Shown here one piece after another: positions 1-64,000 of a stretch of 64,000 nt of DNA. The stretch lies in assembly GCA_950295325.1 (NCBI GenBank), contig OX485806.1, positions 58,025,169 through 58,089,168 of the forward strand. The letters are read 5' to 3'. This DNA comes from Polytrichum commune (taxonomy: Eukaryota; Streptophyta; Polytrichopsida; Polytrichales; Polytrichaceae). Under the pieces are notes generated by a model that worked only from the letters and a program-made list of their open reading frames with translations, was not told where the DNA came from and did not search any database. How positions within the stretch are numbered: the first letter of the stretch is position 1; each line of letters starts with the position of its first letter. Both the position numbers and the translations under genes were made by a program.

Positions 1-440
1 CGAAGAAGGCAAAGCATTCTTCACAACGAGCTCACGGTGGATGAACCTGTAAAATGAAGAACATCATAAACAAAAACGGTGGCGGGATAGAAATGAAACA
101 AAAACTATATGAACTAAAAGAAAACTCAAAATATTCCCGGTAAGCGACGCGTTTGATTGCTATGGGGCCTTCCTTAAAATCCATGAGATCAAGGCCTTTG
201 ATAAATTTCAAATCTCCCTTGTCGTCAAAATAAACCAGAAATGCCTTGTCCCAAAGATTCAGCCTCCAATGCTCAATATAATTGGCCGGTTGATAAATAT
301 CCTCCGCGGAACTCCAATCGATTTCAATGCAACACTCATTTTCAAATGAAGCTATCTCGCCCTCAACCCCCTTCTCCAACTATGACAACAAAGAAAATAG
401 TAAGGGGATGGTACTTGATAACATACTCCACTCTAACTTG

Positions 441-1200
441 AACCATATATCAAAAACAAAATTCAATTTTGACAACATGGACCTCTAACATGGCCCCTTA
501 AGACATTAGAAATCTGAACTTAGCTTATTAACTAGAAATCTGAAACCTTAACCTGGCCACTTATTAGGCTGAAAATCTGAATTTAGCTTATCAACTACAA
601 ATCTGAAACCTCAAACATGGCCACATATTAGGCTCATAATCTGAACCTTGCTTATCAACTACAAATCTGAAACCGCAAACATGGCCACTTATTTCCCTCA
701 TAATCTGAACCTAGCTTATCAAGTACAAATCTGAAACCTCTAACTTGGCCACTTATTAGGCTCATAATCTGAACCTTGCTTATCAACTACAAATCTGAAA
801 CCGCAAACATGGCCACTTATTTCCGTCATAATTTGAACCTAGCTTATCAACTACAAATCTGAAACCTCTAACTTGGCCACTTATTAGGCTCATAATCTGA
901 ACCTTGCTTATCAACTACAAATCTGAAACCTCAAACTGGCCACTTATGGGACTCATAATCTGAACCTTGCTTATCAACTAGAAGTCTGAAACCTCAAACA
1001 TGGCCACTTATACGACTCATAATCAGAACTTAGCTTATATTCTAGAAAACTGAAACCTTAACCTGGCCACTTATTTGGCTGAAAATCTGAACTTAGCTTA
1101 TTAACTAGAAATCTGATACATCAACCTGGCCACTTATTCGACTCATCATCTAATTTAGCTTATCTAATTCAAATCCGAAACTTCAACATGGCCCACTAAT
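441..1200. repeat. 64-bp minisatellite inside intron 5 of copy A
   Basis: About twelve tandem units with a 64-bp period. Each has a TGGCCACTTATTAGGCTCA block, then AATCTGAACC, GCTTATCAACTACAAATCTG and AAACCTC. For example, the TGGCC blocks lie near 554, 618, 682 and 746. The array lies wholly within intron 5 of copy A and is related to the arrays at 3040-3475 and 6129-6860 upstream of that gene. Confidence 0.85.
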
Positions 1201-2174
1201 ACCCCACTATCCCCTTGAAATCCGAAACCTTGGCATGACCCACTCGAATCCCACATGTAGAATGGAAAAGAAGAAACGGAGTCAAAATACTGAGGATGCA
1301 CCTGAGCCCAGAAAAAGCTTTGTTGAGCCAGTTGTCGAGGACTTTCTCCTTAAGAGGGAGATCGGAGGGAAATCTATTCTTATCCTTGACCTCGGGAGGA
1401 CAGTTCCACCAACGTAGCCACTTGGCCTTGAAGTGGGAATCTACATGTGCGGTGGCCACCTTTTGAAGTTTCTCAATTGTCATATCAGTGACCAGGAAAG
1501 TAGAGAAATGACGGTCAATCTGCCACATAGAAGAAAGATAAGTAAAATAAAGATAAAACAAGCACGGCAAAATTCATAGGAGGATGAAAAACTAAACCAA
1601 AAAACAAAGATAGGAGAGACACCTCGTTGAAGAAATCATCACCGTTGTCCTTGTGGGCAACGGAAATGAACTTCTCAAAGTTCCGAGAACGAATGGTTTT
1701 GATCAACCTATCTTGGGCTTTTGTCATAGCATTCCAAATATCGGTAGCAGTTCTCTGAGCCTCCGGAGTAGCCTCATGATATGACCTTGCCGCGGTATCA
1801 GCCGCGTTGGATATCTCCCTCTGAAACAAACAAAAATAAGGATAAGAAGCGTACATAGACGTGGGAGAAAGATGGGAGTGGAAAATGTACACAAAATTTA
1901 CCTTGTATAAGAACTTGACGAAGACATCTAATGTCAGGGGATACCAAGTAGGACTCTTCTCCATCTTGGACTCACACATCTTGTAGTCCGAAACGGAAAG
2001 GAGGTCTTTGAACTCCTCTAGCCTCATCTTTCCAAACGTACGAATGCGAAGTAACTTGGCGGGGAGGGTGTCCTTAACATGGTCATGCTCCGTGGACCTA
2101 GACAAATAAAATGTTAGAGGAAAAAATGCGAACAAACAAAAGAGAGGATCAACAACATTAAATGTTGAACTCAC

Positions 2175-2752
2175 CAGTTGATGTCATTCATAGCATTAAG
2201 GAAGGGAGCGGTGCAATTTCTTGCATCCACCACAATACAATCAGCCCATATATGCCAATTTTTGTCCAACGGGTGATGATTGTTGATGTGCCTCCACCAA
2301 GCTGTCAATCGATGGTTCCCTTCCCACACGAAGAACATTTTGCCAACAAAGTAAGCAAGGTCGAAGTCTATTTGGAGTATGGCATCAAACTCTGCATTGG
2401 CCTCCTGCCATAATGGACTCCAGGAGGACTTGATGTCATCGGAGACATCAAGAGGCTCAACGAGGTTGTTGTATGTTGAGACGTACATAGCTCGGTCACC
2501 ATCACGATACCCCATCACAAACTCATTCTCCAAACGAGAAACATCAACGTCGTTGATTGGCCGAACAAGAGGAAGAGTCCGCAACCGACACAATGGAATT
2601 GAGAAACGAGACTTCCCTAGAGGCTTGAATCGAACCCGCTGAATCACGGTGTTGGAGTTTTGTTTTTGCGATCTACGAATCGTTAACTCTGCTTCAGGTA
2701 GATTCAACTCAGCAAGAGGTTTTATGCAGTCGGGTACAGCCGGAACATCAAT
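2175..2752 (-). CDS. ParB/sulfiredoxin-like domain exon of copy A
   Basis: This 578-nt exon has acceptor TAG at its 5' side and donor GTGAGT at its 3' side. It reads without a stop. Two ParB-type boxes are visible: an N-terminal FSIPLCRLRTLPLV followed by VDVSRLENEFVMGY, and a later MFFVWEGNHRLTAWWRHI. In ParB and sulfiredoxin folds these correspond to the first strand and helix and to the G-x-H-R / G-E-R-R nucleotide-binding box. About 90 residues separate the boxes, including an inserted stretch not typical of bacterial ParB. Family assignment is by motif only; a profile search would decide it. Confidence 0.6.
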
Positions 2753-3039
2753 CTACAACATAAGAGAAGCAAAGCATAAGAAAAAAACTCTAAACCCAGA
2801 ATGTGAATGAAGCATTGATACAATACAAGAACACCAGTATCAGATGTATGAATCAAACACCTCTTCTTGTGAGATGTCATCCAAAGCCGCATGGCTAGCC
2901 TCAAGAGGCGACAATATAACAACTCCATCCGCCATGTATTGCACCCGTGCTACAGGAAGAGCCAAAGACTCCGATGCCTGCATGCACAAAATACACCTTA
3001 AGACACTAGAAAACACAACAAAGCGTAGTCTTTGCAAAA

Positions 3040-3475
3040 TTAGAAACCTCCAACCTGCCCCTGTAATCCTACATGACCCACCCTGTCGATTCCAAGAAAA
3101 ATCCCCTTATTCACTATATCTCCAAATTAGAATCCACTATTGACAACAAAGAACTCAACCTGGGCCCCTCACACCCACCCTTTGGTTTCCGAGAGGGTCT
3201 AAACCTTGGACTCATAATCTGATCTTAACGTATATACTAGAAATCTGAACCCTCTAACATGGCCACATATTAAGCTCAAAATCTGAACCTAGCTCATTAA
3301 TTACAAATTCGATACCTTAACATGGCCCATTAAAACCCCACTTACCCCACCCTCTCGGAAACGAGAGGCCCCCCCCCTGTCCAAATATTTTTTTGACCTC
3401 AAAATTAGACTGAAAATCTGGAATTAACTTACATACTAGAAATCTGAACCCTCTAACATGGCCAATGTGAACCCT
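3040..3475. repeat. minisatellite with dyad cores upstream of copy A (left part)
   Basis: Degenerate units of the same family as 441-1200, here carrying the dyad core (arm GACCCTCTCGG and inverted arm) near 3177-3199 and 3348-3371. The array begins just upstream of the acceptor of copy A's first exon (2977). It is interrupted at 3475/3476 by an LTR-type insertion and resumes at 6129. Confidence 0.7.
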
Positions 3476-6128
3476 TTGAATGGTCCACCACTCTGCGGGA
3501 TCACTTTTAGTTAGAATGTTGGCATTAAAAGTTAGAATTGATAGGGAATTTAGGGAAAATTAGTTCATTTAGCATTTAGCCTAGAAGAAAGAAGGTCAAA
3601 ATGAAACTTCGGCGAGAGGGTGGCAACCTCAACGAGGAAAACCCCTGAGCCAAAATTTCGGGAAAGGGTTTGACAAATGGATCCGGTGGAGGAGGGGTCC
3701 AACCCTTTTGTGAGAGGGTTTAAAAACCCCTCCTTCCACCTTGTAGCTCTCTCTCCCTCTCTAATGCTTGGGCGAAGCCCTGCTTCAATGTAGTTAGGAA
3801 AAAATTCTTTAGCATGCATTCTCAATGTCCTAAAAGAAAGGCTTGAGAACCTATTATACTCTCTCTCCTAGTTAGAATGTGTGTTTATTAACACACCAAC
3901 AAAATTATTCCTTCTTTTGTAGAGGTAGGTTGGATGGTAGAATTTTGAGTGGAGGCATTGTAGACCTCATCTGCCAATGCCCTGAAGGCTTAGTTCAGAA
4001 GCTAGAACAAGATACTTATCATTTTTCTCTTAGAGAGATTTCCTATAACTATCCATAGTCGTTTCCCATTTGTGATTTGGTTAAGATGACAATTAGTTAT
4101 GGATTTTCAAAGATGGAGTAGAAAAAACTGGGTGGTCTTGTGGGTAGCGGCTGCTGGATCAGACCTGCGAGGCCAATAGGAATTTTATTTCCAAGAAGTT
4201 ATACTTTTCCCAAGTAGAACTTTTGTGTAGCTTTCCAAAATGACTTAGAACATTTGATTTGAGCAAGATTTGAATTAAATATGAATTGTGGAAGATGGGA
4301 CACATAGTTTGAGAACTTTTGGTTGACTGCTGGATTACAGAGGATCTGCTGGGTTCACTTCGGCTTACCTTTCTAATCACATGTTTTTATCAAATACATT
4401 TTTTTAATATCTCTCCAGGGTCATATAGAACGTTTGAATTGAGTAATATTTGAATTAGATATGAATTGTTGAAGGTGAGATACATAGTTTAAGTCTTCTT
4501 GATTGACTGCTGTATTACAAGGAGTCTGCTGCTGAATTTTTATTAGCTTAACCTACTGATGTCATAATTTTCCTAGTTAGAGCTTGTTTATAGCTTTCCA
4601 ATGGTATAAGGAAAGCCTAGATCCAAGTAGTAAGGAATGTGCTATGAATTTTTGAAGCTAGAAGGTAGATAGGTGGGTTGGAAGGGTCGGTTGAATCGAC
4701 CTCACACTTCCAACCCTCATAACTTTTGCATTTCTTATCCGATTAGAGTGATTTTTAGATCATTGGAAAGATAATTAGGTGCACTAAGTATAAATGTTAT
4801 GCTTAGGATTAAATTACAGTGCAGGATAAACACTTCATATTTTAATTGTTAACTAATGTACGCTTACTACCAAACTAGTTATAAAGAAGGACGCAAGGTC
4901 GACGCTCGGGAAGTGGAGCAAGGAAGGAGGTAGCAGCTTAGCCTACATCAAACCCAAATCAACTGAGGAGAATTGAGGTAAATTAACTAACCTTAAGCCT
5001 TCCATTTAGGATTAGAGGGAGCGCGGCTAAGTTACGCAGCTCTAAATCCACTCACCTATCTCGTAAGGTCAAGTGGCTTGTCCACTTGACCGCCAAGGAA
5101 ATACCCAACTCCATTGTTTTCGGGGCCCTTGGTATGTTTTGTGGTAGTAGCTTCATTTATTAGCAAGTTTCGTGTGTGGTAAGTCGGATTAATCACCGAC
5201 ACGACCACTCTGAATGTTGTTGGTGGAAAGGTGGGGTTAATGACCCGCGAATCCACTATTATGTTGTTGGCCCCATAGATTGGGAGTAATGGCCCCAATT
5301 TATGAAGATTGTGCAACAGGTTGAACCTACAAGTTGCCCGTCACCCTGGTCCCATTGAGTTGCATTTCGTGGTCTATCCAGTGTAAACACATTTAACAAT
5401 CAAAACATACAAAATAAATCGTAAACCCTTGTTGGCAAGAGACCCGAATCGGAAACTTAACTCGGTAGAGTGACACCACCCTTCGAACCATTCATGTCCG
5501 AAGGGTTTGAGATGTTACTCGATCTTCAAAGGACCTGCACGAGGCCTTAGAAGGTTCCTAGGTAAGGGGTGCACCAACCAGGTAAGGGGTGATGCCTAAT
5601 ATGTTAATGTAGTGAGTTAGGACGTACAAACAAAAGTAAGTAATTAAGAAGGAATTTGTGTCAAGGGTGGGACTTAGGCCAAGTTCCCCCGCTTAGAAAA
5701 CTAAATAGAACTAAATAAAGAAATAGAAAGAATTGAATGGTCCATCAAATTGTCGTTATTCCGTTCGTTGAGTTAGAGTGGTATGAGTCACACCCGGTTG
5801 GGTGTATCAGAACCATCCCAATTCACAAATTATGATTGTCTTGGTTTCAAGGCTAGTGCGTCTGCGCGTAGAATAGGTTGTAGGTTAAGGTTAAAACTAG
5901 ATATGAAATTGGTTAGTGGAGTTTAAAGCCACATTAGTAAAAAACTAAGGCCCAACCTCCGGAGGTACTACGACGCATATTTAATCTTCCTTAAAAATCT
6001 AACTACTCACGTTATACACCTATCATCCGGGTTCGGCTTGGGCGCCTGCAAATGCAGGCCACCTTCACCGAAGGGCTTGTGTGATACTTTTAGGCTCCCT
6101 CGAAAGGGGGTGGCCCAAAAGTACCACA
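3476..6128. mobile_element. LTR-type insertion (2.65 kb) splitting the copy A array
   Basis: The insertion begins TGTGAACCC and ends TACCACA, the TG..CA form of LTR ends. Direct flanks are GCCAA (3471-3475) and GCCAC (6129-6133). The array unit reads GGCCACATATT when uninterrupted, so this is a 5-bp target duplication with one later change. No coding region is recognisable inside. Two related blocks at 4200-4345 and 4405-4535 form a diverged internal duplication. The right part (about 4970-6128) is related to 18020-19394. It is either a large solo LTR or a non-autonomous LTR element. Confidence 0.6.
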
Positions 6129-6860
6129 GCCACATATTAGGCTCATAATCAAAACCTTGCTTATCAAATACAAAGCTGAAACCTTACACATGGCCCACTA
6201 AAACCCCACTATCCCGACCCTCTCGGAATCGAGAGGGTCCCCCCCTTGTCCAAATATTTAGTGGACCTCAAAACTAGACTGAAAATCTCGAATTAGATTA
6301 CATACTAGAAATTTGAACCCTCTAACATGGCCACATATTAGGCTCAAAATCTGAACCTAGCTTATCAACTACAAATCTGAAACCTCTCAGTTGGCCACTT
6401 ATTAGGCTCATAATCTGAACGTAGCTCATTAACTACAAATCTGAAACCACTAACATGGCCACTTATTAGGCTCATAATCAAAACCTTGCTTATCAAATAC
6501 AAAGCTGAAACCTTACACATGGCCCACTAAAACCCCACTATCCCCACCTTCTCGGAATCGAGAGGGTCCCCCCCCTTGTCCAAATATTTAGTGGGCCTCA
6601 AAACTAGACTGAAAATCTGGAATTAGCTTACACACTAGAAATCTGAACCCTCTAACATGGCCACATATTAGGCTCAAAATCTGAACCTAGCTTATCAACT
6701 ACAAATCTGAAACCTCTAACTTGGCCACTTATTAGGCTCATAATCTGAACCTTGCTTGTCAACTACAAATCTGAAACCTCTAACATGGCTACTAATTAGG
6801 CTCATAATCTGAACCTTGCTTATCAACTACAAATTTGAAACCGCAAACATGGCCACTTAT
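6129..6860. repeat. minisatellite with dyad cores upstream of copy A (right part)
   Basis: Continues the array broken at 3475. Units of about 64 bp alternate with a longer unit carrying the dyad core: 6216-6239 is intact and 6545-6568 is slightly decayed. Each core is followed by a run of C and TGTCCAAATATTTAGTGG. Confidence 0.75.
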
Positions 6861-7206
6861 TTAAAACAAAATGCAGGTTTAAACATCAAACCTGTCTATA
6901 CCGAACTTCTCCGAACTATGGGATTGTGGATGCTCCTTCCACATTCGACACGACACCGCAAGGTTGTCGGCAAGGGTTTCCTCCTCTCTTCTCTCTCCGA
7001 ACGACAAACTAGGTTAGCTGCAATGGTTCCTTGGTGTCGGCTAGGGTGGACTACCTCCATCTATTTTCGAACTCTTCTATTTCCTAGGTACCATGCCCCA
7101 AAATATAATGGGCCGAAAGCCTAGTTGCTATGGGCCATGTTTGGGAGGTGGCGGCCCCGCACAACTTCGTGCTTAGCCAATACCCTATTCGTGGTGCATA
7201 ATTGTT

Positions 7207-7230
7207 GACCCTCTCGTTTCCGAGAGGGTT
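7207..7230. repeat. isolated copy of the 24-bp dyad between copy A and MULE 1
   Basis: GACCCTCTCG, a short centre and CGAGAGGGT stand alone here, outside any tandem array, about 850 bp upstream of the MULE start codon. The surrounding 6861-7380 shows no gene. This is the only dyad in the stretch between the array end and the MULE 5' region. Confidence 0.7.
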
Positions 7231-7380
7231 CGGTTGTATATCCCCATCTAACCAACTTTAACAAAAAGAGAGCTTTCAACATTCAACGTGTTGGTCATGA
7301 AGAATCACATTACATAACTCAATATCAAATGCCATCTTGTAAATTACCTAAATGTAAATATGAGCCTAGTGCATAATACG

Positions 7381-7761
7381 CTAAACCAAACTTACTGTGC
7401 CCATTGAGTCCTCCTTTCTCTCCTCCTCAGATTCGCTTGAATCCGAATCGCTTCGATGCTCGCTCTCTCCCATCGATTGTTCTTGTGATCCACCCTTCTC
7501 CCGTTCTTCCTCTATCCGTTCCAGTTCCCCGTTCCTGCTAGATGTCTCTGTCTCTGCCTCTCCGCCCGTCTTGCTCAAATCTGTTGGTTGTTCACTTCCC
7601 TGTGTACAGGATTGCTCCTTCTTCCTCAGTTCTCTCCGTCTCCTCTGTTTTGAATTGCTAAAACTTGTGCCTCCCTTTCTTTTCTTTCTTTTTCTTCCAG
7701 GATCGGCTGTGGAGACTTGACTATTTCTTGGTTCCTTCATGTGTGCGTCCCGGTTTCCCAA
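7381..7761 (-). CDS. small charged-protein ORF divergent from MULE 1 (uncertain)
   Basis: A 126-residue open frame opposite to and upstream of the MULE transposase. It starts MGNRDAHMKEPRN, has a basic nuclear-localisation-like centre (GRKRKKRKGG, KQRRRRELRKK), then a Ser/Glu-rich acidic tail. The homologous place upstream of MULE 2 (30379-30660, minus) keeps MKE, the KKRKGGTSF block and KQRRRR but has stops. Conservation of the charged block in this frame hints at coding; low-complexity composition is an alternative. No family recognised. Confidence 0.25.
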   Translation of the reverse strand: MGNRDAHMKEPRNSQVSTADPGRKRKKRKGGTSFSNSKQRRRRELRKKEQSCTQGSEQPTDLSKTGGEAETETSSRNGELERIEEEREKGGSQEQSMGESEHRSDSDSSESEEERKEDSMGTVSLV

Positions 7762-9998
7762 TACTCGTCTCTCTCCTATCCTCTTCTATTAGGGCATCGC
7801 ACTCACATAATAACTCGTTCTTTTGCTTGTATTGTTCTTTATATTGCCAGTGCTTCAGGGTTAGGGTTTCCCTCTTTTTGGCAGCCGTCCCTTGTTTTCC
7901 CTTTTTGGCATCCTCCCCCTACTCCTTTTTTATATACATTAGTTCCTCGAATTCTGTTCCTTCGGTGATGCACATGGTGACATCACAACGTTTGTCTTCA
8001 CCATTCTTCTTCCTTATAAATCTTTGCATCTTTGTGCATTTACGTTTCTGTTTTTTTGCCTTCATGGCTTCCAGCTCAATGGCCGAACTTCGTTCCAATG
8101 CCAACGATGTCCCTATTCTCTTCCCCATTGGTGCACAGGGTATTGCTGTTGTCTCGGAGCTTCATCTTAGCATTAGGTTCTCTCTTCAATACAATATGGG
8201 TAGATCGTGAGATCTTCAATGATACTGGATTGCTCGTTCATACATTCCATGAGCCCTCCAAGGTAACTGACAATGGCAATGTAGTGTGGGAGCTTGGCGC
8301 AGGAAAGTATAGGGTTTGGGGCTGGCCAGATTCTCGGATGGGAGTGTCAACAGAACTCCATGCTCCTCTTCGATCTTCCACTGTTGACTTTAGCACACCT
8401 CCGGTAGTAAGTGTCAAGACCGAGCCTGACATAGACAACGTTGTAGACTTGTCTGATTCTTCGACTGAAGATGTATCTATGAGGAAGGCTGATGTTCATG
8501 ATTCCCCTCCTTTGTTTCCCTCTGATTCCTTTGTAACGCCTTCACCTTCTCGCTATGTTCCTTTATCTCCTTCCGTACCGTCTACGTCCAACCTCCTCCA
8601 CCTATTGTTCAATGTCTTCGTCGTCTAGGTTCTATACTCGGTAGTAAAAGCGTCCTCAAGAAAATAGATTACCATAAGATCAAAATCCAAGAGGTTAATC
8701 ACCTCCCCCCTCGTTTCGATGGTACCCAGTTATTTGTCCTCCCTGCACCAGAAGTCTCTTCATCTCTTTCCAGGGCCAGGTCCATGGACGGCATGGACAA
8801 GCAATATGATGGCCATGTTTGGACGAAGACTCAGACCACCAACATTACAAACGATGTTGGCCTTGTATTTCGTTCCTCTACCTGTGTTGGCCATCTCCAA
8901 TGCCAAAACACTTGTTGTGATTTCCTTCAACGCGCCCATCGTATCTCTCATGTCAACGACACGGAATTTGATGGTTTCACTACTCAGCCTTTCCCTCTCT
9001 CTGGCATTGTGCCATCCGGATCTACTCTTGTGTGCAGGATCTGCAAACAACCTCCCAAATGCATTGCATTTTGCGAGGCGAAGATTTTCTACGTCCATGG
9101 GAAGAATTTCTCCCAAAGAGCCTGCATTCATATCGGAAACCATCAACATCCAGTGAAGGTTGGGGACTGCAGAGACAGTCGGAAGCGCATCAATGCTCTT
9201 CTCGAGGAGCACGTTGAGCGTACGCCTCAGGCCACGTACAACAAGATCGTCCTTAAAGCCATCAAGGACATTGTTGGTGAGTTCATCCTTTCTGAAAATA
9301 GTGAGAAACACCGTCTCCTCTCCTTAACACAGCTCGAACCTGTGTTTGAGAGTTGTAGAGGGTTGAACTCCCCAAACCTTCGATCTAAGGTTACCTTTTT
9401 CAAATTTTTGCGGAGGTTCGGTGTTATGGATGGCATCGCAAAGCTCCGAGGCGTTAGCAATTGGGCCTACGTCCAACGGAACCAATTCCCAAGACAAGGT
9501 GACGATGCCGACAAGGTGTTCGTCTTCAAGATGTCGGAGGTTGGTCCTGGAAGCGGGGTGGATTTGGTTCGTCGGATGCAACCGGGTGGGGACCTTGAGA
9601 ACGCCTGGATTATGTCCGATCACGTCAAACGGGTCAAAGGGTGGACCACCATGGCCGCTCATGTCTACGATGGGACTTATCAACGGGTCATGACCATTTC
9701 ATGTTGTGATTTCCAATCGGAGGATAAGGATGCCCAAGTGCTCTTCTGGCAGAACCTCAACCATGTCATGGCCCGCCACGGTATCCCGCATCCTAATTTT
9801 ATTGGCTTCATGGCGGACAGTGCGCAAGCCAATTGGAACGTTGTGAGCATTGTGTATGGTTCAGGAGATCCCAAAGTTCCTATGGAGGGCCGTGAGCGCA
9901 TTTGTTTTTTCCATTGGAAACAGTCGCTCGAGAAACATACGAAATCCTACATAAAGCATGAGTTACAAGACCAACATAGACACCTTTGCCTTCAATAT

Positions 9999-10190
9999 TA
10001 TTGGGATATGAGAGGAGAAAGCAAAGACATCAGCGTAGAAAGGTAGAACACAACACACAAGGATTGCATACAATGGAGAGAGTGATGAGCTCCTCCCCTT
10101 ATGCCTTTATTTATATGTGTAGGTTAGGACCAGCCGTGACAACCCATATGGGACAATGTCACCGATGCAACCTAACACTACCTTCCAATA
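9999..10190 (-). repeat. copia 3' LTR
   Basis: 192 bp, identical to 15252-15443 except one base. It carries a TATA-like TTTATTTATAT stretch near 10107-10117. Its minus-strand 5' end is TATTGGAAGG. Confidence 0.93.
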
Positions 10191-10202
10191 CTCCCACTTT
10201 GC
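10191..10202 (-). promoter_or_regulatory. copia polypurine tract
   Basis: On the minus strand GCAAAGTGGGAG directly precedes the 3' LTR. This is the expected place and composition for plus-strand priming. Confidence 0.6.
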
Positions 10203-10404
10203 GAGGTGGCATTGTACTCCAACCCCATTATTTCACTTAACATCTCATGCCTATCCCTCGCTAAAGCCTTTGTAAGAATATCCGCTACCATATATTGCGT
10301 TGGACAATATTCTAGCTCTACAACATTGTTTTCAATTTTCTCTCTAATAAAATGGTGTTGCACATCTATATGTTTTGACCTATCATGGTTGGTTGGGTTC
10401 TTAG

Positions 10405-11319
10405 CTAATGCCATAGAACCTTGGTTGTCGCCTCCTCTTGTGTACAACCTACATCCTCCATTAGTTGCCTTAGCCAAATGGCCTCCCTCGTGCATCGGTT
10501 CATGGCCATGTACTCCGCCTCCATTGTGGATTGAGCCACCGTTAGTTGTCGTTTGCTATTCCACGTCACGGCCCCGTTTCCAACGAAGAAAACGTATCCG
10601 GAGGTAGACCTTCGGTTTTCCACATCGCCGGCCCAATCCGCATCCGAATAACCTTTAAGGTTTATATGTTGTCCTCCGATGCGCAACCTCATATCAATGG
10701 TGCCTTTCAAGTATCGCATAATTCGTTTCACGGCCATCCAATGCATCGGACCCGGTTCCGACATAAACCGACTTACCACGCTTACCGCGAATGCGAGGTC
10801 CGGTCTTGTGGCCACCATTGCGTACATCAACGACCCCACCGTCCTTTGGTACGGAATGTCCTTCATTTCGTGTGAATGCTTCTCGTATTCCTCCTCCGAA
10901 AGCTTTGCCAATGAGGTCTTGGTGTCGAGCGGGGTTGAGATGGGCTTGCAATCACTCATGCCGAATCGCTCCAAAATGGTTTCGATGTAGCTTCGTTGAT
11001 GCATGGTGATGGTGCGCGTCCTCCTATCTCGCTCGAAATGGACTCCGAGGAAGAAATGCAACTCGCCGAGGTCGCTCATCTCGAACTCCTTCTCGAGGCT
11101 AGATTTCAACTCGTTGATCACGTCCACGTTGCTTGCCAAGATGATGAGGTCGTCTACATATATGATTACAATCACAATGTAGTGGCAAGTTTGTAACACG
11201 TACAACGAGTGGTCCGCATGGCTCCTCGTAAAGCCTTTGTTCACAAAGAATATGTGAATGCACTCGTACCACGCTCGTCGGATTGCTTTAATCCGTAGAG
11301 CGATTTCCCCAACTTGCAT
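10405..11319 (-). CDS. copia RT C-terminal part and RNase H
   Basis: After another small frameshift near 11285 (SLYGLKQS to RAWYECI) this frame carries the RT catalytic YVDDLIIL and the RNase H block [20 protein letters not shown]. It ends prematurely at EEATTKVLW*. The last piece ([12 protein letters not shown] .. ADILTKALARD) lies in another frame at 10178-10495 after a small deletion. The copy therefore has at least four pol lesions despite nearly identical LTRs. Confidence 0.9.
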
Positions 11320-11392
11320 ACGAGGTGCTCTCGGCCTTTTTGCACAAACCCCTCCGGTTGCTCCATGTAGATGACCACGTGCAATTCGCCGT

Positions 11393-12682
11393 TCAAGAAT
11401 GCGGTCTTGACGTCCATTTGATGTATCTCAAGCCCATGGCCGCCGCCATTGCGAGGATGACCCTAATGGTGTTGAATTTGGCCACGGGTGCGAAAGTCTC
11501 GCCGAAATCCACACCTTCCACTTGCGAGCACCCCTTGGCCACCAACCTCGCTTTAAACCGAACTACCATACCGTTGGCATCCTTCTTCGTGCGAAACACC
11601 CACTTGCATTTCACGGCCTTGCGGCCCTTCGGCAATGGAACCAACTCCCACGTGGCGTTGGCTATGAGAGATTCGTACTCCTCTTGCATAGCCGACTCCC
11701 ACTCGCTCGCATCACTCGATTCAAATGCTTCTCTCAAGTTTCTAGGTTCCCCAACCATTGCTATGTTTGCGTGCTCATCGTCTTCGGGTTGCGGAATGTG
11801 GTTCTTCCACCATTCCCTAAGAGGTTTGCGTGGCCTATCCGGATACCTAGAATTGCCTATGGTCTCATTGCCATCTTGCGGTGGTGGAGGTGGTTTGGTT
11901 GCGGTTTTCTTACCGGCGTTAGGTTTCGATGCCTCCGCGCTACGAGTGGATTTCGCGGCCGGTACTTCGGCCTCCGACTCGTCCTCAATGTTCGGCTCCT
12001 CCTCGTCCGGCTCCGAAACGTCGCCGCTCGCATCCAACTCCTCCACTTCCGATTTGGGGGATATGTTCACCTTCACCGCCGGTGTTTCGTCAATGCTCCC
12101 ACTTGGACAATCCTCCAAATGCGTTTTATCTTCGAAAAATACCACGTCCGGACTCTTGATGATTTTCTTCGTCTCCAAGCAAATGAGGCGATACGCCTTC
12201 GTGCCTTCGCAATATCCGAGGAATAAACACTTGACGCCCTTCGCATCCAACTTCGTTCGCCTTTGATCCGGCACCTTCGCGTAAGCCACACATCCAAACA
12301 CCCGCATGTGCGAGACGTGCGGCATCCTCCCGCTCCACGCCTCCTCGGGTGTCATTCCTTCAACCGCCTTGGTTGGACACCGGTTGCGTACGTACGCCGC
12401 ATTGCACACCGCCTCCGCCCAAAATTCATGGCCGAGGCGTTGGGCATGAATCATGGACCATGCCATCTCCACAATGGTGCGGTTGGCTCGCTCCGCCACG
12501 CCGTTTTGTTGCGGCGTGTAAGGTGATGAGGTTTGCCGTGCAATGCCATGTTTGCTCAAGAAATCATCAAATGCCTTTGAAATGTATTCCCCCCCGTTAT
12601 CCGACCTAAGAACCTTCACTACGTGCTCCGATTGCCTCTCCACCAAGGTTTTCCATTCTTTGACTTGAGCACGTACACCCAA
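11393..12682 (-). CDS. copia integrase core and RT N-terminal part
   Basis: Starts in the frame [14 protein letters not shown]. It continues through [32 protein letters not shown] (integrase Asp and Glu), an acidic linker and RT beginning [19 protein letters not shown]. It ends by a 1-nt deletion near 11430 (GGC TTG AGA TAC for the expected TTG GAG ATA CAT). The frame then resumes as [11 protein letters not shown], out of phase with this ORF. Confidence 0.9.
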
Positions 12683-14232
12683 ATCTTGCGTGAGAAATCG
12701 TCAATGAAGGTGAGAAAATACCTTGCGCCTCCAATGGACGCCGTTTTCATCGGCCCGCACACGTCGGAATGCACGAGCTCCAAGATCTTGGTGGCGCGGG
12801 TGCCTCCGTCCGTGGGGAATGGTCGCCTCGCTTGTTTGCCCTCCACACATCCTTCGCACGCGAAGGAATGCACGTCGCCTTGCGCCGCTCCCACGTCCAT
12901 CCCGCTCACCATGCTTTGGAGCATTTTCACGCTATTGGCGTTGAGATGCCCCAACCTCTTGTGCCAAAGCTCCAAAGGATGCGAGTTGGCCTCGGAATGC
13001 GCCAAAGAACTCGTTTCGGCCCCATTCAACACGTTGGTGTCCAATTGGTACAAATTGGACTCCAACGACGCCACGGCCAACATCTCGCCGTTGCTCGCCC
13101 TCACCACGCATCCCAACGAGTTGAAATGCACTTTCAAACCCCTCGAAATGAGCTTGCTCACCGAAAGCAAGTTGGAATGCATTTTCGGCACATGAAGCAC
13201 GTCGTGCATTCTAATGCTCCGCACACGGCCTTTCACGCGCGTTTCCACTAGTATAGAGCCTTTGCCTACGGCCTCTACCATGCCGTTATCACCCATAAAA
13301 ACTTTGCGACCTGTGATGGGTTCGTAAGTGTCGAAAAACTGCTTATGTGGTGTCATGTGTTGCGAGGCCCCCGAATCCACGATCCATCTAGTGGCGGACG
13401 TTTTAGACGCCCCATCTCTCACTACAAATGCAAAATCATCACTCGACCTTGCCATGTTTGCGTTCACCTTGCGTTTCATTCGACAATTACGAGCAATGTG
13501 GCCCAACTTACCACAATTGTAGCACCTCGGGCCGTCGCCGCGCCTCTCGTTGTTGTCGAACGCTCGAGGTTGGCGGGACAACATGGCCGCATCGTCGCCT
13601 TGAGGCTCCTTTTCCTTCCTTTTGGATACCTCGTGCATGAGACGTGCGGTGATGAAGTCCAACTTGAGCTCCGAAATGGGGCGCGTCTCCAATGCGGTGA
13701 TCAAATGCTCGAACGAGGGTGGTAGGCTATCGAGCAAGGTCATGACCACGTCCTCGTCCTTCATAGGCACCTCCAAGCATGTGAGTTGGTCCGCAAGAGA
13801 TTTTACCTTGTTGATGTGCGTGAGGATGTCGTCGCCCTCGTCCATCTTTATGGTGAAGAACTTGCGCCTTATGAACAAGATGTTGGACAAGCTTTTGGTT
13901 TCGTGGATGTTGCACAAGGTCTTCCACGCTTCCGCGGGTCCCTTGCATCCTTTGATGTGCGCCAACTCCTTGTCTACCAAACTCATGGCAATGATGGCGA
14001 AGGCTTTCTTGCATCGTCGCTCGTACGCCTTCTTGACTTCGTCGCTCGCCGTAGAAGGTGGTGGCAACTCCGAACCATCCACGATCTCCCAAAGATCTTT
14101 GGTGGACATGGCCATCTCCAATTTGAACTTATAGAGGTTGAAGTTCTCGCCACCGAACTTGTCAACCGATATAAGTCCATCGTTTTCCCTAGAAGCCATT
14201 TTCAAACCGAATGCAAGCTCCCACTCACTCAA
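12619..14232 (-). CDS. copia gag, protease and integrase N-terminal part
   Basis: A 537-residue frame starting MSEWELAF (second Met, MASREND, at 14199). It holds a UBN2-type gag region (about residues 20-200), a CCHC knuckle CYNCGKLGHIARNC, a protease WIVDSGASQHM with the DSG catalytic triad, and the integrase zinc-binding region (HKRLGHL .. CEGCVEGKQARRPF) into [10 protein letters not shown]. It ends in a frameshift near 12665: the coding sequence jumps from LKSKNG to the KEWKTLVE frame across a short deletion at a TCAAAG repeat. Confidence 0.92.
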   Translation of the reverse strand: MSEWELAFGLKMASRENDGLISVDKFGGENFNLYKFKLEMAMSTKDLWEIVDGSELPPPSTASDEVKKAYERRCKKAFAIIAMSLVDKELAHIKGCKGPAEAWKTLCNIHETKSLSNILFIRRKFFTIKMDEGDDILTHINKVKSLADQLTCLEVPMKDEDVVMTLLDSLPPSFEHLITALETRPISELKLDFITARLMHEVSKRKEKEPQGDDAAMLSRQPRAFDNNERRGDGPRCYNCGKLGHIARNCRMKRKVNANMARSSDDFAFVVRDGASKTSATRWIVDSGASQHMTPHKQFFDTYEPITGRKVFMGDNGMVEAVGKGSILVETRVKGRVRSIRMHDVLHVPKMHSNLLSVSKLISRGLKVHFNSLGCVVRASNGEMLAVASLESNLYQLDTNVLNGAETSSLAHSEANSHPLELWHKRLGHLNANSVKMLQSMVSGMDVGAAQGDVHSFACEGCVEGKQARRPFPTDGGTRATKILELVHSDVCGPMKTASIGGARYFLTFIDDFSRKIWVYVLKSKNGKPWWRGNRST

Positions 14233-14305
14233 TGTAGTACAAGGGCTTAGAAACCCTCAAGGAAGTTTAGAAAATGATTTTAAACTTTGGAATTAATTCA
14301 AGGTT

Positions 14306-15010
14306 CTCACACACTCAAGTCAGCACCTTTCCACTCCAAAGCTAAGCCAAATAACTATATAACCATCAAAAAAGCCACAACTAAGCCTTTTGGAACTCAA
14401 AACACCTCAAAGTTAGTTTTGAATGGATGGATCTCTCAAGTCAGCACCTTTCCACTCCAAAACTAAGCTTAATAACTACATAACCATCAAAAAGCCACAA
14501 CTAAGCCTTTTGGAATTCAAAACACCTCAAAGTAAGCATAGAATGGATGGATCTCTCAAGTCAGCACCTTTCCACTCCAAAACTAAGCTTAATAACTACA
14601 TAACCATCAAAAAGCCACAACTAAGCCTTTTGGAACTCAAAACACCTCAAAGTAAGCATAGAATGGATGGATCTCTCAAGTCAGCACCTTTCCACTCCCA
14701 AACTAAGCTTAATAACTACATAACCATCAAAAAGCCACACCTAAGCCTTTTGGAACTCAAAACACCTCAAAGTAAGCATAGAATGGATGGATCTCTCAAG
14801 TCAGCACCTTTCCACTCCAAAACTAAGCTTAATAACTACATAACCATCAAAAAGCCACAACTAAGCCTTTTGGAACTCAAAACACCTCAAAGTAAGCATA
14901 GAATGGATGGATCTCTCAAGTCAGCACCTTTCCACTCCAAAACTAAGCTTAATAACTACATAACCATCAAAAAGCCACAACTAAGCCTTTCGGAACTCTA
15001 ATCACCTCAA
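14306..15010. repeat. 120-bp tandem repeat in the copia leader
   Basis: Five near-identical 120-bp units start at 14421, 14541, 14661, 14781 and 14901, preceded by one diverged unit (about 14306-14420). They lie between primer-binding site and gag, so they are in the untranslated leader. Because 120 is divisible by 3, a repetitive open frame of 192 codons appears on the opposite strand. I regard it as non-coding. Confidence 0.93.
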
Positions 15011-15237
15011 ACCCTCAAAATGCGAATCGATCTCACATAAACACTCAAGATACAATGAACCTCAACCTAAGGTGTCCTCCACGCTGGTCCAAGTGTCCAA
15101 GAATGCTCCAAGGCGCTCCAAAAGTGCTCCAAAACTCCAAAACTCCACCAAAAGCTTGAAACACCTCCAAATCGCCTCCGATAAGATCCGGCTCTCTCCT
15201 ACCTCCTCCTAAGTTGATCTCTAAGCTCTAAAGCAAA

Positions 15238-15251
15238 GTGGGCCCATAACC
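15238..15251 (-). promoter_or_regulatory. copia primer-binding site (initiator tRNA-Met anticodon arm)
   Basis: The plus-strand sequence GTGGGCCCATAACC abuts the LTR. From established knowledge it equals the anticodon stem-loop of plant cytosolic initiator tRNA-Met. The retrotransposon strand is therefore complementary to an internal part of that tRNA, the half-tRNA priming known for Drosophila copia. Confidence 0.75.
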
Positions 15252-15443
15252 TATTGGGATATGAGAGGAGAAAGCAAAGACATCAGCGTAGAAAGGTAGA
15301 ACACAACACACAAGGATTGCATACAATGGAGAGAGTGATGAGCTCCTCCCCTTATGCCTTTATATATATGTGTAGGTTAGGACCAGCCGTGACAACCCAT
15401 ATGGGACAATGTCACCGATGCAACCTAACACTACCTTCCAATA
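15252..15443 (-). repeat. copia 5' LTR
   Basis: 192 bp, the upstream LTR for the minus-strand element. It is immediately followed (on the minus strand) by the primer-binding site. Confidence 0.93.
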
Positions 15444-17089
15444 AATATCGCAATGCGTCCTCTATGGCAGAGGCGGAGACTAGGTACCTAGCTATCAAGG
15501 CTTGGTGGGCATCATCGAATTGTACAAGTGAGGATGGTCTCAAGCACCTCCAGCTATGGCTTGTTTTCTGGCACTTCCGCTACCTTCAATGGGGTGGTTT
15601 CATGGAACTGGTAAATCCCCTTCATGATTCATAATTGTCTTTTACTGGATTTAGTTTCCTCTCTATGTGCTCCCTCTAATACTCCCTCTGCACTCCCCAA
15701 TCAGGAAAAGGTTCTGACTCAAGACCAGTTGGCCGAGATGCCGTCGTGCAATCTTGCGGAGTCCGTCCATAACAAGTGGCTTCAGGCCTCGGGCAACAAG
15801 GGTGGAGATTTATACGTGGCTACGGTGGACGACTACATTCGCGCCTTCCTACAAGTTGTTGCATACTACACATTCCTTAAAGGTGGAGTTGGCGGAGATG
15901 GTCAAAGCAAAAAGGAACTCAAGCTCAGGGGTGCTCAACGTCAAGCTCAGCGTACTGGCGACCCCACAGTGTTGCAGAAGGTCTTGCTCGACATGCCCGG
16001 TGGGGAAGAGTTTTGCACTCGCGATCCACACCTTGAGGGCGCCGAGGTGTTTGGATCGCAGAAACGAAGACCTGACACTCCAATTGGTGATGATGGCGAG
16101 ACCCACCGCCCCGATACCGTGAACTTCTCACGCCCTCGTCCTTGTAAGCGAGTCACTCAATCTCAGCCAGAAACCCTACTTACTATCATTGAGGAGTGTT
16201 TCCCGTCTGTACAAGAGGTTCAAGTGCCTTCACCTGCAGGACTTGGTTTCCATCGTGTCACCGCAGTGCAAGAAACCAAAGTAGATGTCTCTCTTTGGCA
16301 TATTGCCCGCATACCCTATACATCAGGGAAGTCTTGTTGGGCTAATCATGCGGGCACGAAGAAGAAGTGCTCTGCAAGAATCGTCACCAATAATAAGAGC
16401 GTCCCTGCGCCTACCTACACCGGTATGTGGCATCATTACAAACTCCAATCGATGAAGTGCACGGACTTCGTATTTTGCCCCGACGACATAGAGCGTTGCG
16501 TAAAGGGCCCTCGTCGGAAATGGGTCATGCCGTTCTCTGATGGTCAAGAGAAACCTCCCATTCCCCCAATCTGGCCCGTCAAGATTGGTACGAACCTCAC
16601 CCGTTCGGAGATCTTTGCCCTTGAGAACGCAGGTTTTCAACTCCCACCAAAGGAGCGCATCACACCGACTCGACTCTTCACCAACTCCGCTCCCCCACTG
16701 GATATGTCTGGAATCCGTATTCCGGAATTCCCAGACTTCATCCCTCCGACAAGATTGTCCAAGGTTGTTCGGCGATCCAGCAGCGCACCTTCTGCGAAGC
16801 AAAGGCAGATGGTTGCCTCTGCTGAAGCTATGCATGGTACTATTTTGAAGTTAATTATGATCCCTCAACCAGGATTTGGCTGCATTTTCACACTGCAGTC
16901 CAAGTCAGAACCCCAACCCCCCATATACCAGGTGACAATGAGTTCTTATTCAGAGTGCAATTGCGCGAACTTCGTGGATATGACTTCCAAGTTCGGCCGC
17001 GAACGCAATCCTCAATCGAATTCATCTTCCACCACCGCATCAACCTCCAACAATTGTGACCCCCTCGCTCCCGTCGGACGCACCAATTA

Positions 17090-18000
17090 TGTGAGCCACA
17101 ATCACCCCCACCCTTCAATTACGTCCTAGTCCAAGTGGGAAATCATGTGCCACATCCTAAGACTAACCTTCTCATACGCTAGTACATATGCAATTCAATT
17201 GAAGTGGGAAAAGTGGTGTGCATAACACCCTTTATTCATGTGAATAGGTCCGATTTGCAAGTATTCACTAATACTTGCATTCCCTATACAACCCCCATGC
17301 CATGTAAGGCCTAGCCCATACTATGGTCCTACCTTATCATATGCTGCTTAATGCAACAACTGCACCGAACCGGTCCCCAGTGTTCCTCTGTCGTTGCCGA
17401 CGGCTCCCCACCAATTTACCTCCCCCTGCGGTCGGTGCCGAACTCTCGTCCTTGATGCCTAGTGATTCCAGTGTTTAGCCTGATTTCATTCACCCTTTTT
17501 AGCTTCAACCTTAATCGAATGAATCCTAACTTCTCCAACTGGTTACACCTCAACCACTACAACTCGAGCAGTTGGGTCGCCAATCGACTACTGGAGCCAA
17601 ACATTGTTCATCTGAAACCCAAAAATTGTGTAATCGCAGGTGCGACCTCACATGAATATATAGAGTATAAAGACAACAACCAGCAAAAGCCTGGAGCTGC
17701 GATATGTTCGGTAGCCTCACAAATTCCACATCTCCTCACCAGTCTCCGACCACGTTAAAGTCACGCTGAAGCCGAGAAGGGGAGAGTCTCCTCCTCGAGT
17801 ATTAGGAACAAGGAACGCCTCACCCACAACACCTCAATGTTTTGCCGCAACCCCTCCACCAATCTAATCTGGACGGTGTCATGCACTTGCGTCGTCAGTG
17901 TAGTTGTAAATGTAGTTTAGAGAACTGGAACTCCATTAAGAAGCTTGATATTCTCGCTCCGATCCCCTGGCTTGGTGGGTCACCAACATCTCTTTACTGT
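17090..18000 (-). mobile_element. gypsy LTR fragment truncating MULE 1
   Basis: On the plus strand a tRNA-like 3' end CTCCCGTCGGACGCACCA (17068-17085) is followed by ATTA and then TGTGAGCC. That is, on the minus strand, an LTR end, a short gap and a primer-binding site. The downstream stretch GGGAAAAGTGGTGTGCATAACACCC (17205-17230) recurs near 24855 and, inverted, near 62270, marking a shared LTR region. The left end of the internal part cuts into MULE 1 near 17000; the far LTR boundary (about 18000) is not defined. Confidence 0.5.
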
Positions 18001-18019
18001 TTGCACGACTAACAGCCCT

Positions 18020-19394
18020 TAAAGGAGTATCCTAACTAGTCAATGTCGTTTTACGCCACTCCTTTAATCGTTTTGTTGCGTAGTCATTTTGGATTTGGAA
18101 TATCCTAAATCTTTAGCCTTACAACCACTCGATTATTGCCTTTAGCTAAGTTAATCCCAAAATAATCTTATAACAATCCGTTGCCGCTTATTCTATTAGG
18201 ATTTACTTGCTAAGCTAATTTCTAACTCCCAACTTATCCAACCGACATAATATTTCCTATTTATTTCCTATTTACCACTAATTGTAGGTCAATTTGATAA
18301 AAAAATCAAATTTAACCTTCACATCAATCGCTAAGCTTCTTAAACCTACACCCTTCAATTTAGGATTCGAGGGAGCGCGGCAAAGGTAAATTCTCACCCC
18401 AACCCAACTATCCATGTAAGGCTAGGGGGGCATCACCCACCTAGCCGCCGAGGGGGATTCCAACTCCCATGTGTGCGGAGCCTCTCGGTTAAGTGTTGTG
18501 GTAGTAGCTTTCCATTCATAGCTCGTTCGTCTGTGGTGAAGCCGAGTTAATCACTGGCATGACCACTCTATATGTTTGTAGGTGGAAATGTGGGAGTAAT
18601 GACCCACGAAACCACCATCATGTTGTTGGTCCCAAGGGTTGGAGGTGATGGCCCTAACCCTTGAAGATTGTGCAATAGGTTGAACACATAAGTTGCTTTA
18701 TTCCCTGGTCCCATCAAGTTGAATTATTGTGGTCAACCGTGTTAAACTAATTAATAACCAACACAATTCGTACAAACCCCGTGGGCAAAAAACCAACCGG
18801 AAACTTAACTCAGAGAAATGACACTACCCTTTCAACGGCAAAGATCGAAGGGTGTAAGTATCAATCAACCTTCAAGAAACCCGCAGAGGGACTTGAAGGG
18901 TTCGGGTTATGGCGTGCACCAAACACGTAGGTGGTGATGCCATAAATTATGAACTTAGTAACATAAGTTTTGTTTTATCAATCATAAACTAAGAATGAAG
19001 GTTGAGAGGGTGGGACTTAATTAAGGTCCCCCCGTTTAGAGAATTTAATATATAAAAAGTAAGAATTAAAGGTGGCCCAAGGTAAAATGTAAGGTTATTT
19101 CATCCATTAGGGTTAGGTTACCTTGATCCCAAGGCTGATGCATCTGCGCGTAAACTATGATAGAGTAGGCATTATGTTAGGTAACTTTATAATTATCTTA
19201 GGCACTTAAAATCTAGGCACAACATATCAGAAGGATAGGACGCGATTATCAAATCCCTCCACTAATACAAAACACCCATTAAATATCATAATCACCGGGT
19301 TCGGCTTGGGCACCTGCCAAGGCAGGCCGCCCTCACCGAAGGGTTTGTGCGGTACTTTTAGGCTCCCTTGGAGGGGGTGCCCAAAAGCACCACA
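18020..19394. repeat. diverged second copy of the 4.97-6.13 kb LTR sequence
   Basis: It shares landmarks in order with about 4970-6128: a GAGGGAGCGCGG block (5015; 18371), a CGCCAAGG / CGCCGAGG block, a GATTGTGCAA block, and the ending GGCTCCCT..GGGGGTG..CCCAAAAG..ACCACAG (6090-6129; 19360-19394). No coding potential recognised. Confidence 0.55.
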
Positions 19395-19594
19395 GAAATC
19401 CACATCTAAGAATTGGTTATCGATTAAGGGGTGAATCCCAAAAGCAAAGTAGGAAGGTTGGCTCACCTCTTACAAACTATAAAGTCCATGGTATGGGAAG
19501 CTAACCATTAGCATGGCGGAATGCAAAGGATTAGTGCTCGTGACCCTTGCAAGAAATGAAAATGACCAAGTTAGTTAAGGGGAGCTAGCAAGGG
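19395..19594 (-). mobile_element. LTR arm, inverted, followed by an initiator-tRNA-type primer site
   Basis: This arm is the reverse complement of the start of the element at 19668. It ends GGGTTGAGACA and is followed by TGCGATATCAGAGC (19595-19608), close to the standard initiator-Met primer site TGGTATCAGAGC. It forms a large imperfect palindrome with 19668-19862, with about 73 bp between the arms. Confidence 0.55.
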
Positions 19595-19667
19595 TTGAGA
19601 CATGCGATATCAGAGCAGAGTTCCAATTTTTGAGTTAACACTTAGAAGAAAAAATGGTAATCAAACT

Positions 19668-20636
19668 GTCGCAACCCTTGCTAGCCCCCCTTGACAATCT
19701 TGCCAATTTTCAATTCTAGCAAAGGTTACGAGCGCTAACCATTCGCATTCCGCCATGCTAATGGTTAGCTCCTCCTACCCCGGACCTTATAGTTCATAGG
19801 AGGGAACCAACCCTCCTACTTTGCTTTCGGGACTCACCCCTTAATCGGTAACTCATTTCTTGGATGTGGACTTCCATCCATGGAAGTCCAATCCTATGTT
19901 GATCATCGCGTTGCCGGAGCAACACTACAACAACCCGAACCATACTAGGCAACTATGGCCTCACAATGGGCCAATGCCCATGGAGGCCGTGCCGTTCGGC
20001 CTCGGGTGGGTGAGGCCACACCACCTCACCCATATAAGCCTCTAGGACTCTACGCGGAGCCCCTACCCCACCGCCAACCAACCTCTTGTCTCTCTACCAA
20101 GAGTTGGGGCCAAGTGGACATTTTCCCTTAGCTGCTGGGCCTAGAACCCCCCCAGCAGCTTCAGACCATCATAACTTCCTTGTATGATGTCTGATCATAA
20201 CAACCAACCACTCCATTCTCATCTACGCTTCACGTAGATGCCGATGGACTCCTCGCTTGCCCCATTCGGGCAAGTCTTCATGAAGTTATGCCTGTTTGAA
20301 CCTTGGCAGTCCCGGGAATCACTCCCAGGCACTGCTGTACCAGGGCGCTGTCCCGGGACAGCACCCCACTCAAATGGCCATAACTCCTAGCTCACACCTC
20401 CGATTGAGGTGATCTTGAGCATTCTAGAATCACCACGCCATGAGCTACGCATAGCTCATGGCCTCACCCTCATGCCTCCTAGTCTTTGTGGGTGGGAGGC
20501 GTTCCCAACGCCCGGGGCCTTCACCCACACTAGGATCACTTGGGCCCTCTCACCAACGGCGCCACAAGTCCCGGGTGTCACTCCGGGGTCCCCCTTGTGC
20601 CCATGGTGTTTCGGGCACTCCTCATGGAGAGGTGCG
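19668..20636 (+). mobile_element. LTR-like repeat X, copy 1
   Basis: Begins TGTCGCAACCCTTGC and ends near CACTCCTCATGGAGAGGT. The whole stretch matches 35763-36690 in inverse orientation, including CTGTCCCGGGACAGC near 20349 (itself palindromic) and the Gly/Cys-poor GC-rich middle. No ORF of known family. Likely a solo LTR. Confidence 0.65.
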
Positions 20637-20899
20637 CGACACAAACGTACGGGTTATGATGGTGAGCCCGGGGTTTTTAAAAGGTTATGAGGATGAAATA
20701 AGAACAAAGATCATGTGCAAGTGGATTTTGACCACTCTACTGAATTTATTGACAATGGTGGGATGATGGTGGATTTGGTGAGGAAAATGTAGGACTTCTT
20801 TGAAAGTGCTCCTGTAAATCTCAAAAAGTATCTGGGGCTAGAATACAGGATGCAATCTAAAGCTACGATAGTTTTTCTTCTTTGACGAAGAAGTTGGCC

Positions 20900-23800
20900 A
20901 AAGTAAACATACCAAGTAACTTTTGGGAATTTTGCAAGCGAAGAAAAATGATTAGAATTTGTGTTGGAAATGGAAAACTATTATGATGTCCAAAAAACCC
21001 GAGATGGACAAAAAACTTGTGATAGCAATTACCTTTTTAGAAGACCATGCGCTCGAGTGTTGGACTAGAAAAAATACGCAAGAGCCGGAGTTGGTGGCAA
21101 GCTTGACTTGGGTTGGTTTCAAGGAGTTGTTTGTTGAGAGGTTCATGCCAGATTGCCAAGAATTGCATGAGGAAATGAACATGGTGCAAATGATGGACAT
21201 AGGGCCTCTTCAGTCCTATGTGCGTTATTTAAAAGCCCAAATTACAGATACATCTAAGATGGACGAGTTTTCTAAGAAATGCATCGTTTTAGATGGGATT
21301 TCAAAAGCGGGTGGTAGATGCCTTGTTCAAGTTTCCAAAACGTTTCATGGACGTGGCGGGGATTATCCAAATTGCTGAGAGCATTGAAGCCGATGGTCCG
21401 AAAGGAAATCGAGCGGTTCTTCACAATGAAGGGTTTGAGGTGAAATACATCCCGAGGCAAAGAACGCAAGAAGTTGGGCATCAAACCAACACAAAAGACA
21501 AGCCAAAGGTAAAACTTCCAACAAAGGTGGTGTAGTAAGTTTTTGCTATGGCTCAAAACAACAAAACCCAGGGAACTGTGTCTCCAGGAAGACTGAGATA
21601 GTGTCTATAAGGGTTAATGTCAAATTGGATTAAGGATTATAATAACAACTTAGGGTCTTTCTTCTTTCATTCCTTCTTAATTCCGCTTACTCTCCACTCT
21701 TATGGTTCTTTTGTGTTTCCTCAGTCGTGAGTGATTCCGTCCTATTTTCAGGGAATTTTCTATCGCTCTACGTCTTGACCTGTTTCAGTTGTGAAGCTCA
21801 AAAGCTTGGCAAGTTGTCTTTGGCAATTTGTCAGGACCGAAGTCCGGGGTAATGTCTTTTGGTAACCGCATCGTCTTTGCTCAACATAAATCACAATTGC
21901 GATAATTCAATCATTTTTAATTCCTTTTTAATTCAATTTACAACCATCATACATGTCTTCAAATACACCAGTCACCACCTTTGACTTCAACCATCTGGTG
22001 ACTCGTCTCAAACAATCATCCAATTGTTAATGTGAAATCACTACATCAACAACTAGGCTATATCCTTTCCTTAAGGCTTTAGTTTTTTTAAAACTAATAA
22101 CAGCATACATATGGTAAAGTCTTACACCAGTAAGGTAATCTTTCCTTCTCGGGAAAGTAATGTCTTGGTAGCCTATTGCCTGCCCCTAGTCCTTCCATGT
22201 CATGCGCTGACAATTAACCTAACTCTCTTTCTCTACGTAGCTCTCCAGCTAATGGCCAGTACGTTAACGACACTTGCCAAGGCGATGGCCCCTCTCTATA
22301 ATCTCTTTGTCCACCTCTCTCCACCAAGGTTATCGCCCTCTCGACTGGTTATTGAAAAACTGTTAGGGTTCTCTCAGCCCTCTTTCAAGACCATGGCTAT
22401 CATCTTTCTTCACTCGGCCAATTGTTTGCACTCACTGCTCTCGGCTGATTGCCTCAATGTAAGCTTATTGCCTATCTTATTTCTCACTAAACCCTCTCGT
22501 AATCCGCCTTCTTTATGACAAGTTGTTCTCGCCCATCAAGTCCTTTCTCAGACTTATTGCCTTGCCACCTTTTGGCTTACTCATCAGATAATTGTCTCAT
22601 GTTGGCTTTGTCCAATCATTACTCTCATACACGTCTCGATCACTCGAGTTTTTCTACTTCCCTTGTCTGCGGGAATGTCTTGGCCAATAGCCCTCTTAGA
22701 GTATGACCTCACTGTTTCTCTCAACTCAAGACATATTCCAACTCTTCGTCATGTATTCAATCTCTTTAGCTCTCCTTTAAAACTTAAACATTCTTCAGCC
22801 AGTAGTTTTTCTTGTTTCCTTTCTGTCCACTCACACTTAATCAATTTTGACTCACTCCAATGCAAACTTCCTATCAGCCTATTTGCCTGATTTGTCATTA
22901 CAACACTACGCCAGCCTACTTCTTCAATTCCACACTCACTGATGTTACTCACATGCAGATATAATAGCTTACTCCAAACAATCTATGCATACTCTCGACG
23001 CATAGTTACACAACATGACTTTACTTATAACTTGCTCATTAGCACAATGTCAATTGCCTATTACAGAGTCCGATTCCTACGGCTCTTCTTCTCCTAACTC
23101 TACGACCTCAAGCCTCTCGCTTGGTCTTGCCTATAGACGGACTCAATCACTGAGCTTCAGACTTCCTATGTCTATATTGCTAAAACTAATTGAGACTATG
23201 TAAGATCTTTACTGTGTGCAAATAGCCTGTGTTTGCTGATGGCCGGCTCCTCCTTATCGACGAGGGAGGTGACGAGTTGGTTAGCTATCATAACCGTTTC
23301 TGAACGGCAATCGCCCCCTTCATCGACTCCAGATGAAGTCCAACCGCCAATCGCTAGATGAAAATCATCAAAATTGGCTAATAGCCTTATTCGGACATGC
23401 GATGGCCAAAAATTTGGTTTTACAGGTGGCATCCAAGGAAGAAAACCACCCAATGTTCAAAACAAAAAAATGGTTTTCTAGTACTAAACCAAATCATGTT
23501 TGTACTATGGGAGGAATGTTAGATATTGGTTTTATAGTACTAAGTTAAATCATGTTTGTGCCGCGGGACGGAATGTTAGAAGTTGGCTTGGTGGTATCAA
23601 GCCGAAGGAACATGAGAAGTTGGCTTTGCGGACCAAGCCTTATCATGTTGTTGCTGCCGACCGAATGTTAGACGGTGGCTTTGTGGCCAAGGCTAGTAGA
23701 CTTCAGCCAAGGCTAAATCATTTGTACCTCAAAGCTCAAATGAATGGTAGAAATGTCTCATGGGTAGACAAAGAGGCAACGCACTCCTTCATGAGCCTGA

Positions 23801-24790
23801 AGCTTAGAAGGGAGTTGGTGTTCGCTGATGCGTATAGCGGGCAAGCCTATCAAGGTACAACAAAGGGTGAAGTGTATGAGGGAAATGAGGTGGCGATGCA
23901 TGTAACCTTATTATATGGGACATTGGATCTTTGTGAAGATTTCACATTATGTAAAATAGATGAGGTGCATGCCATTGTGAACGTCACTTTCTTTGAAATT
24001 CAAATGATACATATGAGGCGCAAAGCGGTGCACTTGCGATGTGCCATGAGGGCAAGGAGTTGAATTTCAAATTGAGAAAGAGTCTTATGGTAGGAGGAAC
24101 TAAGTTGAATTTGGTCTTAATGGACCAAAAGAATAATGAAAAAAATAATGGTCATAGTTCAATTGCAGCAACTTCAAGGAACTCATGAGGATGCTAGGAA
24201 AAATGGGCCTTCCCCAAACCACATTCCTGGGATGTTGGTGAGGCACAAGGATGTATTTACCAATGTGTTGTTCAAAAATTGACGCCAAAGATTGGAAAAT
24301 AACTTTGCTCAACGCATGATTGAGTTTTTGAGCTATGTGGTGACAAATGAAGTTGGTGCATGGACATGGAGATGGTCAAGGAAATCCAAAAGGAGGAGTG
24401 CCCTTTGACTTTAAAAAGGCTTAGGTCATTGGTTGGCCTAGCCAAATACTATCGTTGTTTCATTCAAAACTTTTGTAAAGTTGCTAGGACCTTGTCAGAT
24501 TTATTGAAAAAATGGTTATTCCAAAAGTGGGAAGAACCTTATCGTCAAGCCTTTGGTTATCTTCGCAAGATGTCGTCAAGTTCTTGGATTTTCACATGCA
24601 TTTTGAGGTGCATACAGAGGCGAGGGATTTTGCAATTGGCGGATTGTTGATGCAAGATGGATGGCCACTGCATATGAGAGCATGAAGCTTAATGGTTGTC
24701 AATAAAAACGACCAACTCATGAGAAAAAACCTCTTCGTCGTAGTGTTGTGAGCAAGAATCCCTTCCACCCTTAATTGCATCCTAGCTAGG
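20900..24790 (+). pseudogene. degenerate Ty3-gypsy fragments
   Basis: A gag fragment at 20959-21378 (FLEDHALECW .. GFKELFVERFMP) is followed by about 2 kb without recognisable coding. Next comes a protease remnant near 23730-24000 (MNGRNVSW-VDKEATHSFMS, a damaged D-x-G-A-T-H-S-F motif). RT thumb and connection sequence lies near 24400-24500 (TLKRLRSLVGLAKYYRCFI), and RNase H start remnants near 24610-24740 (DFAIGGLLMQDG). The pieces are in order but full of stops and deletions. Integrase is not seen. Confidence 0.6.
21560..23640. other. no gene recognised
   Basis: T/C-rich unique-looking DNA between the gag and protease remnants of the degenerate gypsy element. Short ORFs here have no recognisable motifs. 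Possibly an insertion into that element, but I see no boundaries. Confidence 0.4.
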
Positions 24791-24799
24791 GTGGAGGAT

Positions 24800-26590
24800 C
24801 TTTCTTTAAACAACCAAGATCATCATTCACATGTGCAACTTTGTTCCATTTGATGGTGAGAAAAGTGGTGTGCATGACAGCCTTTTATTAACCTTTAGAG
24901 CATTCACAAACACTCGAGTCTCTAACAATGTCTCAAAGCACAACATCCAGCCATAACATTCTCTTCCTAAGTTTAATTAACCTACTCCCCCTCATTAACC
25001 CAAGCACTATCGCCTCCCTAGCTTCCCACGCTAAGCCGCATGACTTTTTAAGATTTCCCCTCTCCAAATACTCATCAATGGAGACTCATTCTCCCTTATT
25101 CTATAATATCCAAGTAGTCGAACAAGATGTAGCTGGTCCACCTTGCCGCATGTCTCAATCCTTGACCGACACTCTTGCTCCCTTTGCAGTCTTCACAATT
25201 GCACGCAATTTTGTTGTTTGGGTATTAAACTTCCACCAACCTCCTCCAACAAATCCTTCCTCCTACTTTGTGTGTCTTCAAAGATAGGTGTTGTAAAAAC
25301 AACTTACTTCTTGGCTAGCAAGTCTCACAAAGTTAAGAAAAATTGCATCGGTTGCAAAGCAATTGAGAATCGCAGTTAGAGCCTTCGCACATGATACCAC
25401 CACAGTTGTATGGGCGTCCTACGAAGGCAACCTTAGAGTCGGAGTCAACCCAGGTTCTGGGCCAAGTGCATAAGCCCTGATGGCTTGCCCATCCACACCC
25501 TTTGATGTTTCCTGGCCTTGGCTTCCAAAGAAAATGACCACCTGCAATTGTAGTCCCCCAGCAGCATTCTTAAGAATTGCAGCAACAGGTCGCAGAGCAG
25601 TGTGTTCTATGTCCTGGTATCGGGCTTCAGATGAGGTCTGCAGCTTCCTTTGGAGTGTAGCCTATCATTGCGGGATCACCTTCCAACTGCAGGTAATCTC
25701 ATTAAGCTATGCCTTGAACCCCCAATTTTTTGATTCCACTCTCTTAGTTCGAGCCTGAGCCTTCTTCGATAGAAGCCATAGCCTTTTCAATTAGGATGGG
25801 TGTCTCCTTTCTAAACCCATCGTGGATTGATGACTTTTGCAGAGTCCCATTGTCATCGATGGTTTCAACTCTCCTCGTGCGGATTTGAAGAAGCAATGTC
25901 GCAACGCCCCTCTCAAATTTTTGCAAGATTGCCACTGCCGTTGTGCTCTCCTTCCTGCCGCTAGAGAATAGAGGCAACTCCCGCACAATACGACACCCCG
26001 AGGCTATCCCCCGTGCTTCGTCTTCAGTTTAAAGATTGGGTTGTTCCCCAATTGTGGCCAAAAAGGAAATAACTTAAGCCTAACCAACCCCCCAAACTTA
26101 CACACACACAAAATGCCTCCACCACCCCGACCACAACGTCATGAAAAGATCCTACTCTACATAATTCTACCACCAAAATCAAATCAATCTTGTGCACACC
26201 CACCACCAACACAGTGGACCTACTTACTCCCTCACCGTCATCATCTTCAATTGCTCAGCATTTTCTTCGTCTTCATTTCATCACGAACTTAACCAAATCA
26301 CAATCATCCCATCTCCCTCTCCTAATCTTGCACTTCACAACTTGATGTTACCACCGTAATCGCAAGGACATCGCCGATAGAGCGTTCCACCCCGATCGAC
26401 TCCACAATTTGCTCCAGGTGTAGCTACCCCCTTCTTCCTTCCTTATTTCCTTATGATATGTGAAACAAGTTGTGCATCTCTGGCTAGTACAAATCCTAAG
26501 ATACAAGGCCTTCCCCATGTTATATCTAGTGATTAGGCGGTGGATGAAAAGGATCCTAAGTGTGTGTCTGTTTGTCTCAATATCGACCAG
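24800..26590. other. no gene recognised; LTR-like fragment at its left
   Basis: 24855-24920 carries the AAAGTGGTGTGCATGACAGCC stretch shared with 17210 and (inverted) 62270, so an LTR piece is present. The rest contains only short ORFs without motifs. Confidence 0.4.
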
Positions 26591-26593
26591 GAA

Positions 26594-26644
26594 ACTTAGT
26601 AGTGTGAGCGTAGAGCGGAGAGCGGAGAGTGGAAAATTTGAATT
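26594..26644 (-). repeat. shared element terminus at the 3' side of copy B
   Basis: On the plus strand GGAAACTTAGTAGTGTGAGCG is followed by repeated GGAGAG blocks and AAAATTT. The same sequence, inverted relative to this one, ends at about 52120 and 56299. Here it directly abuts copy B's truncated seventh exon. Confidence 0.7.
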
Positions 26645-29432
26645 ATGGTGGGAGTTGCCGTTGGACTTTCGACAACCGTGGTAGCTAGAACTGGAGTGCG
26701 TTGAACGCAGGCCTTGATGAAAGAACGGGTGGATACTTGACTGGAGGCCACCCTCTTGCCTTTGCCCTTGCCCTTCACTAGCGCAACCTCTTTGTCATTG
26801 GTGGGAGGAGCTGGATTCTCATCTTCGTCCGGCTCTTCCTCCAATTCACTTACCTTAGGGGCAGAGCAAACGAGGATGTTTTAGAAGGGTTCTTCTACGT
26901 CGGGAACAAATCCACGAGAACAATCCAAGTACCAACCACCAGCCACCAAATGCACGTGTGGAAATTTTGCAAGTTGCATGTGAGTGTACACACAAAGATT
27001 GGAGCTGTCATTGATCCAATCTTCAATGAATGACGGCAAGGACAAAGAAGGAAGAGAATTCTTTACGACAAGCTCACGGTGAATGTACCTACAAATTGAA
27101 GAACATGAGAATAAAAAAATAAAATGGAAATAGTGAAAACTAACGAAGATATTAAGAACAAAAGAAAAATGAAATATGATTAATCGTAAGCAACGCGCTT
27201 GATAGCTATGGGGCCTCCCTCAAATTCCATGAGATCGAGCCCTTTGGTGAACTTCAAGACTCCCTTGTCATCAAAATACACCTGAAAAACCTTGTCCCTC
27301 AAAATGAGCCTCCAATGCTCGACAAAATGAGTAGGTTGCAAAATATCTTCCGTAGAAACCCAGTCGATGTCGATGGAGCATTCATTTTCAAATGAGGTGA
27401 TCTCACCCTCAACCCCTTTCTCCAACTAAGATGAGACAAATATAAAGTTAGAAATCTAGTTGAACCTATCTACTCATACAATCTTTAAAACCTTGAATCA
27501 AAATCTGGTCCTAATGTCCTACCCAACACTATCAACCGAACCAGTCCACACATCTTCAGCCTATCTACACATACATAATAGACAACCATCAAGTCAAAAT
27601 CAAGTCCTACCAACCTCAAGCATGACCCTTTCGGATCCGAGAGGGTCGAATTCTAATGCATACCCAAACTATTTGACCGTAACAACCAAACTAGTCCACA
27701 CATCTTCAACCTATCTACACATACATAATACACAACATTCAAGTCAAAATCTGTTTCTACCATCCTCAACCAAGACCCTCTCGGATCCGAGAGGGTCAAA
27801 TTCTAGTGCATACCCAAACTATTTGAACATATCAACCGAGCTAGTCCACACATCTTCAACCTATTCACACATATATAATACACAACCATCAAGTCAAAAT
27901 CTGGTCCTACCAACCTCAACCAAAACCCTGTCGGAACCAAGAGGGTCGAATTCTAGTGCATACCCACACTATTTGAACATAACAACCGAGTTAGTTCACA
28001 TATCTACACATACATAATACACAACATTCAAGTCAAAATCTGGTCCAAACATCCTCAACCAAGACCCTCCCGGATCCAAGAGGGTCGAGTTCTAGTGCAT
28101 ACCCAAACTATTTGAACATAACAACCGCACTAGTCCACACATCCTCAACCTATCTACATATACATAATACACAACCATCAAGTCAAAATCTAGTCCTACC
28201 ATCATCAACCAAGACCCTCTCGATTCCGAGAGGGTTGAATTCCAGTGCATACCCAAACTATTTGAACATAACAACCAAACTAGTCCACATATCTACACAT
28301 ATATAATACACCACATTCAAGTCAAAATCTGGTCCGAACATCCTCAACCAAGACCCTATCGGTTCCGAGAGGGTGGGATTTTAGTGCATACCCAAACTAT
28401 TTGAACATAATAAACAAACTAGTCCACATATCTACACATATATATTACACAACCATAAAGCCAAAATCTAGTCCTACCAACCTCAACCATGACCCTCTCA
28501 GATCCGAGAGGGTCGAATTCTAGTGCATACCATAACTATTTGAACATAAAAACCAAACTAGTCCACACATCTTCAATCTATCTACACATTCATAGTACAC
28601 AACCTTCAAGTCAAAATCTGGTCCTACCATCGTCAAGAAGGTATTGGAGTACATATGCCCAAAAAGAAGCTTTGTGAAGCCAGTCATCGAGGACTTTCTC
28701 GCAAAGAGGGAGAGAAGAGGGGAACTTGTTTTTGGTTTTGACCTCGGCGGGGGAATTCCACCACCGAAGCCACCTAGCCTTAAAGGAAGCATCCACATGT
28801 GTAGTTGCCACCTTTTGGAGTTTCTCAATAGTCATATCCGAAACAAGGAAGGTGGAAAAATGACTGTCAATCTGCAAAATAAACTAGTGTAATGTAAGAA
28901 AATGTACTTAAAGCACAAGTGGAAAAACACGAAGGTGGAAGCAAATAAAAATTGAAGAGGTGAAGGGAGTACCTCTTGGAAGAAGTCATCGCTGTTGTCC
29001 TTGTGGGCGACGGAGATGAACTTTTCAAAGCTCCGAGATCGAAAACTTTTGATCAATCTATCTTTGGCTTTTGTCATAGCATCCCAAATCCCAAGAGCAG
29101 ATCTAAGAGCCTCGGGAGTGGCCTCGCAGTATAACCGTGCAGCAGTATCCGCCGATTTGGATATTTGTCTCTAAACAAACAGAAATGTGTGTAAGGATAA
29201 ATGCATAAAACATGAGGAAGGAAACAAACAAGAGCAAGGAGAAAAATTACCTTGTACAAGAACTTGACAAAGACACCCAATGTGAGGGGATATCAAGTAG
29301 AATTATTTTTCATCTTAGACTCGCACATCTTGTAGTCGTCAACTGAAATGAGGTCCTTGAAATCCTCAAGCTTCATTTTTCCAAATGTACGAATGCGAAG
29401 CAATTTGGTAGGGAGGTTGTCCTTAACATGGT
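26643..29432 (-). pseudogene. ParB-methyltransferase family gene, copy B (middle exons only)
   Basis: Minus-strand exons: part of the third exon (29432-29251), then 29170-28973 (198 nt), 28871-28653 (219 nt), 27425-27184 (242 nt) and 27088-26643 (truncated seventh). The third exon starts abruptly at HVKDNLP, joined to satellite DNA, so the ParB exon is absent. The sixth exon's donor is lost (ATTAAT for GGTAAT). The seventh exon has a TAC-to-TAA stop near 26880 and runs into the element terminus inside its Ser/Thr-rich segment (VESPTATPT). Intron 5 (27426-28652) is almost entirely dyad-bearing satellite. The region is the mirror of copy A's arrangement and faces MULE 2. Confidence 0.7.
27440..28640 (-). 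repeat. dyad satellite filling intron 5 of copy B
   Basis: Dyad cores start at 27624, 27774, 27924, 28063, 28213, 28352 and 28491. Spacings are 150, 150, 139, 150, 139 and 139 bp. The 139-bp units lack 11 bp (the CATCTTCAACC stretch). Each unit also contains TCAAGTCAAAATCTGGTCC, the complement of the GGACCAGATTTTG seen in the plus-oriented arrays of copies C and E. Confidence 0.9.
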
Positions 29433-29995
29433 CCTAATGTCCTACCCTTATACTATCAACCCAACTAGTCTACACAAGTTGAACCTATGTACACATACAA
29501 ACTTCACAACTTTGAAGTCAAAATTTAATGTCCTACCCCAAGACCCTCTCGGATCCGAGAGGGTGGAATTCTAGTCCATACCCAAGTCTTTGAACATATT
29601 AAAAAAACTATTTCACATTAGTTGAACCTATCTACACATACAAACATAAGAACCTCAACTTAAAATTTGGTCCTAATGTCCTACCCTCATATTATCAACC
29701 CAACTAGTCCACAAATATTGAACCTATGTACACATACAAACTTCACAAATTTGAAGTCAAAATATGATGATAATGTCCTACCCCAAGACCCTCTCGGATC
29801 CGAAAGGGTCGAATTCCAGTCCATACCCAAATATTTGAACATATCAAAAAAACTACTTCACACAAGTTGAACCTATCTACACATACAAGCATAAGAACCT
29901 CAACTCCAAATTTGGTCCTAATGTCCTAGCCTAACACTATCAACCGAGCTAGTCCACACATTTTGATCTTATTTACACATACAAGCTTTACAACC
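29433..29995 (-). repeat. dyad satellite upstream of copy B
   Basis: Units with cores at 29542-29565 and 29787-29810 and related sequence between. The array is joined directly to the broken third exon at 29432. Confidence 0.85.
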
Positions 29996-30378
29996 ATTAA
30001 TGCGTCCTTCTTGATTATAAAACCTAAGTGGGTTTTTGTTTGTGGGTTTTTTTCCTTGTGCTCCGTACAAGGTCCGTGGCCGAGTAGTGGGTGTCAAACC
30101 CATGGAGGCACAAGGAGCCCAGTCAAGGTTCCTTATTGTTGCTCTTTCCCGATCCACATGTTGCTCTTTCTATTGTGTGGCAAGGTGTTTTCCAAATTTA
30201 GATAATTGATTTTCCAATGTCATATTTCCATAAACCTAAATCTTGGCATACCCTTTGTGCATATAACTTCAACTGCAAACTTACTGTAATAATCGTATTA
30301 TCTCTTGTGTCCTCAAGAGACCCGCTTTGATTAGAATTGTTGCGATGCTCGCTCTCTGCCATAGATGGTGCGTATGAA

Positions 30379-30660
30379 TCACTGTCCTCTCATTTTTACT
30401 CTATGGGCTGCAGATTCAAATGCCGATTCAAAGACCCTCTTCTCTCCTCTCCATACGTACTCTACAAGTTTGATGGGATCCCTCTTCCTTCTATGCACGA
30501 TTCCTCTTTCTTCATGAGTTATCTTCGTCTCCTCTGTTTTGAATTGTTGAAACTCGTGCCTCCCTTTCTCTTCTTCCACTTCTTTCTTGGATCGATTGTG
30601 GAGATTGTAATGTGCTCTGTTTCCTTCATGTGTGCGTCCCAATTTCCCTCCGATTCTTTA
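30379..30660 (-). pseudogene. decayed charged-protein ORF divergent from MULE 2
   Basis: Minus-strand counterpart of 7381-7761: it keeps MKE, KKRKGGTSF and KQRRRR but has in-frame stops. The upstream stretch 30000-30330 contains no gene I can recognise, but CAAACTTACTGT (30270) matches 7387, marking the start of MULE homology. Confidence 0.25.
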
Positions 30661-30835
30661 TTTCGTGCTCTCTACTCTCTGAGCATCCTTGTATTTCATT
30701 TACAAAAGGACCCTTCCCCAACCCTCTCTTACATATATAGTACCGGTGTTGAAAATTTAGGGTTTACAATTGTCTAATAGTTGTACCTTGTTTACCCTTT
30801 TTGGACTATTTTCATATTCCTCCCTCTCCTTGTCC

Positions 30836-32990
30836 ATGGCTTCCTCATCCACTGTGCCATGTGTCTCAGAAATGGTTGAGCTCCATGCCAATGGCCTCGG
30901 AATCCCTATTATTTTCCCCGTAGATGCGAACGGTTTTGCATCTGTCTCTTACCTTCACCTTAGTATCAGGTTTTCATTGCAAGATAATACAATATGGATC
31001 GAACGCGATATTTATGATAGTGCTACGTCTTTGTTGTCATTGACCATGCGTGAGAATGAAGGGTTGTCGACAACGGATCTTCAATGTGGGAACTCTGCGC
31101 TGGTAAATACATAATGTACGAACGCGCAGATTCTTGCATGAATGTATCCACAGAAATTCGTACCCCTCCCCATTCCTCCGCTTCCATTTTAAACACTCCT
31201 CCCATGGTCAAAATTAAGATTGAACCCAAGATACACAATGTCATACATCTTTCTGATTCCTCGGATGGGGATGAGCCCCCTGTATCCACTCCCATTGACA
31301 AACCATCTTCATCCTCCCTCCGTTCCACCTTTGTTACCCCGCCTATTTTGTGTCCTTTTCCTCCATCCCCTGTCAAACCATCCATTTCCATTCTTCAATG
31401 TCTACGTACTCTTGCTTCCATGCCCGGTAGGAGAAACATCCTCAAGAAGCTAGATTATGACACCTTGCAAATTGAAGAGGTGAATTTCTTGCCGCCTCGC
31501 TTTGATGGGAATCGGATGTTTGCCCTCCCCCCAGTAGGCGTCTTGTCCTCTCATACGAAGGCCAAATCCATGGACGGCATGGACAAACGCTACGACAACC
31601 TTGTCTGGATCAAAACCCAAACCACCAACATTAGCAATGACTTAGGCCTTACTTTTCGCTCGTCCACCTGTGTTGGCCACCTCGAGTGTCACAATCCTCA
31701 TTGCGACTACCTCCAACGTGTTCATCGTACCTCCTCAGACAATGATATTGAATTCGATGAATTTACCAAAGAGCCCTTTCCCGTTGGTGGTCCCGTGCCT
31801 ATCTTCTCCACTCTGGTGTGCAAGATCTACAAGGAGCCACCCAAATGCATTGCACCATGTGTTGCCAAAATCTTCTACGTCCACAACAACGACACCACTC
31901 AACGGGCGTGCATTCATCTTGGCAATCATCGTCACCCCGTCAAGGTCGGAAATCGCAGGGATAGCCGCCAGCACATTGACGCCCTAATCGGGGAGCACAT
32001 CAAGCGAACGCCCCAAGCCACTCATAGCAAAATGAAGCTAGCAAGGACCTTGTGGGTGAGTTCCTCCTCCGCAATGATAAATGATCCCCAAAACAAGGTT
32101 ACTACTTTCAAATACTTACGTAGGTTAGGGGTTATAGATGGCATTGCCAAGCTTAGAGGTGTCAGCACATGGGCGTATGTCCAATGGAATCAATTCCTAG
32201 GCCAAGGTGACAAGACGGACAAAGTTTCGTTTTCAAGATGTCTGAGGTTGGCCCTGGTAGTGGGGTCGATTTGGTTAAGCACATGCAACCTGGCGGGGAT
32301 CTCGAGCATGCTTGCATCATGTCCGACCATGTCAAATACGTCGCCAATTGGACCACTATGGCCTGCCACGTGTACGACGGAACCTACCAGCGCGTTATGA
32401 CCATCATTTGTTGCGACTTCAATGCTCAAGTGCTTTTCTAGCATAACCTCAACCACGTCATGGCTCGCCATGGAATCCCCAAGCCTCACTTCAAAGTCTT
32501 CATGGCGGACAATGCACAAACCAATTGGAATGCCGTCAAGATTGTCTACCGGTTTGGAGATCCAAAGGTTCCCATCGATGGGCGTAAGAGAACCTCCTAT
32601 TTCTATTGGACCTAGTCTTTGGTGAAACACACCAAACTCTATATCAAACACGACTTGCAAGACCAACACAAACGTCTCTGCCTCCAGTATCGCGACGCAT
32701 CCTCTATAATGGAGGCAAAGACAAGGTACCTCGCCATCAAGGCTTGGTGGGCTTTTTCTAACTACACCTCCGAGGATGGAATGAAACACCTTCAACTTTG
32801 GCTCGCCTTCTAGCACTTCCGATATCCACAATGGGGTGGCTTCATGGTATCAGTGCATTTTTAGTGTTATTATTCTTTGTTTTCTGTTTTAGCTTTTCTT
32901 TTCCCAAGCTTTGCTTATTTCTTACACAACCATTCCATTGTTCAGGAGAAAATCATGTCCGCTGAGGAATTTGTACAAACAGCCAATTGC
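30836..32990 (+). pseudogene. MULE transposase, copy 2, truncated
   Basis: Starts MASSSTVPCVSEMVELHANG, homologous to copy 1. It retains LQDNTIWIERDI, where copy 1 has a 5-bp deletion. The zinc-finger region (CVGHLECHNPHC .. CKIYKEPPKC .. NHRHP) and transposase core (YDGTYQRVMTI, FMADNAQTNW) are present. Frameshifts occur near 31090 and 32230, and TGG-to-TAG type stops near 32440 and 32810. The CxxH position near 32600 reads TSYFYW with the His lost. A GT..AG intron equivalent lies at about 32847-32944. The exon carrying the catalytic Glu is cut at about 32990 by chromovirus sequence. Confidence 0.75.
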
Positions 32991-32999
32991 GGGGGTAAG

Positions 33000-34030
33000 T
33001 GACTTTGTGGTGCCGATTGTGGGAACCGCGACCGCGTTGGATACCGCATAGCCTTTTCTCAAAGGATGGTTGAGGCACCACGGGTTGCCAAGAGTGATTG
33101 TGTGGGATCAAGATCCAAAGTTCACAAGTGCATTTTCAATGCATTTCTCTAAGGAGGTAGGAATGAAACTAAGGTTTAGCACGACCTTGCATTCCCAAAT
33201 GGATGGGAAAGCGGAGCGTGTGCATGGAGTCTTGAAGCAATACTTGAGGAACTTGGTGGGGGCGGACCAACGAGATTGGGCGGACTATGTGGGTCAAGCG
33301 GAGTGTAATTGCAATGTAGCCACGCACTTGGCTACCAAGGGGTGGTATTTCGTGGTGGCTTATGGAGTGGATGCGCTCCAACCTATTAACCTAGCTCTCG
33401 AGGGGGCACATTCAACACTAGAGTTCAACCAAGATGGTGAGGATTTGGCCAAGGATGGTAAACAAGCCTTGGAGATGACCAAGTTGTTGGTGGAGAAAGC
33501 CCGAAGGTGCTACGGAGTGCAAGTCAATGCCGGAAGACGCGAAGTGGAGAATGAGGTGGGCCAAAAGATGTTGTTGAATGTGAACAACTTCACTTAGCCG
33601 GAAGGCCTCACTCCAAAGTTCATGTCCAAAATTGGAGCTCCGTTTCCCATTGTGGAACAAGTGTTCAAGGACATGTATAATTTGGAATTACCGCCCGAGA
33701 TCAAAGTGCATCCCACATTTCATGTCTCATTCCTAAAGCCATTTAAGGACGACACCTTGTGGCCCGATCACAAGCAAGTGATTAGGCCACCTCCCAAGCT
33801 TGTGGACGTCATTTGGAACATGATGTAGGAGGGCATCCTCAAGTGTAGGAAGCCCAAGTGAAAAGGAAAGAAAATGTACAAAGAAGTACTTGGTGAAATG
33901 GTGAGGATAGAAAGAAGCTATTTGGGTAGCTGTAATGATGAACGCCAAGGAATTGGTAAAGCACTTTCAAGAAACTAAGGCTAGACATTCCAATAAAATG
34001 AAGCGTAGGCATTGATGAGGACATCAATCT
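33000..34030 (+). pseudogene. Ty3-gypsy chromovirus integrase and chromodomain remnant
   Basis: An integrase core frame (33070-33597) has VIVWDQDPKFTSAF and STTLHSQMDGKAERVHGVLKQYL, matching the second Asp and Glu regions of gypsy integrase. The usual SDRD is WDQD. After a stop (33596) a second frame (33622-33828) carries GAPFPIVEQVFKDMYNLELP and HPTFHVSFLKPF, the typical chromovirus C-terminal block. A chromodomain remnant (KKYLVKW) follows near 33885-33990 with stops. Gag, protease and RT are absent. Confidence 0.8.
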
Positions 34031-34843
34031 CCTTTAGTGGGGGAGAGACGCTAGTAGCACACTTAGCTTCGAGGTTAATTGCTCCACAACATGAACTTGT
34101 TCTTTGGCTTGAGGGAATAAAGTCCAAACTTTAATGGTGCAAAGAGAAAAGTATGAGATGAGGTCCTAGTCTTGTACTTGTGCTTGGTTAGTAGAAGAGG
34201 GGGAATAGACATGCCAAACTAGGTTGGGTAAGCCGAGTAATTGGGGGCCATGACTTGGAGGGGCCTTGGATAAAACCAAGAAACTTCTTAGTTGTGGGTT
34301 TGTCCGGGCGGGGGCAAGGTGATGGCGCGTGCTCATAAAAATGCTACCCGCGAGCTAATGAGAGTTGGCGCATGGAAGTCATGAACCCATGTCTCAAAAG
34401 AGCAAAGTGGTAACCAAGTCGGGCGGGACTTGGCATCACCCCCATGCGATCGAGGCGTGGCTTAACAATAGAAAACCATCTCGGAGTTGCAACCGAGATA
34501 ACTTAGTGGAAACGTTGAGTTCTCGCCTAGAGGTGTCATGTTAGGCTAGTGGAGCCTAACGGGGGGAGGCCCCAAAGGAGGGGCAACCCAAGTGACTCCC
34601 AAAGTAGGTGGGTCTAATGTAGGTTAGGTCCCTGGAGGAGAGATCCAAGGTCGCTAACGGACCACCTAGGAACGACACCTTTGGGACTATGCCAAATTTG
34701 AAGATGCATTGTGGGGGTCGCGCCCTAAGGTAAACACAATGCGGCACCATAGAAGATGGCAACTTACGAATTGGTGTGCCAAATACAAGTATAGTCGATG
34801 AGGGCATCGCCTTTATTTGGTGGGGGTGACTATTGCGCACCTT
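34031..34843 (+). other. non-coding 3' region between integrase remnant and LTR
   Basis: Purine tracts TTTAGTGGGGGAGAG (34034-34048) and TTTGGTGGGGGTGA (34815-34829) are candidate polypurine tracts. No gene is visible. Confidence 0.4.
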
Positions 34844-35762
34844 TGTGAGCCCAAAATGGTGCCCACATGTGTTATTAATTCTTTGAAACCATTAGGAGTT
34901 ACATTTTGATGTTTTATGATTATTCTCAAAAATATAAAAAGAGTGAGGCTTGGTGTGAAGTTATGTTTAGGCCTTAGGTTTATGTGGTGTGGTTAATTAG
35001 AAGCTTAGCGGCATGAAGGAAGTTCTTTGGTTAGGTGAGTGTAGCATGTGGTGGACCAAAGGAAGCTTCTTGAGTTTAAATATTTGAATTGGGATCCATC
35101 TTGTTGGTTTAGGAGCTGAAGGCTTAGTGGATAGGATAAGAGCCTACAAAGTAAGGAGAGGATCGAGGGGCTTACTTAACGGATAGGATAAGAGCCTACG
35201 AAGTAAGAGATGATCGAGGGGCTTATCTTGAGCTTTGAGGGGTGCTCACCCCTTTTCTTCTCCTATATATTCCTTTCTCACCTTCTTCATTCACTTGTGT
35301 TCTTATTCACTCTCTTTTCCTTCGCGCTCTTCCATCTTGCACGTGTGTGTGGGCACATGAGCATGTTGTATTGAGAGGGGAGTGTGGGTAAAGGGGAGAG
35401 GTTCATACAAGGCCTCCTTACCGTCTCCCTTCCCCTTTCCTTCTCTCTCTCTCCCTCTTGTTGTTCCTCTCATAGAATTGAGTGTTAGACTTAGAGTTGT
35501 GTGGGAATTAGTAGAAGGTTAGTGGAATTTGTAGAATTCATAAAGACTTGTAGGGACTTGAAGAGACTTATAGAGACTTGAAGGCCAATGCTCTACCTAT
35601 TCAAGAGACTAGCATTAATAAAACATCATGATTTCAAGTGAGTTGCGAGCTTGTTGAGATGGAAGTACATTCCATGTCACCACGAGCTTTGGTATGACAC
35701 ATGTGATTCTCAAAACCATCACCCGGACTAGTACGCTTAAAGGTGGTGGGTTTGGCCTCACA
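34844..35762 (+). mobile_element. gypsy LTR (919 bp)
   Basis: Begins TGTGAGCCCAAAATGG and ends GGTTTGGCCTCACA. It contains AAAGAGTGAGGCTTGGTGTG and the CTCATAGAATTGAGTG part. It is homologous to the LTRs at 42385-43753 and 44093-45767 but in the opposite orientation. It lies downstream of the chromovirus remnant yet resembles the LTR of the minus-strand element, so its ownership is uncertain. Confidence 0.65.
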
Positions 35763-36690
35763 ACCTTTCCATGAGGAGTGCCCAAAACACCATGGGCACA
35801 AGGGGGACCCAGGAGTGACACCCGGGACTTGTGGCGCCGTTGGTGAGAGGGCCCAAGTGATCCTAGTGTGGGTGAGGGCTCCGGGCGTTAGGAACGCCTC
35901 CCTTCCACGGAGACTAGGAGGCATGAGGGTAAAGCTAAGAGCTATGCGTAGCTCATGTTGTGGTGATTCTAGAATGCTCAAGATCACCTCAAGCGGAGAT
36001 GTGAGCTAGGAGTTATGGCCATTTGAGTGGGGCGCTGTCCCGGGACAGCGCCCTGGTACAGCAGAGCCTGGGAGTGATTCCCGGGACTGCCAAGGTTCAA
36101 ACAGGCATAACTTCCTCAAGACTTGCCCGAATGGGGCAAGTGAGGAGTCCATCGGCATCTACGTGAAGCTTAGATGAAGATGGAGTAGCTTTTTGTTATG
36201 ATCAAACATCATACAAGGAAATTATGATGGTCTGAAGCTGCTGGGGGGTTCTAGGCCCAACAGCTAAAGGAAAATGTCCATTAGGCCCCAACTCTTGGTG
36301 GAGAGACAAGAGGTTGGTTGATGGTGGGGTAGGGGCCCCGCGTAAAGTCTTAGAGGCTTATATGGGTGACGTGGTGTGGCCTCACCCACCCGTAGCCGAA
36401 CGGCACGGCCTCCATGGACTTTGGCCCATTGTGAGGCCATAGTAGTCTAGTATGGTTCGGGTTGTTGTAGTGTTGCTCCGGCAATGCGATGATCAGCATA
36501 AGATTGGACTTCCATGGATGGAAGTCCACATCTAAGGATTAAGTGAGCTATAAGGTCCGAGGTAGGAGGAGCTAACCATTAGCATGGTGGTATGCGAAGG
36601 GTTAGTACTCATAACCTTTGCTAGAAATGGAAATTGGCAAGATTGTTAAAGGGATTAGCAAGGGTTGCGACAGGTGAGTTGGCCTGAAAA
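35763..36690 (-). mobile_element. LTR-like repeat X, copy 2
   Basis: Inverse copy of 19668-20636. It ends on the plus strand GGGTTGCGACA at about 36690. Its other end abuts the gypsy LTR at 35762 with no spacer. Confidence 0.7.
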
Positions 36691-36969
36691 ATGTCCTCCA
36701 CACGCACTATCATGACAAGCCTCGAGAATGGTAGGGACCTCTATCTCTGACACACACCTCCTAAGCAATCCATCGGTTCCCCTCCTAAACAATCTATGTT
36801 CTACCACCGCAAAATGCCTACTATTAATTCTAACCTTTTTTCTCTCCTCTTTGGTCTAATCCTCGAGCAATTTTTGTGTGGTAAAAAACTCCACGATACG
36901 CGCATATCATTCTGGCTTGGCCGTAATCACAAAAATGTTGTCATCCACTAACCTATCATCTATTGGACT

Positions 36970-38389
36970 CTATCCCATCATATCTGACAATCTAGACAAA
37001 TGGTCGGCTCCTAAGTGCATGCGACCCGGCTTATACTCCACCGTGTAATCAAACTCCTCTAGTAACAAGACCCACCTAGCTAATCTCCCGCTTAGCTCCG
37101 CGTTGTTGACCAAATACTTTATGGCCATTTGATTCACAAAGAAAACAACCGGATTACACACGAGGTAATGACAAAACTTCTTGACCAAAAATACCATGGC
37201 TAAGTACTCCCTTTCTGTGGTAGAATAATTCCTTTCGTCTGGTGTCAATTGCTTACTAGGATAGGCAATGGGTTGGTCTTTACCCTTCTCACCCGTGGAT
37301 TGACACAAGGCACTACCAACGGCTACATTACTTGCATCAAAATACACATGAAAAGGTTTATCCCAATCGGGTGGCCTTGACACCGGATAAGTGCTCAAGT
37401 TATCCCTCAACTCCTCAACTCCTCAAACGCCCTTTGGGAAGCCTCGGTCCACTCAAATTTAACATCTTTCTTGAGCAAGTGGGTAATAGGAACCGCTATC
37501 TTATAGAAATTAGAAATCAACTCCTTATACCACCCCACATGTCCTAACAACTTGGCTATATCCTCAGTGTTGGTGGGAGTGTGCAACTCATCAATAACAA
37601 TGATCTTGTATGGATCAGGTTCTCTTCCCTTCTCACTCACCACATAATCCAAAAGAATTCCCTTGTGAACACCCTAGAATGTCTTATCCGGGTCAAAGCC
37701 AATTACATCTTCCTACACCTAACCAAAGCCTCTCGCACACCCTATATGTTGATTGATTGAGTGCTAAAATTGTTGATGAAGACTGTCATAAATTTGTATA
37801 ACAAGTCGGTGAAGATATACATGACAAGCTTGTAAAACGTGGCCTGAGCGTTACACAAACCAAATGCCATGACCACCCAAACAAACGTACCCCACGGAGT
37901 AGTAAAAGCCGTCTTGTGAATATCTTGTAATGCTATGGCAATTTGGTTATAGCCCGCATAACCATCCATGAATGTGTAGCGAGCGTGCCCTCCTACCTCT
38001 TCTAAAAGGAGAGTGATGAATGGTAAAGGAAAACGGTCATTTTGCGTGCAAGCATTTAGTTTCCTATAATCCACACACACCCTCAACTTCCCATTCTTTT
38101 TCTTCACCACTACCATTGGGGAGACCGAATCTGTAATCTCGACCGGTTTAATAAACCCGGAATTCAACAATCTCTATAACCCCGCTTTAACGAACAATTG
38201 TAGTCGTGGGTTCATCCTTCTCTCCTTTTGCCTAATTGGCCTAGCACACGGAATCAAAGGAATGCGATGCTTCACCATCTCTCTAGGGATCCCCTTAAGC
38301 TCATTGTATGACCACGCAAAAGTGTCACTAAATTCATCCACCAAATCGCTATATTCCTTGATTTTTTTATCCTCCAATTGAGACCACAT
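36970..38389 (-). pseudogene. gypsy reverse transcriptase and RNase H
   Basis: RT pieces: MWSQLEDKKIKEYSD (38389 down), then GFIKPVEITDSVSPMVVVKKKNGKLRVCVDYRKLN and FMDGYAGYNQIAI. The catalytic FVDD is FINN (near 37768-37780), so activity would be lost. RNase H (37410-36970) shows HVYFDASNVAVGSAL, the TTEREYLA block and a FVNQMAIKYL that should read FVDHMALKYL. Several frames are broken. Confidence 0.82.
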
Positions 38390-38825
38390 CTACATACTTC
38401 CAATCCGCTTTCGTCACATGAACTTGTTCATCCTTGTTTCTATACCAATCTGCCGGTACCTTAGGATAATCTTTGACATCTTGTCCAACAACAATTCCCG
38501 TTGACGTAGTCTTGAAGTGCAAAGGCTCCTCCAACTTCTCTGCTTTCATAATAGCCTCCTTATCTTGAGTCCCATCCACATGTACTAAACTTACGTCAAT
38601 CTCTTCCATACTATCTACCCAAGGTATCAATCCCCCTAAAATCCAATCTTCCTCGGTGAGCACCTCGCATGGTTCTAACAAGGAGCTTTCTTCACTACGT
38701 GAATCAAGAATGTCATCTCTCAAACATGCATGGTGGGACGTCATCATGACATCAAAATCCGACTCCGGATAATCCCTCAACCATTGGACATACTCCCCAT
38801 CATAGAAACTAGGACCTAGCCCCGA

Positions 38826-39476
38826 TCATGTGTCTATGATCCTTCCATGACCACCCGAATGAACTACTCCTACCAATGCCTCATCATTCTTGTCATCCTC
38901 CTTGGCATCACCTTCATCTTCCGAAGATGAAGCAATTTCTTGTCTAACCCAACCATCTAACGACCATGTGGGAACTTTGACCCTATTATCCTCAGGACCA
39001 TAAGTAATAGATGGCTTGACTCCTCCCCAATCCACTATGGCATCCGACATTCTCAACCAAGGTCTACCCAACAAGATGGGAAATGTATCATTGTTAGAAT
39101 GCATTTTGATGACATAAAAAGTAACCACATACTCTTCCCCTTCGGTGTTAATCCTATAATCTTTAATCATTCCCAAAGGCACGGCCGGGCTTTAATTTGC
39201 CATATTGATGATGAAAGGTGACGGACCCGTAAGACTAAGACCCAACCTCTTCATGGTATGCTCCGGTAAGATGTTGAGTCCGCTACCTCCATCCACTAAC
39301 ACATTAGGAACCACCTTGTCCACCAGTATAACCTCAATCTCAATTGATTTGACAACCCGTCTTCCTCCTTGGATTTGAACTCTAGCCGCCATCCTAGTCT
39401 TAACCTTCCTAGTCCTCCTAGTCACCGGCATTCCTTCCTTGAGAGTTTTTCTAGCCACGGGTGAAATCTCCAACAA
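38826..39476 (-). pseudogene. gypsy aspartic protease region
   Basis: VPNVLVDGGSGLNILPEHTM holds the protease-type D-G-G-S-G in place of D-T/S-G. ILLGRPWLRMSDAIVDWG downstream is the conserved C-terminal flap-region block. A stop lies between the two frames near 39190. Confidence 0.75.
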
Positions 39477-40438
39477 TTGTCCAAAGATGATATCGGCCTT
39501 AAGTGAGCTAAGATCAGCCTATAAATCGTAGCCACTCGACTTCTCCACTTTGGCCTTGCCAACACCATCAAACTCATCCAAAGGAATTCCCGGTCCTTCC
39601 CATTCTCCCATCTCACTACCGTCCAAATCGTGAATGACATTAGGCCTCTCCCTATCATGAAGAATCACATTCTCTTTCTCTAACTCCCTAGTGGCCTTCC
39701 TAGCTACTCTAGCTACCTTGTCCAATTTGGAAATGTTAGGAGCCTCATCCAAAGAATACTCCTCTTGACCCTCTACTCTTACCTCTAATGGGGTCTTCCC
39801 TCTCCTAGCTCTAGTGGTCACCGCTAATGCCGGTGCTTCATGAGTGGCCTCATCTTCTAGACTCTTCAACTCATAGATGATGGCATTGGTGTGTGGAGGC
39901 CATTGACCTTGTTCCTCTTCAATCTCCATTTGGATAGGAAGAGCGTCATCATAATGTGACTCCACGACACCATCTATAAACCTGACATCCTGAGAATTAG
40001 ACGGACTCGGATCCGTAGGAGGAGTTTGCCGCATATTGTCAAAGTTTTGTGGACCTCCTTGCCGACCTTGAATCGGAATGTAACCATTCGCCGTTTGCAA
40101 TCCCGCCGGTGGATGAAAAGTTTATCTCGCATTACCATGGTCGTAATACAAATTTGGTGGCCTAAGCTCATTTGGTGGTCCACCTTAAGGTCTAGCTCCC
40201 CTCATGTTGTCCCTCGCTTGTTGCTGTGGATTGGCCACCACATAATTCACATTAATAATCTTATCCGGTTAACGACATTCGTCCGAAGGATGGTGACCTC
40301 CACAATTGCTACAACCATAAGCTTGTCCCTCGGACCAACATTGACCTTGTGCATGCCATCTTCGACAAAATGGATGGAATTTCCTCTTCTCCACGTTTTG
40401 ACCACCTTGACCTCTAGGAGGAGGTCCCTTTTGTTACC

Positions 40439-41905
40439 TTATCCATATTGATGTTGTCCTTGACCTCGTTGGTTTTGTGAAGGTGGACCACCGTTTCCTC
40501 TTTGATCACGGTTTTGTCCATTTCTACAAAACTGACGAGTGTGGCCCGGTTGGCCACATTGAACACACCACAACCCCGATGCATGTCTACCTGACTCAAC
40601 CGGAGGAGGGGGACCAAGTTGTTGGCTCTTGATCATCAAAGACATTTGATCCGTAAGACTTTGCATTTGCTTAATCATGGCCTCTTGAAATTCCAATTGA
40701 CTAGCTCCCAATCTCTTTTCCACTTCCTCTAGGTGAGGATCCCTTCTAGGAGCCGGTAATGCCAAAAGTGGTATCAATTCTCTAACCGCCAAAGGACATG
40801 GACCCGTGTCAACAATGGTATATGGGACTTGACTCTCATATTTGGCCGGCTCTCCCGCCATCACCCTAGGTCGAATGGGAATGAATTGTGGTATCAATTC
40901 ATCTTCCCTTCTTCATAATCTCTCATGATCTCTATCCAAGCTCTCCATCTCTCTAGTCGCCCGCTTGGCATCTGCCAATGTTTGAGGATTCCTCTCAAGA
41001 ACACCCCTAATTGTCCCCGACTTAAAGAATCCTTGAATGAAGAATTGCTTTAGTGTGTCATCATTGAGCATGGTTCCCACAAAACGTGTACACACTATAT
41101 CAAACCTCCTAATGTAGGCCGAAATCTCCTCTTTCCTACCTTTCTTCAACGAAGGCAATGCCCTCAAAGCCATGATTTGACCAACCTCCGACCGAAACTC
41201 ATTCAAAAACTCCCTTTGCAATTGCTCCCATCCTCTAAAATGTCCTTCGGCATGATCTTTATACCACTCATAAGCCTCACCCTCTAGAGTGGTAGGAAAC
41301 CATACCAACCAGTCACCAGAGAACTAGCCAACCTCTCGATGTACCTCTCCATATGCCTCTCGATGTACCTCTCTATTCTTAGTTCCATAAAACTTAGGGA
41401 GGTGGGATGGCATATCCACCGCCTGTAAGTTTTGTGGAACCACAATTGGTAGACCTCTCGGCCTAACCAATGGATCAATGGGTGGCATAGGAAGTATGGG
41501 TGGCGGATCCAACCCATGGTCCGGCTCCATAGTGACCGGTGTGTCCCCTTCTATTTCCCTATCAATGTATACCGGAATCTCTTCCGTAAATGTATAAGTC
41601 TCCGATGATATCTCACCAGTCAACTTAAAGGGAGTTGCATCTTTCTCAAGTCGAGCCTCTACTTCTAATGTCTTTGGCAATGGACTAATACTAGACTCAA
41701 CATTCAAACAACTTTCTAATCTAACATCAACTTCTTCTACAACTTCACTAATCCGAGATAATCTCCTCTTACGTGTAGATTTGTCTAATCCTAATGTCAA
41801 GCTTGGTTTTTGAGATCGAGTCTTACCTTGCATTCCCCAAAGAATCGATCGACCCTCACTTGACCAATCATACTCCTCACTACCTTCACTCATTAATATT
41901 ATCAC
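40439..41905 (-). pseudogene. gypsy gag with zinc knuckle
   Basis: 41905-41324 starts MIILMSEGSEEYDWSSEGRS. 41308-40913 is the retrotransposon gag core (TLEGEAYEWYKDH, LQREFLNEFR, EEISAYIRRFD). 40897-40439 ends with a CCHC knuckle WCVQCGQPGHTRQFC. 40100-39519 is an acidic linker toward the protease. Frame is broken between pieces. Confidence 0.8.
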
Positions 41906-42384
41906 TTCTCTTGGTGCGCCTTAAGAATTGAGGAGGTGAAGAAGAGAACCTGCAAACCCACTTAAATGAACAATCCCAAACAGGATATAGGCATGTTCAT
42001 GTCAATTTTTGGTCGGGCTAGAGCATCACCTCTAAAACCTTTCCTCCAACTGACACTCACCACAATACCAATTGTGAGGGGCTGACCTTCGCCATGCACT
42101 ATGCGGAGGACCGAGGCATCACCCTCTTGTCCTCGTACAATAACACAACTAGAGAATTACCCTCTCCAATGAATAACGACAATAATAGTTACAAAAATCA
42201 TTCCTTAATTAATTTAATGAATTCACTTGGAAGAATGCCATACCTTAAGCAATTCGTCCTCCTCTGCAAGTTAGCACTCCTCTCGAACGTGACTCAATGT
42301 GATAATAACAACAAAATTTCTAAACTAACAATTCTAATCTAGAGCATTAAATTTCAAATCCCCAAGACTTGGAGACTCACCCCG

Positions 42385-43753
42385 TGTGAGGCCAAACCGT
42401 CCACTCTTAAGCTTCCTAGTCCGGGTGAGGGTATGGGTATCACATTCATGCTTACATCCTACCTCTTACCAAATTCATAAAAATCCATTTCACTCCCCAT
42501 CAACTTTTACACATCAATTTATTCCATAATACGACTACAAGTATTAGAAAATACTCTCCTCTAGTAGTCCTCTCTTCCTACACTGATTCAAAACTCAATA
42601 CTCCAATCCTTACCAAAAGCTTGTTCCCTTATGTCACCTCTTTGCATGTTAGGGACCTCCTCCCTCCTTAATTTCTTAAGGAGTTAAGTCTCTACTTTAG
42701 TATCCCTGTCCCTTTACTAATTAACCAACCACCATATAATGTGAACTTAGTCCTTATGTACACCTCCGAACCATAACTCCGGCAGCTCCCTAAATATAAA
42801 TCCAGCGACTCCCTAAGCGTAATTTCCGTAGCTTCCAAGGTGTAAATTCAGTAGCTCCCACTGCAGCCCAGCAACTCCCGACTGCAATCCAACAGCTTCC
42901 TAGTATAAAACCAATAACTCCCACTGCAGCCCAGTAGCTCCCAACTGCAATCCAGCAGTTTCCTAGTGTAAAATCAGTAGCTCCCAACTGCAACCCAGCA
43001 GTTCACTAAGTGTAAAATCAGTGGCTCCAACTGCAACCCAGTAGCTCCCAACTGCAACCCAGCAGTTCAGTAAGTGTAAAATTAGTAGCTCCCACTGCAA
43101 CCCAGCAGCTTCCGACTACAACCCAACAGTTCCTAGTATAAAATCAGTAGCTCCCACTGCAGCCCAACAGCTCCCGACTGTAATCCAACAGCTTCCTAGT
43201 GAAATTCTAGTAGTTCCCTAACCATAAGTTCAACCTCTTAACACCATAAGTTTGGTAACTAATCCCCTTACCTAATTCTAATAATTCCACTAAATCCCCT
43301 ACTAATTCACCACTTAATTCCACTATCCTTTTACTTCTAAGAGCTCTAAATCCTAGAGAGGAGGGGGAGAGAGAGAGAGGAGAGGAAGAGAGGAGAAGAG
43401 GAGGAAGAGAGGGCACCCAAGACCACAAACCCCTTTAACATTCTCCTACTTAGTAGGACCTTATCCTATCCACTAAATCCTCACCCTCTAAACCAACAAG
43501 AGCATGTTCTAATTCAAACATTTAAATCCAAAGACCTTCCTCTTGCCTCATCAAATACTACTCACTTGACCACCACACTCCCTAATATCACTAAGCTTCT
43601 AATTAATCACACAAAGTAGGCTTAAAGCCTAAAACATAAACCACACCAAGCCTCACTCTTTTTATACTTTTAATTGTTTTAATAACACTCCAAATGCAAT
43701 TCTAAATAAATTCTAAACCTAAAACCAATATGAGCACTCATTTTGGGCTCATA
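42385..43753 (-). mobile_element. solo gypsy LTR nested in the leader
   Basis: TGTGAGG at the left and GGGCTCATA at the right on the plus strand, flanked by the 5-bp duplication CCCCG (42380-42384 and 43754-43758). No primer site or polypurine tract adjoins it. It derives from the same family as 44093-45767. Confidence 0.85.
42780..43210. repeat. minisatellite inside the solo LTR
   Basis: Repeats of about 45-60 bp built from CAGTAGCTCCCACTGCAGCCC, CAACTCCCGACTGCAATCC and CAGTTTCCTAGTGTAAAAT. Many PstI-type CTGCAG or CTGCAA variants are present. Confidence 0.8.
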
Positions 43754-44070
43754 CCCCGAGGTGAGTGTCGAAGTCTAATCTTCCTAAAGTTAATTATCCC
43801 TCTAAGGTCTTTGAAAACTAACGATCATAAAGTCTTTTTATGTTTTTATCAAATCCCCAAAAATGTTGAGGACATACCTTATTCGCGCTCCCTCCTCAAA
43901 ACAAATGCATAAATGACATATGCAATTCATTCCAAGGAAATAAAGAAAATCAACTAAACTAATCAATGACAAAAATCAAAAACTCTAAGTAAGACACTTA
44001 CCATGAGCTAAGCACTCATTCCCTTCTCCTACGATGTCGCCTCCAAGTCTTGACTCCTAATTCCGCTTCA

Positions 44071-44088
44071 CTCCCGGCGGACGCACCA
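44071..44088 (-). promoter_or_regulatory. gypsy primer-binding site (tRNA-Gly type)
   Basis: Plus strand CTCCCGGCGGACGCACCA. From memory this is one base off the 3' end of plant tRNA-Gly(UCC) with CCA. It is separated from the LTR by TTTA. The same arrangement recurs at 17068-17085 and, on the plus strand, at 62402-62419. Confidence 0.6.
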
Positions 44089-44092
44089 TTTA

Positions 44093-45767
44093 TGTAAGCC
44101 AAACCACCCACCCTTATGCGTCGTAGTTCGGGTGAGGGCATGGGGATCACATATATGTTCACATAACTCCCTCTTCCCAACGCCAGTAAAATTCATTACA
44201 TTTCCCATCAACTCTTGCACACCAGTTTATTCCATAATACGAGTACAAGCATTGAAAAAATCTCTTCTTTATTTATTCCCTTCTTCCTACAGTAATTTAC
44301 AACCAACCCTCAAATCCCTACAAAAAGTTCATCCCCTTAGGCAACCCTCTAATTTATATGAGGCCGGACCGCCCTAATTCACTTATGAGTTGAATTCCTA
44401 GTTTAATCTTCCCCCCCCTTTCCTAATTAGCTAGCGCACAATATAAGGTGACATTAGTAACCCTGGCCCTTCCCATAACCGGCCCGGGCTCATAACCGGT
44501 CCCATAACCGGCAGCCCCCGAGCTCTCTTCACATCAGTAGCTCTGAATGCCGAACCCAAGCCTCAAACCAACAGCTCTGAATGCCGAGCCCAAAGCCTCA
44601 AATCAGTAGCTCCTAACGCCGAGCTCAAAACTTCAACCGCAGCTCAATTCATGCCGAACCCAAGCCTCAAACCAACAGCTCTTCATGCTGAGCTCAAAAC
44701 TCAAATCAATAGCTCTGAATGCCGAACCCAAAGCCTCAAATCAGTAGTTCCTAATGCCGAGCTCAAAACTTCAACCGCAGCTCAATTCATGCCGAACCCA
44801 AGCCTCAAACCAGCAGCTCTTCATGCTGAGCTCAAAACTCAAATCAGTAGCTCTGAATGCCGAACCCAAAGCCTCAAATCAGTAGTTCCTAATGCCGAGC
44901 TCAAAACTCAAATTAGTAGCTCTGAATGCCAAACCCAAACCTCAAACCAGTAGCTCTGAATGCCGAGCCCAAAGCCTCAAATCAGTAGCTCCTAATGCCG
45001 AGCTCAAAACTTCAACCGCAGCTCAATTCATGCCGAACCCAAGCCTCAAACCAGCAGTTCTTCATGCCGAGCTTAAAACTCAAATCAGTAGCTTTGAATG
45101 CCGAACCCAAAGCCTCAAATCAGTAGCTCCTAATGCCAAGCTCAAAACTCAAACCAACAGTTCTTCATGCCGAGCCCAAGACTCAAATCAGTAGCTCCTA
45201 ATGTCGAGTTCAAAACTCAAATCAGTAGCTCTGAATGCTGAACCCAAGCCTCAAACCAGCAGTTCTTCATGCCGAGCCCAAGACTCAAATCAGTAGCTCC
45301 TAATGTCGAGTTCAAAACTCAAATCAATAGCTCTGAATGCCAAACCCAAGCCTCAAACCACAGCTCATCCCAGCTACTCGAGCTCCTCCCCCGCTTAACT
45401 CAACAAAGAAGGACCACACACAAACACCCGAGAGGGCTTAACCCCTTACCCCTCTCCTACATAATAGGACCTCATCCTATTCACTAAACCCTCACCCCCT
45501 AAACCAACACGATAGGTCCCAATTCAAACACTTAAACCTCGAGGCCCTTCCCTTACGTAACCCACAACCACTATGTTCTAAATTTCAACCCTTACTCACA
45601 CTAATCCTTTAATTAACCATATTAAATAAGCCTAAGGCCTAAAACATAAATCCACACCAAGCCTCACTCTTTTTAATCCTTTTTAAGGTTCCAATAATGA
45701 CTTCAAATGCAATTCTAAGTAAATTCTAAACATAAAACAAATATGAGCAACCATTTTGGGCTCATAT
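44093..45767 (-). repeat. gypsy 5' LTR (1.67 kb)
   Basis: TGTAAGCCAAACC on the left and TTTTGGGCTCATA on the right (plus strand). It directly follows the primer site and abuts copy C's dyad array at 45768. Confidence 0.8.
44520..45370. repeat. minisatellite inside the 5' LTR
   Basis: Units of about 31-36 bp: CAGTAGCTCTGAATGCCGA, CCCAAAGCCTCAAAT and variants GCTCCTAATGCCGAGCTC. They are arranged in a higher-order pattern of several units. It occupies the same LTR position as 42780-43210 but with a different unit. Confidence 0.85.
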
Positions 45768-46990
45768 GGTGTGTTTTGTATGTATATGTATGTGGATTAG
45801 CTTGGGTCTTATGTTGAAATTCTTTGTGTATGCACTAGAGTCGGACCCTCTCGGATCCGAGAGGGTCTAGGGTGTGGTAGTATGGACCTGATTTTGACAT
45901 GAATGAGGTCCTTTGTGTATGCGTATGTGTATGTATGTGGACTAGCTTGGTTCTTATGTTGAAATTTTTTGGATTCCACTCGATTCCGACCCTCGCGGAA
46001 CCGAGAGGGTCTAGGGTGCGGTAGTATGGACCAAATTTTGACTAGTATGAGGATCTTTGTGTATGTGTATGTATGTGAACTAGCTAGGTTTATATTTTGA
46101 AATTTTTTGGATTCCACTGGAGGCCGACCCTCTCGGATCCAAGAGGGTCTAGGGTATGGTAGTATGGACCAGAATTTTGACAAGAATGAGATCCTTTCTC
46201 TTTGTGTATGTACGTGGACTAGCTTGGGTCATATGTTGAAATTTTTTGTGTATGCACTAGAATCCGACCCTCTCGGGTCTTGGGTGGACGTTGTGAGGAC
46301 CAGATTTTGACTAGAAAGAGGTCCCTTGTGTATGTGTATGTATGCGGACTACCTAGGTTCATATGTTGAAATTCTATGTGTATGCACTAGAGTCTGACCC
46401 TCTCGGATCCGAGAGGGTCTAGGGTGTGGTAGTATGGACCTGATTTTGACAAGAATGAGGTCCTTTGTGTATGTGTATGTATGTGGACAAGCTTGGTTCT
46501 TATGTTGAATTTTTTTGGATTCCACTCGATTCCAACCTTCGCGGAACAGAGAGGGTCTAGGGTGCGGTAGTATGGACCATATTTTGACTAGTATGAGGAT
46601 CCTTGTGTATGTGTATGTATGTGAACTAGCTAGGTTCATATGTTGAAATTCTTTGTGTGTGCACTAGAATCACACCCTCTCGGATCCGAGAGTGTGTAGG
46701 TTGTGGTAGTATGGACCAGATTTTGACAAGAATGAGATCCCTTGTGTATGTGTATTTATGTGAACTAGCTTGGGTCATATGTTTAAATTCTTTGTGTATG
46801 CACTCGAATCCGACCCTCTCTGGTCTTGGGTGGCGGTTGTGTGGACCAAATGTTGATTAGAAAGACGTCCCTTGTGTATGTGTATGTATGTGGACTAGCT
46901 TGGTTCTTATGTTGAAATTCTTTGGGGATGCACTAGAGTCCGACCTTTTCGTAACCGAGAGGGGCTAGGTGGCGGTTGTTCGGACTAGCT
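45768..46990 (+). repeat. dyad satellite upstream of copy C
   Basis: Dyad cores at 45844, 45988, 46126, 46266 (half), 46396, 46534, 46673, 46812 (half) and 46942. Four consecutive unit types repeat with a period of about 547-552 bp, a higher-order repeat. Each unit has the core, TCTAGGGTGTGGTAGTATGG, ACCAGATTTTGAC, then GTGTATGTGTATGTATGTGG. It ends at the acceptor of copy C's first exon. Confidence 0.92.
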
Positions 46991-48531
46991 CTTTACTTGA
47001 GGTTCTAAAGCTTGTAGGTCTGATTTTTTGCAGGGATCACAATCCATTAACCTAATGATCACGGAGGCACCCATTATGGAGGACTATAATGTTCCATTGG
47101 AGGTTCCTGTGGTACCTGTTGATGCACCTATTGCAACCGATTCTTTGCGTCCTCTTGATGAGTCCAACCCAGAAGAGACTGAGCTCTTGATTCGGAGATC
47201 ATAGAAAGAGGACTCTAATGTTGTGATACACTGGGTTCAAATCAAACCCCTTCTTAAGTCGCGTTTCTCTATCCCACTATGCCGCTTGCGTTGTCTTCCA
47301 CTTGTTCATCTCATCAACGAGGTTGATGTCGCTCGGTTGGAAAATGAGTTCGTCATGGGGTACCGTGACGGTGACCGAGCCTTGTATATCTCTCCCTACA
47401 ACAACCTCAATGAGGTACTCGATGTCTCCGATGACATCCACAATTCTTGGAGTTCATTATGGCAAGAGGCCAATGAGGAATTCGACGCCATGCTCCAAAA
47501 TGACCTTGACCTTGCTCACCTTTCTGGCAAGATGTTCTACGTGTGGGAGGGTAACCATTGTTTGTCGGCTTGGTGGAGGCACATCAATAAGCATCACTCG
47601 TTGGATAAAGATTGGCACATCTCTGTTGACTGTATTGTCGTGGATCCAAGAAATTCCACCGCGGTCTTCTTAAATGCCATGAATGACATCAATTGGTAAG
47701 TTCAATTTTTTTTTCTTGTTTTTTTCCATCGTTTTGTGATGCATTGTTTCTTTGATTCTCATTACTTTGATTTTTAGGTCCACAGAGCATGATCATGTTC
47801 AGGACAACCTCCCTGTCAAATTGCTTCGCATTCGTACATTTGGAAAAATAAAGCTTGAGGATTTCTCCGACCTCATTTTGGTGGATGACGACAAGATGTG
47901 CGAGTCTAAGATGGACAAAAATCCTACTTGGTATCCTCTCACATTAGATGTCTTCGTCAAGTTCTTGTACAAGGTAATTTTACTCTTTGCTCTTGTTTTT
48001 TCCTATCCTCATTTTCTATGCATTTATCTTTACTCACATCTCTGTTTGTTCAGAGAGAGATATCCAATGCGGCGGATACTGCTGCACGGTTGTACCGCGA
48101 GGCCACTTCCGAGGCACTTAGATCTGCTCCTGGGATTTGGGACGCTATGACAAAAACCCAAGAAAGATTGATCAAAAGTATTCGATCTCGTAGCTTTAAA
48201 AAATTCATCTCCGTCGCCCACAAGGACAACAGCGATGACTTCTTCCAAGAGGTACTCCCTTCACCTCTTCACTTTAATATTTTCTTCCACGTTCGTGTTT
48301 TTCCGCTTAAGCTTCAAGTATATTTTCTTACATTGCACTAGCCAATGTTGCACATTGACCGTCATTTTTCCATCTTCCTTGTCCCTGATATGACTATTGA
48401 GAAACTCCAAAAGGTGGCAACTACAGATGTGGATGCTTCCTTTAAGGCTAGGTGGCTTCAATGGTGGAATTCCCCCGCCGAGGTCAAAACCAAAAACAAG
48501 TTCCCCTCTTCTATTCCCCTTTTTACAAGAA

Positions 48532-48780
48532 TGAGGTCCCTTGTGTATGTGTATGTATGTGGACTAGCTTGGGTCATATGTTGAAATTTTTTGGATTGCA
48601 CTAGAATCCGACCCTCTCGGCACCGAGAGGGTCTAGGGTGCGGTAGTTTGGACCAGTTTTTTACTTCAATGAGGTTCCTTGTGTATGCATATGAAGGTGG
48701 TCTAATTGGATTCATATGTTGAAATTCTTTGTGTATGCACTACAATCCGACCCTCTCGGACTCACTTTTTGTTTGTGTTA
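48532..48780 (+). repeat. dyad satellite replacing the end of exon 5 and intron 5 in copy C
   Basis: At 48531 the exon KFPSSIPLF changes into ACAAGAATGAGGTCCCTTGTG, a satellite unit, with cores at 48610-48633 and a half core at 48749. In copies A, B, D and E the exon continues with 14-15 more codons (LREKVLDDWL). The array therefore invaded or recombined into the exon. Confidence 0.88.
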
Positions 48781-49857
48781 TATTAGTTGGAGAAAGGGGT
48801 TGAGGGTGAGATCGCCTCATTTGAAAATGAATGCTCCATCGACATTGACTGGGTTTCAATGGAAGATCTTTTCCAACCTGCTCATTTTATAGAGCATTGG
48901 AGGCTCATTTTGTGGGACAAGGTTTTTCGAGTATATTTTGATGACAAGGGTGCCTTAAAGTTCACCCAAGGGCTCGATCTCATGGAGTTCAAGGAAGGCC
49001 CCTTAGCTATCAAACGCGTTGCTTATCGTTAATCATTTTTTTCTTTTTTTTTGTCCTTCATATTTTCTTTTCTTTTCACTCCATTTATTTGTTCTAATTT
49101 TCTTCACTTTGTGCGTACATTCACCGTGAGCTTGTTGTAAAGAATGTTCTTCCTTCTTCGTCCTTGCCGTCTTTCCTTGACGAGTGGATTGATGACAACT
49201 CAAATCTTTGTGTGTACACGCCCATGCAACTTGCAAAATTTCCACGCGTGAATTTGGTCGCTGGTGGTTGGTACTTGGATTGTTCTTGTGGATTTGTTCC
49301 CGACGTAGAAGAACCCTCTACAACAACCTCGCTTCCTCTGCCCCTGAGGTAATTGAATTGGAGGAAGAGTCGGATGAAGATGAGAATCCGGCTCCCCCCT
49401 CCAATTACAAAGAGGTTGCACCAGTGAAGGCCAAGGGCAAGGGTAAGAGGGTGGCTTCTAGTCAAGTGTCCACCCGTTCTTTTACCAAGGCCTCTGTTCA
49501 GTGCACTCCAGCAACCACAGTTGTTGGAAGTCCAATGGCAACTCCTTCTGCCCCTTCTTGGAACCTTACTCCTGCTCCTTCCCAAAGCGGTGTCACCATT
49601 CCCTCCGTACCGCGCAAGAGGAAGGCCATTGCTTCGGATACCTCCGCAACAGCTTCGGAGAAGTCGTCTTCTCTCTCTTTGATTGAGAATGTCGACATGG
49701 GAGAGCTCATAGAGGATCTCATGCGGTCCAAGGTTCCCCCTCCGGCTTACCGCCGCATCCAAGAATTCATTACTAAGGTTTGTGCAACATTCTATTGTTT
49801 TCCAGTTCATTCATTCTAATTGTTTTCTTATATTTTTCTTTGGATTTTAATTTGCAG

Positions 49858-50869
49858 GTTGGAGGGGGTCATACTCGTCCTAATACCAAGCCTAAGGTGC
49901 ACACAGGGCTTGATCTACTCTTCGCAGATGTTTCGGAGAACCTCTGTGTACCAGACATCTTGTCATCATTGTCCGATGTTCCTCAATGGAACAAGTGTTC
50001 TTCGACTTACTTTGAGGTTCTCTTTGCCTTTGCTAAGGCCAACCTTCATGACGACGACGTTCTTGTCTTTGCACACACCGTTGATCCTGACGTGTCTAGA
50101 TCTATACATAATTGGGCACATACAGAGTACTTTTACGTTGCTGAAGACTGGTTTGGCATGAATGACCTCGACCTCCAATCGCCTACTAATCCATTTCAGT
50201 TGGTAATTCCTTTCTTGCCTCATCTTTTTGTGTTCTTATTTCTTTTTCCTTGCATTTTTGTATTCCTAATTCTACCCTTCTAATTTTTTTCAGACTCGCA
50301 AGTTCTTCATTAAGGTGCTCGTGCGTAATGATTTTGTTTTGAATGTCTGGACCTCAGACTCCGAAGACATGGGTTACAATCTCAAAAGAGATGGTTGGCT
50401 CAAAAGCTTCGCCGATTTGAAGAACGAGTCGTTGAGAGAATACGGAGTGCCTTGGAGAGGTGTTCGTGAAAAGCGCCCCGAATTCTTCTCCATCCTTTTC
50501 TCCGCCCTCACGGACAATGACGACATTATCATGGATTGGCAATGTGGCCTTGGTTGGTTTTTCTTCTCCTTGTTTCTCATGACTTTGTTCTTTATTGTTT
50601 TTTTTTTTACTTGTTCCATTTCCCATTCATTCTCTTATGCTCACATTCTTGCATTTCGTTCTTCTAGGAGGTTCCATCATTGCATGTCGATCCATTCAAC
50701 GGCATATTGTGGTGTTTGAGTCGGATATCGACATTTTCAAGTCCATGCTCCTCCCCATGCATGGGACTGAGCAAGAACATACTTCTCAGTATGCTGCCCC
50801 ACAACGAGGATCGGTTTTTGCTCCTCCTTCCGTGAAGATGGCGAAGTGCAATTTCGATTTGCTGTGTGC
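49858..50869 (+). CDS. methyltransferase-like exons of copy C
   Basis: Three exons, all with GT..AG borders and open frames: 49858-50202 (115 codons), 50294-50552, and 50668-50869. In beta-class DNA methyltransferases the order is catalytic DPPY, a strand after LkpgG, W-x-K, then D-P-F-x-G-x-G. Here the order is FADVSEN, LHDDDVLVFAH, EDWFGMNDLDL, then MDWQCGLGGSIIACRSI. The catalytic DPP is absent in both C and D (D reads FANVFEN), so an enzymatic role is doubtful. Fold assignment rests on motif order and is moderately sure. Confidence 0.5.
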
Positions 50870-51129
50870 GTAAGTTCGTTCTTGGCTTCTTCCTTGCTTA
50901 CTTGCATTTCTATCTTTTCAGAACGGAATTTTTGGCTTGTGCTCATTTTTTTGTTTCGTCTTCGTATATGTGCAGAGTTCAAAATGAGAGCCCGATTCGT
51001 GTCCTGAATGCGGACATGTTTGCAACCCCTTCGAGCAAGGCGAGGATAGTGAGTGACATGGTAGTCGAAGTTCTTGACTATGCTTCGTGCGTTTGGAACC
51101 TCCATCTCCTATATATTGTTTATGTTTGA

Positions 51130-52120
51130 GTTTTTATAAGTTCATTTGTTGAAATTCCATGTGTTTTTTGCAAACCTCATTCAACTCCTTCTTCATCTTA
51201 TGTTGTTGTTTGTTTTCAATTGCTCTTGAAGGTTGAAGGCTTGTATTAATTTTGTACATATGTTCAACTTGTTAGTTGATAGGTTCAACTACTTTGTTGT
51301 TTGGCTGGAATTTGACCCTCTCGGAACCGTATGGGTCTTAGTGTAGGAATCAAGGACGAGATTTAAGATAGGTTCGGGTGGATGGGGTTGTAACTTTTTA
51401 GGTCAAGTTGACATTTCTCAAGTTAAGGTGTTGGGCAATGTATCAGAAGGTCTAAGAATACTTGGAAAGAGTACCCTAGCTACTTGGGGCAATGTATCAT
51501 TTTGGACGAAAGCACTTAAGTTCATTTAAGGGCTATTTCACATACGAGCCAAGAGCCGTGACCATGAATTGTGAGAGCCCACGAGAAAATGTCCAAAGGC
51601 CGTCCCAAGACACCTCCAAAATTATATAGTGTGTTCACGGATTTCCAAGTGTAGTGTGAAGCCATATGTGACCAGGCCCTCAATCAAATGCTATTTCAAT
51701 GGATTTCTATTCATGCGAGTCTTCATACATGATAAAAACAAAATAAATCAACGGTTGTGAATATTCGGTATGACAGGGTCTTTTGATTTTGTATTGGGCG
51801 GATTCTTATGTTGTTGTTCGATTTCAATTGATGACGTCAGCCCTAATTTAATATGAAATCATTTGAAACCTAGACTATAAGATCTTTGATAACAAATACA
51901 TTCTTCCACGCCTTTAGGTTCTACTTGTTTCTCACCCTAAAATGAGTTATAATCTCCACGGGAATGGGGTGCCTTTCCAACAAATTGAATTCACTCTATC
52001 TATAAATTCCACGGAAATAGGCAATGTTTGTCCTAAAATTATCCAACAAAGTCGAAAATTTTTGCTCTCCAATTTCCACTCTCCACTCTCCGCTCTCCGT
52101 TGACACTACTAAATTTCCCC
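51130..52120 (+). mobile_element. 3' region and terminus of the copy C element
   Basis: Non-coding DNA homologous to 54960-56299 after copy D. One dyad unit lies at 51314-51337. A block with ACTTGGAAAGAGTACCCTAGC near 51450 is shared with D's 55920. The last about 290 bp (51828-52120) match 56015-56299 and end in GACACTACTAAATTTCCCC. The next base begins copy D's broken exon, so this is taken as an element end. Confidence 0.6.
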
Positions 52121-52124
52121 GTTC

Positions 52125-54955
52125 CTCACAAGGACAACGGCGAAGATTTCTTTCTTGAGGTGCCTCCTTTGCCCTGTTTTTTTATTTTTTTACTTTCATT
52201 TTCTTGTTTTCGTTGTACTTTGTGTCTTGTTTCTTACATGACACTATTCTTCTTTGTAGATTGACCGTCATTTTTCTCTTTTTCTTGTGACGGACATGAC
52301 TATCGAGAAACTTCAAAAGGTGGCCACCACACATGTGGATGCCTCCGTCAAGGCTAGGTGGCTTCGGTGGTGGAACTCGCCCGCCGATGTCAAAACCATA
52401 AACAAGTTTCCTACTGCTCTTCCATTACGCGAGAAGGTCCTCGATGACTGGCTTCATAAGGCTTCGTTCTGGGCACAAGTACTCTAATCCATCATTCTTT
52501 TGTTTTGTTTTTTTTGTTTTGTTCTTTGTCATTTCTAACTTTATGTTTGTCTTTTTTTAGTAGGAGAAGGGGGTTGAGGCTAAGATCGCCTCCTTCGAAA
52601 ATGAATGCTCGATCGACGTGGACTGGGCTTCTGCGGAGGACGTCATGCAGCCTGCTCATTACGTCAAGCATTGGAGGCTAGTTCTATGGGACAAGGTTTT
52701 TCGTGACGAGAAGGGAGAGTTCAAGTTTACCAAAGGTCTTAACCTCATGGAATTTCAAGAAGGCCCCATAGCTATCAAACGCATCGCTTATCGGTAATGT
52801 TTTATTTTTTCTTTTTGTTCTTCATATACTCATTTTCTTTTCCCTTTTCCCATTCCATTACCGCTTTCTCATGTTCTTCAATTTGCAGGTACATTCACCG
52901 TGAGCTTGTCTTCAAGAATTCTTTTCTTTGTTCATCTTTGCCTTCATTCCTTGAAGATTGGCTCGATACGAGGTACAGTCATTGTGTGTATACTCTCATG
53001 CAGATTACCAAATTTCCATGCGCGCACTTGGTCGCAGGTGGCTGGTAGTTGGACTGTTCTCGTGGATTCGTACCCGAATTTGAGGAACCACTTTACAGCA
53101 ACCTCGTTTCTTCTACCTCGGAGGTAATTGAACTGGAGGAGGAGCCGGAAGAAGACGAGATCCAACCTCCTCCCACCATTGTGAAAGAGGTTAGGTCCGC
53201 AAAGGGTAAGGGTAAAAAGCTTGTCCCCCATGCCTCTTCTCAAGTTTCTACTCGTTCTTACACCAAGGCTTCCGTTCAACGGACTGTTGCTCTAGCCACC
53301 ATCGTGGTTGAAAGTCCAACCGCCACTCCTTCTGCACTTGCCCCCGACCCGGTACCTGCTACTTCCCATAGCGGCGCAACCATCCCATTGGTACCTCGCA
53401 AAAATAAGGTTGTTGCACCGGATACATCGGCAACTTCCTCGGAGAGGTCATCTAGCCTTTCATTGATTGAGAATGTGGACATGAAAGAGCTCATTGAGGA
53501 TCTCATGAAGACAAAGATTCAACCTCCCACCTACCGCCGCATCCAAGAATTCATAACCAAGGTTTGTATGCCGATCTCTAGCTTTATCCTTTCATTCCTT
53601 AGACTTCAACATTTGTTTTTTTGTTATTGATTTTGTTTGCATATTTGTTTCTGAAGTTGGAGCAAGGCATACTCGTCCAAACACCAAACCTACGATTGAC
53701 ACGGACATTGACATACTCTTTGCAAATGTGTTCGAGAACCTACGTGTGCCTAGCATCTCGGCCTATTCTTCGGATGTTCCTCAGTGGAACAAGCGGTCTT
53801 CCACTTACTTCGAGGTTTTGTTTGCCTTTGCAAGTGCCAACCTCCATGACAACGGCGTCCTTGTCTTCGCACACGCCGCTGATCCTGAGGTCTCTAGATC
53901 AATTCACAATTGAGCACACACTGAGGAATTCAACGTTGCCGAAGATTGGTTTGGCATGAATGACCTCGATCTCCAATCGCCCACTAATCCTTCTGAATAG
54001 GTAATTCCTCTTCAGCTTCATCCATTTTCATTCTTACCTTATTTCTTTCATTTATGTATTCCTAATTCTACCGTTCATTTTTTTTGTACAGACTCGCAAG
54101 TTCTTCATCAAGGTGCTTATTCGTAATGAATCTGTTTTGAATGTCCGCACCTTGGAGTTCCAAGATATGGGTTACAATCTTAAGAGAGATGGTTGGCTCA
54201 ACAGCTTCGTTGATGCGAAGAACCAGTCGATGAGGGAAGCTGGGGTGCCCTAGAGAGGTACTCGTTAGAAACGCCCCGATTTCTTTTCCATCATTTTTTC
54301 TGCCCTTACGGACAAGGATGACATTATAATGGATGGGCAATGTGGCGTTGGTAATTTCATCTCCTTATTTCTCATTTTGATTTTTCTTTTCTAGTTCTTT
54401 CGTTTCTTTTTGTTCATTTTTCGTGCATTTCCATATACTCACCTTTGCGCATTTGGTTGTACTAGGAGGTTCCGTCATTGCATGCCGCTCCATTCAACGA
54501 CATATTGTAACTTTGTAGTTGGACATCGACATCTACAAGTCCGTCCTCCTTCCCATGCGTGAGGCCGACCAAGAACACACCTCTCAGCACGTGGCCCCCC
54601 AACGAGGCTCAGTTTTTTCTCCTCGTCCTCGGAAGATGGCGAAGCGCAATTTTGATTTGCTGTGTGCGTAAGTTCGTTATTGGCTTCGAACTTGCTTTCT
54701 TTCATTTCTATCTTCTTGGTTCGAAGTTGTTGGCATGGGCTAATGTAATTTTATTCTCGTCCTGTATGTTCACAGTTCAAAATGAGATCCCGATTTGCGT
54801 CCTTACCGCAGACATGTTTTCAACGCCTTCAACGACATTCGAGCTCCCTTCCTATGCTACTGGGCTTGCCAATATTTTGGCGGAAGCACCGTCCCCACCT
54901 TCTATTCGCACCTGTCCTTTCAACAAATTAATATTGGATTATCTATAGATAGAGA
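52125..54955 (+). pseudogene. ParB-methyltransferase family gene, copy D (5' truncated)
   Basis: Exons: 52125-52159 (tail of the fourth), 52260-52478 (219 nt), 52561-52793, 52889-53561, 53657-54000, 54092-54350, 54466-54667 and 54776 to about 54955. The ParB part is missing. Stops: TAG 52561 (TTG elsewhere), TAG 53046 (TAC elsewhere), TGA near 53911 (TGG), TAG at 53998, two near 54250-54270, and one near 54510. The sixth exon lacks codons for VYFD, but its donor (GTAATG) is the only intact one. Intron 5 is short (82 bp) with no satellite, unlike A, B, C and E. D carries a C-terminal segment (TTFELPSYATGLANIL..) that copy C lacks. Confidence 0.7.
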
Positions 54956-56299
54956 CCGAGGAGGGCAAGGATAGTGATAGACATGGTAGTCCTAGTTGTT
55001 GACTACGCCTGGTGTGTTTCAGACCTCCATCCCATATGTATTGTTTTTGCTAAAATGATTTATAATTTTATTTGTTAAATTTCCATGTGCCTTTTGTTAA
55101 CCTCATTCAATCCCTTATTCATGTTAGGTTGGTGTTTGATTTCAATTCTCTAGATAGGTTTGGGTGGACGGGTTGAATATACTTTGGAGATTGTCTAGTT
55201 TAGTTGTACTTGAGAGAACCTAAGGTTGTGAGTGACTTTGAATGGTTTGAATGTTTTTGTTAAGGTTTAGCTCTCGGCCACATTTTAGTTAGGTTGGATT
55301 CATATGATATATGTGTCTCATTTTGTAACCGATTGGGGTTGGCGCATCAGGTTGGGGAAGATCCCGCCAATCCCACGTGATGGAGCCACTTGTATTGTAT
55401 CTGGACGCCGATATACAATTGAAAGTCTTTGTTCCAAACTTGTTGGTGGGTGCCGCAAAGGTGGATATGGATGCAGAGACGGCATTGGACACCCAACTCC
55501 GTTTGTTGCTAATCCACAATTTGAGGCTATCTTGCAAAACATGGATAACGATTGTGGATAAAAGTGTGGAGTACAGTTCGCTTCGTTTGGCTCAATATGA
55601 ATACGCCATGTGTCCCTATGATGTCATAAGGTTGTGTTTGCCACGCGAACATAACCTCATCACTCAATTTCAACAGAACTTGATGTGGTTCTCACGTAGC
55701 CGCCACGTCAGCTCAAAAATTTCGCGGAGGATTCTTATGTCGTACTTGGGGGATTTGTCATTGCGGAAATTGGCTAAGCTAAGGGATGAATTGGGAATGT
55801 CATTCTGTGCGGTGGAGTTCTATGGCATGAGCTTTCATCCCGGTGCACCATATTGGATCTCCCGGCCGATAGGGTGTAGATGCATGGAACTTGAGAATTA
55901 TGGAGATCTAAGCGTACTTGGAAAGAGTACCCTAGCTACTTGGGGCAATGTATCAATTTTTAAAAAAATTAAGTACACTTATGAGATGTTGATGTTCATC
56001 ATATGTTGATGTTTGTTTTCAATTGCTGACGTCAGCCCTAATTTAATATGAAACCATTTGAAACCTAGACTATAAGATGTTTGATAACAAATATAATCTT
56101 CCACGCCTATAGGTTCCGTTTGTTCCTCGAACAAGGTTCGGTTATTATCTCCACGGGAATGGGGTGCCTTTCCAACAAATTGAAGACATACTATCTATAA
56201 ATCCACGGAAATAGGCACTGCTTCTCCTAAAATTACCCAACAAATTTAAAATTTTCCGCTCTCCATTCTCCGCTCTACGCTCACACTACTAAGTTTCCC
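54956..56299 (+). mobile_element. 3' region and terminus of the copy D element
   Basis: Colinear with 51130-52120 but longer. It contains the unknown ORF at 55304-55970, then the conserved last about 285 bp ending CACACTACTAAGTTTCCCC. Copy E's array follows immediately at 56300. Confidence 0.6.
55304..55970 (+). pseudogene. unknown ORF in the 3' region of the copy D element
   Basis: Two overlapping frames make one plausible coding run: 55304-55561 (RDGATCIVSGRRYTIESL .. NPQFEAILQNMDN) and, after a shift near 55560, KSVEYSSLRLAQYEYAMCPYDVIRLCLPREHNL through ENYGDLSVLGKSTLATWGNVS. The end matches a remnant at 51450-51500 behind copy C. Composition looks protein-like (balanced, few low-complexity runs), but no family is recognised. 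It could be a further exon or a separate gene of the element. Confidence 0.4.
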
Positions 56300-57965
56300 C
56301 TTTGTAATTGGAATAGAGTGGACCCTCTCGGTTCGAAGAGGGTCTTAATGGAGGAATGTAGGACGAGATCTTGAACTTGAAGGTTGAAAGCTTGTATGTG
56401 TATATAGGTTGGAGTAGTTGGTATATAGGTTGGACCACTTTGTAAGTGGAATGGATTGGACCCTCTCGGTTCCGAAAGGGTCTATGTGGAGCAATTTAGG
56501 ACCAAATTTTGCACGGGGAGGATGAAAGCTTGTTAGGGTATATAGGTTGGAATACTTTGTAATTGGAATGGACTGGACCCTCTCGGAACCGAGAGGGTCT
56601 TAGTGGAGGAATGTAGGACCTGATTTTGAACTTGAAGGTTGAAAGCTTGTATGTGTATATAGGTTGGAATAGTTGGTATATAGGTTGGACTACTTTGTAA
56701 GTGGAATGGATTGGACCCTCTCGGTTCCGAAAGGGTCTATGTGGAGCAATTTAGGACCAGATTTTGCACGGGGAGGTTGGAAGCTCGTTAGGGTATATAA
56801 GTTGGACTACTTTGAAAGTGGAATGGATTGGACCCTCTCGGTTTAAAGAGGGTATATGTGGGGCAATTTAGGACGAGATTTTGCACGGGGAGGTTGAAAG
56901 CTTGTTAGGGTATATAGGTTGGACTATTTTGTAATTGGAATGGAATGGACCCTCTCGGTTCCGAGAGGGTCTTAGTGGAGGAATGTAAGACCAGATTTTG
57001 CAATTGAATGTTGAAGGCTTGTTTGTGTATATAGGTTGGACTACTTTGTAATTGGAATGGAGTGGACCCTCCCGGTTCGGAGAGGGTCTTAGTGGAGGAA
57101 TGTAGGACCAGATTTTGAACTTGAAGGTTGAAAGCTTGTATGTGTATATAGGTTGGACTACTTTGTAAGTGGAATGGATTGGACCCTCTCGGTTCCGAGA
57201 GGGTTTATGTGGAGCAATTTAGGACCAGATTTTGCACGGGGAGGTTGAAAGCTTGTTAGGGTATATAGGTCGGAATACTTTGTAATTGGAATGGAGTGGA
57301 CCCTCTCGGTTCCGAGAGGGTCTTAGTGGAGGAATGTAGGACCAGATTTTGCACTTGAATGTTGAAGGTTTGTTTGTGTATATAGGTTGGACTAGTTGGT
57401 AGATAGGTTGGAGTACTTTGTAATTGGAATGGAGTGGACCCTCTCGGTTTCGGAGAGGGTCTATGTGGAGGAATGTAGGACCTTATTTTGATCTTGAAGA
57501 TTGAAAGCATGTTTTTGTTTATAGGTTGGACTAGTTGACAGATAGATTGGAGTACTTTGTAAGTGGAATGGATTGCACCCTTTCAATTCCGATAGGGTAT
57601 ATGTGGAGCAATTTAGGACCTGATTTTGCACGGGGAGGTTGAAAGCTTGTTAGGGTATATAGGTTGGAATACTTTGTAAGTGGAATGGATTGGACCCTCT
57701 CGGTTCCGAGAGGGTCTTAGTGGAGGAATGTAGGACCAAATTTTTCAATTTCATGTTGAAAGCTTGTATGTGTATATAGGTTGGACTACTTTGTTAGTGG
57801 AATGGATTGCACCCTTTCGGAACCAAGACGGTCTATGTGGAGGAATGTAGGACCAAATTTTGATCTTGAAGGTTGAAAGCTTATTTGTGTATATAGGTTG
57901 GACTAGTGTGTATGTGGAGTGGATTGGACCCTCTGCGTTCCGAGAGGGTCTTAGTGGAGCAATTT
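56300..57965 (+). repeat. dyad satellite upstream of copy E
   Basis: Fourteen cores start at 56320, 56459, 56576, 56714, 56831, 56948, 57065, 57182, 57299, 57437, 57575, 57693, 57809 and 57927. The unit is 117 bp, with 138-bp variants carrying an extra 21-bp block (GTTGGTATATAGGTTGGA type). Each unit continues TCTTAGTGGAGGAATGTAGG and ACCAGATTTTG, homologous to the copy B and C units. Confidence 0.95.
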
Positions 57966-58067
57966 AGGAACCGAGAGTTTCATTGGATAGGAAGTAGGAC
58001 GAGAATAAGCATGCATGTGTAGATAGGTTGAACTAGTGTGAACTCATGGTGTCTTGAATTTGTACAG

Positions 58068-59816
58068 GGATCACAATCCATGGATCTCATTCTATCGGAG
58101 GAGCCATCAATGGAGGAACACAATGTTCAATTGGAGGTTCCTGTGGTATGAATTGGGGCAATGCTTCATCTATTTTGTCAATATATGTTTCATTTATTGC
58201 ATTCCCTTTTTCTCTTTGATTTTGAAACATCGCCTCGGGTTGTTCGTGTTTTGAATTTTTTGGCCACTACTGAATGTTTTTGTTGCTACATTTGCAGAAT
58301 GATGCACTTGTTGGAACCGACTCTTTGCGTCCTCTTGATGAGTCCAACCCAGAGGAGACTGAGCTCTTGATTCGGAGATCGCAAAAAGAAGATTTTAATG
58401 CTGTGATTCACCGGGTTCGAATCAAGCATCTTCTTAAGTCGCGTTTCTCTATCCCATTGTGTCGCTTGCGATGTCTTCCACTTGTTCATCCCATCAACGA
58501 GGTTGATGTCGCTCGGTTGGAAAATGAGTCCGTCATGGGTTACCGTGACAGTGATCGAGTCTTGTATGTCTTTCCCTACAACAACATTAATGAGGTACTC
58601 CATGTCTCTGATGACATCCACGGTTCTTGGAATTCATTATGGCAAGAGGCCAATGAGGAATTCGAAGCCATTTTCCAAAATGATCCTGACCTTGAACACC
58701 TTTCTGGCAAGATGTTCTACGTGTGGGAGGGTAACCATTGTTTGACAGCTTGGTGGAGGCACATAAATAAGCATCACTCGCTCGATAAAGATTGGCATAT
58801 CTCAGTTGACTGTATTGTCGTGGATCCAAGAAATTCCACCATAGTCTTCTTGAATGCCATGAATGACATCAATTGGTAAGATGAGCTTTATTTTCCTTGT
58901 TTATTTTCCTTGTTTCTTATCCGTGTTTCTATGATTCTCATTACTTTGTTTTTTAGGTCCACGGAGTACGACCATGTCAAGGACAACCTCCCTGCCAAAT
59001 TGCTTCGGATTCGGACATTTGGGAAAATGAAGCTTGAGGATTTCAAGGACCTCATTTCTGTTGACGACTACAAGATGTGCAAGTCCAAGATGGAAAAGAA
59101 TCCTACTTGGTATCCCCTCACATTGGATGTCTTCGTCAAGTTCTTGTACAAGGTAATTATGCTCCTTGATCCTATTTGTTTCATTCGTCATGTTTTATGC
59201 ATGTATCCTTACACACAATTATGTTTATTGTAGAGAGAGATATCCAATTCAGCGGACACTGCTGCACGGTTATACTGCGAGGCCACTCCCGAGGCTCTTT
59301 GATCTGCTCTTGGGATTTGGGATGTTATGACCAAAGCACAACAAAGATTGATCAAAAGTATTCGATCTCGGAGCTTCGAAAAGTTCATCTCCGTAGCACA
59401 CAAGGACAACGGCGATGACTTCTTCCAAGAGGTTCTCCCTTGACATCTTCAATTTTTATTTGCTTCAACCTTCATGTTTTTGAAGTCGTGCTTTAGGTTT
59501 TAGGGTTTAAGGTTCAATTTTTATTTGCTTCAACTTTTGTGTATTTGAACTCGTGCCTTATGTATATTTTCTCACGTAACATTATTTTATTTATCAGATT
59601 GACCGTCATTTTTCCACCTTGTTTGTCTCGGATATGACTATTGAGAAACTCCAAAAGGTGGCAACAACACATGTGGATGCTTCCTTTAAGGCTAGGTGGC
59701 TTCGGTGGTGGAATTCCCCCGCCGAGGTCAAAACCAAAAACAAGTTCCCCTTTTCTCTTCTTCTTCGCGAGAAAGTCCTCGATGACTGGCTTAACAAAGC
59801 TTCTTATTGGGCACAA
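58068..59816 (+). pseudogene. ParB-methyltransferase family gene, copy E (5' five exons in window)
   Basis: Exons 58068-58145 (ATG at 58080), 58298-58875 (578 nt, ParB-like), 58957-59152 (196), 59234-59431 (198) and 59598-59816 (219), all GT..AG. A clean intron (58146-58297) separates the first two exons, absent from copy C. One stop is seen: AGA to TGA at 59300 in the fourth exon. The ParB box is VWEGNHCLTAWW. Intron 5 begins at 59817, carries dyad satellite and an LTR insertion, and is still satellite at the window end, so exons 6-11 should lie beyond 64000. Confidence 0.75.
58298..58875 (+). CDS. ParB-like domain exon of copy E
   Basis: Same length as copy A's exon (2175-2752) and open throughout. 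FSIPLCRLRCLPLVHPINEV and VWEGNHCLTAWWRHI are present. The Arg of the GNHR box is Cys (CGN to TGT), a CpG-type transition shared with copy C. Confidence 0.6.
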
Positions 59817-59929
59817 GTACTCCATGGCCTTCTTCTTTTCTATTTGTTCTCTTCAATCATTGTCATTCCCAATTTTACTGTTTGAAACCATCTAGTTCAA
59901 CTAGATGGTTGGTAGGCTCAGAATCGAGA

Positions 59930-60142
59930 AGGACCAGATTTTCCTCTTGAAGGTTGACAGCTTGTTTGTGTGGATAAGTTCAACTAGTTGGGTGTCAGGT
60001 TCAACTCATTTGTTTTGGGGTTGGAATTTCACCCTCTCGGAACCGAGAGGGTCTTAGGCTAGGATTATAGGACCTGATTTTGCACATTAATGTTGAAAGC
60101 TTGTATGTGTACATAGGTTGAAATAGGTGGCTGATAGGTCCA
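59930..60142 (+). repeat. dyad satellite in intron 5 of copy E (left part)
   Basis: Core at 60029-60052, then TCTTAGGCTAGGATTATAGG and ACCTGATTTTGC. The array is interrupted at 60143 by an LTR and resumes at 63576. Confidence 0.88.
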
Positions 60143-62397
60143 TGTGAGCCCAACCTTGTGCCCACATTAAGACTTAACCGTAAAACCTTGTGAAAACCTT
60201 AATATGGTATTTTCGGGGTTAGTCAAAAGGATAAGAAACGCGAAGGGTCAAAAGTCTCGATCGAATTAAGTTAAAGGGTGAATAAGAGCTAGGAAGGGCA
60301 ATAAACCTTAGAGGACTAATGGGGAGCCTAGTAAGTGTTTAAGTGTGAGTCTAGTAAGAAAAGTACTAAAAACAACCAAGCAATACCAGTAGAATAAGAG
60401 AAGGGGTCATAATGATGACCATTAATTATTGAACAATATGAACACAGATAGCTCAGGAAGATGGGTAAGAGCCGGTTGGTTGATACAATTTTCCTGCCTA
60501 GAAGTCATTAGCAGCACCAAATCATGTGTAACACACTAAACGATCAGACGGACTCAACGGGAATCGAACCCAGACCGTCTAGGTGTAGTACAAACATCCT
60601 CCCTCAACCAACCGAGGAAACATGACTTGGCGACCACAAACACAACAAACCACAACTTATACTATAACACAAGCGTGATTACTTGTTAACAACTATGGTG
60701 GGTTACTCTTATTTTGTCTTATCTATTTATCTATCTATCTATGAGTCTAGGGGGAGAAGAAGTCAAATGAAGAAGTGGGAAAGTGGAGTTTGGAAGGGTG
60801 AAGGCCAAGGGAAAAGGTCTTAACCCGTTTTCTCTCTCGGGCAGCCCGAAAGATGCCGGGCAACCCGGGAAAAAGAAAGAGGTTGGAGGGGTCTCGGGAG
60901 GTAGGAGGCAAGGAGCTCATTATGCATGTTTTAGAGGTAGAGGTGAGAGGGAGAGGGAGCAAGAGGGCGAAGCCCTGCCAAAATGCTAGGAGGTAGAGGA
61001 GAGGGTAGAGCTAGAGGAAGAGAGGCAAGAGAGCCGCCCTCGGTGGTGAAGTTGTGTCTTGTTCGTGGGATGATGCTATGGGCAGCAGTGTAAGGGGAGG
61101 ACGTGTTGGCATTCGGAGCCACCGAAAGGTGTGAAGAGGCTTGCCGAAGACTACAGGAGGTGGCCGCAGGGAGAACCCCTTGAGGCTGCATCCTTCCTCA
61201 ACCTCCAAATCATTGGTCTGTTGAAGGGATCTTACACTGGGATCACCATTCCGGAGCCTACCAGCACCTAGTGTCGAGGCCACTGGAGACGGATCCACAG
61301 ATCGGATGCAGCAATCCCCGGCGCATTGGAGTTCATAGCGGCGCCTCTTTCGTCTTTGATCTTGTCAAAGAGTCTTGAGGGTCGGAGGAATTAGCCTCTG
61401 AGGCCGCGTGCAAAGGAACCACTATCACATTACTTGCGCATGGGGCTACAAGACTCTTCGAGACCACAAAGAACAAAAGAAGGCGCATTAGCTACAGAAG
61501 GAGGTGAATAGAGAAAAGGGGAAGTGGGGATCTGGTGATGAGGGCCTCACGACTGACTTTGCAACCACATGAGTCACACTCAAGCGGCAATCGGAGTGCT
61601 GGTGGCCCTGGCAGCGCATGCATCTGCACCGAAGAATCCGAGGAGCGAGGTTTTATTTCTGATGTCGGGCTCAGCCTCACCTGCCGTTGACGTTGCAAGG
61701 GGGCGGCTACCTGATTGGCACTTGGTAGCTGAGAGGTTGCAACAACCTCGGATTGTCGTTTAATTCAGAAGGTGGAGAATTCAACTTGGGGCGAGGCTCG
61801 TCTCTTGACCAAGGAACGGCATGTAAGTACCGCCAGCAAGCCACAAGGGTGGAAGGATTCTATGAAGAGTTGTGCATGTTCGTTGGGACTGGTGGATTCG
61901 GTGAGCCCTGTTTGTGTCCCTGCTTTCTGGTTGTTGCTGCAGGTGCGGTAGGGATAACATTTTGTGAAGCCTGGGATGCTCCCGAAGGGCATTGGGAGAA
62001 CTGTACCCCAACCCGCTTGTGTGGTTAGGGGAAAGGTTTCTTTGAAAACTACAAGACGGGGCCAGTGAAGGTTTAGAGTAGTGGATGATTTTCAATGCTT
62101 TGATTCTGGTAGGAGGGTGTGTTAGAGTGTGAGCTGAATTCTTTGCTTGTAGAGAGGCGGTGATATTAGGTGAAGGCTTGGAAGAAATTCAATTGGATGG
62201 TTGTCGCATTGGCATTGTATGACAATCAAGCATTTGTAAATGCTTGTGTGTTTTAATAAAGAAAAACGGTGTTATACACACCACTTCTCCCAAACATTTT
62301 CTCCTTGCTTGCACTCGTGACTTGAAGATTGAATATAGCTCATGATCCCTCACCCGGACTAAGACGCAATCGAAGGGTGAGGGGGTTTGGGCTTACA
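60143..62397 (+). mobile_element. long gypsy-type LTR inserted in copy E's intron 5
   Basis: Begins TGTGAGCCCAACC and ends GGGTTTGGGCTTACA. It is followed by TAAA and a degenerate primer site at 62402-62419 (TGATGCGTCCACCGGGAG). About 2255 bp. It contains AATAAA (62256) near AACGGTGTTATACACACCAC, the LTR region shared (inverted) with 17210 and 24855. The GC-rich middle has only motif-free short ORFs. Confidence 0.65.
60550..60622 (-). repeat. tRNA-like / SINE-head sequence
   Basis: On the minus strand an A-box-like CGGTTGGTTGAGG lies about 35 nt before a B box GGGTTCGATTCCC. The acceptor and T stems pair poorly, so it is not a functional tRNA. It is probably a tRNA-derived SINE head or pol III relic within the LTR. 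Confidence 0.35.
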
Positions 62398-63575
62398 TAA
62401 ATGATGCGTCCACCGGGAGCGAGGAGGTCAAATTTGTGCGGAACGGATGCGATGATGAAATAGGCCTTCAAGTAAGGTAAGCAACCGCAACTCTAACTCG
62501 CATTGTGCTGATTTTGTTGTTTCTAAATAAGAATGAGCATAATTTACACATAGTAACAACAATAATGGCAAAAAAAAGATGAAGTAGGAAAGAAGTAGGC
62601 ATTACTTCATTAAATTGGAAAGGAACTAGGTAAAGGGTTAGTTGGTTAAGCGGCCGATTAACAAGTTAATTAGTGGGTTAAGTAGTTAATTACTTAAGCT
62701 TTTAATTAACTAACTAATTAATGACTTAGTTAATTACTTAGTTAATTACTTTACTAAATAATCACTTCAGTAATTACGTAAGTAAGTAAGATTAAGTGAG
62801 AATTACTTCGGATAATTTGAATTACCCCAAGGTTTTTACCACCACCTTTTGACCGCCGCCGCGTGGAAGTTACCAGGTAAGTCACTTTACAATAACTTTT
62901 TCTTTTTACTGTAGTAAAAAATAATTTTTTTACTGGGCAGTAGAGCACAAGTTGTTTTCCTTAGTTCTATTTCTGCTCTAGACTTAGAGTGTAATGTTTA
63001 GCTGCATTCGGGTGGGGAGTTAGGGGGGAGTGTGAGTCACTCCGATCTCTCAACACCCGCACAAGGTGTTGGGAGGATCCCCCTCCTCCTCTTGTGCTAG
63101 GGTCAAGCAAGGGGGCTTAGAGGTAAAAGGTGGAGGCCGTCCCATGGTTGCTCAATGAGTAATTAGTGAGCCTCTAAGCCAAAGGGGAGGAAGCATGTGC
63201 CCGAGTATGGGACAAGGGCGCTCCCTCCTTCCCCCCCAAGCTTGATTGACCACCAAGGTAAGAGCGGTGAGTTTCTTTTGTGTTCTTTTCTTTCTTTCAA
63301 TTGTTGACCAAAATGCTTGCAAGTGGGTTGGCATAAAGGCATGAAGGGATCGAGCGGAAGGAACACGGCACGAGGTAAGTCCTTCTACCTTCTTGGGGAT
63401 GGCATAATGAAGACCACATTAATAGGATGACCGATTAAAGTACTAGAATCTATTGGGGGTAATTAATAATTAGGCCGAAGTAAATTAGGATGCATTATAA
63501 GGTAAAATTCTGCGGTAATTACCTTTTGGTAATTAAATTATGTTTTAACCCCAGGGTAAATTCCAAATTCTTACC
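62398..63575 (+). mobile_element. internal leader of the truncated gypsy element in copy E's intron
   Basis: Follows the LTR and primer site. No gag or pol is found. Rich in TTAATTA repeats at 62636-62770. The right junction with the satellite is at about 63576, with no second LTR. Confidence 0.5.
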
Positions 63576-64000
63576 GTTAGGTAATTAAGGTTCGACTGGT
63601 TTGTTTTGGGGCTGGAATTTCACCCTCTCGGAACCGAGAGGGTCTTCGTGTTGTAATATAGGACCAGATTTTGCACAATAAGGTTGAAAGATTGTATGTG
63701 TGAATAGGTTCAATTAGTTAGTTGTTAGGTTCAACTAGTTTGTTTTGGGGCTAGAATTTCACTCTCTCAGAATCGAGAGGGTCTTAGTGTAGTAATATAG
63801 GAACAAATTTTGCACATTAAGGTTAAAAGCTTGTATGTGTGGATAGGTTCAACTAGTTAGCTGTTAGGTTCACATGGTTTTTTTGGGGGCTGGAATTTCA
63901 CCCTCTCGGAACCGAGAGGGTCTTAGAGTAGGAATATAGGACCATATTTTGCACATTAAGGTTGTTAGCTTGGTTGTGTGGATAAGTTCAACTAATTGGT
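63576..64000 (+). repeat. dyad satellite in intron 5 of copy E (right part, runs off window)
   Basis: Cores at 63621-63644, 63770-63793 and 63899-63922 with spacings of 149 and 129 bp. Units carry GGACCAGATTTTGCACA. Confidence 0.92.

Follow-up and report, generated by a model that had tools for sequence, protein, structure and literature searches.

The window analysed here, a 64-kb stretch of Polytrichum commune DNA, contains five copies (A–E) of one multi-exon gene, identified by tblastn with the exon peptides of copy C as queries. Copy C comprises exons 0–11 (47034..51129, plus strand), placed from the tblastn map and splice borders, with a ParB-like exon 1 (47205-47695) and methyltransferase-like exons 8–11 (49858-51129). 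Copy A (minus strand) is a mosaic copy that runs past the left edge of the window: exons 0–6 occupy 1..2977, with exon 1 at 2665-2174 and tblastn matches at 2752..1, and its exons 6–10 were found left of the window, in locus L042. Copy B (minus strand, tblastn matches 29433..26647) is partial; its exons 2–7 (26590..29433) are truncated and stop at the right end of a transposable element (GGAAACTTAGTAGTGTGAGCG...). Copy D (plus strand, tblastn matches 52260..55048) lacks exons 0–3 except for the exon-3 tail and extends from that tail to exon 11 and the right end of its element (52120..56299). Copy E (58068..59816, plus strand, tblastn) consists of exons 0–4 only. Immediately right of the window there is a sixth copy, which is damaged. 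Exon lengths and most GT–AG borders are consistent among the copies, which bears out the five multi-exon copies described in the initial annotation. The motifs quoted there are also present, although VWEGNHR-T-AW is the reading of copy A, whereas copies C and E read NHC.

All five window copies are damaged, which the annotation had not remarked. In copy C, an in-frame stop occurs at 47202-47204, the acceptor ahead of exon 4 is lost and the frame breaks between exons 6 and 7, and copy D carries five stops within its matched exons; both are pseudogenes. Single stops are found in exon 2 of copy B and exon 3 of copy E, and in copy A comparison indicates that the frame is broken by 1 nt towards the end of exon 4. 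The exons add up to an encoded protein of ~1050 aa. Pairwise Nei–Gojobori estimates on ungapped exons gave dN/dS values of 0.10–0.22 in the seven pairs with dS >0.3 (e.g., A–C, 0.14 at dS 0.94; C–D, 0.22) and higher values in recent pairs (B–C, 0.47; B–E, 0.35). These substitution patterns suggest purifying selection on the deeper branches of the gene family.

The gene is not a host gene; it belongs to a 16.7-kb DNA transposon, as its second gene. The initial interpretation is borne out in part: of the plant gene family spread as a repeat that had been proposed, the repeat family stands, and the gene itself is a transposon accessory gene. The complete element has inverted ends and 10-bp target duplications; both ends and the duplication were recovered in the copies at C3 8.69 Mb (CTCGGGTGGG) and C4 30.63–30.65 Mb (GTTCATTTGA). 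Two element loci are 99.1–99.2% identical along 13.8 kb, and near-identical element copies occur on different chromosomes. When target duplications were sought for window copies A and C, no second flank copy was found, and the flank sequence of copy D recurs only within the neighbouring array, with no target duplication. The C4 4.77-Mb copy likewise showed no second flank copy, within a stretch that missed one end, and no duplication was found for the C3 55.75-Mb copy, within a stretch that missed both ends. The copy C element finishes on the right with the terminal sequence ...TAAATTTCCC (52100..52119, plus strand), which abuts the exon-3 tail of copy D, and this junction is a nested insertion.

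The accessory gene is divergent from a transposase-like gene. In the copy A element, the latter is represented on the plus strand by an N-terminal and DDE-like part (8073..9998; 73–89% aa identity to the C4 4.77-Mb element) and a C-terminal part (15443..17129; 91–95% aa over 15443-16370 and 90% nt over 15444-17022). A further divergent transposase-like gene lies beside copy B (30854..32846, plus strand; 54–76% aa to the C4 4.77-Mb element). Genome-wide, 1275 candidate exon-1 places were obtained, of which 150 were scored and 150/150 match. Among these 150 listed exon-1 places, 83 have a listed transposase place (likewise among 150) within 20 kb, and 82 of the 83 neighbour pairs are divergent, at a median distance of 8.4 kb. 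By chance, 500 random placements yielded a mean of 0.71 pairs (maximum 5), and 500 circular shifts a mean of 0.63 (maximum 5).

The transposase has a C-x2-H motif past a conserved D and, on inspection by eye, a SWIM-like CxC stretch, which we take to be Mutator-like features; at E<=10, 0/40 transposase members match the MULE transposase profile PF10551. Sola elements make 4-bp target duplications, and because the duplication here is 10 bp, the Polytrichum transposase is probably of another kind. The 10-bp length lies within the 8–11 bp range given for Mutator-like elements in the available part of PMC6446971; the element also resembles these in its inverted ends and extra ORF, with the duplication found in two copies. 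It differs from them in that its ends are short and rich in CGGAGAG repeats.

For the N-terminal half, a structural model of exon 1 adopts a ParB/sulfiredoxin (Srx) α+β fold. A GxxR-type motif, GNHR, is strongly conserved (G 92/94, N 94/94, H 94/94, R 81/93), and we take it to be the ParB pocket motif. The ParB-like N-terminal domain of the initial annotation is therefore retained on fold and pocket motif, but without a match in Pfam or in profile–profile comparison: at E<=10, three protein pieces and the family consensus matched 0 Pfam families, hence neither PF02195 nor PF01555, and the hhalign comparison of exon 1 with ParB stayed within the null. When viral and prokaryotic contigs were searched for relatives of exon 1, 20 and 15 candidate stretches, respectively, came up, and 0 were confirmed.

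Exons 8–10 align colinearly with the DNA methyltransferases of phage ParB–methylase fusions. The hhalign comparison with these fusions gave an E value of 1.2e-4 and a score of 39.5 (null maximum, 26.6); with the methyltransferase part alone, 198 columns were aligned at E 2.5e-5, and the cross-comparison with the ParB part gave E 0.36. Likewise, all three matches of the family consensus in PHROG are methyltransferases (E 0.0015, 0.028 and 0.22). Motif IV precedes motif I, which is the permuted order of β-class N6/N4 enzymes. Order and profile match thus agree with the permuted methyltransferase-like C-terminal domain first proposed, but PF01555 gave no match and the catalytic tetrad is not kept. 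The tetrad of N6/N4 methyltransferases follows the rule [D/N/S]PP[Y/F/W], and 8/10 comparison proteins have DPPY or DPPW. In the Polytrichum family, the motif is degenerate, D[V/I]PE, with D in 39/42, P in 37/42 and, where an aromatic residue would stand, E in 36/42 sequences. Motif I, DWQCGVG, is retained (first glycine 33/33, second 30/31), as is the acidic residue following strand 2 (E 27/30). In a PDB sequence search the matches were limited to M1.HpyAVI (E 0.23 and 0.29) and one designed peptide (E 2.4). The model of the methyltransferase part has a pLDDT of 52, with the modelled sequence carrying an intron read-through insert, and Foldseek with this intron-containing model gave four hits, all at E >4.

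The retained motif I and acidic residue, together with homology across the whole fold, would fit an active N6-adenine or N4-cytosine methyltransferase that is guided by the ParB-like half and methylates the element. This is what has been proposed for algal proteins, which in the available part of PMC12477816 are suggested to bind and modify their own transposon sequence. However, the replacement of the tetrad by D[V/I]PE, in a motif that most comparison proteins keep, argues against catalysis, and we regard such an enzyme as rather unlikely.

Palindrome arrays are situated between the two divergent genes. Upstream of copy C lies a tandem array of ~139-nt units with the type-1 palindrome GACCCTCTCGG-NN-CCGAGAGGGTC (45777..46976, plus strand), and palindrome-bearing repeats replace the exon 4 end/intron 4 of the same copy (48522..48786, plus strand; site at 48610). 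The stretch separating copy A from its transposase-like gene holds three type-1 palindromes with 1–3 mismatches (6216..7230), a type-1 array lies inside intron 4 of copy B (27525..28636, minus strand), and copy E has a type-1 array of 117–139-nt units upstream (56300..57970, plus strand) as well as a palindrome-bearing repeat at the intron-4 position (59930..60142, plus strand). In the complete element, perfect sites lie 6.3–11.3 kb from the left end; in some copies, palindromes occur additionally within intron 4 and beyond the gene on its downstream side. The background was judged by genome-wide counts, in place of a random-place control: perfect sites of the two types number 850 and 1903, and the backwards controls 0. 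Of five palindrome places, one (C1 29.64 Mb) has no gene copy within about 4–5 kb. The idea that the palindromes are centromeric sites was dropped because gene copies are spread across all seven large contigs.

Since the arrays are tandem, vary in copy number and adjoin exon 1, they might travel with exons 1–5 by adjacency only, as minisatellites that propagate themselves by slippage or gene conversion. Such a process is expected to homogenise whole units, yet in 33 sites of one element the core is 99.3% conserved versus 64% for the flanks, in sites picked at <=3 mismatches, a choice that favours the core. Compared with array E, the array consensuses match at 19–23 of 24 core positions and at 31–60% of the flanks (better orientation), so that window arrays with diverged flanks retain the same core. 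Within arrays the core is ahead of the flanks in A, C and E, whereas in array B the two are conserved equally, as the minisatellite account would have it. On balance, this account seems improbable.

The palindrome type was then compared with the parts of the element. All eight loci chosen by exon 1 alone carry the palindrome type of their clade (6 type 1, 2 type 2). Copy A is a natural swap: its exons 1–5 are 74–88% identical to four type-1 copies and 50–71% to the type-2 element, its exons 8–10 are 81–87% identical to the type-2 element and 47–64% to type-1 copies, and its palindromes are type 1. For five of the eight loci a listed transposase lies within 20 kb, and the other three have no listed neighbour at that distance. 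The transposases of the type-1 loci L050, L051, L053 and L054 share 97–98% identity with the one in the type-2 element, and that of the type-2 locus L056 shares 84% with it. The palindrome type therefore tracks exon 1, and neither the transposase nor the methyltransferase half. Indeed, the swap in copy A points to the protein half that may read the candidate palindromes.

In many DNA transposons the transposase binds internal repeats, and the position of the arrays between both genes would suit transposase binding sites needed for transposition, with the ParB/methyltransferase-like gene unrelated to them. Given that transposase and palindrome type disagree in the five loci above, and that perfect sites lie kilobases from the left end of the complete element, with sites also in intron 4 and downstream of the gene in some copies, we consider this explanation quite improbable. 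An ordinary plant gene family that grew through tandem as well as dispersed duplications and picked up minisatellites by chance could account for the introns, the low dN/dS on deeper branches and the clusters in the window, but is already contradicted by the element ends, the 10-bp duplications in two copies, the near-identical copies on different chromosomes and the divergent pairing with one transposase family.

Our preferred reading, which we hold to be somewhat better than an even proposition, is that a transposon passenger gene encodes a protein that would recognise and act on its own element, the palindromes co-varying with its DNA-binding-like half. Its role is likely sequence-specific self-recognition and, by analogy, perhaps anti-silencing of the kind exerted by VANC. 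According to the available part of PMC5735166, the VANC proteins of Arabidopsis VANDAL transposons are anti-silencing proteins with target motifs in tandem repeats. As far as that text goes, both systems have a second protein encoded by the transposon, tandem-repeat motifs that differ among related elements, and motifs in introns of the accessory gene and upstream of the transposase gene. They differ in that VANC has DUF1985/DUF287 domains and short YAGTATTAC/T motifs, whereas the Polytrichum protein pieces are without any Pfam match. If binding is true, the protein would be a palindrome-specific eukaryotic DNA binder of the ParB type.

A more far-reaching version, which we view as possible but doubtful, is a transposon-run eukaryotic module resembling ParB–parS. 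The ParB-like half would load onto palindromes particular to the element, sited between two divergent promoters, before spreading, a SAM-binding but non-methylating methyltransferase fold would tune or block host DNA modification, and the protein half and palindrome array would be swapped jointly as a specificity cassette. Through such exchange, new transposon lines could escape cross-recognition.

ParB–methylase accessory genes have already been reported in algal transposons (PMC12477816), and such transposon genes are therefore not claimed as new. The available part of that paper describes a giant transposon of Ectocarpus, Sola1-1_Ec32 (21.5 kb), with an accessory protein of 1104 aa that has ParB-like and DNA methyltransferase domains and is encoded on the strand opposite the transposase. 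It also refers to similar proteins in green and red algal transposons, citing Iyer 2011 and Petroll 2025. Compared by description only, the Polytrichum protein is of similar size, and its gene likewise unites both domains and runs divergently to the transposase gene within a giant DNA transposon. Unlike Sola1-1_Ec32, it belongs to a land plant and has many introns, a degenerate catalytic motif and subtype-specific palindrome arrays; palindrome arrays are not mentioned for the algal elements in the available text of PMC12477816, and PMC12695648 does not mention ParB. The literature searched held no account of ParB–methylase transposon genes in land plants, nor of their palindromes; the annotation, for its part, knew of no described plant family of this kind. 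New here are the land-plant host, the different transposase, the cognate-looking palindromes, the cassette swap and the degenerate catalytic motif. Four LEAFY-domain matches in the genome, a domain not known outside streptophytes, and the seven large contigs fit a land-plant host, such as a moss with n=7. Here, a land plant has DNA transposons that carry ParB–methylase fusions of the bacterial type, and these elements bring thousands of candidate sites of cognate DNA, palindromes of two subtype-specific kinds and a swap that arose naturally. A domain-architecture curiosity thereby becomes a testable system for transposon self-recognition and perhaps resistance to silencing.

Retrotransposons may also carry DNA methyltransferase genes: the available part of PMC5890265 lists DNMTs in retrotransposons of dinoflagellates and charophytes as well as, in DIRS elements, adenine methyltransferases that are Dam-like. 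These cases, in that text, share with the Polytrichum element the presence of such a gene on a transposable element but involve retrotransposons and other methyltransferase types, with a ParB-like domain unmentioned. Fusions of ParB and N6/N4 methyltransferases are known from phages, e.g., Bce_0392 (PMC5512222, in its available part). The Polytrichum gene differs from the phage fusions in its introns, its long middle region (exons 2–7), the loss of DPPY and the lack of sequence-level ParB similarity, and shares with them (L001, L004, L008-L014 and L017; PHROGs 498 and 67) the order in which a ParB-like domain precedes a β-class methyltransferase.

Copies A–E, the five window copies of the gene with a ParB-like exon 1 and methyltransferase-like exons 8–10, are present with the exon structure claimed in the initial annotation, and damage is seen in every one of them. 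Since dN/dS is 0.10–0.22 in the seven copy pairs with dS above 0.3, the ancestral lineage of the damaged copies was probably under selection. In public genome and metagenome contigs, the C-terminal part has 68 homologous proteins at E ≤ 1, mostly reading frames of one or two exons, and the exon-1 part has 184, of which 120 were listed. No Pfam domain was found in the listed homologues of either part (for exon 1, among these 120), and no exon-1 relatives were confirmed in the viral and prokaryotic collections searched. The function of the gene is one that we infer.

The domain assignment of the earlier interpretation holds, but its genomic context was incomplete: the gene is part of a transposon. 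A first look through the 408-Mb genome for exon 1 of copy A yielded 1275 candidates. Each of the 150 that were scored proved to be a match, and these are distributed over seven large contigs and one small contig. Eight of these places, located on contigs C1 to C5, have an identical score, and two of the eight, on C4 and C3, are 99.1–99.2% identical over two blocks totaling 13.8 kb. The C3 copy (16,664 bp) ends in inverted sequences and is flanked by a perfect 10-bp duplication, and a different perfect 10-bp duplication is present for a C4 copy at 30.63–30.65 Mb. No such duplication was found for five further copies, in two of which an end lies outside the stretch examined. Separately, 41–59 Mb of C4 (18 Mb, ~4% of the genome) holds 43 of the 150 scored places and is perhaps a low-recombination or sex-linked region.

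The left half of the element contains a second gene on the opposite strand, with a 766-codon frame from stop to stop and 153 homologues at E ≤ 1. Conserved D and C-x2-H residues were recognized in it by eye. The gene resembles a transposase of Mutator type; no Pfam domain was found among the 120 listed homologues, and Pfam support for this type was absent (0 of 40 members). A listed transposase lies within 20 kb of 83 of the 150 listed exon-1 places, vs. 0.7 expected, in divergent orientation in 82 of the 83 pairs. In the window, the partner of copy A (8073–17129) is interrupted by a Ty1/copia-type retrotransposon on the minus strand (10405–14256; gag-integrase-RT frames by eye), and that of copy B occupies 30854–32846. 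A near-perfect (96%) tandem repeat of 120 bp in 5.8 copies (14314–15011) adjoins the copia element.

Tandem palindrome arrays are located between the two divergent genes. The window array units have GACCCTCTCGG-NN-CCGAGAGGGTC (type 1) in common, with 32 window sites at ≤3 mismatches vs. none in 100 shuffles. Relative to array E (arrays are named after the neighboring gene copy), the core is retained at 19–23 of 24 positions in the other array consensuses, two of which are single sites, while the 60-nt flanks on each side are 31–60% alike in the better orientation. Within arrays, conservation of core arms vs. nearby flank is 0.92 vs. 0.67 (A), 0.96 vs. 0.86 (C), and 0.96 vs. 0.90 (E); array B shows no core excess (0.93 vs. 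0.93). The complete C3 element (8.69 Mb) has a different palindrome, GAGGCCTCGGATCCGAGGCCTC (type 2), which shares the inner CTCGGATCCGAG with type 1. Its 33 type-2 sites are 99.3% conserved in the core and 64% in the flanks, although choosing sites by core likeness favors the core somewhat. Perfect genomic sites of the two palindromes number 850 and 1903, and those of the backwards patterns 0. Gene copies were found at four of five palindrome places inspected, and palindromes at all eight loci selected on exon 1 alone. Three type-1 palindromes on C1 (29.64 Mb; L033 4368–4689) have no gene copy in the surrounding 9.9 kb, perhaps marking a gene-less derivative or solo array. Another palindrome, C[C/T]CACGGGTGAACACCCGTG[A/G]G, occurs three times between the arrays of the type-2 element (L044 1392, 1462, and 1857). 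Tandem repeats of 64 nt with GGCCA motifs lie in copy A intron 4 and upstream of copy A (window 511–1193 and 6129–6861); the type-1 palindrome is absent from those of intron 4.

The exon-1 tree of 17 loci, i.e., the eight loci selected on exon 1 alone plus the copies through which the palindrome types were found, has two clades with full support, several near-identical loci representing fewer independent events. Type 1 lies upstream in 12 of 13 members of the first clade, the thirteenth having been examined over 900 nt only, and type 2 in all four of the second. In the independent test, made on those eight loci, type-1-clade exon 1 is paired with type 1 in six cases and type-2-clade exon 1 with type 2 in two. 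Copy A is a mosaic, type-1-like in exons 1–5, intermediate in exon 6 (61% vs. 65–67%), and type-2-like in exons 8–10; its palindromes are type 1. The transposases are discordant: compared with that of the type-2 element, the copy A partner is 73–95% identical over its parts and the copy B partner 54–76%, and among the five of the eight loci with a listed transposase neighbor, four type-1 loci show 97–98% identity and one type-2 locus 84%. Together, the clades, the mosaic, and this discordance argue that palindrome type follows the N-terminal half of the protein, as far as sequence comparison indicates. Linkage alone could account for the coupling, because the array adjoins exon 1.

The kind of accessory gene is already known: according to PMC12477816, algal transposons carry ParB-methylase accessory genes. 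As far as the literature searched shows, the land-plant host, the other transposase type, and the introns are new, as are the degenerate catalytic motif, the palindrome arrays, and the cassette swap. The architecture strikingly parallels that of VANC, the anti-silencing proteins of Arabidopsis VANDAL transposons, whose target motifs are arranged as tandem repeats, both within introns and ahead of the transposase gene, and vary among related elements (PMC5735166). This parallel is one of working, not of membership.

Elements are also nested in the window: the right end of copy C adjoins the exon-3 tail of copy D at 52119/52120, while copy D in turn meets the copy E array with its own right end at 56299/56300. 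Two small assembly contigs (L001 on C12 and L002 on C23) contain bacterial or phage ParB genes, including a 443-aa fusion of ParB and N6/N4 methylase (L001 1468–2799) that is probably a contaminant.
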